Source: Lineus longissimus (taxonomy: Eukaryota; Nemertea; Pilidiophora; Heteronemertea; Lineidae). From it: DNA of 64,000 nucleotides. Both the position numbers and the translations under genes were made by a program. The stretch's first letter is position 1, and every line of letters begins with the position of its first letter. Positions 1 to 64,000 of this stretch are shown here, one piece after another. A model generated the notes under the pieces. That model was given only the letters and a program-made list of their open reading frames with translations. It was not told the origin of the DNA and did no database searches. The stretch spans positions 4,057,501-4,121,500 of the forward strand of contig NC_088325.1 of the NCBI RefSeq assembly GCF_910592395.1. Direction: 5' to 3'.

Positions 1-267
1 TGTTAATTGTATTATACATTGGAATTTAAAGGCACAGACGGCTTCAAACAATTATTTCTGTTTTAATTTTGGTAAACTTGATATGTATCTAGACATTCCA
101 TTATTCAGGAACCTGCCAATGGACCGATGTAACTCTGACAAATGTAATGAAAATAATAATATTTTTAGTGCCACTATCAAAAAGTGACCAATAACATAAT
201 ACAAAACTCTTTTGGTATACTATAGTCCACTACATGTAGCAACCAAAGAGGAAATCTTTCATCTTTC

Positions 268-430
268 TCCTGTGATACATATCATGGTTTCTTCTGTGAT
301 AAATATCATGGTTTCTTCTGTGATACATATCATGGTTTCCTCTGTGATAAATATCATGGCTTCTTCTGTGATACATATCATGGTTTCTTCTGTGATAAAT
401 ATCATGGTTTCTTCTGTGATACATATCATA
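268..430. repeat. 24-bp minisatellite, about 7 copies
   Basis: A 24-bp unit repeats from 271 at 24-bp steps (295, 319, 343, 367, 391, 415). Units alternate between tgatacatatcatgg and tgataaatatcatgg, so there is a 48-bp dimer order. Because 24 is a multiple of three, several frames stay open across it on both strands and give spurious low-complexity ORFs. Confidence 0.93.
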
Positions 431-2570
431 GCGTTTATTTTCTGCACTTAGTGATTTCTAACTTCACTCTCATCGGATATGGTAGTCAACTTGTTTGAAA
501 GAGAAACAAGACCCCGTTTGATCAATGAAGTTGGTGTAGTTATTTTGATAAATGGAAGCAGAGTCTTTCAAAAGACTCTGGTGGGGGTTATCACTGTGAT
601 TTGCATCTTTTCTCCATATATTGTATTCATACACGTACTATGTACATGTATACATGTATGTAAAATATATAATTTTGTATTATTCATTTTGTATATTTCC
701 CATTGTAATATGCCAGTAGCTGAATTATAGGAAGGTGTTCTAGGCCTTATATGGACCTATTTTCATAAACGAAGGTCGTTTGGGAGGAGTTTGTGTTTTT
801 GAATATCCCCCCCCCCCCCCGGGAGTTTGGTGAGTTTTGGACATATTAGTACCATATGACAAGTTAATACGTCGCTTTTCAGTGAAATATAAAGTCAACC
901 CTTGACAACTATGTAGTAATGTATTACCCAGAACTTGATGATGCATGTACTTCCCCATTATAGTTTCATTATAGTTTCATATTGTTTCAACAAATATGTT
1001 AAAACAAATGTTGCGTGAAACGACATTTTGGTTGGCTGACCAGATATTTCTGTACGTTTCTGAACTGATGTCATCTGTCATAATAATCTAATTTGTGTAA
1101 ATATGCAATCCATTTTGCTCCTGTCATGTCTACTCCTTCCATCATAAGATAGCGTGAATTTTGATGCATTTTCAATTGAACTTGTATTTATATTGTGAGA
1201 ATGTTTATTGTCGAGACCAGTACAGTTCTGCAATTGATTGATTAAAATCTCTGAAAAATTATACTCATTTGCCAATAAAAACCTATCAGGTGGAAATGCG
1301 AGAGAACAAACGCCTTTGCTGGTCTTGAGTTTGTAATTAGGCAAGCTACACTTGCTGTTGAAATTCCACTCACTTCGTAACCAGCATTCAAAAAAGGCTC
1401 TGTTTTCGCTCTTTTCGACATAGTCGTACATGTCTAATCAGTGCCCTTATATAAAGTAAACTGTAATGTTGTGACCTTAAGTGTTGAAGTGGAAATGCAC
1501 AGAGGGGGTTAGATTTTGCGGGCAAATGTAATACTAAAAACTCGTATCAACCGAGGAGTGATTCAACTCAAAATTTTGCTAACACGTCCTATATCGACCA
1601 ACTCATTTGTGATATTATGTGTCATGCTGTAATAATATTTCTTAGCCAGTTCTATGCATTTTAATATTTGTAAATTATACCCTAAAAGTGCCTGATCTCA
1701 AGATGAACGCTTTAAAACGAAATCACCAATTCTTCGCCACAGGTGCAAGGTTATCAGATTGTAAGATAACGAAGTTAATTATTAAAGCGAGCGAAAGTTT
1801 GATGGGAGTCATGGATAGGGTGGATCTATCTTGGAGATAAAAGTTGTATAGTTGAATTTTCGGGAGATTATTTAGGTCCTTTTCGTGCTTATGATTAGAT
1901 ATTTTGGCATGACATGGTTTTTAGTACCTATGTAGTTGCATGACATTTGAAAAATATATCAGTGTCATTTATGATTTACATAAACTCTACCGCTAGCCCC
2001 TTTGTTGTAATGCGGCGATGGCATCATCTCATACTTGACCAACCTTATTACCAGGATATTTATATTGGAATAAATTAGTCTGTGGAATGGGCTGGAGCAA
2101 TGAGGATGCCAAGTCGTGCTAGCATGACATGCCATGGGAGGTAGCCCGATCCTCAAATAAAGTCACCTAGAGACTAAGCATGAGATGTATCTTATTCCTC
2201 CCCTTGAAAATCCCTCTGTTTTACCTGTAGCCTTTTTACGTTTTGTTCGCGAGTGCGCTTTGCGAAATGTTGTTTATGCAGTAATTATGAAAGGGTCAAC
2301 TGAACAACATTGTCTGGTGTTTTGGGCGGAGTTATGATGCTGTAGATATGCGTGATGTAAATAATTACTGTTAACAACTTGTTTAGTAATAAACTTATTA
2401 ATATATGATATTTTAGTTGTCTGTTTCTGATTCTGTTAGTTGGACAGGTTTGGTTGCAAATCAATATCAGCGATGATTAGGGCTGTGACATTATTGCTCT
2501 TAATAAACTAGCCGGTGTTGTTGATATTTGGAACCGCCCCATTTATGGTTGTGACATAGTCTCTGTCTGT
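431..2570. other. Gene-free stretch, nothing recognised
   Basis: About 2.1 kb of AT-rich sequence with a 14-nt poly-C run at 807-820. The longest open frame is 117 codons on the minus strand (1431-1078). It has no motif or splice context I recognise, so it is not called as a gene. Confidence 0.6.
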
Positions 2571-2572
2571 TT

Positions 2573-4310
2573 TTGGCTCACCGTTAGGGGAGTCTATATA
2601 ATACCGCTGTGTCCATCGTCGTCGTCGGCGTCGTCGTATCCTAACAGTGGCACGTTTCTTAACTGCTGGGGCTATGAACTTGAAACTTGGTACACAGAAT
2701 GCCCTAGGTCCGCTGACCCCTGACACTGATTTTCGGTCCGATCTGATTCTCAGTTTGGCCACCAGGGGGCCAAATGTGGATATCTAAAAAGTGTGATATC
2801 TCGCTTATTAGTGACGTGTTTTTGATAAAATTTTTGTTGTAAGTACTCATAGCAAGGATACATCACATATCATACGGGTTTTTAATTTGACCTTCTTTTC
2901 AAGGTCACAGAGGTCATATGGCGTAAATTGGCCATTGGAGTGTAAACTATGGCACGTTTCTTAACCGCTATTGCTATGAACTTGAAACTTGGTACATATA
3001 ACCCCCCATATCACATAACCTCTGGTGCTGAATTTCGGTCCGATCTGATTCTCAACTTGGCCACCAGGGGGCCGAATGTAGATATCTAAAAAGTGTGATA
3101 TCTCGCTTATTAATGACTTGTTTTCGATAAAACTTTTGTGGTATGTACTCATAGCAAAGATACATCATATATCAGGTAGGTTTTCAATTTGACCTACTTT
3201 TCAAGGTCGCAGAGGTCAAATTGCGTAAATTGGCCGTTTGAGTCTAACTATGGCACGTTTCTTAACCGCCAAAGCTATGAACTTGAAACTTAATACATAT
3301 TACCACCTATATTAGATAACCTCTGGTGCTGAATTTCAGTCTGATCTGATTCTCAGTTTGGCCACCAGGGGGCCAAATGTGGATATCTAAAAAGTGTGAT
3401 ATCTCGCTTATTAGTGACGTGTTTTTGATAAAATTTTTGTTGTAAGTACTCATAGCAAATATACATCACATATCATACGGGTTTTTAATTTGACCTTCTT
3501 TTCAAGGTCATAGAGGTCATATGGCGTAAATTGGCCATTGGAGTGTAAACTATGGCACGTTTCTCAACCACTATAGCTATGAACTTGAAACTTGGTACAT
3601 ATAACCCCCTATATCACATAACCTCTGGTGCTGAATTTCGGTCCGATCTGATTCTCAACTTGGCCACCAGGGGGCCGAATGTAGATATCTAAAAAGTGTG
3701 ATATCTCGCTTATTAATGACTTGTTTTCGATAAAACTTTTGTGGTATGTACTCATAGCAAAGATACATCACATATCAGGTAGGTTTTCAATTTGACCTAC
3801 TTTTCAAGGTCGCAGAGGTCAAATTGCGTAAATTGGCCGTTTGAGTCTAACTATGGCACGTTTCTTAACCGCCAAAGCTATGAACTTGAAACTTGGTACA
3901 TATAACCACCTATATCAGATAACCTCTGGTGCTGAATTTCGGTCCGACCTGATTCTCAACTTGGCCACCAGGGGGCCGAATGTTGATGTCTTAAAAGTGT
4001 GATATCTTGCTTATGACTTGTTTTCGATAAAACTTTTGTCGTAGGTACTCATAGCAAGGATACATCATGTATCATACTGGTTTTTAATTTGACCTACTTT
4101 TCAAGGTCACAGAGGTCAAACGGCAAAAATTGGCTGTTAGAGTGTAACTTTGGCACGTTTCTTTTAAAACGACTGAAGCTATGAACCTGAAACTGGGTAT
4201 ACATGGCCGTATAGGTCAGATAACCTCAGATAACACATTCCAGTCCAATCTGATTCTCAACTTGGCCACCTTGGGCCCAAATCTGAAAACTTGTGAATTG
4301 TGATTATAGC
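2573..4310 (+). repeat. ~300-bp satellite array with ~600-bp higher-order (A/B) structure
   Basis: Units start near 2649, 2950, 3249, 3550, 3850 and 4151, each with a tggcacgtttctyaac-like start, a central ccaccagggggcc motif and a ttttcaaggtc motif. Units 1 and 3 share diagnostic variants (ttagtgacgtgtttttgat, catatggcgtaaattgg). Units 2 and 4 share others (ttaatgacttgttttcgat, gtggtatgtac). The array is therefore a dimer repeat A-B-A-B followed by a distinct unit C and a divergent partial unit. A short cgt-rich stretch near 2619-2638 precedes it. Part of unit B and unit C recur at 16872-17390 at the duplication joint. Confidence 0.9.
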
Positions 4311-4639
4311 ACCAGTCTGATGAACATGGGACCAGCTAACCCACCATACAGTATTACATGTACTTGCACATGGTTTTTGATTTTACCTCATAAAACTTTT
4401 TTATTTGGCTACATACTGTAACACTTTCTGTAACTGGCATGAATTAATTGTCTACTAAATATACTTACGGTGAGCACAATGGCCCCTGGCCGTTTCATAT
4501 TGATACAGCTTTACCGCACAGACTTACTAGCTCTCGGTTACACAAATTTTAAGATTGAAATTAATTGAGTTTAAGATGTTTAAGGAATTGAAGGATACAT
4601 GAAGTTTGCTTATTATGCACAGTCTATTGTTTGCACAGT

Positions 4640-5330
4640 TGGCTTGCTGGTTGTCAATTGGATTTGACCGACTCCAAGGCTGTCTCTTCAGTTGACCGGA
4701 TGGTTGTGAATCTCTCTGATGGGTTGGCCGGCTGTAATATTGTATATTCAGTTGACTAGATGGTTGTGAATCTCTCTGATGGGTTGGTCGGCTATAAGGC
4801 TGTCTCTTGAATGGATGGTAGTGAAACTGTTAGGTGAGTTGACCGGCTGAAAAGCCGTCTCTTGATGAGTTGACTGGCTGGGTGTGAATCTAACTGATGA
4901 GTAGACTGGCTGTAAGGCTGTCTCTTGAGCTGATTGGATGGTAGTGACTATATCAGATGAGTCGGCTGGTAAGGCCAATATCTTAAGTTGACTGGCTGGT
5001 TGTGAATCAGTCTGATGAATTGACAGCCTGTAATGCTGTCTCTTAAGTCAACTGGCTGTTTGTAATTCTGTCCAATGAGTTGTAAGGCTTTAAGGCTGTC
5101 TAATGAGCTGACTTGCTGGCTGTGAATCTGTCTAATGAGTTGACAGGCTGTTAAGCTGCCCCTTGAGGTGATTGGCTGGCAGTGAATCTGTCTGATGACT
5201 TGACCAGGAATAATGTCGTCTCTTGAGTTGACTGGCTGGTTGTGAAGCCCTTTGATGGGTTGACAGCTGTAAAGCTGTCTCTTGAGTTAACTGGCTGGTT
5301 GTATATATGTCTGATGAGTTTTAAGCCGAT
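4640..5330. repeat. ~60-bp minisatellite, about 11 degenerate copies (copy 1)
   Basis: Imperfect units of about 60 bp built on gtctcttgagttgactggctgg, ttgtgaatctgtctgatgag and aggctgtaaggct. Unit starts are near 4682, 4743, 4799, 4856, 4918, 4976, 5035, 5095, 5155, 5214 and 5275. The array is repeated almost unchanged at 17716-18410 by the segmental duplication. Confidence 0.88.
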
Positions 5331-5699
5331 TTAGAACTGTTCAAGGGCCAAAACTAATCTTGCTTCAAATCATCGTCTTCACGAACAATCCTAATGACAC
5401 AGCAATTTTCCATACCAAACGAGTGCGCATAAAACCCCTCAAAATCACTTCGTGTTATGAGAATCTTTTCGTCAATAGCTTGAAATGCAATAAGACAGCT
5501 TTTTAATTTTTGGGATAAAAAAGACCGGAGAAAAGTCTTGTATCGTGGATGAGGTAATTCACCACATTCTGATTGCAATAGCGGCCATTTCAAGGATGGA
5601 CGGATCGACGTCGGTATAAGTAGTTTCGGTCATGCGCAAGGAGGTTGCACGCATGGGTCACTTGGCTAAATATGTGTAAAGTATTTATTACACATTTCG

Positions 5700-5886
5700 A
5701 TGCTCGACACCCGTGACAGATCTAAGCGCTTTTGGGATATCATATTATTACTCCGGTCTCCACAGAAATCAATCAGGGATTTCAATGAGAAACCAGAAGG
5801 CGCTCACTGGAACTCGACAAGTTGGGGAACTAAGCAGTGACTCGGCCGGGAGTCGAACCTCCTCCACTGCGCTACCGCTGCCCCAT
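5700..5886 (-). repeat. tRNA-like SINE (copy 1)
   Basis: Read on the minus strand, the head has ggtagcgcagtgg, a good Pol III A box (TRGYNNARNNGG), and ggttcgactcc, a good B box. The body runs on to about 5700. The A and B boxes are only a few bases apart, far closer than in a tRNA gene, so this is a compacted tRNA-derived SINE head and not a tRNA gene. A duplicate lies at 18786-18972. The outer limits are approximate. Confidence 0.6.
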
Positions 5887-7061
5887 ACCATTCCCAGGGG
5901 TCAATGCGCTCCCCATTTCCGGTGGCTCTTATTGACCCCTATATACATTCATATATGACAGATAACGTCTCCCCCAAAATCCAGAGGTGACGTAGCAAAA
6001 TTACCTATTACCCGTCTACTTTGCCGTGACGTGTCACTACGGTTTCTACAAGACAAACATATTTCTGTGGCAAACCAAATAAGCTTTCAATTGAGAACTG
6101 GTCTTATGGTAGACATAAATACAGATATCTGATACAAACATACAAAATTAAATTCTTTGTCGCTAATTTCCATATTACATGTGCCACCTGCAGCAAATAA
6201 GGTACCATTTAAAAAAACCAAGTGGCTGTCATTTAATCATGATGACAAGCAGGCATTTCACAATAATCATACAGCACATGGCTAGTATTTGTCTTTGGTA
6301 TGGTAGTTAGTGTCGTATTTTAATGCAGGTTTATTTGATGCATTGAGGAAATTAATCATAGTAATATATATGACCAAAATCAAAAGAGATTTCAACCCTA
6401 TTCTCGGAGGCTTTAATTGGTGTTCACATGATAACCAGAAGCACAATTTTCACATTAATAATCAGATGCTAATACGAGTAATTAAAATAATGACATGTGA
6501 TATCGAGTGACGCCATCGATATTAATGTAAACTGTCATCAACTTATCACAAAGTTTATTTATATATTTCCAGGGAATAATGAGCGCCCGGAAGTTGAGCT
6601 CATTGACCCCTGGGAATAGAAGTTGCACGCTGCCAACCAGTAAACTTACATTCTGCATCACTTGGGTGCAACGAGACTCAGGAACGCAATACAAGTCATA
6701 GTATTAAGGGCAGTCATGAATAATTATAGGATAATAACTATACAATTAACAAACACGAGTTCAGAGTACATATTTGTTAATATACAATTACTTCTTAGTC
6801 AGTATTCGTCTGTCCCGTAATATCATATCACAAGTATCACATCATATTATAGTCATATGGCATTCCTGCCGCGGAAAATGCTTTGTTTAAAAGTCCATAT
6901 ACATGTGATATGATAATTTGCCACAATAAGGATGTCAGGGAATTCAAAACAGTAGGTCTGACTAGGAAAAGGCCAACCTGGTTTCATCAAGTGAAAAAAC
7001 TTTATATCATACCGCCAAGAGTCATTGTGTTCAATGAGACAATATTCATTACCATCAAGAT

Positions 7062-7107
7062 CTCCACCTGATCAAGGCGATGACTCCATCGCCTTGATCA
7101 GGTGGAG
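7062..7107. other. Perfect 21-bp hairpin found only in copy 1
   Basis: The left arm 7062-7082 is the exact reverse complement of 7087-7107, with a 4-nt loop (actc). The equivalent place in copy 2 (near 20140-20165) has only the right arm. This looks like a templated inverted insertion just upstream of the first exon of the copy-1 receptor gene. Confidence 0.9.
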
Positions 7108-7499
7108 TTACCTGGCAGATGTTAGTTAATATACAAGTGTAAAATCGTTACACTTTTCTCGGAGTTCGTCATCTTGACCGCTCCCACGATGAAACGTCTA
7201 CCATCTTTGGCATTTATGCTTCTCCAGTTTCAAAGTAAGTAATTTTTGCGAACGTCGATTGTTTTTCTTTTGTGTCAGATTTGATTAATTTTGCTGGTGT
7301 CTTACAAGCATAAACTGTATTTTAAACGATTTTATATGCCATCTACTCATTCTTCCAAGGATGAACTCGATATGTGACACTCAGCGCTCAGACGTAGTGA
7401 TGACGTCACATCAGTAGCAGCGAATTGCCATACAAATCATACCATACAAAGAGGATTTGAACGTTGAAATCAGGCAAACCACCCCAGGACTTACAGGGA

Positions 7500-8120
7500 A
7501 AGAGGCTCAATTACCAACTGTCCAACTTGCAATGTAGCTGATTGACATAGAATACCCAAGTGACCACTGGATGCAAGCAAAACCCCGATGGTTTAGCTGT
7601 CAATGCCATTCGAGACGGGGAAAGTGGAGTATACATCAAATTTACAGATGCAACATCCACATCCATTTCAACACCAAATGGCAAGCTATGCACCAACTTC
7701 AGGGCAGGGTGTCTGCTATCACTACAGCAGCCCAACACCTGTCCGAGTCCAAAGCTAAGTGTGACAATGTTATCACTCTAACGGATTCCATGTCCACTGC
7801 ACAAGCCCTAGTATATTAGAACTCGGACAAAATCATCAACACGCTCAAGGTCAGCCTATCAAACCTCTAAAAGCATAGCAGAGTTGTGATACAATGGATC
7901 CCTGCACACTGTGGCATCCCAGGAAATGACAGCGCTGATCTACTTGCCAAAGATGGAAGCCAACAGCATCAGGAAGAATTCTGCAGCATCTACATGGAAG
8001 CAAGACACTTCTGAAACAGGCCCACAAAAACACCTGGCAAGAGAGAAGAGGGGACCCCAGATGCAACACTCTCTTTGACATGGACAGAAAAGCTGCGACC
8101 GGGCTTGCTCAAAAAGTCAT
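7500..8120 (+). pseudogene. Decayed LINE RNase H fragment in intron 1 (copy 1)
   Basis: Translated pieces near 7597-7760 (DG...GGSGVYIKF-like) and 7905-7975 (VVIQWIPAHCGIPGNDSAD) match the RNase H domain that ends the ORF2 of I/R1/Nimb-type LINEs. The WIPAHCGIPGN..AD block is the diagnostic motif. Several stops and frameshifts show it is dead. The same remnant is at 20580-21190, so it predates the segmental duplication. Confidence 0.7.
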
Positions 8121-9109
8121 AACACCACAAAAAATAATTCACATTGAAGGGTCGTTTGATGAGTAATGTCTTGAGTCATAAGGTTGCAACTGACTTTCTT
8201 TTTAACGCGTTATTTAACTACTTTCAGATATTCTCGGTATGACGATAACTAATGCCCTCAGTAATTTACGTCCGCGACTCGGCCAAACGATAACGCTAAA
8301 TTGTAACATTGCGGGAGAACCCGCAAAAAGTGTAATGTGGTGGAAAGACAAGAACCGCAGCCCAGGAGCATTACTTCTGTCGTACAATTGTTCAGTTGTT
8401 CGAAAGGAGTACAAATCAAGATTAAGAACGACTCGATGTGATATGAATAACTTTGATTTTCAATTAAGTAATGTTCGAACGTCGGACCGCGGGGAATGGG
8501 TGTGCGAGGCTGATGGCCAGGAGGCCACAACTAAACTGAGATTGGATGTCTTAGGTAAGTATTGAAAAACACATACACCTATGCAGAACATACGTTCTCC
8601 ATTAAAAGGGTGGACCCTGTCAAGGTTTGGGATTTCGGATTGTTTTCCCTCTCGTTTGTAAAGACAAATTAGGTAGACCATTTGAATGCTGTTTGTGCAT
8701 GTCTTCTCCTGTTGTTCTCCCCAACTCAGGCATGTGAGGGACTATCACTCTATACAGTAAAACTTGCATGTACTGTAGAACCAAAAAAAATCACGTGCAG
8801 GATATTTCTGCCAGTAGATCATATCCTTCGAAAATATTCCGCCGCGAAAATCGCTTGCTTTTCAGCAATAAGTCAATCTCACTGTTGCCATGTTCCCAGT
8901 GGCAATGTAACGAGCAATTAATGGTAGCGCCTATGCCGATCGCAGCTTACTGGGCCATACAAAGAGGTGATTAATCAGAGACTGTGTGTACCCTGTGCAC
9001 TTGGCAAATATCATGTTTACACCTAACAAACACATATTCCACCTCGATCTTCCTCGACATCAAATTTTGCCTCATTATGCTCATCTGTGTGTGTGCTCTA
9101 GGCTCTCCC

Positions 9110-9265
9110 TACATTATTACCTGTTGACAGTGGGTCTGCGTATGATAGGGAGTTTTGCAATTCTCCCTCATTGTTCGACATCGAGATCGGGAGGTCGAAA
9201 AATGCGTTTTGGGGGATTTGCTCCCTGATATTAGGGAGTTTTCACAAAACTCCCTATAGACAAAT
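9110..9265. repeat. Hairpin-type repeat with gggag/ctccc ends (copy 1)
   Basis: Short inverted blocks (tatagggagttttgtgaaaactccc-type and cgggaggtcgaaa) make a small palindromic element. Copy 2 (22195-22460) has about 110 extra bases here, including a longer hairpin. Confidence 0.45.
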
Positions 9266-9589
9266 ACACATCAACACCTACTAATTAATGGGAGCTCTTT
9301 TGGCAAAATATAGTCTTTTTATTTTTTGAGAAAAAAATTCTTGACTCGCGAAAATATACTGCCGCGAATACGTCCATCGCCTGCGTACATTTTCTGTTCA
9401 ACAGTATGGAACTTGCATAAAATGGGCCATTGCATACACGAACAGGTCTTCCAAGTCCCTAGTTTCAAGTATTACATATTTCGTATTAAACATAACACAT
9501 ATTGGTCCAGTCGAGTCTGATCCCTTTTATGCCAGGTTAATTTCAATGATGATGGTCAATGTAAGTCATTTTCGATATCGAACGATTCA

Positions 9590-12500
9590 GGAGAAAATTA
9601 AGCTCAGGCCTATATTTTCATGACCACAGTATTGTATGATTATGGGCTTGCTGAACTTTACGTCGTACAATAGCAATGGACTCGGATCAGGGCGAGTTGA
9701 ACACATGTGTGAACTGAACGCATGCACTGACTTTTTATTACTGCAAGAACAATGGCAGTTTGAAGAACAATTACAAAACTTAGAGGTGAATTGGGTGTCA
9801 ATATGAACATTCATGGTGTTACTGGTATGAACGTTGAGCAACGTTGCTGGTTGGCCGACCGCACGGGGATTGCCTGGGACCAAAGAATGGCGGCTGTTAT
9901 AAAACGCGGATTCCGCGGAAATCCGCGGAATCCGCGCGTACCTGGTTCCGCTGGCCACCGTCAGATGTAGTGGTAGTCAGATGTAATGATAACTGTGTTT
10001 CGATCTATCGCTAGGCCGAGACCTCCAACATACAATAATCAATGCCAGCCAACTGTAATTATATCATGTGCTAATATGCTTTTTACTACATTGTTCTACA
10101 GAGATGGCTAGTGTAAATGTATGGTATACATGAAGTTTAAAGTAAAAACTTTTCCTCGTATTTTATGAATATCAGCCATTGGCGCCCTTCTGGAACATTC
10201 TTAGACTCTCGATGGTAGGTCTAGCTACTCGGACCGAAGATCGCCCAGCGTAGTGTGTGATTCAGTTTACGTTTAATCCGACATGAAATGATAACCAGGC
10301 TTATTTAAATGTCCTTGTCAATTAACCATTCGCATAGTGGTATTTTATTTAATGAATATACAAAAATGCGGTGGGGACTATAGACAGCAGCAGTGGGGCT
10401 AATTTAGCCATCTTTAGCCATCTTCAGGCGACGATTCATCCTTGGTAAAAAAATATTAAAAACCCATAGTACAATGTATATGTGATTAATAGAATAACAG
10501 TCCTGTCTGTATTTCAGTCCACAGTGTCTATTATAGTACTTACCTTCCCTCAAAATAATGTAATGAAATACAGTTATTACGGAACGATTTAGTTCTCTAA
10601 ATTCGTGCTGCGTGCAGTGACCGTGCAGAGAGCGTGTGAACGACTACCACTACATCTGACGGTAGCCAGCGGAACCAGGTACGCGCGGATTCCGCGGATT
10701 TCCGCGGAATCCGCGTTTTATAACAGCCGAAAGAATGGACGCGGTTGTTACACCTGTACAATGGGTTTCGAAACGTGCATGTGCTATTGAGGTTAAAAGT
10801 TTAAAATTAGAAAACAAAGTTATATTGTTAAATGTGTACATGCCGACCGATTCGGGAGGCCACCAGAACCTTATAGAATTTAACGGCGTTCTGCAAGAAA
10901 TCTCTGCGATACTTGCAGGTGCAAATACCCCGGATATTATAACTGGTGTTGACTGGAACACATATTTTAGTAGAGCTGATTCAGCACATACCCGAGCTCT
11001 CTTAAAATTTATGGAAGAGGAGAGTTTACTTTGTGGAAAGACACATACTGCTTGTGACGTAGATTACACATATGAGAGCAAAATAACAGGTGACAGATCA
11101 CGTATCGATCATTTTTTGGTATCGGAGAGTGTTTTTAATAGAATCCAAAAATATAGTGCCCTGCACAAAGCAGACAACCTCTCGATCTGACCACTCCAGT
11201 TTACAACTGGTTGTTGAAGTAAATAATCAAACTGATAAAAAGTCTGATATCAATGATAGAAAGGCGGGTAAAACCCAGTTATGGGACAGGAACAGCCAAA
11301 TTAGGCGAAATAAATGTTCTCTTTCATGCACTTAGGTGTAATAATTACTCGTGTACGAACCACACTGGGGATATAGAAAAATTCCACGATAATACAGTAT
11401 CGGCATGCGTTAGGGCAGGTGATGAAACCATACCATTTAGTAATAAGAGTACCTTTCGCGGTAGAGCGGGTTGGGACAAAGAAATCAGTGAGCAACAGAG
11501 ACGGGCTCAGTTTTGGCATGAGTTATGGGAGGAAAATGGGAGACCAAGAAATGGTTACGTCGCAGACATACGTCGCCACACTAGGGCACAATTTAGCGGT
11601 AAAATGGGTGAAAAGCAATCAAGATAAGGTAGCTGCAGAAAAATTGGCAAACTCAACTAGGGGTAAGAGTAATAAGGAATTCTGGACAGATGTAAAGAAA
11701 ATAAAAGGTACAGGTCGTGTGACACCTAATACTATGGACGGTGTTGAGGGGAGTGAGGCGATATGTCAAGTTTTTGCAAATAAATTCAGTAGGTTATACA
11801 ACTCAGTTCCGTATGAAGTTGATGAAATGCATGAGTATTTTACAAAATTGCTGTGTTGGTCAACGCCAAAATGATCATCGAGTTAATGTACATGAAGTTA
11901 TTCAGGGGTGAAACAGCTTAAAGCGGGAAAAAAAGACAGTATTTCAGACATTAGATCTCATCATTTTATAAATGGTGGTCCTAAACTTTATACGTATATA
12001 TCGTTTCTGCATATTTCGATGATCTCACATGGTTACTGTCCTACTAATTTTACAATGTCTAAGATAATACCGATCCCTAAAAATAATAGGAAGTCTTTAG
12101 GTTCATCAGATAATTATAGAGGTATTTCTCTGAGCAGCATTATTGGCAAGATTCTTGACAACATCCTATTAAAGAAGTACGATTCTATTTTATCTACATC
12201 TGACTCCAAGTTTGGCTTTAAGGCTGGGATGTCAACGGCTACATGCAGCACTGTTGTGATATTACAATAGCTGCAAAACTGCAGTCTACTGTGTTCTGCT
12301 TGATGCAAGTCGGGCCTTCGATTGTGTTCATTTCATTAAATTATTTAGGGTATTGATGAAGAAAGGCCTGTGCCCTTTAATTGCACGACTTCTGGCAAAT
12401 GTATATACAAATCAGATCATGCAAGTACAGTGGGTTGAGGTTTTATCGATGGAATTCTCAGTTAGGAATGGTGTGAAACAAGGGGGTGTATTATCACCAG

Positions 12501-13165
12501 TATTGTTCGGTATATATCTTGACGAACTTTTAGATAAATTGGGTAAATCTGGGGTTGGCTGCCACATGGCAGCATGTTCTTTGGCGCCTTAGCCTATGCA
12601 GATGATGCAATTATTTTAGCGCCGTCATTAATCTGACTTAGGGAAATGTTGAAGGTTGCAAGTGAGTTCTCGCTTGAGTATATAATTTCTTTCAACGCGT
12701 TAAAAAGCAAATTTCTTTTATTTGGGTGTAATGATCCTCCACCCACGGTGGTTTTTCAAGGTAATGCAATCAGAGTATCCCAAGAGGAAATTCATTTAGG
12801 GGTACTTCTGGGTAATGACGTACGACGTCGGCGGATACAACTGTGATCTTTATAAACGCACGAACATTTTAATGTCTCAGTTTAGATTTGCCAACTACAG
12901 CACAATATATAGACTATTCAAAACCTTCTGTATGTCCCTATAGGTATACCAACTATTAGACATGTCAAAACTGTATATGGAAGACCTCTAAATCGCATGA
13001 CGTAAATGCATCAGACAGGTATTGTGTCTCTCTTACCGTACACATAATGAGCTATTAACAGATATCATTCAAGATTGCTGTATTCAAAAACAATTGGAAA
13101 AGAGAATGATGAAATTCGTAAGTGGCTTGTTTGTTGGAAAAAACAAGTACACTCGGAAATGTATT
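9590..13165 (+). mobile_element. Decayed non-LTR retrotransposon (LINE) in intron 2 (copy 1)
   Basis: An AP-endonuclease domain runs from about 9640 to 11190: TDFLLLQEQW, NVYMPTDSGGHQN, GDWNTYF-like and SRIDHFLVSES. A reverse transcriptase follows from about 11900 to 12850: SDNYRGISLSS, LLDASRAFDCVH, GVKQGGVLSPVLF and AYADDAII with the YADD catalytic box at about 12595. A C-terminal region runs to 13165. Many frameshifts and stops are present, and a TIR element (9891-10729) sits inside the endonuclease. Overall it is like the CR1/L2/Jockey group, but I cannot fix the clade. The same insertion is in copy 2, so it predates the duplication. Confidence 0.85.
9882..10738. mobile_element. 839-bp TIR element with 9-bp target duplication (MULE-like MITE)
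   Basis: The element spans 9891-10729 and is flanked by aaagaatgg at 9882-9890 and 730-738 of the next kilobase (10730-10738). Its ends are inverted repeats beginning cggctgttataaaacgcgg, with about 85 bp of near-perfect match including a nested palindrome of cgcggattcc/ggaatccgcg. Copy 2 at about 24103 has the empty site with a single aaagaatgg. A 9-bp duplication and long TIRs suggest Mutator-like or Merlin-like mobilisation. No transposase frame is visible, so it is non-autonomous. Confidence 0.9.
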
Positions 13166-13176
13166 TGGGAGTGAAG

Positions 13177-13272
13177 CCCCCGAGACGCCAACTTAAACGC
13201 CTATCCCATTGTTCTAGCTCTTGATCACCATGGGGAACAATGGGACAGGCGTTCGCGTTGGCGTTTCGGGGG
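13177..13272. repeat. ~96-bp hairpin repeat (copy 1)
   Basis: Arms 13177-13213 and 13235-13272 (gacgcc..cgcctatcccattgttc and its complement) surround a ~20-nt loop. Similar hairpins lie at 30806-30900 and 22331-22428, so this is a small dispersed family. Confidence 0.7.
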
Positions 13273-14300
13273 ATTTGCGAAAATCACAAATGTTGGCTTA
13301 CTTAAAGCTTATTACCCCTTCCAGCTGCTGACTACTCTCTCTCTCTCTCTTTATTTCAGTTCCACCCCTCACACCAACAGTCACACATCCATCGCAGGTC
13401 AATGTGGGAGACACTGCAAACCTCACCTGCAATGCAGAAAATTTCCACGTGACGAAACCAGTCACTTATAGGTGGACTAAGAATGGCGAAACTCTATTAC
13501 CAGGGACCTTTGCTAATGGTGCTCATCTTATTTAACCCGTCACGCTGGGGCATGCTGGAAAATATGTATGTGTCGCAGAAAATGAAGCTGGATCTAAGTC
13601 AAGCGCTGAACATGAGTTTGTTGTAATTAGTAAGTATTGTTTGTTGTTTATGTTTGGTGCGTTTTCGGTAAACTTAGCGCTACATCCAGCTGATTTCAAT
13701 CGGTTGCTCATGCCACTTCACATTACTTCCCCTAGCAAGACGAATTAACGGCCCGATGAACAGTTTGTATAGACGCCAGAATTGGCACAACTATCTCATA
13801 ACTTAGGTTGCAACCGTTGCTTCATTTAAGGTCCACCCTCTACCCCCAGCAAACTCAAAGTAGTGAACACAACTGCCGTAGCAGTAACTATCGAGTGGAT
13901 CTCAGAATTCGATGGTGGATCGAAGCAGAGGTTTTACGTCCAATACAAGCAGTATGCCGACAACTGGGATGTTGCCGCAGAGGTTCCTCAAGGAGGAATA
14001 ACTGATCCAGGTCTCAAGAAAGCCGTGTATCATAGGATTATGGGTCTTAAGTCGAATGTTGGGTATATATTTAGGGTGCGCGGCAAGAATTCTATCCCAG
14101 GAACTCACACGAGTAACTTCAGCAACATAACATCTGAGAAAACACCAGGTTTGTTTTTTTTTCTAACAGACACACCCATTCGGAATACAGTTCATCACTG
14201 AGCTCCAGTTAATCACCTCTTGCGAAAACCATTAAATGCATATCATCGGTTTCTATGAATTTGGACCGGTATTACAATTTTGTGCGTTTCTGCGAAGGCA

Positions 14301-14589
14301 CAGAAGGCTCATTCCAAATGCGAAATTCCAAATTCCAAATTCGAAATCTGATCTGACCAATCCGATGAGGTTTTGCTTTCGACTAATACGCTAACTGATT
14401 GGTCAAAATCAAAACCTCATCCGATTGGTCAGATCAGTTTTCGAATTTGGAATTTCGCATTTTGCATTTCGAATTCCGCATTTGGAATTTGGAATTTCAA
14501 ATTTGCATATTGGCTATTTGTTTGGTAAGACCTGAATTAGGAATTTGGAATTTGGAATTCCGCATTTCGGATTTGGAATGAGCCTTCTG
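14301..14589. mobile_element. 289-bp palindromic MITE in intron 4 (copy 1)
   Basis: Both ends carry cagaaggctcattccaaat as inverted repeats. The arms continue as runs of gaaattccaaattcc, and a second inverted pair (gatctgaccaatccgatgagg) flanks the centre. The duplicate is at 31969-32257. Confidence 0.8.
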
Positions 14590-16871
14590 GGCTTTCGTGC
14601 GTTTCCGTGTTGCCCAATATTGTTTGTTTTCTGTTTTTCCTTTTTGGCAAGTCTTGGTTTCTCTATCTGTTTAGAGAATTCGAAGTTACAATGGACTGTG
14701 GAGAACAACCGCATACAGGTGTTACACCGGCTTCTGAAAAGAATAAGCAACTGCACAGGTGCCTCCCCCGCCTGGGCGTCGAAAATGTATAAATACAGTG
14801 GTTTCTATCCCGGTACTGCGCAACTGACTAGACGTCAACAACGGCTAGCGCACATAACTCCTCAATATCATTTCTCCATATAACAAGTATGTCCTATAAA
14901 TAAACATTTTCTTCAACTCTTATCATCGCATGATCATTGTTTAAACCGTTTTTCTTCAAAGTTGTCCTTTATCCATTTTGTAGAGAAACCCCAAACGACC
15001 CTCATAGGTGTAAACCGGATAGACAACATAGTTACGGTGCGCTGGAAACAAGTGACTGGAAAATATACAGCAATTAAGATCGTGTACTGCCAGGAAGGTA
15101 CTGAAGACTGCAGGAATTCCACCGTGCCTAACCCAGATGATAACATTGCAGCCTTTCTCGTTGATGCCGACAGGACATATTATTATTTTGTGGTGGTTGA
15201 AGATGGTGGGGACGTTGTATACAGGAGCACGGTTTTTGTTGATTTTCACACAAACACGTCAGGTGAGTCGGGTTTGGCTTAAGTTGTGGATACTTGTATC
15301 GACATTCTTCGAAAAACTCGTTGAGACCCAGTGTCATGTATCAAATCCCTCTTATATAGCTACATACTTTTATTTGTATGTACTATTATATTACCAGATG
15401 GAATTTCGACAGAATATAGAACCGTCGGATTAAATTGACAGTTTGGCCCCGTCAGTTTGATAATTTTGAAAGCATGACAGCGTTGAGCGAAAACTCGTCT
15501 TGTTCGGCCATTCGCTCACAGTTGATCATGCATTCGGCACTAAACTTGATGCAGCTGCTGGTTGCGAAAGCACACCAAACAGACCACTTGGATTCGCAGT
15601 GACTGAGACAGTGATCGATGTAGTTTTTCACCAACCAGACAGTTGACCCCAATTGGTCTGTGTTCAGAAGCTGGTCATCTATATTTTTTATCACTAGCAT
15701 ATTACATGCAATTGTTTGTCTTCGTCACATTCCTGGCTATGGTGTTGCATAGCAAAGCTTTCCGAGATCATAACTAAGAAAACATGTATAAAGTGTAACA
15801 GATCAGGTATCAGTCTGACCTCAATAGCTCATAAGATTAGCAAGGCAACTGGGAAACCAATTTGTCTACAAATGTATTCATTTTACTTTATAAGCTCTCC
15901 TAACTAGTCAGATGAAGATTTAATTAATCAAAATGCTGTTATTGTTTTTTAACAGTTTTTCCTCTTGTTGGTGGTTTGGTAGGAGAAGCAGTCATTGTAG
16001 CTATCGCAGGCGTCATTTTGGCAGTTGTTCTGTGGTAAGATATTAAATACAGTCTGATACATAGTTACCAATATTTACATCTACAGGTTTCTTGACGCTC
16101 GCATACCTTACGATATCTAATTAAAAACACCAGAAAATATCAACACATGAAGCTAGCCCATGAAATATTAGACAACTTATATTTACGGTCAACTTGGGTG
16201 TGAGATATGTTGTTTTTTCCCTACAAAATTGCTTCCAGCAGGACCGTGACTTCTCCAAAGATGGTAATCGAAAATAATAAAATCGCTATCAACAGTACAC
16301 TAGAATGTTATCTAACCATAGGCCGACCAGAAATTTAAAAAGCATGTCCAAAACCGCATTGCACCACTAGCAAATTCTTATTTCATGCAGTCTACCAATA
16401 AACTAGAGTAACTGCGAAATATATACTCACATTTATATTGAATGAACCTGTAACGCATAATGCCGCGCCCCCAAATTGCTCCAGCCACGGCACCATAAAA
16501 CGCATCACCATGGTAAATCATGTGCCGATTTAAATGTTCGAATTGGGTTACGTCATAAGGACGGGATGTTAATTCCATTCCAAATGCTTAACAGAGCTAA
16601 ATCACGTCATGTAGTCCAGATGTATCAGGTTACTCGAACTTCCACGTACATTGATTGTGTTAAGCATATTCGCCAGGTCTCATTAAGCTTTTTTACTTCC
16701 GTAGGAAACGTTCACTGGCGCGATGGGGGAGAAAGCAGAGTCATCGACCTGCAAATGGCATCGCAGATAAAGATGATACTGGAATCAGGGAGAACCAGCT
16801 ATCTACAAATGACACCGCAGATTACGATGATACAAGGATTGTATTTAGAACAGACGGAAATAGCTCTGTAC

Positions 16872-17390
16872 TTTTGTGGTATGTATTCATAGCAAAGATA
16901 CATCATATATCAGGTAGGTTTTCAATTTGAACTATGGCACGTTTCTTAACCGCCAAAGCTATGAACTTGAAACTTGGTACATATAACCACCTATATCAGA
17001 TAACCTCTGGTGCTGAATTTCGGTCCGACCTGATTCTCAACTTGGCCACCAGGGGGCCGAATGTGGATGTCTTAAAAGTGTGATATCTTGCTTATGACTT
17101 GTTTTCGATAAAACTTTTGTCGTAGGTACTCATAGCAAGGATACATCATGTATCGTACTGGTTTTTAATTTGACCTACTTTTCAAGGTCACAGAGGTCAA
17201 ACGGCAAAAATTGGCTGTTAGAGTGTAACTTTGGCACGTTTCTTTTAAAACGACTGAAGCTATGAACCTGAAACTGGGTATACATGGCCGTATAGGTCAG
17301 ATAACCTCAGATAACACATTGCAGTCCAATCTGATTCTCAACTTGGCCACCTTGGGCCCAAATCTGAAAACTTTCAGAATTGTGATTATA
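16872..17390 (+). repeat. Satellite segment at the segmental duplication joint
   Basis: Begins inside a B-type satellite unit (tttgtggtatgt...). It drops about 60 bp near 16930 relative to the array, then continues as unit C and the divergent partial unit, as at 3850-4310. Receptor exon sequence lies immediately to the left, so this is the recombination joint. Confidence 0.9.
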
Positions 17391-17715
17391 GCACCAGTCT
17401 GATGAACATGGGACCAGCTAACCCACCATACAGTATTACATGTACTTGCACATGGTTTTTGATTTTACCTCATAAAACTTTTTTATTTGGCTACATACTG
17501 TAACACTTTCTGTAACTGGCATGAATTAATTGTCTACTAAATATACTTACGGTGAGCACAATGGCCTCTGGCCGTTTCATATTAATACCGCTTTACCGCA
17601 CAGACTTACTAGCTCTCGGTTACACAAATTTTAAGATTGAAATTAATTGAGTTTAAGATGTTTAAGGAATTGAAGGATACATGAAGTTTGCTTATTATGC
17701 ACAGTCTATTGTTTG

Positions 17716-18410
17716 CACAGTTGGCTTGCTGGTTGTCAATTGGATTTGACCGACTCCAAGGCTGTCTCTTCAGTTGACCGGATGGTTGTGAATCTCTCTG
17801 ATGGGTTGGCCGGCTGTAATATTGTATATTCAGTTGACTAGATGGTTGTGAATCTCTCTGATGGGTTGGTCGGCTATAAGGCTGTCTCTTGAATGGATGG
17901 TAGTGAAACTGTTAGATGAGTTGACCGGCTGAAAAGCCGTCTCTTGATGAGTTGACTGGCTGGGTGTGAATCTAACTGATGAGTAGACTGGCTGTAAGGC
18001 TGTCTCTTGAGCTGATTGGATGGTAGTGACTATATCAGATGAGTCGGCTGGTAAGGCCAATCTCTTAAGTTGACTGGCTGGTTGTGAATCAGTCTGATGA
18101 ATTGACAGCCTGTAAGGCTGTCTCTTAAGTCAACTGGCTGTTTGTAATTCTGTCCAATGAGTTGTAAGGCTTTAAGGCTGTCTAATGAGCTGACTTGCTG
18201 GCTGTGAATCTGTCTAATGAGTTGACAGGCTGTTAAGCTGCCCCTTGAGGTGACTGGCTGGCAGTGAATCTGTCTGATGACTTGACCAGGAATAATGTCG
18301 TCTCTTGAGTTGACTGGCTGGTTGTGAAGCCCTTTGATGGGTTGACAGCTGTAAAGCTGTCTCTTGAGTTAACTGGCTGGTTGTATATACATGTATGTCT
18401 GATGAGTTTT
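17716..18410. repeat. ~60-bp minisatellite, about 11 copies (copy 2)
   Basis: Near-identical duplicate of the array at 4640-5330, differing by scattered substitutions and an 8-bp insertion near 18390. Confidence 0.88.
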
Positions 18411-18785
18411 AAGCCGATTTAGAACTGTTCAAGGGCCAAAACTAATCTTGCTTCAAATCATCGTCTTCACGAACAATCCTAATGACACAGCAATTTTCCA
18501 TACCAAACTAGTGCGCATAAAACCCCTCAAAATCACTTCGTTTCATGAGAATCTTTTCGTCAATAGCTTGAAATGCAATAAGACAGCTTTTTAATATTTG
18601 GGATGAAAAAGGCCGGAGAAAAGTCTTGTATCGTGGATGAGGTAATTCACCACATTCTGATTGCAATAGCGGCCATTTCAAGGATGGACGGATCGACGTC
18701 GGTATAAGTAGTTTCGGTCATGCGCAAGGAGGTTGCACGCATGGGTCACTTGGCTAAATATGTGTAAAGTATTTATTACACATTT

Positions 18786-18972
18786 CGATGCTCGACACCC
18801 GTGACAGATCTAAGCGCTTTTGGGATATCATATTATTACTCCGGTCTCCACAGAAATCAATCAGGGATTTCAATGAGAAACCAGAAGGCGCTCACTGGAA
18901 CTCGACAAGTTGGGGAACTAAGCAGTGACTCGGCCGGGAGTCGAACCTCCTCCACTGCGCTACCGCTGCCCC
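18786..18972 (-). repeat. tRNA-like SINE (copy 2)
   Basis: Duplicate of 5700-5886, with the same closely spaced Pol III A-like and B boxes on the minus strand. Confidence 0.6.
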
Positions 18973-20262
18973 ATACCATTCCCAGGGGTCAATGCGCTCC
19001 CCATTTCCGGTGGCTCTTATTGACCCCTGTATACATTCATATATGACAGATAACGTCTCCCCCAAAATCCAGAGGTGACGTAGCAAAATGACCTATTACC
19101 CGTCTACTTTGCCGTGACGTGTCACTACGGTTTCTACAAGACAAACATATTTCTGTGGCAAACCAAATAAGCTTTCAATTGAGAACTGGTCTTATGGTAG
19201 ACATAAATACAGATATCTGATACAAACATACAAAATTAAATTCTTTGTCGCTAATTTCCATATTACATGTGCCACCTGCAGCAAATAAGGTACCATTTAA
19301 AAAAACCAAGTGGCTGTCATTTAATCCTGATGACAAGCAGGCATTTCACAATAATCATACAGCACATGGTTAGTATTTGTCTGTGGTATGGTAGTTAGTG
19401 TCGTATTTTAATGCAGGTTTATTTGACGCATTGAGGAAATTAATCATAGTAATATATATGACCAAAATCAAAAGAGATTTCAACCCTATTCTCGGAGGCT
19501 TTAATTGGTGTTCACATGATAACCAGAAGCACAATTTTCACATTAATAATCTGATGCTAATACGAGTAATTAAATGACATGTGATATCGAGTGACGCCAT
19601 CGATATTAATGTAAATTGTCATTAACTTATCACAAAGTTTATTTAGATATTTCCAAGGAATATTGAGCGCCCGGAAATTGAGCTCATTGACCCCTGGGAA
19701 TAGAGGTTGCACGCTGCCAACCAGTAAACTTACATTCTGCATATTTCACTTGGGTGCAACGAGACTCAGGAACGCAATACAAGTCATAGTATTAAGGGCA
19801 GTCATGAATAATTATAGGATAATAACTATACAATTAACAAACACGAGTTCAGAGTACATATTTGTTAGTATACAATAACTTCTTAGTCAGTTATATTCGT
19901 CTGTCCCGTAGTATCATATCACATCATATTATAGTCATATGGCATTCCTGCCGCGGAAAATGCTTTGTTTAAAAGTCTATATACATGTAATATGATAATT
20001 TGCCACAATAGCGATGTCAGGGAATTCAAAACAGTAGGTCTGACTAGGAAAAGGCCAACCTGGTTTCATCAAGTGACAAAACTTTATTTCATACCGCCAA
20101 GAGTCATTGTGTTCAAGGAGACAATATTCAATACCATCAAGAGTCATCGCCTTGATCAGGTGGAGTTACCTGGCAGATGTTAGTTAAGATACAAGTGTAA
20201 AATCGTTACACTTTTCTCGGAGTTCGTCATCTTATACTAAAAGAGCTTTGACCGCTCCCACG

Positions 20263-20308
20263 ATGAAACTTCTACCATCTTTGGCATTTATGCTTCTCCA
20301 GTTTCAAA
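20263..20308 (+). CDS. Receptor exon 1: start and signal peptide
   Basis: The ATG at 20263 is followed by Lys and a hydrophobic stretch (LLPSLAFMLLQF), a typical signal peptide. The donor gtaagt follows at 20309. The exon ends in phase 1 and joins exon 2 to keep the frame. The 5' flank differs from copy 1 by a ~16-bp insertion at about 20233-20249. Confidence 0.78.
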
Positions 20309-23300
20309 GTAAGTAATTTTTGCGAACGTCGATTGTTTTTCTTTTGTGTCAGTTTTGATTTATTTTGCTGGTGTCTTACAAGCATAATCTGTATTTTAAA
20401 TGATTTTATATGCCATCGACTCATTTTTCCAAGGATCAACTCGATATGTGACACTCAGCGCTCAGACGTAATGATGACGTCACATCAGTAGCAGCGAATT
20501 GCCATACAAATCATACCATACAAAGAGGATTTGAACTTTGAAATCGGGCAAACCACCCCAGGAATTGCAGGGAAAGAGGCCCAATTACCAACTGTCCAAC
20601 TTACAATGTAGCTGATTGACATAGAATACCCAAGTGACCACTGGATGCAAGCAATACCCCAATGGTTTAGCTGTCAATGCCATTCGAGACGGGGAAAGTG
20701 GAGTATACATCAAATTTCCAGATGCAACATCCACATCCATTTCAACACCAAATGACAAGCTCTGCACCAACTTCAGGGCAGGGTGTCTGCTATCCCTACA
20801 GCAGCCCAACACCTGTCCGAGTCCAAAGCTAAGTGTGACAATGTTATCACTCTAACAGTTTCCATGTCCACTGCACAAGCCCTAGTATATTAGAACTCGG
20901 ACAAAATCATCGACACGCTCAAGTTCAGCCTATCAAACCTCTAAAAGAATAGCAGAGTTGTGATACAATGGATCCCTGCACACTGTGGCATCCCAGGAAA
21001 TGACAGCGCTGATCTACTTGCCAAAGATGGAAGCCAACAGCATCAGGAAGAATTCTGCACCATCTACATGGAGGCAAGACACTTCTGAAACAGGCCCGCA
21101 AAAACACCTGGCAAGAGAGAAGAGGGGACCTCAGATGCAACACTCTCCTTGACATGGACAGAAAAGCTGCGACCGGGCTTGCTCAAAAAGTCATAACACC
21201 ACAAAAAATAATTCACATTGAAGGGTCGTTTGATGAGTAATGTCTTGAGTCATAAGGTTGCAACTGACTTTCTTTTTAACGCGTTATTTAACTACTTTCA
21301 GATATTCTCGGTATGACGATAACTAATGCCCTCAGTAATTTACGTCCGCGACTCGGCCAAACGATAACGCTAAATTGTAACATTGCGGGAGAACCCGCAA
21401 AAAGTGTAATGTGGTGGAAAGACAAGAACCGCAGCCCAGGAGCATTACTTCTGTCGTACAATTGTTCAGTTGTTCGAAAGGAGTACAAATCAAGATTAAG
21501 AACGACTCGATGTGATATGAATAACTTTGATTTTCAATTAAGTAATGTTCGAACGTCGGACCGCGGGGAATGGGTGTGCGAGGCTGATGGACAAGAGGCC
21601 ACAACTAAACTGAGATTGGATGTCTTAGGTAAGTCTTAAAAAACACATACACCTATGCAGAACATACGTTCTCCATTAAAAGGGTGGACTGTGTCAAGGT
21701 CTGGGATTTCGGATTGTTTTCCCTCTCGTTTGTAACGACAAATTAGGTAGACCATTTGAATGCTGTTTGTGCATGTCTTCTCCTGTTGTTCTCCCCAACT
21801 CAGGCATGGGAGGGACTATCACTCTATACAGTAAATCTTGCATGTACTGTAGAACCAAAAAAAAACACGTGCAGGATATTTGTGCCAGTAGGTCATACCC
21901 CTAGAAAATATTCCGCCGCGAAAATCGCTTGCTTTTCAGCAAGAAGTCAATCTCACTGTTGCCATGTTCCCAGTGGAAATGTAACGAGCAATTAATGGTA
22001 GCGCCTATGCCGATCGCAGCTTACTGGGCCATACAAAGAGGTGATTAATCAGAGACTGTGTGTACCCTGTGCAATTGGCAAATATCATGTTTACACCTAA
22101 CAAACACATATTCCACCTCGATCTTCCTCAACATTAAATTTTGCCTCATTATGCTCATCTGTGTGTGTGCTCTAGGCTTAATTACTCCCTACATTAAAAC
22201 CTGTTGACAGTGGGTCTGCGTATGATAGGGAGTTTCGCGATTCTCCCTCATTGTTCGACATCGAGATCGGGAGGTCGAAAAATGCGTTTTGGGGGATTTG
22301 CTCCCTGATATTAGGGAGTTTTCGCAAATCTCCCGAAACGTCAACGCGAACGCCTATCCCATTGTTCGACATAGTTTTCGGGAGGTGGAACAATTGTATA
22401 GGCGTTCGTTCATGCTGGCGTTTCGGGGGATTTGTGAAAACTCCCTATAGACAAGTACACATCAACACCTTCTAGTGAATAGGAGCTCTTTGGGCAAAAT
22501 ATACTCTTTTTATTTTTTGAGAAAAAAATTCTTGACTCGCGAAAATATACTGCCGCGAATACGTCCATCGCCTGCGTACATTTTCTCTTCAACAGTATGG
22601 AACTTGCATAAAATGGGCCATTGCATACACGAACAGGTCTTCCAAGTCTATGGCAAGCCAAAGCGGAATTTATTCAAGACTTTAGAATAACCATTCAAGA
22701 AGTTAAATATAAGTTCAAGAAGGAAATATATGTTCAAGACTAAAATATGTTCAACCTTGAATCAAATGTTTTCAACCTTAAATAAAATATGTTCAACCTT
22801 GAATAAAATATGTTCAACCTTGAATAAAATATGTCCAACCTTGAACAAAATATATTCAACCTTGAACAAAATATATTCAAGACTCACGTGACCATATTCA
22901 AGACTCACGTGACCATATTCAAGACGCACGTGACCACAAAATTGATGACGTAGAGCGTAGAATCTGTGGTACTTCTGATGCGTTCTGTTTCACGACGTGA
23001 TTGATTGCCTGTATAGCCTAAACACTCAAACATGTCAAAAGACAACGAGAATCCGATACAGTGGTATGAAAGGTGAGAGGCATTGCGCATTTTGAACCTA
23101 TAATTTGCCTGATATGTCTGTGAAACATGTATCGACTCTGACATTCACTCGGCATCCATGTCGTGATGTGTAGGATTACAGTACATGTCAGGTGTAGGCG
23201 GCTAGGTACGTGTACAACCATGTGTCAAAACCTTCGTGCGAACAATTCGAGCTCCGAAACGCAACACAAGTACCATGGGTTCGGGAAAGTCTGGACGCGG

Positions 23301-26300
23301 GTTCGGGAAAGTCCGTAAAGCATCAAAACATGAGCAACAACGTCATCAATTTTGTGGTCACGTGCGTCTTGAATATGGTCACGTGAGTCTTGAATATATT
23401 TTGTTCAAGGTTGAATATATTTTGTTCAAGGTTGGACATATTTTGTTCAAGGTTGGACATATTTTATTCAAGGTTGAACATATTTTATTCAAGGTTGAAC
23501 ATATTTTATTTAAGGTTGAAAACATTTGATTCAAGGTTGAAAACATTTGATTCAAGGTTGAACATATTTTAGTCTTGAACATATATTTCCTTCCTGAACT
23601 TATATTTAACTTCTTGAATGGTTATTCTAAAGTCTTGAATAAATTCCGCTTTGGCTTGCCATACAAGTCCCTAGTTTCAAGTTTTACATATTTCGTATTA
23701 AACATAGGACATATTGGTCCAGTCGAGTCTGATCCCTTTTATGCCAGGTTAATTTCAATGATGATAGTCAATGTAAGTCATTTTCGATATCGAACTATTC
23801 AGGAGAAAATTAAGCCCAGGCCTATATTTTCATGACTACAGTATTGTATGATCATTGGCTTGCTGAACTTTACGTCGTACAATAGCAATGGACCCGGATC
23901 AGGGCGAGTTGAACACATGTGTGAACTGAACGCATGCAATGACTTTTTATTACTGCAAGAACATTGGCAGTTTGAAGAACAATTACAAAACTTAGAGGTG
24001 AATTGGGTGTAAATATGAACATTCATGGGGTTACTGGTATAAACGTTGAGCAACTGCTGGTTGGCCGGCCGCACGGAGGCGTGGCGATTGCCTGGGACCA
24101 AAGAATGGACGCGGTTGTTACACCTGTACAATGGGTTTCGAAACGTGCATGTGCTATTGAGGTTAAAGTTTAAAATTAGAAAGCGGTAGTATGTAAACAC
24201 TGAAACGTTTCAAAAGAAACAGGTCAAACGAAACGAGTCAAAAATAAGATATGGCATAAAAATGAATATTACTGAATAATTATACTCATGATCTGTTATA
24301 ATGATTACAATAATTATGTTTGCGTAGTTTGATAGTCTGGATCGATTTTTAAGGGAAATTGAATTTGGTAAATTGTTTGCAACACGGCGACCCACCTTGG
24401 CATTCCACATTTTCAGCGCAATAAGTAAATTGGCCTCGTCCCCGTGCCAATCTCCAAAAGAAGAGTTAATATTCAAAATAATATTATCAGTGCAGTGCCC
24501 TAGTAAGCGCGCAGCGCCTTTAGGTTTGGGGGAAACCCCCCAAACGCCCTGGTTGGGAACCTGCTATAGTTTCTTCCGCCAATTTTTTTGTTTTGATAGA
24601 CAGTTTTCTCCGTGTATCTCTTTAGCAGTAACTCAACTCCATCATCATCAATAGCCGGCAAAGAAATGGAAAATGTCCCCCCCCCCGAAAGGTGTCCGGA
24701 CTAGATAGTCTGGCACTCTGGCAGATTCTAATGTAAAGTGCAAGCTCTATTGAACTCACGCAACTGTCGACATGGAGAGCCCCCCCCCCAACCCCCGTCC
24801 CTCTGACATGTTTTAGCTAGTGCATTGGGGGAAAGGCCCCTCAACCCCCTATTGGCCTCTCAATAAGTCCTTCTGAGCTGTTTACCCCGGGGCGCTTTGA
24901 TGGAACCTCCAAACCTTCATGATGGTGCAGTCATTTGACACGCTTAACCCAGAGCGAGGAAGAGGTACTCCTTTGATGGTACCCTTACTGCAACCCTCAA
25001 CCATCATTACCCTTCCTTTTCACTGGCATGATATTGGCAAGACTACCAATTTTCAACCATCAACGGTCCCGACTCAACTTACCTAACTGCAATCTTCCCA
25101 ATGACTTAAAATTCATAAAAACAATGTCATCTACAGATTTGCATGTCGTGTCATCATTGGGACATTTTATAACCAAAGCTTTCAAAATTAGGAACGTAAA
25201 TGTTGAATACGTTCCTAAATATTTCTTGTCCTGTAAATAATCATAGCACTTACTACAATTTTTTGGTCTGTTTGAAATTACATGTACATGCAGTTGCCGC
25301 ATTATTTGTGTGTTTACTGTCACTGTGTCTTCATAATGCATATGTCTCTGTTTTCTTCAGAAAACTGGAGCGCCTTTAGACCTCTGATTAGCTGTGCTGT
25401 AACGATAGCAACGTGGGATTGTGGTTATATTGTAAATTTATTGTTTTGATATTCTGATAGTAATGTACATTTGTATTTGTGTTTCGTGCCTTATATGCAA
25501 AGATTGTGTTTTGGCCAATAAATTTCATTTCATTTCATTTCATTGACTGGTGGCTTCCTTGAGACAATTGCTTGTGATCGTACCTGGGCAACCAATTCAA
25601 GGGGTCAGGGATCAGATTTTTCCCCCACCAACGTGTTGCCGAATGGTTAATCCATAAAAAATTGGTTGGAAAGGGTTTTTGCAGGCCAAGAGACTTGAAG
25701 ACACTTGACTCTTGAGGAACACCAGACTGATGAACAAAGAACCTGAGGAACATAGAACCCTCTTCATACCTGGGAGCATAAAAAGCCTGTTAGCGAATAT
25801 TGATTATTCCTTAGAAAAAACCAGAAGATCTGCAAAACCAATGGTACCCCATAAAAACATACATTCCTCACGTGTCTTCGGATCCTACCACGGCCCATGT
25901 GGAATTCGTTCAAAAGGTTTATTGAAATCTCAAAATAATTTTTTTTTCTCGAACGCCTGCCCGTCTTTTGCTTCATTATTTCGGGATCATATCCATTTTA
26001 AGCATCTTTTGGATATTATCACTAAAGTATCAAAAATCAAAACACATATGTCGGGGGGCGAACCCCCAGAAATTGAAGTTTGATTAAAAAACAGTGAGAA
26101 TAATCGTGTGGTTCTCTCTCGGAGCTCAGAATAGTCGAGTTGCTTCATTCGCGCGTTTATCTCTTCTGGCGGCCATTTTAAGTCAAATTTAAGCCATTTG
26201 AAAAGAATCCATGGACTTGAGAAACATTGTTTACATTGGATACGTCGTATGCACGTTAACCATAGTAGCGCTTCGCGCTTATTATCTCTGCCCGAATTGG

Positions 26301-29300
26301 CTTCCATGTTGGCGAATCACTGTACATTATGCATTGCGATCGTGCAGTGTAATTGAACTGACAATGGCCGCGGCCACAGATTCGTACTCACTTTGGGGAC
26401 GAAATAACAAAAGGTTATGGCGTTTAAGATTAAACAATTACAACTGAAATGTTTGAATGAACCACCGTTGTCATGTCTTAAAGTTTCGCATCAATATATG
26501 CCTTGAACATCTTGTAATAATGAAATGAGTGGATCCAGCACATTCGGCAATAATGGCGGCCAATTAGGTCAGGGAAATGCCAGATGAAATGCGGAATAAC
26601 ATGATTAATGCTATGACCTCTGATCTGCTGATGCTGCGTGTCTGAGTGCTACATTCGAAAGAGTTCAAGGCAAAATTGGACATGTTCAATTCAACGTGTT
26701 CCAATAAATCGTCGTTATTGTCGTTAAAGTATACGATAGCGCTTAATATTGGGGCAGGGTACGAGGTTACGTGGGGAAATACCGGTTTATCTAAATTGTG
26801 AAAGAGCTGAACGGACTGTGGTGAATCTATTTATAATTAATCGCTTTCTGTTTGAATTTCTGTGGCTTTTATGCGGAAAAAATACAAAACAGAGCCTTGA
26901 AAAACGACACATCCAAATAGTGCATTTTCAATTTCACGTTTTGACCATTTATTTGACTCGTTTCGTTTGACCTGTTTCTTTTGAAACGTTTCAGTGTTTA
27001 CATACTACCTTAGAAAACAAAGTTATATTGTTAAATGTGTACATGCCGACCGATTCGGGAGGCCACCAGAACCTTATAGAATTTAACGGCGTTCTGCAAG
27101 AAATCTCTGCGATACTTGCAGCTGCAAATACCCCGGATATCATAATTGGTGGTGACTGGAACACATATTTTAGTATAGCTGATTCAGCACTTACCCGAGC
27201 TCTCTTAAAATTTATGGAAGAGGAGAGTTTACTTTGTGGAAAGACACATATTGCTTGTGACGTAGATTACACATATGAGAGCAAAATAACAGGTGACCGA
27301 TCACGTATCGATCATTTTTTGGTATCGGAGAGTGTTTTTAATAGAATCAAAAAATATAAATAGTGCCCTGCACAAAGCAGACAACCTCTCGATCTGACCA
27401 CTCCAGTTTACAACAGGTTGTTGAAGTAAATAATCAAACTGATAAAAAGTCCGATATCAATGATAGAAAGGCGGTTAAAACCCAGTTATGGGACAGGAAG
27501 TATTAACAGCCAAATTAGGCGAAATAAATGGTCTCTTTCATGCACTTAGGTGTAATAATTACTCGTGTACGAACTACACTGGGATATAGAAAAAGTCCAC
27601 GATGATATAGTTGGGCCTGAATGTCCTCACGCTCCCAAATGGTTAGAATCGCGAGGGTTTCCACCTCTGTCCATGAACAGCGAGCCATAGTTATGAAAAA
27701 GCACTAGAATTTACTTAAATTAAGAATTGAATAATGAAATGAGAAATGAGAACGAATCAGAGTTGACCTGTTGACAGAAATACCGCGTGTTGTTTTGACA
27801 GAACCAACACTTCCGCTCATGCGCAATACGTTCACATTGACATGCCACCTGTAGCCGTACTTAGTAACTTGATCTTAATCCGGACTAATGCGGTTCCATT
27901 ACAGGTAATTTCTGCTTTAGATCCGGGTCTATTCTAAGTTCGGCTTAAATCCGCTTGTCCTATCCGCACTTAATAAGACCGCTCTTAGTGAGAGCCGGAC
28001 TTGTTTAGTCCGGACTAGCTGTAATGGAATCACAACTAATTCGGATGTAGTCCGCACTTTCCTGTAGTGGAACCGCAACTATAGTATCGGCATGCGTTAG
28101 GGCAGGTGATGAAACCATACCTTTTAGTAATAAGAGTACCTTTCGCGGTAAAGCAGGTTGGGACGAAGAAATCAGTGAGCAAAAGAGACGGGCTCGGCAT
28201 GAGTTATGGAAGGAAAATGGGAGACCAAGAAATGGTTACGTCGCAGGCATACGTCGCCACACTAGGGCACAATATCATTTAGCGGTAAAACGGGTGAAAA
28301 CGAATCAAGATAAGGTAGCTGCAGAAAAATTGGCAAACTCAACTAGGGATAAGAGTAGTAAGGAATTCTGGACAGATGTAAAGAAAATAAAAGGTACATG
28401 TCGTGTGACACCTAATACTATGGACGGTGTTGAGGGGAGTGAGGCGATATGTCAAGTTTTTGCAAATAAATTCAGTAGGTTATACCACTCAGTTCCGTAT
28501 GAAGTTGATGAAATGCATGAGTATTTTACAAAATTGCTGTGTTGGTCAATGCCAAAATGATCATCGAGTTAATGTGCAGGAAGTTATTCAGGTGGTGAAA
28601 CAGCTTAAAGCGGGAGAAAAAGACAGTATTTCAGACATTAGATCTGATCATTTTATAAATGGTGGTCCTAAACTTTATACGTATATATCGTTTCTGCTTA
28701 GTTCGATGATTGTCGGTAATTTCAAGCCTCAGCAACACATCTGTTTCCAATCTCTAGGCTTTTGCTTAGGCAGTTTTACGATGGTCATCCATCACCTCAA
28801 GTTGAGTTTGTCACAAAATACCTTCACTTCTCCCGGACATGAAAGTTCATGAACCATATAACATGTTGCTTTGTGAGGAATAAAGTTAGAAGTTATGAGA
28901 AAGTATTCAACGTGTACAGTTCAGTTTATGCACGATTCTTTAGCCCATCATCACTAAGCCTTATAACTCCCTGGTCGGAATCTGGGATCAACGAGAGGGA
29001 CCGCAATACACCACATGGTGCCGTGACCAGGATAACACAACGCAAGCATACATGAGCCGCCAAAAAATGGACAAAGTAGATACATTGAAGGCCAAACGGG
29101 CCGTTTTAGTCGACAGTGTCAAGAAGGACTATGACAAAGCAATGGTGAAGACGACAGCCCTGTCCGAGGACGAAATCACCGAAATGGAAGCCACATTAGA
29201 AGGACTACATGAAGCATACGAAACATCCTTGAAACAAAGTGAAGAGATAGACGGACGTTTATCTAGCATGAAGGATAACAAAGACGCACTCACGGAGGAA

Positions 29301-32300
29301 ATAGCCGAAGCAAGAACAATCCGCAGTGACCAACGGGTCAAATTACTTAAGATGAAAAAGTTACTTGAAAAACTGAACGCCAGTACCAAACAGACACCAC
29401 CGGTAGCCGTTACGAAAATGCTAAAGACCGCTCAACTACCAAAGTTGAAACTTCCAACGTTTGACGGGTCTTACACGAAATGGTCCAGTTGATAATGATA
29501 AGTTGGTTATATAATATCAGTATAAGATTTGAGGTTGAGGTCAGCAGTCGAGTTCAGCACCTTTATTTATAAGGTCATTACGTCAGAAGAGTCAAGTAAC
29601 CGCAGTTTAGAATTTGAGATGATTAAGTGCATGTTTTCATTTTGACACAGATTTAGACATGAACTTTCTGGGGTTGGCTGCCACATGGCAGCATGTTCTT
29701 TGGCGCCTTTGCCTATGCAATTATTTTAGCGCCGTCATTAATCGGGCTTAGGAAAATGTTGAAGGTTGCAAGTGAGTTCTCGCTTGAGTATATGATTTCT
29801 TTCAACGCGTTAAAAAATAAATTTCTTGTATTTGGTTGTAATGATCCTCCACCCGAGGTGGTTTTTCAAGGTATTGCAATCAGAGTATCCAAAGAGTAAA
29901 TTCATTTAGGGGTACTTCTGGGTCATGACGTACGACGTAGGCGGATACAACTATGTATAAATGATCTTTATAAACGCACGAACATTTTAATGTCTCAGTT
30001 TAGATTTGCCAACTGCAGCACAAGATATAGACTATTTAAAATCTACTGTATGTCCCTATATGGATACCAACTATTACACATGTCAAAATCGTATATGGAA
30101 GACCTCTACATCGCATGGCGTAAATGCATCAGACATGTATTGTGTCTCTCTTACCGTACACATAATGAGCTATTAACAGATATCATTCAAAATTGCTGTA
30201 TTCAAAAACAATTGGAAAAGAGAATGGTGAAATTCTTAAGTGGCTTGTTTGTTGTAAAAAACATGTACACTCGGAAATGTATCCAGTTGATAGTTGCAGG
30301 CAGCAGTTCACCATTAAGGAAAACTTTTACCTACATTACTCATAGATATAAATGGAATAGGTACAAGTTGCCACTTTTAGGATATATGTATGTTAGATTA
30401 GGTTTATAAATTGCCAGGTCAAACGAGGGTGGGATTTCAAAGTAGGGAACATTTAGAAATAAGTGATCAGGGGAGCAACTTTTTGTCGTCTACTGAAATA
30501 TAAATACTTCTAGATTTGTTTGTGTACAATGTAAGTGTGAATACTTTGATTGATTTTTCTATAAGGCTTGTATTACCAGGAGAGGATGTCATTGTGTAGA
30601 AAGTTATGACGAGAAATTGGTTGTTCTTTTGTTGGCACCCGCACAAAATGTTCATGCACGTTCACCATCTTTCTGTACTTATAGTAAGAATAAACATATA
30701 TACATTTAGGGGATTCCCGAAATGACTGTAACTCTGACATTGTTGGCTGTGGTTATTGCTACCGGCCTCTCTCCCGCCATCTATACCCGGTATTAGGGAG
30801 TGAAGCCCCCGCGACGCCAACTTAAACGCCTATCCCATTGTTCTAGCTCTTGATCACCATGGGGAACAATGGGACAGGCGTGCGCGTTGGCGTTTCGGGG
30901 ATTTGCGAAAATCACAAATGTTGGCTTACTTAAAGCTTATTACCCCTTCAAGCTGCTGACTACTCTCTCTCTCTCTCTCTTTATTTCAGTTCCACCCCTC
31001 ACACCAACAGTCACACATCCATCGCAGGTCAATGTGGGAGACACTGCAAACCTCACCTGCAATGCAGAAAATTTCCACGTGACGAAACCAGTCACTTATA
31101 CGTGGACTAAGAATGGCGAAACTCTATTACCAGGGACCTTTGCTAATGGTGCTCATCTTATTGAACCCGTCACGCTGGGGCATTCTGGGAAATATGTATG
31201 TGTCGCAGAAAATGAAGCTGGATCTAAGTCAAGCGCTGAACATGATTTTGTTGTAATTAGTAAGTATTGTTTGTTGTCTATGTTTATTGCGTTTTCGGTA
31301 AACTTGATAATATTGAGACTTTAGCGCTACATCCAGCTGATTTCAATCAGTTGCCCATGCCACTTCACATTACTCCCTCCAGCAAGACGAATTAACGGCC
31401 CGATGGACAGTTTGTATAGACGCCAGAATTGGCACAATCATCTCATAACTTAGGTTGCAAGCGTTGCTTTATTTAAGGTCCACCCTCTACCCCCAGCAAA
31501 CTCAAAGTAGTGAACACAACTGCCATAGCAGTAACTCTCGAGTGGATCTCAGAATTCGATGGTGGATCGAAGCAGAGGTTTTACGTCCAATACAAGCAGT
31601 CTGCCGACAACTGGGATGTTGCCGCAGAGGTTCCTCAAGGAGGAATAACTGATCCAGGTCTCAAGAAAGCCGTGTATCATAGGATTGTGGGTCTTGAGTC
31701 GAATGTCGGGTATATATTTAGGGTGCGCGGCAAGCATTCTTTCCCAGGAACTCACATGAGTAACTTCAGCAACATAACATCTGGGAAAACACCAGGTTTG
31801 TTTTTTTTTCCAATAGACACACCAATTCAGTTCATTACTGAGCTCCAGTTAATCACCTCTTGCGAAAACCATTAAATGCATATCATCGGTTTCTATGAAT
31901 CATTACTCTTAGCAGCGCATCACTAGGCTTGAACCGGTATTACAATTTTGTGCGTTTCTGCGAAGGCACAGAAGGCTCATTCAAAATGCGAAATTCCAAA
32001 TTCCAAATTCGAAATCTGATCTGACCAATTCGATGAGGTTTTGCTTTCGGCTAATACGCTATCTGATTGGTCAAAATCAAAACGTCATCCGATTGGTCAG
32101 ATCAGTTTTCGAATTTGGAATTTCGCATTTTGCATTTCGAATTCCGCATTTGGAATTTGGAATTTCAAATTTGCATCTTGGCTCTTTGTTTGGTAAGACC
32201 TGAATTAGGAATTTGGAATTTGGAGTTCCGCATTTCGGATTTGGAATGAGCCTTCTGGGCTTTCGTGCGTTTCCGTGTTGCCCAATATTGTTTGTTTTCT

Positions 32301-35092
32301 GTCTTTCCTTTTTGGCAAGTCTTGGTTTCTCTGTCTGTTTAGAGAATTCGAAGCTACAATGAAATGTGGAGAACAACCGCATACAGGTGTTACACCGCCC
32401 TCTGAAAAGAATGAGAAACTGCACAGGTGCCTCCCCCGCCTGGGCGTCAAAAATGTATAAATACAGTGGTTTCTATCTCGGTACTGCGCAACTGACTAGA
32501 CGCAAACAACGGCTAGCGCACACAATATCATTTCTCCATATAACAAGTATGTCCTATAAATAAACATTTTCTCCAACTCTTATCATCGCATAATCATTGT
32601 TTAAACCATTTTTCTTCAAAGTTGTCCTTTATCTATTTTGTAGAGAAACCCCAAACGACCCTCATAGGTGTGAACCGGATAGACAACATAGTTACGGTGC
32701 GCTGGAAACAAGTGACTGGAAAATATACAGCAATTAAGATCGTGTACTGCCAGGAAGGTACTGAAGACTGCAGGAATTCCACCGTGCCTAACACAGATGA
32801 TAACATTGCAGCCTTTCTCGTTGATGCCGACAAGACATATTATTATTTTGTGGTGGTTGAAGATGGTGGGGACGTTGTATACAGGAGCACGGTTTTTGTT
32901 GATTTTCACACAAACACGTCAGGTGAGTCGGGTTTGGCTTAAGTTGTGGGTACTTGTATCGACATTCTTCGAAAAACTGTAAAGCTGAAAATGCGTTAAG
33001 AACTAGTGTCATGTATCAAATCCCTCTTATACAGCTACATACTTTTATTTGTATGTACTATTATATTACCAGATGGAATTTCGACAGAATATAGAACCGT
33101 CGGATTAAATTGTCATTTGGCCTTGTCTGTTTGATAACAGTTTGGCCCCGTCAGTTTGATAATTTTGGAAGCATGACATCGTTGAGCAAAAACTCGTTTT
33201 GTTCGGCCATTCGCTCACAGTTGATCATGCATTCGGCACTAAAATTGATGCAGCTGCTGGTTGCGAAAGCACACCAAACAGACCACTTGGATTCGCAGTG
33301 ACTGAGACAGTGATCGATGCAGTTTTTCACCAACCAGACAGTTGACCCCAATTGGTCTGTGTTCAGAAGTTGGTCATCTATATTTTTTATCACTAGCATA
33401 TTACATGTAAATGTTTGTCTTCGTCACATTCCTGGCTATGGTGTTGCATAGCAAAGCTTTCCGAGATCATAAATTAGAAAACATGTATAAAGTGCAACAG
33501 ATCAGGTATCAGTCTGACCTCAATAGCTCATAAGATGAGCAAGGCAACTGGGAAACCAATTTGTCTACAAATGTATTCATTTTACTTTATAAGCTCTCCT
33601 CACTATTCTGATGAAGATTTGATTAATCAAAATGCTGTTATTGTTTTTTAACAGTTTTTCCTCTTGTTGGTGGTTTGGTAGGAGGAGCAGTCGTTGTAGC
33701 AATCGCAGGTGTCATTTTGGCAGTTGTTTTGTGGTAAGATACTAAATACAGTCTGATACATAGTTGCCAATATTTTCATCAACAAGTTTCTTGACGCTCG
33801 CATACCTTACGATATATATTAAAATCACCAGAAAATATCAACACATGAAGCTGGCCCATGAAATATTAGACAACCTATATTTACGGTCAACTTGGGTGTG
33901 AGATATGTTGTTTTTTCCCCTACAAAATTGCTTCCAGCAGGACCGTGACCAAAGATGGTAATCGAAAATAATAAAATCGCTATCAACAGTACACTAGAAT
34001 GTTATCTAACCATAGGCCGACCAGAAATTTAAAAAGGAAGCATGTCCAAAACCGCATTGCACCACTAGCAAATCCTTATTTCATGCAAGCTACCAATAAA
34101 CTAGAGTAACTACGAAATGTATACTCACATTTATATTGAATGAACTTGTAACGCATAATGCCGTGCTCCCAAATTGCTCCAGCCACGGCACCATAAACGC
34201 ATCACCATGGTAAATCATGTGCCGATTTAAATGTTCGAATTGGGTTACGTCATAAGGACGGGATGTTAATTCCATTCCAAATGCTTAACAGAGCTAAATC
34301 ACTTCATGTTGTCCAGATGTATCAGGTTACTCGAACTTCCACGTACATTGATTGTGTTAAGCATATTCGCCAGGTCTCATTAAGCTTTTTTACTTCCGTA
34401 GGAAACGTTCACTTGCGCGATGGGGGAGAAAGCAGAGTCATCGAACTGCAAATGGCATCGCAGATAAAGATGATACTGGAATCAGGGAGAACCAGCTATC
34501 TACAAATGACACCGCAGATTACGACGATACAATGATTGTATTTAGAACAGACGGAAATAGCTCTGTACAGACAGACACGAACATTGGGACTGAATACGAA
34601 AATCATCCATTTCACCCTAAACGTCCGCCCGACCAGAATGCTGCATTGCCTATGGTTATGGAGCCCGACGACCAAGAAAATGATGTAGACGTCGACGCAT
34701 ATGACTACGTAGATAGTCCTACGGCAAGGCAGCGAAGAGCTTCGGGCGAAAACCCAGCTCCTGAACCTGATGATCATCAAATGGAGTACGCAACCCCGTA
34801 TGAGCAGTTCGGGCAGGATGTCTCAAGCAAGAACAAAATGGGTCAGGAGAGACAAGAGCCTGAAGACACGGACAGAAACTTATCAATCCCCAAACAAGGA
34901 CAACCTGGCCAGAGCACAGCCGGAAGCAGATCAAGCCAATCCGATGGGGACAATAAGCGACCTAAAAGTTTCTCGAATGACGATATTGTTCACAGCCAAG
35001 AGTCAACATACGCCAATTTAGGTCGAGTAGAGCCTGTTCACCATGGAGAGTATCTGGACCTCAGACATGTCAGACGGTCATGTATGGAATAA
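20263..35092 (+). CDS. Ig/FN3 transmembrane receptor with ITAM-like tail (intact copy, 7 exons)
   Basis: Predicted single-pass surface receptor, 669 codons when the exons are joined: 20263-20308, 21302-21628, 30990-31259, 31478-31795, 32644-32922, 33655-33733 and 34402-35092. Phases are consistent at every junction (1,1,1,1,1,2). Order: hydrophobic signal start MKLLPSLAFMLLQ, Ig1 (Cys pair LNC / WVCEA), Ig2 (LTCNA / KYVCVAENEAG), FN3 (PPSTPSKLKV start), a divergent FN3-like module with its own Cys pair, a TM helix (GGAVVVAIAGVILAVVLW) flanked by a basic WKR stop-transfer, then ~230 tail residues. The tail has Y-E-N and Y-A-N (Grb2-type YxN), YDYV, YATP and YEQF, and ends with ESTYANL, ten residues, then YLDL: an ITAM-like pair. 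Inference: cell-surface recognition or adhesion with Src/Syk- or SH2-dependent signalling. The ligand is unknown, and orthology to any named receptor cannot be claimed. Confidence 0.85.
20580..21190 (+). pseudogene. Decayed LINE RNase H fragment in intron 1 (copy 2)
   Basis: Duplicate of 7500-8120. The WIPAHCGIPGN block is preserved at about 20980-21020, while the flanking frames are broken. Confidence 0.7.
21302..21628 (+). CDS. Receptor exon 2: Ig domain 1
   Basis: Acceptor ctttcag, donor gtaagt, symmetric phase 1-1. The Ig fold signature is TLNC, then MWWKDK, then DRGEWVCEA. There is an N-C-S sequon in the middle and two extra cysteines (NCS, TRC) that could form a second disulfide. Nearly identical to 8228-8554. 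Confidence 0.88.
22195..22460. repeat. Hairpin-type repeat with gggag ends (copy 2, longer form)
   Basis: Contains the 9110-9265 element plus an inserted hairpin with arms 22331-22367 and 22388-22428, related to the hairpins at 13177 and 30806. Confidence 0.5.
22643..23669. mobile_element. 1015-bp foldback element with 6-bp target duplication
   Basis: The element 22649-23663 is flanked by caagtc (22643-22648 and 23664-23669). Copy 1 at about 9452 has one uninterrupted caagtc, so the empty site is known. Its arms are about 300 bp, begin tatggcaagccaaagcgg and match almost perfectly. Inside each arm is a ~21-bp tandem repeat (ttcaaccttgaataaaatatg-like) and cacgtgacc boxes. The central ~390 bp is unique and non-coding. 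The architecture matches foldback-type DNA transposons; the superfamily is unknown. Confidence 0.9.
24176..27018. mobile_element. 2.8-kb TIR element with 9-bp target duplication
   Basis: The element 24185-27009 has perfect 58-bp inverted ends starting ggtagtatgtaaacac, flanked by ttagaaagc (24176-24184) and ttagaaaac (27010-27018). Copy 1 has the empty site at about 10805-10815. Inside are poly-C and ccc-rich stretches (24680, 24781), a (tttca)n tail at about 25521-25545 that looks like the 3' end of a nested retroposon, and open frames up to 123 codons (25712-26083) with no recognised domain. Perfect TIRs mean a recent insertion. A Mutator-like origin fits the 9-bp duplication. Confidence 0.85.
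27613..28083. mobile_element. ~470-bp insertion containing a ~200-bp MITE
   Basis: Absent from copy 1 (near 11395). The 3' part has imperfect inverted blocks: gcggttccattacagg near 27880 and cctgtagtggaaccgc near 28062-28077, with more pairing of agtccggact inside. The junction is flanked by tata. Confidence 0.6.
28711..29492 (+). mobile_element. Truncated BEL/Pao LTR retrotransposon: LTR and start of gag
   Basis: The LTR is 28711-29010, with TGT...ACA ends and an aataaa near 28879. A primer-binding-site-like tggtgccgtgacc follows at about 29016. An open frame from 29052 (146 codons) begins MSRQKMDKVD, is mostly charged and helical, and ends with LPKLKLPTFDGSYTKWSS. The LPK(L/I)xLPxFDG..xxW block is the hallmark of the BEL/Pao gag region (DUF1759). 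The frame is cut just after it. It replaces about 520 bp of LINE sequence present in copy 1. Confidence 0.8.
29493..29668. other. Unassigned filler between BEL fragment and LINE
   Basis: About 175 bp with no match to copy 1 and no recognised motif. It may be leftover sequence from the rearrangement that removed the middle of the LINE RT. Confidence 0.4.
30806..30900. repeat. ~95-bp hairpin repeat (copy 2)
   Basis: Counterpart of 13177-13272 just upstream of exon 3; the arms share gacgcc and cgcctatcccattgttc with their complements. Confidence 0.7.
30990..31259 (+). CDS. Receptor exon 3: Ig domain 2
   Basis: A (ct)n-rich tract and ttatttcag acceptor precede it; the donor is gtaagt; phase 1-1; 270 nt. 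I-set style: ANLTCNAENF, YTWTKNGE, then GHSGKYVCVAENEAGS. The codon matching the copy-1 stop is GAA here. Confidence 0.88.
31478..31795 (+). CDS. Receptor exon 4: fibronectin type III domain
   Basis: The acceptor atttaag (not the nearby cccccag, which would give a stop) keeps the phase and yields PPSTPSKLKVV, VTLEWISEFDGGS, FYVQYKQ and VGYIFRVRGK, the usual FN3 Trp and Tyr landmarks. The donor is gtttgt. 318 nt, phase 1-1. Confidence 0.82.
31969..32257. mobile_element. 289-bp palindromic MITE in intron 4 (copy 2)
   Basis: Same element and position as 14301-14589, so inserted before the segmental duplication. Confidence 0.8.
32644..32922 (+). CDS. Receptor exon 5: FN3-like module
   Basis: 279 nt, phase 1-1. 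VTVRWKQVTGK, IKIVYCQEGTEDC, then YYYFVVVEDGG resembles the B, C and F strands of an FN3 or Ig-like sandwich. The close C-x5-C pair is unusual for FN3 and may be a loop disulfide. Confidence 0.78.
33655..33733 (+). CDS. Receptor exon 6: transmembrane helix
   Basis: 79 nt, acceptor aacag, donor gtaag. Encodes FPLVGGLVGG followed by about 18 strongly hydrophobic residues with small-residue repeats. Ends in phase 2. Confidence 0.85.
34402..35092 (+). CDS. Receptor exon 7: cytoplasmic tail with tyrosine motifs
   Basis: The acceptor cgtag completes a Trp codon followed by KRSLARW. The ~230-residue tail is hydrophilic. Tyrosine motifs in order: ADYDD, TEYENH, AYDYVD, MEYATPYEQF, then ESTYANL (Tyr codon 35009) and GEYLDL (Tyr codon 35051). 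The last two Y-x-x-L boxes are ten residues apart and the first has Glu at -3, as in ITAMs. STYANL also fits the ITIM pattern S/I/V/L-x-Y-x-x-L. The stop is TAA at 35090. Confidence 0.87.
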
Positions 35093-35164
35093 TAGGGTAT
35101 CGGCATCTCAATTATAAGCGGCGCTGAATTTTGATAGGGTATGCAGCGAACGGTCACGCACCTT

Positions 35165-35170
35165 AATAAA
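35165..35170 (+). terminator. Candidate polyadenylation signal
   Basis: AATAAA lies 73 bp after the receptor stop codon, a plausible signal for a short 3' UTR. A second aataaa is not seen close by. Confidence 0.55.
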
Positions 35171-35239
35171 AGTTTTGTCGATGTTGTACTTGAAAATACA
35201 TGATTGTAGTACCTTTGGAAAAACATATTTTCACTATTT

Positions 35240-36960
35240 TGTATTATTTGGGGAGGAGGGGGGGGGGGGGGCATTCATATCATAAAAACCATATTAGAAT
35301 TTAAGATGGTCTAATGGGGCCAATATTCGGCGATATTTCCATATCACTACGCCTGCACATAAGTTCCTGTCAGCGGGTTTGAATCTAACATCCAAAAATG
35401 AAGTGCAGTGATGAAAATAAATGAAAAAAGCGCCGCCTATGTTCAGATCACCTTAGCCTAAGAAATTGATAACCTTACTGTCGGTACTAATTGTCTCACC
35501 ATAACCACGAGGGTGAGCTAAATGTTTATCTCCATCCGAGCAGCTCCCCACCAAATTCCAAAAACATCTCAAATGAAATAACCTAATAGTGGTTTATGCT
35601 TTTTGATTGCTTCTATATTTGTGACCCGCCATGACGAAAGAAGTCGACCAGCGCCAAGTGCTACCATGCCCCAGTGACATTCAGCGCCACCTATAGCGAC
35701 GGGCGCAGTTTTGCTGACACCCTATTGAGACCGATCTGAAAACTCTTAAAGGGACCCTTGCATGTATATCGTGGTTTTGTCCATGCTTATGGTTGTTGTA
35801 ATTAACGACACCGATGAACAGGTAGGAGGCACCCGTGTATAGCATGATGCATTGTATTGTTATTAACGTAATCTACTTTGTAGGAGGCGGGTAGGCATGG
35901 TGACAGTCATACGTCACGCCGGTATTTGTAGATACGAGACTTCGTCACGTCCGCAGATTTCCTCTGAACAAATACTGCACATCGCATTGTTGATGTTTTG
36001 ACTGTTTTGAACGTCTTTACGATGGCAAAAACAAAATCTCTCTACATGCACCATCATTATAGTAGGTTCTAATCATAGCCATTAAACCACCCATTAAACT
36101 ACCTAAATTTTACAATAATATACTTGTTTTATTTTACTATATCAAATGTAAATAAAATGATTAATTCTAAGCTTTAAAGGTAGCCGAGCCCATGCCTTTG
36201 CCGAAATTCGCTAAAATTGTTCAAAATTATGTGAGCCGCATTTTGTGGATTACAATATTTTGTTACTGTTTCAAGTGGAAGCAGTAGATTGGTTTCAGTC
36301 TTTACCGCTACACTCCTGCTGGCGCTCCCGTCCCGCTATTTGTATCTCACACGTCTTATCTCATACATCTCCGTTGTAAATTGTAAATGTTTAATATAAC
36401 ACAATATGTATACAGGAGAATCTTGCAGAAAAAGGACGAACGTGGAAAGGGTATTTACCAGGGTAGGCATCCTCATCAAACCTTGCGTGAGGATCGGGTA
36501 ACAATCTACTGTTGCCGGTGTAAAAGTAAAAAGTGTCCCCCCTGGAAAAAGTGTCCGGCCCTATTGTATTCTGCAATATGGTTCTATAAGGTCTGTCTCA
36601 TTATAGAACGTTAGGGACAGACGGGAACCTAAGAAGTACCTAATTCAACGTACCATGCTTGTTAACTTTGATGCTATTGGTTACACGAGCATTACCACCA
36701 GGGCTGCGCTGCTGTGATGAATACATATGTAAGGTCCTTCTTCTGATTGGTGGTCACCAAAGCACATTAGGAACGCCCACCTATACATACAATAGCTTTT
36801 TGACAACGTGCGTTGGTTAACTGTCAATGAAGGGAAATCGATGTTACCGATGTTACCGAATAGGCCTTGTTATAGACAAGCGGTCAATTATTGATAAAAG
36901 CCTGGTTGGCTCGTATTAACCAAATTGAGTGTCTTTTTTTATCTAAGTAGTTACTATGCA
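35240..36960. other. Gene-free stretch
   Basis: A G-rich run at about 35250-35271, then about 1.7 kb with only short chance frames. Nothing recognised. Confidence 0.55.
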
Positions 36961-36972
36961 AAAGAAAGCGGT

Positions 36973-37595
36973 TCATTGTTGGACTGTGGCTGAGTAACAG
37001 TAACAAGTTATGACTATGATAAGGTGGGGATCCTCAGTCTTTGGGATCTCGATTGCCTGTACCGTTCCATCTATCGCCCCAACAGCATCTGGAATAGTAT
37101 CCCAGTTGCCCCGCAGTTGTTCCCACTCTTCATCGGTCGGCCATGTTATACCGTCTTGAAAATAAGTCCACAAAACATCTGTCATAAAATAAAGTTCCCT
37201 GCAAACAGATTGCTTGCTGATATCAAACATTGCACTCATCGCAACAATGTCCGGATATTTCTTGATCCAATAGAAAAAAAGTAGTAAACGGTTCCCAACC
37301 GACAGCAAATGATCTCGGTACCGTCCTGGCCTGTTTTCCAGAAGGGGCGTAATGTCCTCTACAAGGTGCTGGAAAGAGGCCACTGTCTCACCTGATAGAT
37401 ACCAAAAGTCCATCTGGTGGTTTCTAATCCTGGTAAAGTCGTCGTTACCACCGTATGGACCATTTGGTTGATTGGTGAGAACTTCATCAAGTCTTGGAGG
37501 CAACGGAGGCGGACGCACTTCTAAATTATGAAATGCTGGTGTAAGCAAAACTGGTGGCGGTGGTATGGGCGGCGGAGCAGCAACAAAAACATCCT
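36973..37595 (-). pseudogene. PIF/Harbinger transposase-like fragment
   Basis: On the minus strand an open frame of 191 codons (37548-36973) extends upstream in frame through a proline-rich stretch to about 37594, where an attag acceptor-like site lies. It has FWYLSGETVASFQHLV, then RPGRYRDHLLSVGNRLLLFF, a predicted helix-turn-helix (MSAMFDISKQSVCRELY), and IPDAVGAIDGTVQAIEIP. GAIDGT..xIxxP is the first-Asp block of the PIF/Harbinger DDE nuclease. The frame stops about 20 residues later, so the other two catalytic blocks are missing. Truncated and inactive as it stands. Confidence 0.75.
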
Positions 37596-37599
37596 AATT

Positions 37600-38373
37600 C
37601 TCTCCATGGTGAAAGTAGCGTGAGGCCAAGCGACTGCTGGCCAACACAAACCATGGCAATTAAATGTTATCAATAATCAATTCAATTTCGGACAAAAGAA
37701 TGATATTTTAGTATTTGTTTTAAATCCTCCATATTGATACGAGTATCAGTAAATAATATATGTTATCAGGCCTTATACCTACTGTTGCAGAGAATTTGCA
37801 AATCCACCACATTTATTTGGTATCTGTCAAAAATATATGTTTGGCCCTATGTAGGCCTACTGTTGCAGAGGATTGTATCCCATTTCCCTTTTAGAGTCCT
37901 AATCATCATACACTAATTTGTTGTTGTTGAAGCTCTAAATTGGTTACTGGATTAATTAGTGGATTAATTGGATCACTATAAAGTGTGTCACACAACATAA
38001 GCAAACTAATTAAGCCTATAAAAGGATTCTCAGACAATAGGAAACTGAAGAAAATGGCTTCGGTGGTAGAAATACTTGTAGGGAGGAGATTTAAAGAGAG
38101 CTTCATTGGTCACATGTACCTGGCAGATATGAGTACAGTCACTATACCACAGGTGTGGCTAATGACTACAAACTAATGGATTATCAAAAAATAGGTTGAC
38201 AAATAGTGCATAATGTTCCATAATTCATAGGTCTGTAGTCAATAGCACCACCTGATGTATAGTGACCGTACTCCCATCTGCCAGCTAAATATTTGCCTCA
38301 AACCACCTCTATTCAATACAAATATCCAGAAAGTCCTACTTTCCTTCCAATTCATAAAAAAACAAATATAGCA
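37600..38373. other. Gene-free stretch
   Basis: AT-rich, with local repeats of cctactgttgcagag (near 37780 and 37857). No gene seen. Confidence 0.5.
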
Positions 38374-38580
38374 GTAAAAGTAGGCGAAATGGCTAGTAGG
38401 CGAATTGACAAATAGGCGAAATGGCTAGTAGGCGAAATGGGTAATAGGCGAAATGGTTATAGGCGAAATGGTTATAGGCGAAATGGTTATAGGTGAAATG
38501 GCTGTAGGCGAAGTGGTTTTAGGCAAAATGATTTTAGGCGAAATGGCTGTAGACGAAATGATTGTAGGCGAAATGGCGAT
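38374..38580 (+). repeat. ~16-bp minisatellite (taggcgaaatggttat)
   Basis: About twelve degenerate units of roughly 15-20 bp centred on aggcgaaatgg, most regular between 38440 and 38500. Confidence 0.85.
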
Positions 38581-38899
38581 ACACCGTCCTCAGTGACCTC
38601 CTCGGGGAGGATTGGTTATCTGCAAGGAAAGCGAATTGTTGATGGATATCAGATGTTCGAGTTTTCTCGCGAAAGGTGTCACCTCACTTGTACTTATAAT
38701 TTATTGCCTTTACCTCGTCTTTTGACTGTACATACCTTCCGTACATCAGGAAAAGGGTAGTGTGCAATGTCGATGCATGTTTTGAGGTGTTGTATGCGAA
38801 AACGCACTCCTCTAACTGCTCATCCAATTACAGTCGGTCAGACGTCAACTTAAGCAACATGCCCTCGAGCGTCTGGTTGAACCTTTCTGGAATAGAAAA

Positions 38900-40581
38900 G
38901 TATCGCACATGTAACGTACTACAAACACCATACGATATTTTCACCAAAACTGTGCGGCTGCCCCAGGACATACCACGATGTCTCACCAAGTTACTGAGAG
39001 ATTCAAAGACTGGATGGCGATAGCCACATGACTCATAGATTGTTCACCTGACCTATACAACATATTTTGGGTCGAAATGGCAAGCTTCCTAGTGTAATCC
39101 CTCGTTGATGTCATGCACTTCATTAACTCACCAGTTAAACCGTTGGACTGGGGATGGTAAGCGCTTGTGCGATTGTGTTTGATCCTCAGTATGTTGGTGA
39201 TCTCTTCCATTACACTGTTATTACATTCTCGGTCTTGGTCTGGGATTAATGTCTTGGGAAATCCAAAACTGAAATTTGAACTAAGACGTTATGAAAAGCA
39301 TACGGTAATATGCTGGTGGAATATATATGCTGGTTGTAACAGCAACGAAATTTTAGCGCCAGAATCATTAAATTGACTGAATAAGTATAAATTTGGCGAT
39401 CAAATCAGAAGGTTTGTGCTAGTTTTGTAAAGTAACAAGTCAGAGTACACACATACTTATTCTCCCGTGGTGCTTCATCCATCGGACCTATCAGGTCGAT
39501 TCAATCTGAAATTGAGATCACTTATGATTATTAGATTATTGTTGTCTACCCGTTAAACCTATTTTTGCGATACCACTGACTGAAAGGCGTAAACGTGTTA
39601 ACTACATGAAGGTTTACTAATCAGCACTCCAATAATACTTAACATTTGCCAGCCTTCTGGCGTGGTAACGGGGATAGGATGTAATGCGGGTGCAACCATT
39701 TTCTCCTTCCTATTGACCCTTTGACACCGATCACACTGTTTTATTAAAGAACCCACATCCTCTGTTAGTGATTGCCACCATCATCTGTCAGATATTTTGG
39801 CTAGAGTCTTATCTCTGCTAAAGTGGCCACCTGTCGAAAAAACAATTAAGAAATTATAACGAATAGAAAGTGTCAAATGGATTTTGTACACCTAGTACAA
39901 TGTAGAACAATAATTAGGCTTCGCACCAGTACTCACTAAGACCAGAAGCATGTGTTGCATGCAAAATTTCCTTTCTTTCCTCTGGCTGATCTACTACCCT
40001 GCGCCATTTTTGCTGATCAACTTCAGGTGCAGGCATATCTTCAGTATTTAATAGAACGTCACCCTTCTTGACTGATTTTTTTCTGTACCACAATATGCCG
40101 TTGTCAATCTGAAGACAAAAAACACCAAGGTGAGGTAGTCTTTCAAAGACGCGCCTGAACAGGCAGGATACAGACACACCTTAAATAAATGCCCTGAGGA
40201 CATTTAATACGAAAATATGGTCCGACGGATACCAATTCCTAGAATCAAACATCCGTCGGGCACGATATACTAGATTCAAATGTCAATGGACACTATTTCT
40301 TAGAATAATATGACCGTCGGGCACGATATACTAGATTCAAATGTCTATGGACACTATTTCCTAGAATAATACGTTCGTCGGGCACGATATACCAGATTCA
40401 AATGTCCATGGACACTATTTGCTAGACTAGAAGTATTTACCTTGAAGTTGTCATTAGCAGCTCTCCTAATGGACCTATTCTGCTTGGGCTTAGCCCCAGG
40501 AGGATACTTTTTGGTCGACAGGTATATAAAAACATGCTGCGTGTTCAAACCAGCAGACTTCGGCTTCTCCACTTCAGCCAT
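38900..40581 (-). pseudogene. GIN/Ginger-like integrase gene with introns, decayed
   Basis: Minus strand. Exon 1, 40581-40441: YLSTKKYPPGAKP...RRAA, 47 codons, phase 0, donor gtaaat. Exon 2, 40108-39937: WRRVVDQPEERKEILHATHAS, donor gtgagt. Exon 3 from 39830: GHFSRDKTLAKI, CDRCQRVNRK, completing an HHCC zinc module. Further blocks at about 39505-39410 (IDLIGPMDEAP, LTCYFTK) and about 39275-38985 (FPKTLIPDQDREC, RTSAYHPQSNGL). This is the integrase of GIN1/KRBA2- and Ginger-type genes, which derive from Ty3/gypsy-like integrases. Lesions: TGA at the R-x-W-W site in exon 3, Cys in place of the first catalytic Asp (usual DYFTK), and Gly at the usual Glu after YHPQSNG. It cannot be an active integrase. 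Confidence 0.75.
40213..40432. repeat. ~61-bp tandem repeat inside the integrase gene intron 1
   Basis: Three to four units with gtcgggcacgatatac at about 40255, 40315 and 40376, each followed by tagattcaaatgtc and gacactattt. Confidence 0.88.
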
Positions 40582-40744
40582 GTAGACGTATTTGCTGGTA
40601 GAGTTGAAATGAACTACTGAGTCCGCTGTTTATTGAAGCTACCCATCTATTTGAATAGCTTACATAACATGTGCTCCCCACCATCTTCAAAAAAATGGAT
40701 CACTATCGGCTAACACAAAAACAATGCAAAACGATACAGACAGA

Positions 40745-40820
40745 TAGGTTATTCGAACCTGCAGTCTTCATTGCGTCCATACTAATTGTAGCGCTCTTCA
40801 TCCATTACGCCACGATGGCC
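40745..40820 (-). pseudogene. tRNA-Arg-like relic or SINE head
   Basis: Minus strand: ggccatcgtggcgtaatgg resembles the 5' half of a tRNA-Arg, and gcaggttcgaataacc resembles its T arm with B box. The 3' acceptor strand does not pair with the 5' end and the middle is altered, so a working tRNA is unlikely. Confidence 0.45.
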
Positions 40821-41085
40821 GATGACGAACCGATCCAAAAATTCCAGGCCCTTATATCGATACACTGACAATGGAAACACGTATTATGTGAACATGGCCA
40901 GTATTTCTCCGGGACAAACATTACTGTCATAATTGTAAAATAAATATTTGTCCTATAGTATAAATTGTCCTCTTCCTCTTATATGGTATGGGAAAATGTG
41001 TTCTATTTGGACAATTTCCCCAGGTACCCTGGTTCCTGGGGACACTCATTACTGTTAGACCGGGGCTAAGACTTCGAGCTGCCTG

Positions 41086-43049
41086 TGTGTATATCTCAGC
41101 CGGCCAGTTTCGAGGCCTAGATAACCACCTTGGGATTTACGCTTAATTAGTTCGCTCTTTGAACAAACGGGACCTCTCTTTTAATGGTTTCTTCGTATTG
41201 CGCTATGACGCAAATTTGCCAACCTTCAAGGAAAATGTGACTTTATACATCCCTGTAAACGCGTCTTTGCGAATACCCGAAGTCACAAACAATGTAATCG
41301 TATTTAAAATCCGGAGCGGTGGCCTCCCAATTCAAATACGATTTCATTATTTCCGCTCCACCAAGGTCTGGAGAGTATTTTCATATATTCATGTAGATAA
41401 AGATCGTGTTTATTGATTTGAAGCTTGTTTTTTTATTCCATTTCGAAAACATCAGTCTCAAAGGAGAATCGAAAGCGGGATTCGGAAACTTTAATGATAA
41501 CCTCTCTTGACTAATAACTGGATCAAAGGAATTAAATTTCACGATGCCAGATATTCTTTATTACAATATCTCAACAGAAGAGTACAAACATTCATGAATG
41601 CTTCCATTTGGAAGCAGCAGTTATTCTGGCGAACATGCCAAAGCCTTGTCCAGTCACTAAACAACCAAATGTTCCTTCTAAGCGAATTTCTTTTTCAGGT
41701 TCCCCAAACAATGAGAGGAACACTAAGAAACAGGAACCCTCCAAGAACTTATATCACGCCGCTAGGATGTAGCTAGGATAGGCTACTACAATCGTTTTGT
41801 TAGATGGGACTATTTTTGTGACTGAGTGAGCTTATTTGTTTTCACACTATTGCTCACTTGGTGATTGGCTCACACCTCATTCAACACAAGCCTTTGATCG
41901 TTGATGCCCTATTTCTGGAAGGCCTAGTAATTTTCACAGGCCTGTTTTCTAAGCATCAAACCTTCCAGGAAAAATTCCGACAACGTCAGACTTTTTTCGG
42001 ATAAATATGGAAAAGTTTGAAAGAAACCTGTTAAGAAGTTGGAAAAAACCTCCTATGTTAAGTGTTAGTGCCCAGTGAGGTGTACCCATACCTATATTGT
42101 GGTAGAAGTGCAAGTAGTGTTCGCCGGTGCGGGTCAGGTTGGGGCATTTGCTGTCCTTCTGCCAACAATAACTCTCAGTACTTTGGTCACCGAACAGGAA
42201 CGTCTTGCAGCTGGGCACGTCTGAAGACACCATCGCGAACTCAGGATCCACTGTTGTCTTTTTAATTTGCGGCCCAATGTCATGTCCGCTACAATCTCCG
42301 ATGCGGTGGGCGTAGCATTTAACAATTTCGAAATCTGAAATGAAGAGTCCTTGTTAAATGGTGACTAGACAAGGCAAGAGATGGTGACTAATTATTGGTG
42401 ACTAATTATTAAGGCCTTGCCAAATTATACGACTCGAGCCCGTCGCCACTGCTGAAGACTTGCGGCCGATCGGGTCGGGTAATGTGGACAAGTGTACGAC
42501 TTGTCGTAGGTAGTCGTAAGCGGTAGCTCGACCCAGTCAGACTGGATTGGTCCATTCTTCCGAGTTGTTCCCGGTCATATGATGCAAACACCCTTGCGAC
42601 GTGATCCGATCGGCGGGTCATGAACTGTGGGAAGGGTGCGACGCAATTCACCTACGATAGCCAATCGGGACTTTTTATTAAATCACATGATTGCTGTTAT
42701 CATGACTTTTGGACTGAAAATCGAACGTGAAGACCGTTTCAGTCGATCAGCTTTGGCGTGAAAATCCCTGCTTGTACGCTGTATTGTCAAGGGATCCGGA
42801 TTACTCAAGCAGGGTAAAAAAATCTGTATCCTCATTGCAAGGGCTGCAAAATAGTCCTTTCTTCTTATTCCCACTATTGTGCCTGTACCCAGCAAATTTG
42901 AGAAAGCTTGGGTTATCAGTGCCCAACTTGACCCTGGATACGTGTTTCAGTTGAGGAGCCGTGGTTCGTTCAAAGAGCGAACTAATTCAGTGTAAATCCA
43001 AAGGTGGTGGTTATCTAGGCCTTGAAACTGGCTCGCTGAGATACTGTTA
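41086..43049. repeat. ~80-bp inverted repeats 1.8 kb apart
   Basis: 41086-41166 and 42969-43049 are reverse complements at roughly 90 percent (gttcaaagagcgaactaatt, ggttatctaggcct, gaaactggc). They could be the TIRs of an old DNA transposon, or two opposite copies of a repeat. No transposase is seen between them. Confidence 0.55.
42092..42334 (-). CDS. Cys-containing extracellular exon, family unknown
   Basis: The exon is bounded by ttcatttcag acceptor and gtatgg donor on the minus strand. 243 nt, open throughout, phase 1-1 as for a shuffled extracellular module. It has five Cys (KCYAH, GDCSG, SCKTF, SYCWQK, SKCPN) and a C-terminal RTGEHYLHFYHNI. The spacing recalls PAN/apple-like modules, but I cannot assign it. 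No neighbouring exon of the same gene is obvious. The kringle exon at 58086 is on the same strand but probably belongs to a different gene, since a GPCR locus lies between. Confidence 0.5.
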
Positions 43050-44980
43050 TGTGAGTCTTCCCGTGTTTGGGTCCACGCATGCGTATAGGAGGTTGAGGAA
43101 CATGACACGACGACGACCATTCATGTTCATGTTATCAGAGTTTTGGGTGTTTTAATAAAGACATTAAAGACTATCAAGTCGTATGATTCGTATTTGATCT
43201 ATAGATAAGCCCCCAAGGAAGCAGAACATAACATGGTGGAGAAACCGGGTAGACTCCCGACCAGTGCCATTTTTTAGAGAGGTTTGTTGACTTTCGTTGA
43301 TTTGCCCGGCCGCCCGGCAGTCGTGCACATGTGTTGTGGGGTATGGTGCGCCCATCTCGTGCCTCGTGTCTGGATGTTTCGGGGAATTCCCACATTCTTC
43401 GATAGTTCGATACTGCTTCGATTCTTCCGTCTTCGGTGGATTGATCAGGCTCATGCAGACTACTTTCATAACTTTACGCTTATCGTGCAATCATATTAGA
43501 CGCTACGACGTATGATTATTCTACATCTCGTCGGCAAGTAACCTCAATTTATGAACGAGTTTACGCACTGGCATTTCGTTCGGATATTTGATATGTTCGC
43601 CGTACAGCACGCTATACATTGATGTACATCGATAGTGACACTGACTTAACATTACAGTACAAACAGCACAAATCTGCATCTGTGTGTTGGAATGCACATC
43701 ATGATTACAAGTGTTCGAGTTACTGTAGCTATATATGGACCGTGTGGTGGATGTTGCAGAACTTTCTTCATGAAAGACAATAGAAAATAGCCTATTTTTA
43801 CTGGATTCTGGAGATGTTCGACTAGTTCTGTTGTAAATTGTAAATGTATTATACATAACTTTTGTACAAATTAGGCCTATGATCGGAGCTGTGTTGATTG
43901 AGAGAATTATGGGGAAGGCTCTGGCCTTGATAGGGAGCTCTTCGTTAATAGGGCTGGTGAGTGAGAAGGCTCGGGTGGTGGTGGTGGTGGTGGTGATGGG
44001 GGGGGGGGGGGGGGGGGGGTTAGTTAGGATGATGCCATCATGGCAGTTGACCAAAGAAGCAGTTGGCTAGCACACAATGTCAATGATTGATGGCGAGTAG
44101 TTGGTGGTTGGGAGAGGGGGTATATAGTTAGGATGATTGATGCCATCATGGCAGTTGACCAAATAGACGCTGACGCAGTATAGAAAATAGGTGGGGAGAA
44201 TGTGGGAAGGAAACTAAACACAACATGAGATAGGTACTTGTGCCCGGAGATAAGCATAATGATCCCAAGACCCAAGTGTAGGATTTGTCTAATAAGCGTG
44301 AATAGTTTGAGGGTAGTGCGTGCGTTTGAGTTAGTGCGCATGCGCTTTCTGCGGAAAATTGAAATGGCTTGTGTTGTGGACGAGTGGTTTCAGGTTTCAC
44401 GGTAGGATTTTGTCATGGAAATGGGGAAATAAACATTGAGACCAATGTACCTTCAAGATTATTGCATTATAAATAGGACCTGACCGTCGACATCCCCCAA
44501 CACCCCATGACATTGACGAAATCGTCGTCGAAACGGGCAGCCCCGGTCCGATCATGGAGAAGTTAGCAGACTCGAAATCGTTTGCGGACTTTTGCCCGTT
44601 CAAAGCACGATTTCTTCGCGGAAAGAGAAAAATAATCTGTGGCAGCGATGCAGATTGTTGTTTTATGCATATCGATTCGCACGAGGGTATCGTCACACTT
44701 TGATTCACCCCTATTTTGACGAAATCTCCAACCGAACAGCGGCTACTCTGCGTAAAAAGCATCGGTCCCGCTGCATTATTTTGGAAAAAGAAAATTTCTC
44801 CCTAGGTAAATTGCTGTGCATCGGCGTATACGATTCGCGTGCAAAAATGTCACCTGGGAGTGGAGGTTTTCTGGTTCCGGGTAATTTTTCTCGTTAACGG
44901 TATACACACACACACTCTAACCATATAGCTCGCTTAAGAGCTCCCTATTACACTGATTGACTGTCTGAAGCTGTACTAAG
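42340..44980. other. No supported gene; simple repeats
   Basis: (ggt)n followed by about 20 G at 43973-44021. The block tagttaggatgatgccatcatggcagttgacca occurs at about 44021 and again near 44126. Open frames up to 177 codons (44054-43521, -) are low-complexity and lack recognised domains. Confidence 0.5.
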
Positions 44981-44989
44981 ATTTAGAAA

Positions 44990-46890
44990 CATGGCAGTAG
45001 CAGCTGCCGCTCCTGCTTTAAGGCAAACATATTTCCTTCCCACTAGGTTTGACGGTGCCAAGTGTGATCATGAGATCAGTACAGCTCATTTTTGTTGTCC
45101 TTCATGGACTATCTTGAAGCCCATGATCTTCACAACCCAGCTGATAACGCTGCTATGTAACGAGTAGTTTCATTGTTCAAGATAACCCTCATTGGTGAGG
45201 CTAGGCTATGGATAGAGGGAAAAGTGTTTGAAGATCTACCTCAGTTGCGTGATACTTTTATCCAACGTTTCAGTCCTGCACATTCCATGTATGCAAATGT
45301 CAAACGTTTTGACTCCCAATGTTACATACCAGGTCAGTCAGCTGAGCAATATATGTCGAAAGTTAGAATGGCAGCTAACAGGATTGGTTATCAAGGCCCG
45401 CAAATCTGTAACAAGTTCATTACTTCTCTACCTCAGAAATGTCAATCAGCGGTCATTATGGCCCTTCAAGACAATCACAATGCTGATCAGCTCATTGCCA
45501 GAGCGCAACAGTACTTCGATAGTGGATCAGCCAGTGTTAACCCAGCCAAATAGCTCACCTTTGTAACAACAAGTGTTGGTACTACTACATATCATCCTGC
45601 TTCTGGAATTATGGATAAACTCGATGATCTTGAAACAAAGCTTCATGCCATGCATGTCTATGATAGATCTGATGATCGCAATAGAAGTGGTAGGTCACCA
45701 ACCCCAAGGCGCAAAAGGTCACAGACTTGACATTATGACAGTTCTGCTTCTCGCCCGAGGTCATACTCCAGAGGGCGCTCTCAATACAGTACATCTAAGA
45801 GTGGTGGCAAACTCTTTTGTGACTATTGTCACAAGCCTAACCATAAGTGGCGCGAATGCAGAAAGAGAGAAGCAGACATCAAAAATGACCCATTTGGCCA
45901 TGCCAACATTGAACGACAGAATCAGCATTTTTAGAGAGGAGTCACAACACTCCCGATCAACCCCATGTGGCTGTGGCTCCTACTAGAGATGTTGCTACTG
46001 ACGTTCAAAATCCATGCAATAGGAAACAGGGTGATCAATCTCATTTGTCTGATCAATTATTGGGAAATCAAAATGAAACAGTTGATCTTCAGTTAAACAG
46101 TAAAAAAATCACAAAGGGTTATTTGCCAAGTGGCCAAGCCTTAGTTTGTTAGTGGACTCAGGTGCCACTCAAACACTTATTAGCAGAAGTTGTGTCCAAC
46201 AGTCTAAGCATCTCTCAAAGTTGCCTGCTGAACAGATTAAACTGATTCATTTCAGGATTGGCAATGGTGAATTTTTAGTTGCTAACAAGGCAATAAAAGT
46301 AGATTAGACAATTCAGGGTAACAAATTTAGAATTTGTGCTGTAATCGCAGATAATCTTACTGGTCCTGATTTGCTCATTGGTCACAAATCATTGGCAAAC
46401 TTGGGATGTATTCTTGATTGTGCCAACAATCGTCTTTTGGTCAAACTGCGTAGAGTTTTCTCCTGATGCTCACATTGTAGTAAGGCCTGGACAGACAAAA
46501 ACCATTCGTGTTCATGGCAAACTGCAAGGTGTGTTGAGAAATTGTGACGTTGTTTTAGAGGCATCAAAGCATTTGGCTAAGGTGAATCCTAGTCACAATA
46601 ATTGCGTAAGGGCAATACAACAGCTACAGTTACCAATATATATTGGAAGCCCATACACTTTGGGAAACATCGTCCAGTGGCTTCATTGAATTTAGAAAAT
46701 TTGATCAATTTTGTTCAGCCTTTTCGATTCTCTGAGTATCAGGATGCTACTACTTTAAATTCAACACAACAGACTGGTGGTTCTTCAGTCTCATTTAGTG
46801 ATGGCCTTACCTCAGTGCAGAAACAGAACTTGTTGCTATATCCGCATTTGACAGTGCAGTGGGACAGTGTCAGAAGTCACCACAAATAGG
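44990..46890 (+). mobile_element. Ty3/gypsy-like LTR retrotransposon remnant: gag, zinc knuckle, protease
   Basis: The gag capsid region begins near 45020 (LPTRFDGAK), shifts frame near 45090, carries a stop at 45158-45160, and is open at 45173-45553 (TLIGEARLWIEGK, LRDTFIQRFSP, the retrotransposon gag pattern). A CCHC knuckle, C-x2-C-x4-H-x4-C, is coded at about 45828-45870. An aspartic protease motif LVDSGATQTL is at about 46140-46170, with LTGPDLLIG downstream near 46360. An RT leader (LTSVQKQNLL) lies near 46810, then the element ends without an RT. Multiple stops and frameshifts; no LTRs identified. Confidence 0.78.
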
Positions 46891-46899
46891 AATTATCCA

Positions 46900-49800
46900 G
46901 GGTCGATTTTCAACCAGAAAAAAGTATGTTATTTCAGAACCAGTGTGAGATATAAACATGAAACACACCAGGCAGTCTTATTTTTTGCTGTACTAAAACA
47001 CCATTTCTTTTGTCGTGGCTTTTTCAAGAAATAAAAAAGTTTATGGGACCTTTTGTAAATTGACGATTAAGAAATGAAGACAATAATGCAGTTCATTGTA
47101 ATCATAATGAATAATACAGACAACAACGTTTGCGACAACTTTGTGCAAACCGCATTGAAAACGGCTGTCATGAGTAGTTTAGGAGATGTCATAAGTTGTA
47201 GCAACTGATTTCAATAAGCGAGACGGTACATGGTTTACTTAAATGGCGGAGGAAGAAATAATTGAAACTCGATGCCTGGATATGAAATGAAAATTACGCT
47301 AATTTTGATTGGGAAGCGCTAAGGGCGATCGCTTCGAGGCATATGTACCTGAATCAGCCCGTGATTGTACGTTGCACGTACTAGTATATACATAAAATTA
47401 CACATCCGCGGTCTTATTCAACAAAAGTGGGCACAACGGATTGCGGCATCACCGATTTCCGCGGACTCGTCATTAGACTGAGCTAGCCCGTCATCATTTG
47501 GATACATCCCTGCCAGAAGGACGATAGACCAACAAGTGTTCGTTTCAAAATAGTGGCGGAGAAAGGTTCGTTTGGAATGGGCGGCTTTTACTTCATTATG
47601 TTTGTTCTTCTTCTGGTAAACTCTTTTCCTGAACATGTTGATGCTAGTTTTCCGATTTTGTTTCAACTCTTAGATAGTAGAAAAATGCGCTATTCGTTAT
47701 TTATAAGCCCCCCTTCTTAGGAGGGGCTCTTAAGATACACGCGTGTGCGGGAGTATAATGACGAGAAATAACGAGAGCAACCTGTATAGGCTACAAACAA
47801 TTTTTTTTGTTTTTCAAAATGGCGCTGAATTAACTCCGTTTACTTTACGATTTCTCCGCTCTCTTCCGGTGGTGGTTGCTATCCCATTGGTTGAAATTAA
47901 TTGAAATCTTCATGGGAATTCGCTACATATGCCTGAGAAATTGGCCAATTATATTTATATCTTTATTAGGGAAATATCCGTCCTAAATAATGACAGAAAA
48001 GGGTGATTGATTTCAATTTTGTGTCGACATGGTTGAGGTCACGTGACATAAACAAAACAATCGCACACAACCGTCCAAAAAATACACTTTAAGAAAAACA
48101 AATACGTTTTTCCAGCTTAAAACCACACTGACGACTAAGTTATATTGGTCTACTGCCCAAATCTGAAGTATCAAAATGAATCACAAACTAGAACTAGCTC
48201 TATTTAGCTATAGTTGCGTGAAAAATTCGGGTGAGCGACATTCTGCACCCTAGCGGCCATAATTAAACTACTTTCAGCCGTCTGCTCCGATCTCGTTAGG
48301 GACGTTTTTCCCAAATGTACGCGATGATGACGTGCCCCATTAACAGCTATTTTAAAATGCGTTTCCAAAGTGAATGCATGAGGACAACCCATTTGTGTCC
48401 TATATTACTGGAAACGCCCGATTCCCCTGATTCTGCAGGATGTTAAATCGGGCATTTTATTCCTTTAAATAAATCATAAGCGTCGCATTTGCTTTTAGGC
48501 CAAGCTCTGTTCACCATCCCAAATGGGAATATTGCCAATTGGGCCGGACAATCACGAAAACCCCCAAATATTATATATTTCATCCTGAATAATTCTTACA
48601 GTGACCATACCCCATGAAAGACAGTTGCTTACGCTACACAGCAATCAAAAAAAATCGAGGGTCAACCATTGAACTTTTGAGATATGTTGAATTTTGCACA
48701 AATCAGCGAAAAACGCACCAACTGGCACTGGACGGCTTTTCAAAACGGGGCCGACGCACATCACAAGTTCAGTGTACAGATACGTCGGCAACAACAGTAA
48801 ATGCGTAGTTTCTTGCTAGCCGCCTATTGAGTAGCGCCTCTAGGTTTCAGAAACTCCAAAAAAACATGTATTTGCCAAAACAACTGCTAAACCAACACTG
48901 ACGTACTGTGAGGACCGAGAAATCAATGATTTTAGGAACTACAATGTATTACCAAAACAAAAATGTGTCGGAAGGAACTATGGATGGTCCCAACATGGGG
49001 GGTTTGGGGGGGGGGGGGGTTCCCCTCCATTGTACTGGGTAAAAACGTTACGCTATCGCAGGGGGTTCGGGGGTGATCCCCCGACCTAAAGGGGGGCTCA
49101 CTAAGTCCTTGACTTTACATATTCGTATAATATGCAGAATTCCTTGCGCTAAGACCTTTTTAGTCTCGCGAGTGCACGCCGAGATCGGAGTTCACGTCAC
49201 CTCGCTATTACGACGCAACGTCATTATTTCCACATTATCTGCGCACGAAAGTCTAACTCGGGTCAAGTCGGAACAAAATCGGAAAAGCTTCTTGATAGTT
49301 TTTCCATTTGATGGGTTATTATGGGACTACATGTATTTCTCTTCCAGTCATGTCACCCGCAGAGCTGATCACATATGCGTCGTTTTTTGATTGCGACAGG
49401 GAACCTGCGTGCCATTTCGTATATACAAATGTTCCCAATCGTCTCGCTAGGAGGCTGACAAGCCCTCTTCGTAGACTTATGGCATTTGACGTCATCTTTG
49501 CCGTAATTTCGGAATCTTTCGGGAGTGTTTGGCAGGCCATCGGGATTTTTCGGGAAGTTCCGCGAAGGCAGGGAGGATAAAAGCTGACACATTCGAAACG
49601 CTGCCTCCGTAGAGGGAAATATAAGTTCGAGTTCCCGAGGAACATGATTACAGTGTTTAATAAAACGCATATAGCTTACAGGAATTCATGGCACTTCCAG
49701 CTAACGCTAATGTTATCGTTTTTCTATTTTTGATTTCAGTCCAATTCCTCAATAGAACTAATACACGAGACGGTCTTTCGACCCGTCTTGATATCTTACA

Positions 49801-49930
49801 GGATAACAGTAGATTCTTTCGACTTTGATACCAATGACTAAAAACGCCAACTTTATCGGGTAACGTCACGCCCACAGTAGTGCATCAGCTGATTATTTCG
49901 GACTATTTTGGCGAGGTTGTATACAGACTC
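46900..49930. other. Gene-free stretch of about 3 kb
   Basis: G-rich runs at about 49000-49020 and 49073-49095. Short frames only; nothing recognised. Confidence 0.5.
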
Positions 49931-51822
49931 ACATAATGATGATAAATAGCACGGACCTCGTGCCCGTGGACACTTATTGGGCGTTAGAACTAACACTCAT
50001 CATAATGAAAAAATGGTTCGTCGCCTGTGTGATTGTTCCAATAGGCATCGTCAGTAACCTTGTCCTTTTGTTGATCACGACGAAGGAGGAATATCGCCGT
50101 AGTTCTAACTGCACCTACTTGGCGGCGCTGTCAGTGCTGGATACACTGCAGCTAGTGGCAACTGCTATTTATGTGGGATAGTTCAGTCACGGTTATGAGA
50201 TTGACAGTGTGGTTATAGAATTCGTAGGCCTTATCTCCTGGAAGTAAGTACAAATACGACCGCTAGGTGTCGCAACACTGCACGTTATGAGTAAAATTTC
50301 CACGCCAAGTCAGCCTGCCCTACTCACTGACTTTTCTCAAAATGCTGTGGTAATCTATTCCCGGTATAGGAGTTACCACTCGTCATGTATTGTATCTAAT
50401 TGCCTCTAATTAGACTTCTCTATGCATTAATGACTACGTCATGGGATACTTCACCCTCCAACGAGTAGACGTGCTGATTGGTTCTTTTGAATTATTTTTG
50501 ACCGGTTATTCAAAATGTGTGTCGAAAATAGCAGGAATCAGCTAAAATAGCGAACTTGTAGTTCCATTTTAGCCACTTCTCGTTTGTCGCCTGCCGCGAA
50601 TCATGTAGCCTTGTGCAAAAAGTGTAATCAGAATTGTTCTAAAAAGGCATAATATTGCTAAAATTTGTAAATTCTTGAAATTGGAATATTAGCTTTTTAA
50701 CATTTTGAAATTTTCAATCGAGGCAAAATGTCATATTTGAGTTTGATTAAGTTTCACAAGTTTTTTGTAATAGTGATGAAACATTTGGTGCCAGGGCAAT
50801 CATGGGAGCAACCTAAAATGTGGAAGTGGGAATGATTGCCCACTGGCAAAGCGAAGGTGGCTGTGAACGTTGTTGATTTCTTGCACCTCTGCCAGTGTTA
50901 AGGCATCGGTAGTGGCTGCCATTAACTATAACTAATTCTATCGGAAGCGTCAAGAGCTAGCATGTAGCCTACAGGCGAAATCGGTCTACCTAAGCTTTTT
51001 CGTATGGTGCATTTCACAGATTTCGACTTCTTTCGTTGACTGCTCGTTATGCACAGCGACGGCATTATAGTGGTTACAGATTGTCCCACCAGATGGCAGG
51101 ATGGCGCCCAACTAGCCAATGGCATCTGCCGGAATTATCGCACACCAGTCTACTTCAATGCGTCAACTTTATATCCGAATTGAATATAAGCAGCGCGTTC
51201 GATTACCATACGTACTTTGCCCCGCGCCAATTGAGATTTATATCAATTTGATGTTAGTTTTAGGGGTTGGAGCGTCCGTAGAATGTTTGAAACCCCATTC
51301 TAAAATACCTTGGTACCGTAAAGTCAACTTTTAAATGGAAAATGCATAAGCCTCGTTCTGAGAGTGGAGTGTTTTGGACACGCAACCAAGATGCTCTACC
51401 AAAGTTCCCTCGGGTTGCACTAAAATGTGGAAATCATGCACACGTCACCCCGTACTCCGTATGGAATTTCAGCTCACTTCAGAAGTTTGAGGCTCTCAAA
51501 ACATTGCTTCAAACACAAATCAGCCAAGGAAGCATCAACAACCCTAAGTTTTTTAATGAGCACTACACATATTTGCCGAGAAAAACGCTCCAAATAGCCC
51601 ATTGGCGCGGATTTTAGCATCACTTGAGCGAGCCGATGCGACCTTCCTATGCGCGCTGTACAAAATGTACATGTCTCATTTCTGTAACGTTGCCGTAACA
51701 TAATGTAAACAACGGCGCTACCGGCGCTCCTTGCCGGCGATGGATGGAATTTGCCAAATTCGCACATATTCAAGTTATTTTCGTGGCCTACCTTTTTAAG
51801 TTTGAGGTATTTTAGAATAGAA

Positions 51823-51965
51823 ATTGAACCCTCGGCTTCGGACCTTGGTTGAGTTACCAAGACACTCGAGGGTGGAGCTAAAATAGGCTCGGGTTTGGAC
51901 TGTATTTTAGCTCCACCCTCGAGTGTCTTGGTAACTCAACCAAGGTCCTCCGCCTCGGGTTCAAT
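51823..51965. mobile_element. 143-bp near-perfect palindrome (MITE-like) in the GPCR intron
   Basis: 63-bp arms (51823-51885 and 51903-51965), with the inner 43 bp perfect, around a 17-bp loop. The arms contain gttaccaagacactcgaggg. Confidence 0.9.
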
Positions 51966-52940
51966 GTCTTAAATACAATGAGTGTTTTTTTTCGATTTCG
52001 TACACCTACTTGTTTCTACAAGCTCTCTCTTTCCACATTGGACCAATCTCTTCTCGACCATCATATTATATTTGCCTTTTTTGCCTATTTGGTATAATAC
52101 AAATAGGGAACGAGAAGCGGAATATTATGAAGGTACATTCTTATTCAACTTGATCACCATGAAGCATAGGTTTGCATGTAAAAAACGTTGCGCCTGTCAT
52201 TCGCGATGGCGCTCTCGATTTTTCGATCGAGTTATAGGTGGCGTGATCGAGTTGCACGTGATTTGCAGGATTCGTCGAAATGAAGCCCTGGTCGAAGAAA
52301 ATGAAGCATGAACATGTTCAGTGCAGACCATACATTATAGTTGTTTCACCATGATACCTGCTGGCGGCTGAAGAATCAGCCTCAGTCGATCGCTGCACGG
52401 GGTCAGGTGTAGTTTGTCACGTCGGGATTAAATTCAGAATAATAGTGTGATAATTCACTCAGGTTTTGAAATTTTCCGCTCTTTCGCAATCTTATGATGG
52501 AAAGAGTAGACATGACAGCCGACAGTTTGGTTGAAATGCCCTTAAAATGCCATTGGTTCCTGCCAAATTTTCGTATGATAAAATTTATAGACATCACCCT
52601 TGAAGTGGTTTTTTGAAAAGGTGGAATTCGTTCGCAAATTAAAAAATGCGTTTTCGCGTCACATTTGGGGTTGTGTGTGTTGGACAGGTTTCGAATTCCA
52701 TACTGACGGCGAAGTACGAAATGCGAGTCAATGTCGTCATCAATTAAGTCACGCACGTGATAAATCATTTACGCGATTCTCGAAAATCGTTTTAGCAATC
52801 TGTAGGTTATATCGGGGAAATTGAAAACAAAGGTCGTCGATTCAATGTTCACTGACTCCATACTTTGTACTTCGTCGTTCCTCTCTCGAAGCTCTTCATA
52901 ATACTTGCTGAACCAGCCTATTTTCTCGGTTTGTACTCAG

Positions 52941-53467
52941 TAGGGTTGTTTACACGGGACCAAGCCGATCTAGATCGATCCGGAAAGTCTAGATTTCCTG
53001 CACGGATGTGATCAATCTCCAAATGTGAGCACTCCGCTTCATTTGCCACGGCCCAACCGGAAAAGGCCAAATGTACCAGGCAACCGTTACCAACGGTTGT
53101 TCAAAGCTACGCTATCAGGTTTGCGGCCGCTAAACCACCTTTATCTTAGTAGGCCCCCAAATTCGCTCCGTTGGGCTTAGCGGCTGCTATGATACCGCTA
53201 AGTTAGTGGTACCTGAAGGGTTTTGTCATGGGGTGCTGCCAGGGTTAAGCGGCACCCCAAGGGTTCTGCTAAGTTAAGCAGCGATCACTAAAACTAAAAC
53301 AAACAAAAGCTTTGAACAACCGGGCCCTGGCCTGGTTTGGTCTGGTTCGATGAACATACTTACTTCATTACGAGACCTGCGTCATTCATGACGTCGTGAG
53401 CGACGTGCTCTGATCTGATCTGGTCTGGTCTGGTCAGGCGTGGTTTGGTCCTGTGAAAACGGCCCTA
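52941..53467. mobile_element. 527-bp MITE with hAT-like ends in the GPCR intron
   Basis: The ends tagggttgtttacacgggacc and its counterpart tagggccgttttcacaggacc (reverse strand at 53447-53467) are inverted repeats of the type seen in hAT elements. The expected 8-bp duplication is not clear. A (ctggt)n tract sits near the right end. Confidence 0.6.
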
Positions 53468-53554
53468 AAGTCACGAAGCAGTGTTCTAAACTGCATCACG
53501 CTTGTTTTTCAGCATTGTTGTCTACCTCATGTACGTAACTGGGCAAGCCTCGAG

Positions 53555-54999
53555 ACTTGAGACAAGACCACTAATGAATATTCATAGGTTGGAGGGTCGA
53601 GGCCTATCAATTAGACGAGTGCATGTTTTTAACTCTCAAGTACATATTTGGAGAGGTATTGAAAAAACATTTGTTGTGGCAAGTCTACAGATATAAAGAA
53701 ATTATTTGATGAAAAAATTAATTTCGAATTTTGCTAATTGGGTAATAGGGGGCGTGTTTTGAGTTTTTTCTGCCAGTTGGCTGAAAAGAGTGGAAATATC
53801 AAAGTCTGTCTAATTTGTCGATTATCAAAAAATTTCCGTGGTCAATCACCATTTTATTTTTCACCATTTACTTGCCCGACTGTCCGGAATAACATAATAT
53901 TAATTTCAGATTCACAACACCACGCGTTCTTTGATGCGTCGCGGTCAAACATTGACAATTTAACTGCTAAAAGGCTTAAAAAATCAATTGTGGTCTTGTC
54001 TCTATTTACACTACATTTTGGGTCAATATAGTGAAAAATTTGAATGTGCCCAAATCACTCTAATTCATTTAGAATATTGTATTGCTGATGATTTAAGGTC
54101 AAAACAAGCTAAAATAATGAGAAAAAAACTTAATTTGACCCAAATAAGAGTCAACCTAACCCCGGTCTAAGTTCGGTTTCATTTTTACAAGTCTTGTTGT
54201 GTTGCCATTCATTTTGTAATTTCTTTGAAACTACTTAGGCCGTGATTCTGAAAGTTGTGCCCTAAGCAGCAAAGATATTCCTAAATCACATCCTAAATTT
54301 TCAGCTCCATAGCTTGCTTATTCTGGCCAGGGCAGGTCTTTGAATTTGGTGCTGTTGGCTGCAAAATCATGACTTTTTGTCGATTTTGTCCTCTTTCGTC
54401 GCTTTGGCACAGTTGTACCACTCTTTGAAATGTCTCTCATTTCTCCAAAAATGTCCAGATATGTCTTTCCTTTGTTGGAGCGTTGTTTGATGCCATCTAC
54501 ATTAGTTTGAAAAAAATCTCAAAATGTTAACCCCTGAAATGTACCTTCATTGAGACAAGACCACTAATGAATATTCATAGGTTGGAGGGTCGAGGCCTAT
54601 CAATTAGACGAGTGCATGTTTTTAACTCTCAAGTACATATTTGGAGAGGTATTGAAAAAACATTTGTTGTGGCAAGTCTACAGATATAAAGAAATTATTT
54701 GATGAAAAAATTAATTTCGAATTTTGCTAATTGGGTAATAAGGGGCGTGTTTTGAGTTTTTTCTGCCAGTTGGCTGAAAAGAGTGGAAATATCAAAGTCT
54801 GTCTAATTTGTCGATTATCAAAAAATTTCCGTGGTCAATCACCATTTTATTTTTCACCATTTACTTGCCCGACTGTCCGGAATAACATAATATTAATTTC
54901 AGATTCACAACACCACGCGTTCTTTGATGCGTCGCGGTCAAACATTGACAATTTAACTGCTAAAAGGCTTAAAAAATCAATTGTGGTCTTGTCTCACTT
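53555..54999. mobile_element. Composite insertion: two 444-bp direct repeats around 549 bp, in a GPCR exon
   Basis: 53559-54002 and 54552-54995 are direct repeats; the clearest difference I see is one base (near 53751 against 54744). Each starts gagacaagaccac and ends gtggtcttgtctc, so each also has inverted termini. Between them is 549 bp of AT-rich sequence. The whole is flanked by actt (53555-53558 and 54996-54999). Removing it restores the GPCR frame exactly. Confidence 0.9.
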
Positions 55000-55764
55000 T
55001 GCCTGGGCGCCATGACAATCGATCGCGCATGCGCAGTTATGCTCCCGCTGAAGGCGAAAACAATCTGCACGGCATCTCGTGCGAGAAAGGTTATCATAAT
55101 TTGCACCATTATCCCAAGTTTATGGGACCTGCATTTCCTGATTCCAACATTTCCTTAAACTGCATCCGAGGAACTATTTGTCTATTCGTTCGACGGCTCA
55201 CTTGGCGTATTGATACCTTTTGCGATAATATTCACGGCCAATATTGTCATCATTGTCGGCTTGAAGCGGGCTGCCGGTATCAGAAGCTCAACCAGTGCCA
55301 AGGACACGAGCGCGAGAGAGAAATCTTTGACCCGAGTCCTAATTCTCATCTCATTCGCGTTCATCGTCACGTGCCTGCCGTACGGAATTCACGAACTGTT
55401 GCTGTTTGGTATCCCAGAATACAGCGCGAAATATGACTTCCGTTTCCGGTACTGGAGGATTCGATTTGAAGCAGAGCATTGGATTCTTACGGCATTTAAT
55501 CATTCAAACCACGCTACAAATTTCTTCTTTTATGTGTTAGGGGGAGGGAAGAAGTTTAAGAAAGATGTGAGGGACATTTTCTGTATCAGTCGCAAGCCGG
55601 ACCAGCACTAATACAATCTTGACCTTCAATGTTTTAACATCGAATATATCCTAGTTGAAGATTAGCTTGGATGTGATAGTACTATTGTAAATCATTTATA
55701 TTTGTTATATTGCTTATCATTATATAAACAGTTTGTATAGGCTTATGCTTAAATCTGCAACAGC

Positions 55765-56132
55765 CCAATACTTGACTTGCCAAACTTAGAAATGCAGCGC
55801 CACTCGCGGACAAAGATAGAACAACTCGACATTTTTTTCACCGGTTTTCGCTGCGCATGCGTACCAGCCATCCGGAAACTAATAATGGCGGCACTCTGAA
55901 CTTGTTTTGTGTAAGTTTTTGAGAGTTCAAAAAGTTCTTTAAGGCTCACGATTTAAGATAATTCAGCAATCTGATAACTATTACGTGTTAAGATACAGAC
56001 GTACCACAGTTATAACCAGTTTACCTGTGTGAATTTGCATGCGCTGCGAAAACCGGTGAAAAAAATGTCGAGTTGTTCCATCTTTGTCCGCGAGTGGCGC
56101 TGCATTTCTGAGTTTGGCAAGTCAAGTATTGG
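55765..56132. mobile_element. 368-bp MITE with ~100-bp inverted repeats
   Basis: The arms 55765-55863 and 56036-56132 match with few changes (ccaatacttgacttgccaaa ends, then gcagcgccactcgcgg), around a ~170-bp centre. It lies about 150 bp after the GPCR stop codon. Confidence 0.88.
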
Positions 56133-58085
56133 CATGATGGGATTTATTAATAAATCAAAAACATTGAAATTAACATTGTACAGCCTATCATATTATGCAG
56201 TGATCAAGTAATGAATAATTTACAGTAGACCTCCCTTTTCGGACACCTGTCTATTAAGGGCCCTCTTTATTGGGGACACTAGTTTAGGTCCAAAATTGGT
56301 TGTTTCCATTTGATTTGACCTCTTTAATCAGTACACCTCTAGCTCAATTAAGGACAGCACTTGTTAGTCCCGAGGGTGTCCTTGATAGAGAGGTTCTTCT
56401 GTATGCGATTCCATGTAATAGATTAGTTAGTACTACATTACTTTTATTTGTCGTTGCCGGTCTAGGCTTATTAATCCCATTGACGCTGTTCCCTGGGGAT
56501 CTATGTTACTTGGATTTTCCCTGAGAGCCCTTTGACAAGACAGTAGAACAATGGGAATTTCGGCCTTGGTTTAAAGACCATTGGACCAGGCCTGAATTGC
56601 TTTGACTGCGACCTGAAGGGCAACAATAATGTAATGTGTGAGTCTCCTAATTTCTATACCAACTTGAAGACAATAGTCCTTTGGCCTGCCCAACGACATA
56701 TCAAATCGATAGACACCCGGCCAAGACAAGACCATTGGTGTCAAAGACCTCTTCCTTCTCCTCACACGTTCCCATATTCAAAGTCACGTCTTCTAAGGCT
56801 AACAAAATGGTAAATGGTCTCTTCAAGCGTTTCCTCATCGTTGCTGTCCTCACACGGTACATCGGTAAGGGCAGAGTGGTGGCCAATCCCGAAACCTATT
56901 CAACTTAGTCGTCCTAAAATAGGCGGCGAGAACTAACATTGCCTTTCAAATGAAAATTAGTCGAAACAGTCGTGAGGTATGCAACTCCGGCAAGAGTGAT
57001 ATGTATGAAAGTAAACGTGTGTCACTCTTGATTCTAGCAATGGTTGATGTAAATCGATACACGTGTAGGCTACGTGTGACGTCGTGTAAACGTCTAGTTG
57101 AGAAGAGATATAACTCCGAACACTTATTTTTTATTAGGTATAATATTTCATATTCTTTGACTCGATTACGTTAGCAGGTTTATTATGAGGAGAGAAATGA
57201 TTGCCGTGTCGAAGGCACAGCGGGTATAACTGAGCCATGTTTTGCACTCGTGGGTCCGTCTTATTTTCACCGCACAGTTGGTATAGCGCAAGTAGGCTTC
57301 TTCGTTTGACAGGAGTGGTGTCCGTCTTTTGTAATCGAGGAAAGTAGTCTAGGGCGACTGGTCTGAAAAGAGAATATTCCAGGAAATAGGTTTAGTTCGC
57401 CATAAGGTTCCCATTTTCAAAGGCATGTCTCATCATGCCTACGACATTGTATGACTATCGCAAACCTTCGCACCCCATTGGACAAGCGACATCATGTGAC
57501 CGGTCCATATAACTTATGTTGCCCGGTGACGTCTCGTCCGCGGTCAACATTTACGGTCTATCATTAAAGAGCGACTCAATTTTACGCAGTTTGCGTGTCA
57601 GAAATTTGCGGTGGTCATAGAAAATAATAGCGTGTTCCCCTTGTCTCTTGAAAGTTACATTCATCGGGCCAGAAAAATCTACCTTGCCCTTGACAAAGGG
57701 CCATGTGTAGTTGACAAATGTGCATGCGAAACCGGATTCAAAATTAAGAGAATTTATCTTAAACATCTGGCGACCAAATTTCCCAAAGTCGAATTTACCT
57801 AAAATTTAAAACATCTAGATTTAGAATGAACCGCAGTTACAGTGTAAATGCATTATTCGAAGCCCCGTTTTACATTCTGTGGTTATGGTTGACAACCAAA
57901 ACCGCTTGGGTTTGGTACAAGATATGGAAGCAGTCAAAAGCTTTTAAAATCACAGTATTCGTTGTTTAATTTGGGATGTTTTAGAATAGGAATTGATTCC
58001 GCACTGTCGGTGTTTATAATACCTCCAGTTCGGTATCAATTCCTGAAACAAAACAAAACCGAGAGCAATAGCAGAAATTCCTACC
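56133..58085. other. Gene-free stretch
   Basis: No recognised gene. Open frames such as 57766-57551 (-) lack motifs and splice context. Confidence 0.45.
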
Positions 58086-58606
58086 TTAGCAGCTGGGAAT
58101 ATTACAGTATTCCCATCTCTTCGCCTTGCTTGTTGTGTAACACCAGGGTTTGGTGGAATCGGCGGTGAACCGGCAGTAATTAGCAGCAGCCACTTCGTCC
58201 AAAGCCCAGGGAAGGTATTGTGGCAGTGGTACGTGTGGTGTTTTTGCGTTCCAGTCCTGGCAAGCTTTACCGGATCTTGTCCTGCTCATTTTCCCGTTGT
58301 ACACTTTACCATCCCAACAGTCACCTTCAAGAACACATCGACATCGAGGGACATCACAGTATTCCCACACGGTGTCCTTACTCTGTGTGTAACACCACGG
58401 TTTGGCGATATCAGTAGATGAACATGAAGTCCGGCAGAAATTTGACGCTTCTGCGATCTTTCGGGCCCAGGGTAGGTACTTTGCCTTGGGCTTGTGTGGC
58501 ACGTTTGAGTCCCAACGCTGACAAACTATCCCACTCTTGGTCTTGCTCTCTGTTCCATTGTAGGATTTACCATCCCAGCACTCTCTAGCTACAGGCTGCT
58601 GACTTG
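58086..58606 (-). CDS. Terminal exon with two kringle domains
   Basis: Minus strand. Acceptor attccag, exon 58606-58086, 173 codons including the stop. Two tandem kringles begin ECWDGKSYNG and DCWDGKVYNG, continue with CQRW or CQDW, NFCR or NYCR, PWCYT, and end EYCDVPRC or EYCNIPSC. The second has the standard six Cys; the first has one extra (RTSC). The stop follows the last Cys directly, so the protein ends in a kringle. Kringles bind lysine-type or protein ligands in secreted or surface proteins. Upstream exons should lie at higher coordinates, but I could not find any. Confidence 0.88.
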
Positions 58607-58682
58607 CTGGAATAGGATGGAATGAGAGTCATTAATTTATCTACCTTTGGCTGCGCTCGATTTTGGTCTACAGGCTAGCTCC

Positions 58683-58765
58683 ACTTGCGCGGTTTGGTGA
58701 GACAACCAATACCGCCAGTTCAGTATCAATTCCTTAAACCCAGGTTGGATAGTTATCATGAATTT
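58683..58765. repeat. Dispersed repeat, copy a
   Basis: cggtttggtgagacaacca through gttggatagttatcatgaa recurs at 63728-63801 with few changes. A shorter trace (cggtatcaattcc) is near 58031. Confidence 0.75.
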
Positions 58766-58769
58766 AACA

Positions 58770-59950
58770 AGAGGTTCAATGAACTGGCGCTCAGCTGAAA
58801 TGGATAGGTGAAGGCAAGGGCCAAGTGTGTGTTGGTACCCTGTTATTATGAGGCAACGTGAAGCTGTAACGTCTAGCACGCAGAAGTGCTGGTGCGAAAG
58901 ACCTTCTTGCTATATCAGTGCATGTTGAAGTACTGAGTTGACGTCACCCTGCTATTATGACGTAAAGTCATTTCTATTGCCGTTGCAGTAGTGGGGTGTG
59001 TGATGACGTCAAGGAGTTGTGTGGTGACGTCAAAGAGTGGAGTCCTTGTCTTCATGCAGCGTAGGTGGAACTAATAACACGCACATGGACACAAGGTACA
59101 TAATTATTACAGTGTATTTTGTGAGGTGGGGCCTGGTGCTTTACAATGGTCAAATGAACCGACTGTTGTCTGGACATTGATGAAGTGGATGCAGCCAAAT
59201 GTTTGGGATGGTCTTTTTTGTTTGTGAAGAAAAGAAGATAAAGAGTTGTTTAACAAAATGAACTTTATTGGTGCGGCAGATATTTAATGCCTTTCGGCAG
59301 ATATTTTATTCCTTGCGGCAGATATTTGTTGCCTTGCAGCAGATATTTGATAACGCTCTGCGGGAATGGAAAGCAGTAAAACGAGTAAGCACACCTTACT
59401 CTGATGTGGGAACAGCAAGTGTTGTACTGGACTTGAAATGTGCCAACGACTCCTCTTGGAATAACCAACAACAGTTAATCTGTAAAACAAGAGAAGAAAA
59501 AATTAACACTGACTGAATAAAAAAGGGTGACATAGACGGGGAAATGTACACCACCAGATACAGACTGTGCTTGATCAGGCATTTGTCAGATGATATCCTG
59601 AACAAGGCATCTATGGAAGCAAAAGAGACTTAACCTTCGAAGGGCACACTTATTACTCAGTGAAAAGTCAGTTCTGTGGGCTGTTTTCCAATTCAAAATA
59701 AAGCTGTAACCTCTTTAAATTAGTCTCACAGACTAAACCATAACACTCAACAGCCAACCGTGCCCACATGATGTGATATTTGAGCTGGATAAAGTTTCAC
59801 AAGTTTCTTGTGATAGTGATTAATAAAAAACTATTGATAAATTTGAATTATATAGACTCTTTTCAGTACCTAAACAAATTTCAGGCACATGGTCATGTTG
59901 ATTAAAAGAGTACCCAATCGAGTGTAGCCTCTTTTTCAACCGAAGTGGTC
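58770..59950. other. Gene-free stretch with a short tandem repeat
   Basis: A ~22-bp repeat (cggcagatattt) occurs about four times at 59272-59350. Otherwise nothing recognised. Confidence 0.55.
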
Positions 59951-59959
59951 AAGTGCTTA

Positions 59960-62790
59960 AGGGATAATGGTATTTATAAAATGACTTCTACAAGACGTGG
60001 TAAGCGAGCAGGACATTGTCGGAACAACATGTGGTCTGATAGGGACATTCATTTGAAGCTAATGACATGGAATTGCAGATCACTGAAGGAAAAAGTGTCT
60101 CTCTTCGTTGAAACAATGTGAAGTAATTCAGTTGACGTTGCCGTACTTCCTGAAACTTGGCTGTGGGGAAATGAAACTGACAATATTACGACCGGCAGTG
60201 TATCAAAGGAGTTACCAGGATTTCAATTCCTTCATGTACCAAGGACATCCACTGAGGGCGGAGGTGTTGCCATCCTGCTGAGGGATGGTTTCAAGTGCAA
60301 CCAAGGACCGTTGCGGACATTCAAGTACTTTGAATCGATGAATGTTACTGCCTCATGGCAGTCAGAGTCGCTGAGCATCATAGCTGTCTACAGACCCGAC
60401 GCATATCCACGTAATATGGGACCATTCCTTGATGAGTTTGCATCTCTGTTAGAGACAGTTGTTCCGTCGTCGAATCATCTTCTCGTCGTTGGCGATTTCA
60501 ACATCCACGTTGACCGCAAAAACGAACCAATTGTAAAAAGGTTTCAGCAGTTGCTTGATACATTCATTCTCTTGCAAAGTGTGAATGGGCCGACCCATGT
60601 GAAGGGTCATACGCTGGATTTGGTGATCTCAAAGACTAGTGACAATGTCGTCTTTGAAACGGTTTTTGATCCAGCTATGCCGTCCGATCACTTTGCTGTG
60701 TTCTGTTCATTGGCACTCCGAAGACCAGAGGAGACGAGACGAAAGAGAGTCACATACAGAGATGTCAAGAAAATCGATGTTGAACTGTTTTGTGAGGATA
60801 TTAGGAACTCCTCCCTAGTAACATCCCCAAGTGATGACTCAGATACGTTTGTCGAACAATACGACTCGTGCTTAAAGGCTACTCTGGACAAACACGCGCC
60901 TTTAAAAACTCGTTCACTCTCAAATCGTCCAGGTGCACTATGGATACGAATGAGATCCAAAACAAGAGGAGGATTCGTTATCGTTTCAAGCGGAAATGGC
61001 AAAAAGAACGAACAGAAGTTAGCAAGCAAATGTATCGTGCTCAAAGCTGTCACGTGTCAACTATGATTCATGAGGTAATGTAGCATGCATCAGAGAAAGA
61101 ATAGAGGCCTCACACGGAAGGGACCTCTTTAAAACTGTAGATGCCCTCCTTGGGAAGAAGAAATCTTCGCCATTGCCTGAACACACTGATTCAGAAGAGC
61201 TGGCTGGGAAGTCTAGTGACTTTTTCTCTGACAAAATCAGGGCGATTCGGTTCGGTCTAGAGTCTAGGAGGAACCAGGTAGACACCCGTAAAACTTGTGG
61301 ACCTGACCCTGCTGTGCCCAAACCAATGAATGACTTTGAACCATGCATTGTAAATGAAGTGAGGAAGATCCTGATGGCGGCACCAGCAAAGTGCTGTAAT
61401 CTCGATCCTATACCCACATGGCTCCTGCGGAAATGCCTAGATGTTCTTCTGCCAGTTTTAGTCAACATCATCAACAAGTCATTGGTGAACGGCTGTGTTC
61501 CGACCAAGTGGAAATACGCGCTTGTCACCCCGCTTCTGAAGAAACCGTCCCTTGATCCAAATGCAATGTCTAACTACAGCCCAGTCTCTAATCTCTCCTT
61601 CCTCTCAAAGCTGTTGGAAAGAGTAGTTGCAGCCCGCTTACATGGACATTTGCGTGAAAATAATCTCTACGACCCGCACCAGTCAGCATATCGTCATCTC
61701 CATTGTACCAAAACTGTGCTAGTGAAGGTGTCTAATGACATTCTGTGTGCTATAGACCAGCAAAAGGAAGCTGTTCTAGTACTGCTAGATCTCTCCGCAG
61801 CGTTCGACACTGTCGACCACAGCATACTCCTGAATCGTCTGGAAAAACGGATTGGCTTCTCGGGATTGGTTCTTCGCTGGTTTTGCTCCTACCTCAGTGA
61901 CCGTCAACATTCTGTGTCTTTGAGTGAATCCACGTCCTCACCGGTTACTCTCGATGTAGGAGTTCCCCAGGGCTCTGTGCTGGGGCCTGTGTTATTCAAT
62001 CTTTACACCCTCCCGCTCACTGATGTAATGCAAACGCATAACCTCCATGCATGCGAGATGTTCGCGGATGACAATAAGATGCTAGAGATCTTCCCCGCCG
62101 GAATGAACGCACAAGCTCTTTGGAAGTCTGTTCAAGTGATGTTGATGAATGGCTCCTCGAAAACAATCTGAAGTTCAACCGACCAAAAACCGAATTCATC
62201 AGCATAGTTTCACCCAGGAGGGTGGCATCAGTCAAATCCATTTAATCAATAAGTGGTGTAGACATCCCGAGCTCCTCGTGCATCAGAGACTTAGGAGCTT
62301 GGTTTGATCAGCATATTACCATGGAAACGCACATGTCGAGGTGCTTATGAAAACCTCCACAAGATAAGTCGCATCAAAAAGAACTTGGACACAAAAAGTA
62401 TCAAGACGTTGATCCATGCCTTGGTGATGTCTAAGCTCGACTGCAACAACGGCTTGCTGCAGGGGCTTCCCAAGAAGTCTCTAGCACCTATGCAGCGGGT
62501 ACAAAACTCTGCCGCAAGATTTATCACTCGTACAAAAAGATCTGAACATATCACACCAGTGCTTATGTTACTTGTTCCCAGACCGAGACAGGATTTGGAA
62601 CTCGTAGTTTTCAGGCTGCCGCAGCCAGACTCTGGAATACCCTCCCCGACACCCTCAAGGACAATAAGGACACCTTGTCTTTCAGAAAGAGACTAAAGAC
62701 CTGGCTCTTTACCATCGAAAGCGCTTGAGCAGTCTTTACTGATCAGCGCTATATAAATATAAACATTACATTACATCAACCGATTGAACA
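59960..62790 (+). mobile_element. CR1/L2-like LINE with frameshifts
   Basis: Endonuclease: LMTWNCRSLKEK (60064), VAVLPETWLW, GGGVAILLRDG, VVGDFNIHVD, SDHFAVF; a TGA at 60118. The frame shifts near 60945 and again near 61083. RT: LLRKCLDVLLPVLVNIIN, NYSPVSNLSFLSKLLERV, LLDLSAAFDTVDHSILL, GVPQGSVLGPVLFNLY, and FADD as the catalytic box at about 62060. The frame shifts near 62125; the C-terminal region has NNLKFNRPKTEF, then SKLDCNNGLL. The 3' end is agcgctatataaatataaac followed by attacattacat, as in CR1/L2 tails. ORF1 and the 5' end are missing. Inactive but fairly young. Confidence 0.88.
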
Positions 62791-62799
62791 TGAGAAATT

Positions 62800-64000
62800 T
62801 CACTCACCTTCATTGAAGCAGCGACTACCGCCATTTTTAAATGGTGGCATCTTTTCTATCAATCGGCCAATCAGCGACACTGCTTGCAAAAAAGTTGAGC
62901 CACCGCCAAACTTCAAATCGCCAAAATTCAGTCAATGTGCCTGCAGCGCCAACTGGCGGCGAAAACTAAATTAGTTCCATTAAAAGTAAAACTGAAAAAA
63001 TACTAAAAAATACTCAGCCACATTTGAAAACAATATTTGCTCTGTGGACCGATCGAGGTAAAAAGGGACAGAAATTTAAACGCGAAATGACCTCATTCTC
63101 TTAATACAGGTCGGATCGCGCTCATTTTTCGTTTCTGAGTTCACCTTGGGCAACTCCTAATTTAGCGACATCAGCGAAAAACCTAGGTCTTACGATAACA
63201 AAACGTGCGGCCCATGTTGACGGATGGACGGACGGACGGACGGACTGACAGACAGAACTGAATAGCTATTCTACCAGCTCGCTGACTTTGTCAGCTGAAC
63301 TAATAATCATTATACTTACAAACTTTCGACAACTCTAATACAACAAATAGCAGGCAGGCGAACCACCAAAATTTCGTCATCTTGCAAGAGTTTCAGTTCG
63401 GATACTGCGAAACTAACGAATCATAATCTCATTATATCCAGCACGTCATCCCTTTTAATTCTTTTTGCTGTAACCATATGCCCCAAACATAAATAATTAT
63501 ACTTAATTATTATACATTAATATCTACTCATCAAAAATAGATAAAAATTTTATCTATAAATTTTGCAAATGCCAATATGCTTGCGCCTGGAAAACATCTT
63601 TTTCACTGTACCAACAACTTTCATCAATGATATTACCCCTTGGATCCGTCTGGCAAGCCTGGCATACCACAAAATGGACAGCAAGGTACCAATAGGAACA
63701 GTATTAGGTACCAACGCTCCACCCTCACGGTTTGGTGAGACAACCATTACCTCCAGTTCGGTATCAATTCCTTAAACCCAGGTTGGATAGTTATTATGAA
63801 TAGAAGCCTATTGGCCTCAGGTTCACAATGGGATTGGTTAGACCACAGGCCTCTGAAACTTATGTACTGTTTATAGCTTGATATACTTTTAGCACATCGC
63901 CATTGCCAATTGCCATTCACCAGGTATTGAACTCACCCATGAAAAAGCCCCAGGTCACATGAGAAAATGGTTGACGAACCAGAAGATGTAAACAGCGAGA
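62800..64000. other. Gene-free stretch with (GGAC)n microsatellite and a dispersed repeat
   Basis: (ggac)n lies at about 63220-63245, running into gacagacag. Copy b of the dispersed repeat is at 63728-63801. No gene recognised up to the window end. Confidence 0.55.

Follow-up and report, generated by a model that had tools for sequence, protein, structure and literature searches.

The analysed stretch, hereafter the window, comprises 64,000 nucleotides of chromosome 18 of the nemertean Lineus longissimus. It carries a gene of seven exons, modeled from the DNA, that encodes 669 residues in the order signal peptide-Ig-Ig-FN3-FN3-TM-tail (Table 1). Splice sites and reading frame are intact across all seven exons, and the intron phases are 1,1,1,1,1,2. 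The last exon keeps the upstream frame and, as claimed in the original prediction, is open in that frame and closes the seven-exon model with consistent phases. A stop-free run of this length has a probability of about 5e-6 at local composition; across all six reading frames of the window it is the third-longest open run, two retroelement frames being longer. The predicted domain order was recovered as well. Pfam accepts the two Ig domains and FN3 domain 1, and the second, FN3-like domain, which gave no Pfam match, is modeled with seven strands. Pfam found Ig and FN3 domains in the protein and no sushi domain.

Table 1. Features of the receptor gene and its tandem duplicate, in window positions.
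Feature	Position	Strand	Evidence or remark
Copy A of tandem duplication	3849..16871	+	Seven collinear blocks vs copy B, 91.8-96.8% identical
Copy B, bearing the intact gene	16930..34568	+	Longer than copy A, intron 2 being enlarged by additional sequence
Exon 1, start codon and signal peptide MKLLPSLAFMLLQFQ	20263..20308	+	GT donor, phase 1
Exon 2, Ig domain 1	21302..21628	+	Pfam I-set best stretch 22-119, V-set 33-112; AG/GT, phase 1-1
Exon 3, Ig domain 2	30990..31259	+	Pfam Ig_3, best stretch 132-199; whole-protein E 2.7e-21
Exon 4, FN3 domain 1	31478..31795	+	Pfam fn3 218-300, 27.9 bits vs cut-off 25
Exon 5, FN3-like domain 2	32644..32922	+	AlphaFold model of the exon alone: 7 strands, mean pLDDT 76
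Exon 6, transmembrane segment FPLVGGLVGGAVVVAIAGVILAVVLW	33655..33733	+	Low-confidence helix at the matching place in the model of relative P0001
Exon 7, cytoplasmic tail and stop codon	34402..35092	+	Open 229 codons after acceptor; tail of relative P0001 73% identical
YDYV, conserved tyrosine site Y540	34700..34711	+	Y540 in 11/11, Y542 in 10/11 aligned tails
ITAM-like motif ESTYANLGRVEPVHHGEYLDL, Y643 and Y657	35000..35062	+	Pattern match and conservation in the family
AATAAA polyadenylation-like signal	35165..35170	+	Starts 73 bases beyond the stop codon

The neighboring copy A is broken. It carries a stop in Ig2 at residue 183, and its tail ends at the duplication junction, upstream of the two-tyrosine motif, which it therefore lacks. 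Exon 1 differs between the copies by one base. No positive selection was seen on Ig1 when copies A and B were compared (0 non-synonymous and 2 synonymous changes); in FN3a 9 of 10 changes are non-synonymous, a number too small for interpretation, and one copy is broken.

The protein ends in ESTYANL-x10-YLDL, exactly as first read from the DNA, and the other tail motifs named at that time, YxN (YENH), YDYV, YATP and YEQF, are all present. Among the eight tyrosines of the tail a single stretch (bases 35009-35062) fits the ITAM pattern Yxx[LI]x(6-12)Yxx[LI], with a gap of 10 and an acidic residue, E, at position -3 of the first tyrosine. Many textbook ITAMs have a narrower gap of 6-8, and the window gene falls outside this range. 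The first box also fits the ITIM consensus [S/I/V/L]xYxx[I/V/L], whereas the second (GEYLDL) fails it, having G at -2. In 200,000 shuffles of the tail the ITAM pattern arose in 0.48%, and in 0.087% when D/E was required at -3. We dropped a strong ITAM claim based on the shuffles alone, 0.48% being modest. A chance match in one tail is unlikely but possible, and conservation in the family is the decisive evidence.

Two tail searches recovered 82 tail-like loci in the genome, 80 of them on chromosome 18; the 20 annotated relatives of the window gene each lie on a contig whose length equals that of the window's contig. Of the 42 loci read with wider flanks, 35 have a TM exon close to the tail. 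The array also includes copies that have decayed, and outer domains have been exchanged in one case.

The motif SxYxx[L/I]-x(7-13)-YL[D/N][F/L] was found in 55 of the 62 tail loci read (57 copies), a count within which the tyrosines and their neighbors are not independent, because the search pattern required both tyrosines and restricted the adjoining residues. At least three of these 55 loci (L023, L041/L068 and L042) have stops elsewhere in the tail match; the seven loci without the motif are cut, broken or short. Ser occupies position -2 of the first tyrosine in 57/57 copies, and every copy matches the ITIM consensus at its first box, in line with the original prediction. The boxes are separated by 7-13 residues, with 10 or 7 in 53/57. 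At -3 of the first tyrosine we found E in 25/57, D in 0/57 and other residues in 32/57. The second box is YxxL in 17/57 copies and has Phe last in 40/57 (YLDF); hence the strict ITAM is present in 17/57 and the family overall fails the ITAM pattern. The expectation that both Y-x-x-L boxes would be kept across relatives thus holds for the tyrosines, among paralogues, and does not hold for the final leucine of box 2.

The tyrosine codons differ silently between the 57 copies (TAT/TAC 37/20 and 45/12), and dN/dS in 16 close tails was 0.264 for the motif vs 0.58 for the rest of the tail, pooled from 120 non-independent pairs. Both Y643 and Y657 are kept in 11/11 aligned paralogous tails, where they make up two of the five invariant columns among 188 well-filled ones (hypergeometric 5.7e-4, relatedness ignored). 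Realignment with the full-length P0010 tail left the same five columns invariant (186 columns). Among the YENH, YDYV, YATP and YEQF sites, only the first YDYV tyrosine is invariant in these 11 tails. As a control, the ITAM pattern was found after the most hydrophobic segment in 1/11 non-Lineus proteins (P0025, no clear TM).

Three protein searches (28, 2 and 12 matches) returned no tail homologue outside Lineus; word-based searching has limited reach, and two of them scored only the best 7988 and 7992 candidates. One of the three, a profile search, added three further Lineus proteins, and another, with the tail region alone as query, matched P0001 and P0002 only. No orthologue was found in another species, the conserved tails being paralogues within one species. 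Solved-structure and fold searches matched the ectodomain generically to NCAM2, PTPdelta, contactin and Robo. Its resemblance to immune receptors is no greater than that to receptors of neural adhesion, and since such searches return generic Ig/FN3 receptors we dropped it as a family marker. The array is apparently undescribed and lineage-specific; we found no description of it in the literature listings searched, which is also what supports the word "undescribed" in the original prediction.

A second tail class, TVYA[E/K]LSF ... PY[A/S]TVDF, is present in Lineus and is only ITIM-like. In an Ig1-Ig2 tree of 11 proteins the tail classes fall on opposite sides of a branch with support of only 56/52, and for this reason we dropped a clear tail-class split by ectodomain. 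A single tail swap between the classes is neither shown nor excluded by these sequences.

Candidate signaling partners are encoded in the genome. The kinase exons of a SYK-family gene (C4:25021383-25022838) share 56, 68, 72 and 43% identity with human SYK and lie about 4 kb past SH2 exons; the second of the SYK SH2 domains did not turn up at this locus. Among the matches listed, any other kinase location reaches at most 53% identity to human SYK. With the SYK kinase domain as query, a different kinase (C4:19516508, 38%) gave the best E-value. A SHP2 tandem-SH2 gene is located on C12.

We slightly favor the view that the gene encodes a single-pass Ig receptor that signals by itself through a bipartite, SYK-docking phosphotyrosine module and belongs to an array under selection for this motif. 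Signaling in one chain, as had been proposed, is supported by the gene model and would proceed as follows. Once the outer Ig domains have bound ligand, a Src-type kinase would phosphorylate Y643 and Y657. The two phosphotyrosines would then serve jointly as the docking site of a tandem-SH2 protein, for which the SYK-family kinase is the likeliest candidate. The signal would be activating and the role immune, and the array pattern suggests recognition receptors for pathogens or self/non-self. As part of the same somewhat preferred explanation, the array would duplicate tandemly, swap outer domains and lose copies, with selection keeping the two-tyrosine motif. An immune-type or phagocytic role is suggested because of architecture, array expansion and analogy; most likely, the product would be a self-contained phosphotyrosine receptor that belongs to a lineage-specific array and acts in the manner of the Alr receptors of Hydractinia or the FcoRs of Botryllus.

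Since all copies have a first box compatible with an ITIM, the sign of the signal could be either activating or inhibitory. An inhibitory or dual receptor, in which box 1 acts as an ITIM and together with box 2 recruits SHP2 instead of SYK, would agree with the constant SxYxx[L/I], with the SHP2 gene in the genome and with the prevalence of YLDF, which makes a poor classical ITAM. We nevertheless judge it rather unlikely, because box 2 of the window gene has no ITIM fit and because the spacing of the boxes is SYK-type. The generic ectodomain matches, as well as the fact that YANL and YLDF both suit the YxxPhi pattern, are in turn compatible with an expanded family of adhesion or neural receptors whose tyrosines serve adaptors or endocytosis, without an immune role. 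This reading is unlikely, since the boxes are always paired, invariably carry Ser at -2 and lie near the C-terminus; furthermore, so many loci on one chromosome, with decayed copies and outer-domain exchange, are in our judgement unusual for neural adhesion genes.

It is quite improbable that the window gene is a non-expressed copy and that function resides only in its paralogues. Such a status might explain why the closest database protein is merely 75% identical despite 20 annotated relatives, and the tandem neighbor is indeed broken. However, tails 93-98% identical to that of the window occur in the genome and are equally missing from the database protein matches, so that the absence may reflect incomplete annotation only. 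The intact exons, splice sites, frame and polyadenylation-like signal, together with the constraint on the motif among close copies, also argue against a silent gene.

The preferred reading, a self-signaling receptor in a recognition array, can be compared with known systems. Vertebrate FcR-like, Siglec and KIR/LILR paired receptors combine related outer domains with differing signaling tails in gene clusters; we found no relation of the Lineus gene to them beyond the Ig fold. The Alr proteins of Hydractinia, a cnidarian, bind homophilically and have another domain make-up than the Lineus gene. Alike are the clustering of Ig-superfamily genes, in Hydractinia within the allorecognition complex, among which many are probably pseudogenes (PMC11067881, which also reports polymorphism for Alr1 and Alr2), and the ITAM/ITIM motifs described on Alr candidates (PMC12065747). 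For Lineus our sequence covers one haplotype. PMC12065747 also describes comparable tyrosine motifs for the fester co-receptors (FcoRs) of Botryllus schlosseri, an animal with tissue rejection. There, 53 loci in the fuhc locus form a large linked family of type I Ig-superfamily proteins with long tyrosine-motif tails; unlike the Lineus gene, they are described with a V-type Ig, a sushi and two C2-type Ig domains and with ITIM, hemITAM or core motifs (PMC12065747). Going by these descriptions, Ig-Ig-FN3-FN3 and the two-box motif set the Lineus gene apart. The oyster CgIgIT2 is likewise a single-chain lophotrochozoan Ig receptor, with a classic ITAM according to a review, but it has five Ig domains, and the portion of the review available to us states no FN3 and describes no array (PMC11999971). 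In Lineus ruber, 16 CRIg-like genes with Ig and TM domains are reported and treated as putative complement receptors, and the main text of that paper does not use the term "ITAM" (0 occurrences; PMC9835746).

Lineus ruber and L. lacteus, congeners of L. longissimus, reject grafts with specificity and memory according to papers from 1974 to 1984 cited in PMC2248247, and the literature found, in the parts accessible to us, names no receptor for this rejection. An array of such size with a selected two-tyrosine module would supply concrete candidate receptors in a protostome. It is conceivable, if doubtful, that graft rejection in nemerteans is governed by a recognition complex on chromosome 18 of L. 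longissimus, which would be the protostome equivalent of Alr, fuhc or the NK-receptor complex; dozens of genes with shared outer domains would then use the two tail classes (SxYxxL...YLDF/L and TVYAxLSF...PYxTVDF) as activating and inhibitory partners. The array would extend to Spiralia the ITAM/ITIM-type recognition arrays that the accessible text of PMC12065747 argues for in cnidarians and tunicates, and would permit testing whether such wiring is ancestral or was repeatedly reinvented.

By every test applied to the sequence, 34402-35092 looks like a real coding exon. As the original prediction had it, the exon lies in frame: a splice acceptor precedes it, the frame of the preceding exon is carried on, and TAA follows after 229 codons. 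Seven exons together encode 669 residues, made up of a signal peptide, an ectodomain of two Ig and two FN3 domains, a single transmembrane segment and a tail of 229 residues. Pfam recognised the first three domains of the proposed Ig-Ig-FN3-FN3 order, and the second FN3 had no Pfam match; modelled alone, its exon gave seven strands (mean pLDDT 76). In the model of a paralogue (P0001) the ectodomain was mostly confident, and residues 409-693, including the transmembrane segment and tail, had a confidence below 50.

The tail contains eight tyrosines, and one stretch, Y643-ANL-x10-Y657-LDL, fits an ITAM, with the spacing that had been noted. Shuffled window tails matched an ITAM in 0.48% of 200,000 trials (0.087% when position -3 also had to be acidic), and these statistics taken alone make a weak case for the motif. 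We aligned the tail with those of 10 of the then 17 relatives, picked for carrying such a tail; five columns were invariant in these 11 sequences (D479, Y540, Y643, Y657 and L658), and the same five remained so with the full tail of the annotated protein P0010 in the alignment.

All 20 relatives among the protein matches listed come from Lineus longissimus; the non-Lineus matches listed were 11 Ig proteins of other animals with at most 41% identity and 45% query coverage. Database names of some relatives (titin-like, hemicentin-1-like, contactin-5-like) seem misleading. The searched genome comprises 391,118,348 bases, and the window corresponds to 4057501-4121500 of contig C19 (15,888,539 bases); the published assembly has 391 Mb, with 15.89 Mb for chromosome 18 (PMC8593623). 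Each of the 20 relatives is annotated on a contig exactly as long as C19. We conclude that the window and the 20 relatives share one L. longissimus chromosome. A genome search with the tail of the window's gene yielded 84 matching pieces (82 on C19), and one with the tail of the annotated protein P0009 yielded 135 (133 on C19). After merging, C19 has at least 80 tail loci, some of them fragments, spread over 0.60-12.87 Mb; contigs C3 and C17 have one each, counted by eye. A transmembrane exon lay close to the tail at 35 of 42 loci with wider flanks. The tails of C19 loci L022-L028 share 93-98% identity with that of the window's gene, yet the database protein matches include no counterpart of them; annotation of the array seems incomplete.

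Motif counts cover 62 of the 80 C19 loci, the other 18 being left out. The two-box motif, SxYxx[L/I]-x(7-13)-YL[D/N][F/L], was present at 55 of the 62, in 57 copies altogether. The last residue is Leu (54) or Ile (3) in box 1 and Phe (40) or Leu (17) in box 2, and the gap between the boxes is 10 (n = 35), 7 (n = 18), 11 (n = 2) or 13 (n = 2). The search pattern demanded both tyrosines and restricted their neighbours, so conservation there is partly built in. Outside the pattern, Ser stands two residues before the first tyrosine in 57/57 copies, and both tyrosine codons vary silently (TAT/TAC). Across 16 tails from the window's subfamily, one of which (L023) adds little beyond the motif, pooled dN/dS over non-independent pairs was 0.264 for 22 motif codons and 0.58 for 199 other tail codons; comparing eight plus-strand with eight minus-strand copies gave 0.22 and 0.606. 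The 55 loci are not all intact genes, because at least three carry stop codons at other places of the tail match (L041/L068, L042 and, immediately ahead of the motif, L023). The seven motif-less loci are the window's own truncated copy A (L039), L037 (second box YMDA, match limited to tail residues 91-222), L082 and L083, both interrupted by frame breaks or stops, and L072, L076 and L081, which are short fragments.

The strict formula YxxL/I-x(6-12)-YxxL/I was found in 17/57 copies, 16 of them within 3.93-5.62 Mb, and box 2 of other subfamilies is YLDF. We accordingly describe the module as ITAM-like across the family, and as ITAM-consensus in the window's subfamily only. The observation that box 1 also fits an ITIM extends to all 57 copies. 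P0010, L053 and L054 carry the motif twice, with repeated YILSDP / TYNDL units, as an extended multi-tyrosine tail.

Four annotated proteins (P0007, P0012, P0013, P0014) have Ig1-Ig2 in common with this first class and bear second-class tails, TVYA[E/K]LSF...PY[A/S]TVDF. Ig1-Ig2 identity is 56-71% between classes and 57-87% within the first. Seven second-class tails at C19:11.45-11.69 Mb are interleaved with eight of the first class (11.46-11.62 Mb), all on one strand; further second-class tails occur on C12, on C17 and in other parts of C19. This arrangement resembles paired receptors with opposite tails, which stays a suggestion because SPYSTV alone among second-class sites fits the ITIM formula. 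P0009 combines this family's FN3-TM-tail with another outer Ig, 24% identical to Ig1 of the window's gene, an outer-domain exchange. In P0014 a first-class tail precedes a second-class receptor; this is probably two neighbouring genes fused in annotation.

Of the potential signalling partners, SHP2 is encoded on C12 by a tandem SH2 gene, identified through its first SH2 exon (E 1.2e-76 to PTPN11). A SYK-family kinase gene lies on C4: matches of 36-65 residues between human SYK and kinase exons within 25021383-25022838 reach 56, 68, 72 and 43% identity, and other places listed reach at most 53%. The best E-value with the SYK kinase belongs to another kinase, a longer single-exon match at 38%. 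SH2 pieces lie about 4 kb ahead of the C4 kinase exons (25016820-25016963 and 25017321-25017494), the latter weakly matching SYK residues 60-117. SH2 and SYK searches of the genome did not locate the second SH2 of this gene, which may be SYK itself or a SYK-like relative. Membership of the SYK family does not guarantee ITAM binding: a schistosome SYK kinase is said to have SH2 domains without the ITAM-binding sequence (PMC2820527).

This kind of receptor array is already known. According to published reports, Botryllus FcoRs occupy 53 loci and carry ITIM, hemITAM or core motifs (PMC12065747), Hydractinia Alr clusters include many probable pseudogenes (PMC11067881), oyster CgIgIT2 is an ITAM-bearing Ig receptor made of one chain (PMC11999971), a Lineus ruber survey classed 16 Ig-TM genes as CRIg-like (PMC9835746), and L. 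ruber and L. lacteus reject grafts specifically and with memory (PMC2248247). To our knowledge, what is new is the array size, the phylum, the two-box uniformity and a possible connection with an old phenotype. None of the papers listed in literature searches describes the C19 array; with few subscription journals covered, this is weak evidence of absence. An immune role of the array is the least secure step.

Within the window, 3849-16871 (copy A) and 16930-34568 (copy B, with the intact gene) form a tandem duplication and share seven collinear blocks with identities of 91.8-96.8%. A stop interrupts Ig2 of copy A, whose tail is cut off at the duplication junction, ahead of the motif. Shared exon parts differ at 30/1486 bases. 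The array has therefore been remade recently. The repeats at the left edge may have mediated the duplication. Intron 2 is longer in copy B than in copy A.

Features of the window and of the mixed-class region on C19
Feature	Position	Strand	Remark
Exons 1-4	20263-20308, 21302-21628, 30990-31259, 31478-31795	+	regular phases
Exons 5-7	32644-32922, 33655-33733, 34402-35092	+	regular phases
~301 bp tandem repeats	2641-4300		left edge of duplication (3849 pairs with 16930)
Broken retroelement pieces	26971-30409, 10666-13100		intron 2, both copies; endonuclease-/reverse-transcriptase-like frames (by eye)
Near-identical reading frames	53738-54031, 54731-55015		~1 kb apart; small tandem duplication
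Partial 7TM receptor	55159-55611	+	Pfam 7tm_1 E 2.5e-7
Two kringle domains	58086-58628	-	Pfam E 2e-33
LINE-like retroelement	60122-62171	+	endonuclease then reverse transcriptase
Interleaved first- and second-class tail loci	C19:11.45-11.69 Mb	one strand	L009-L014, L087-L094

By eye, 49864-50181 resembles the first part of a 7TM receptor, without a Pfam match.
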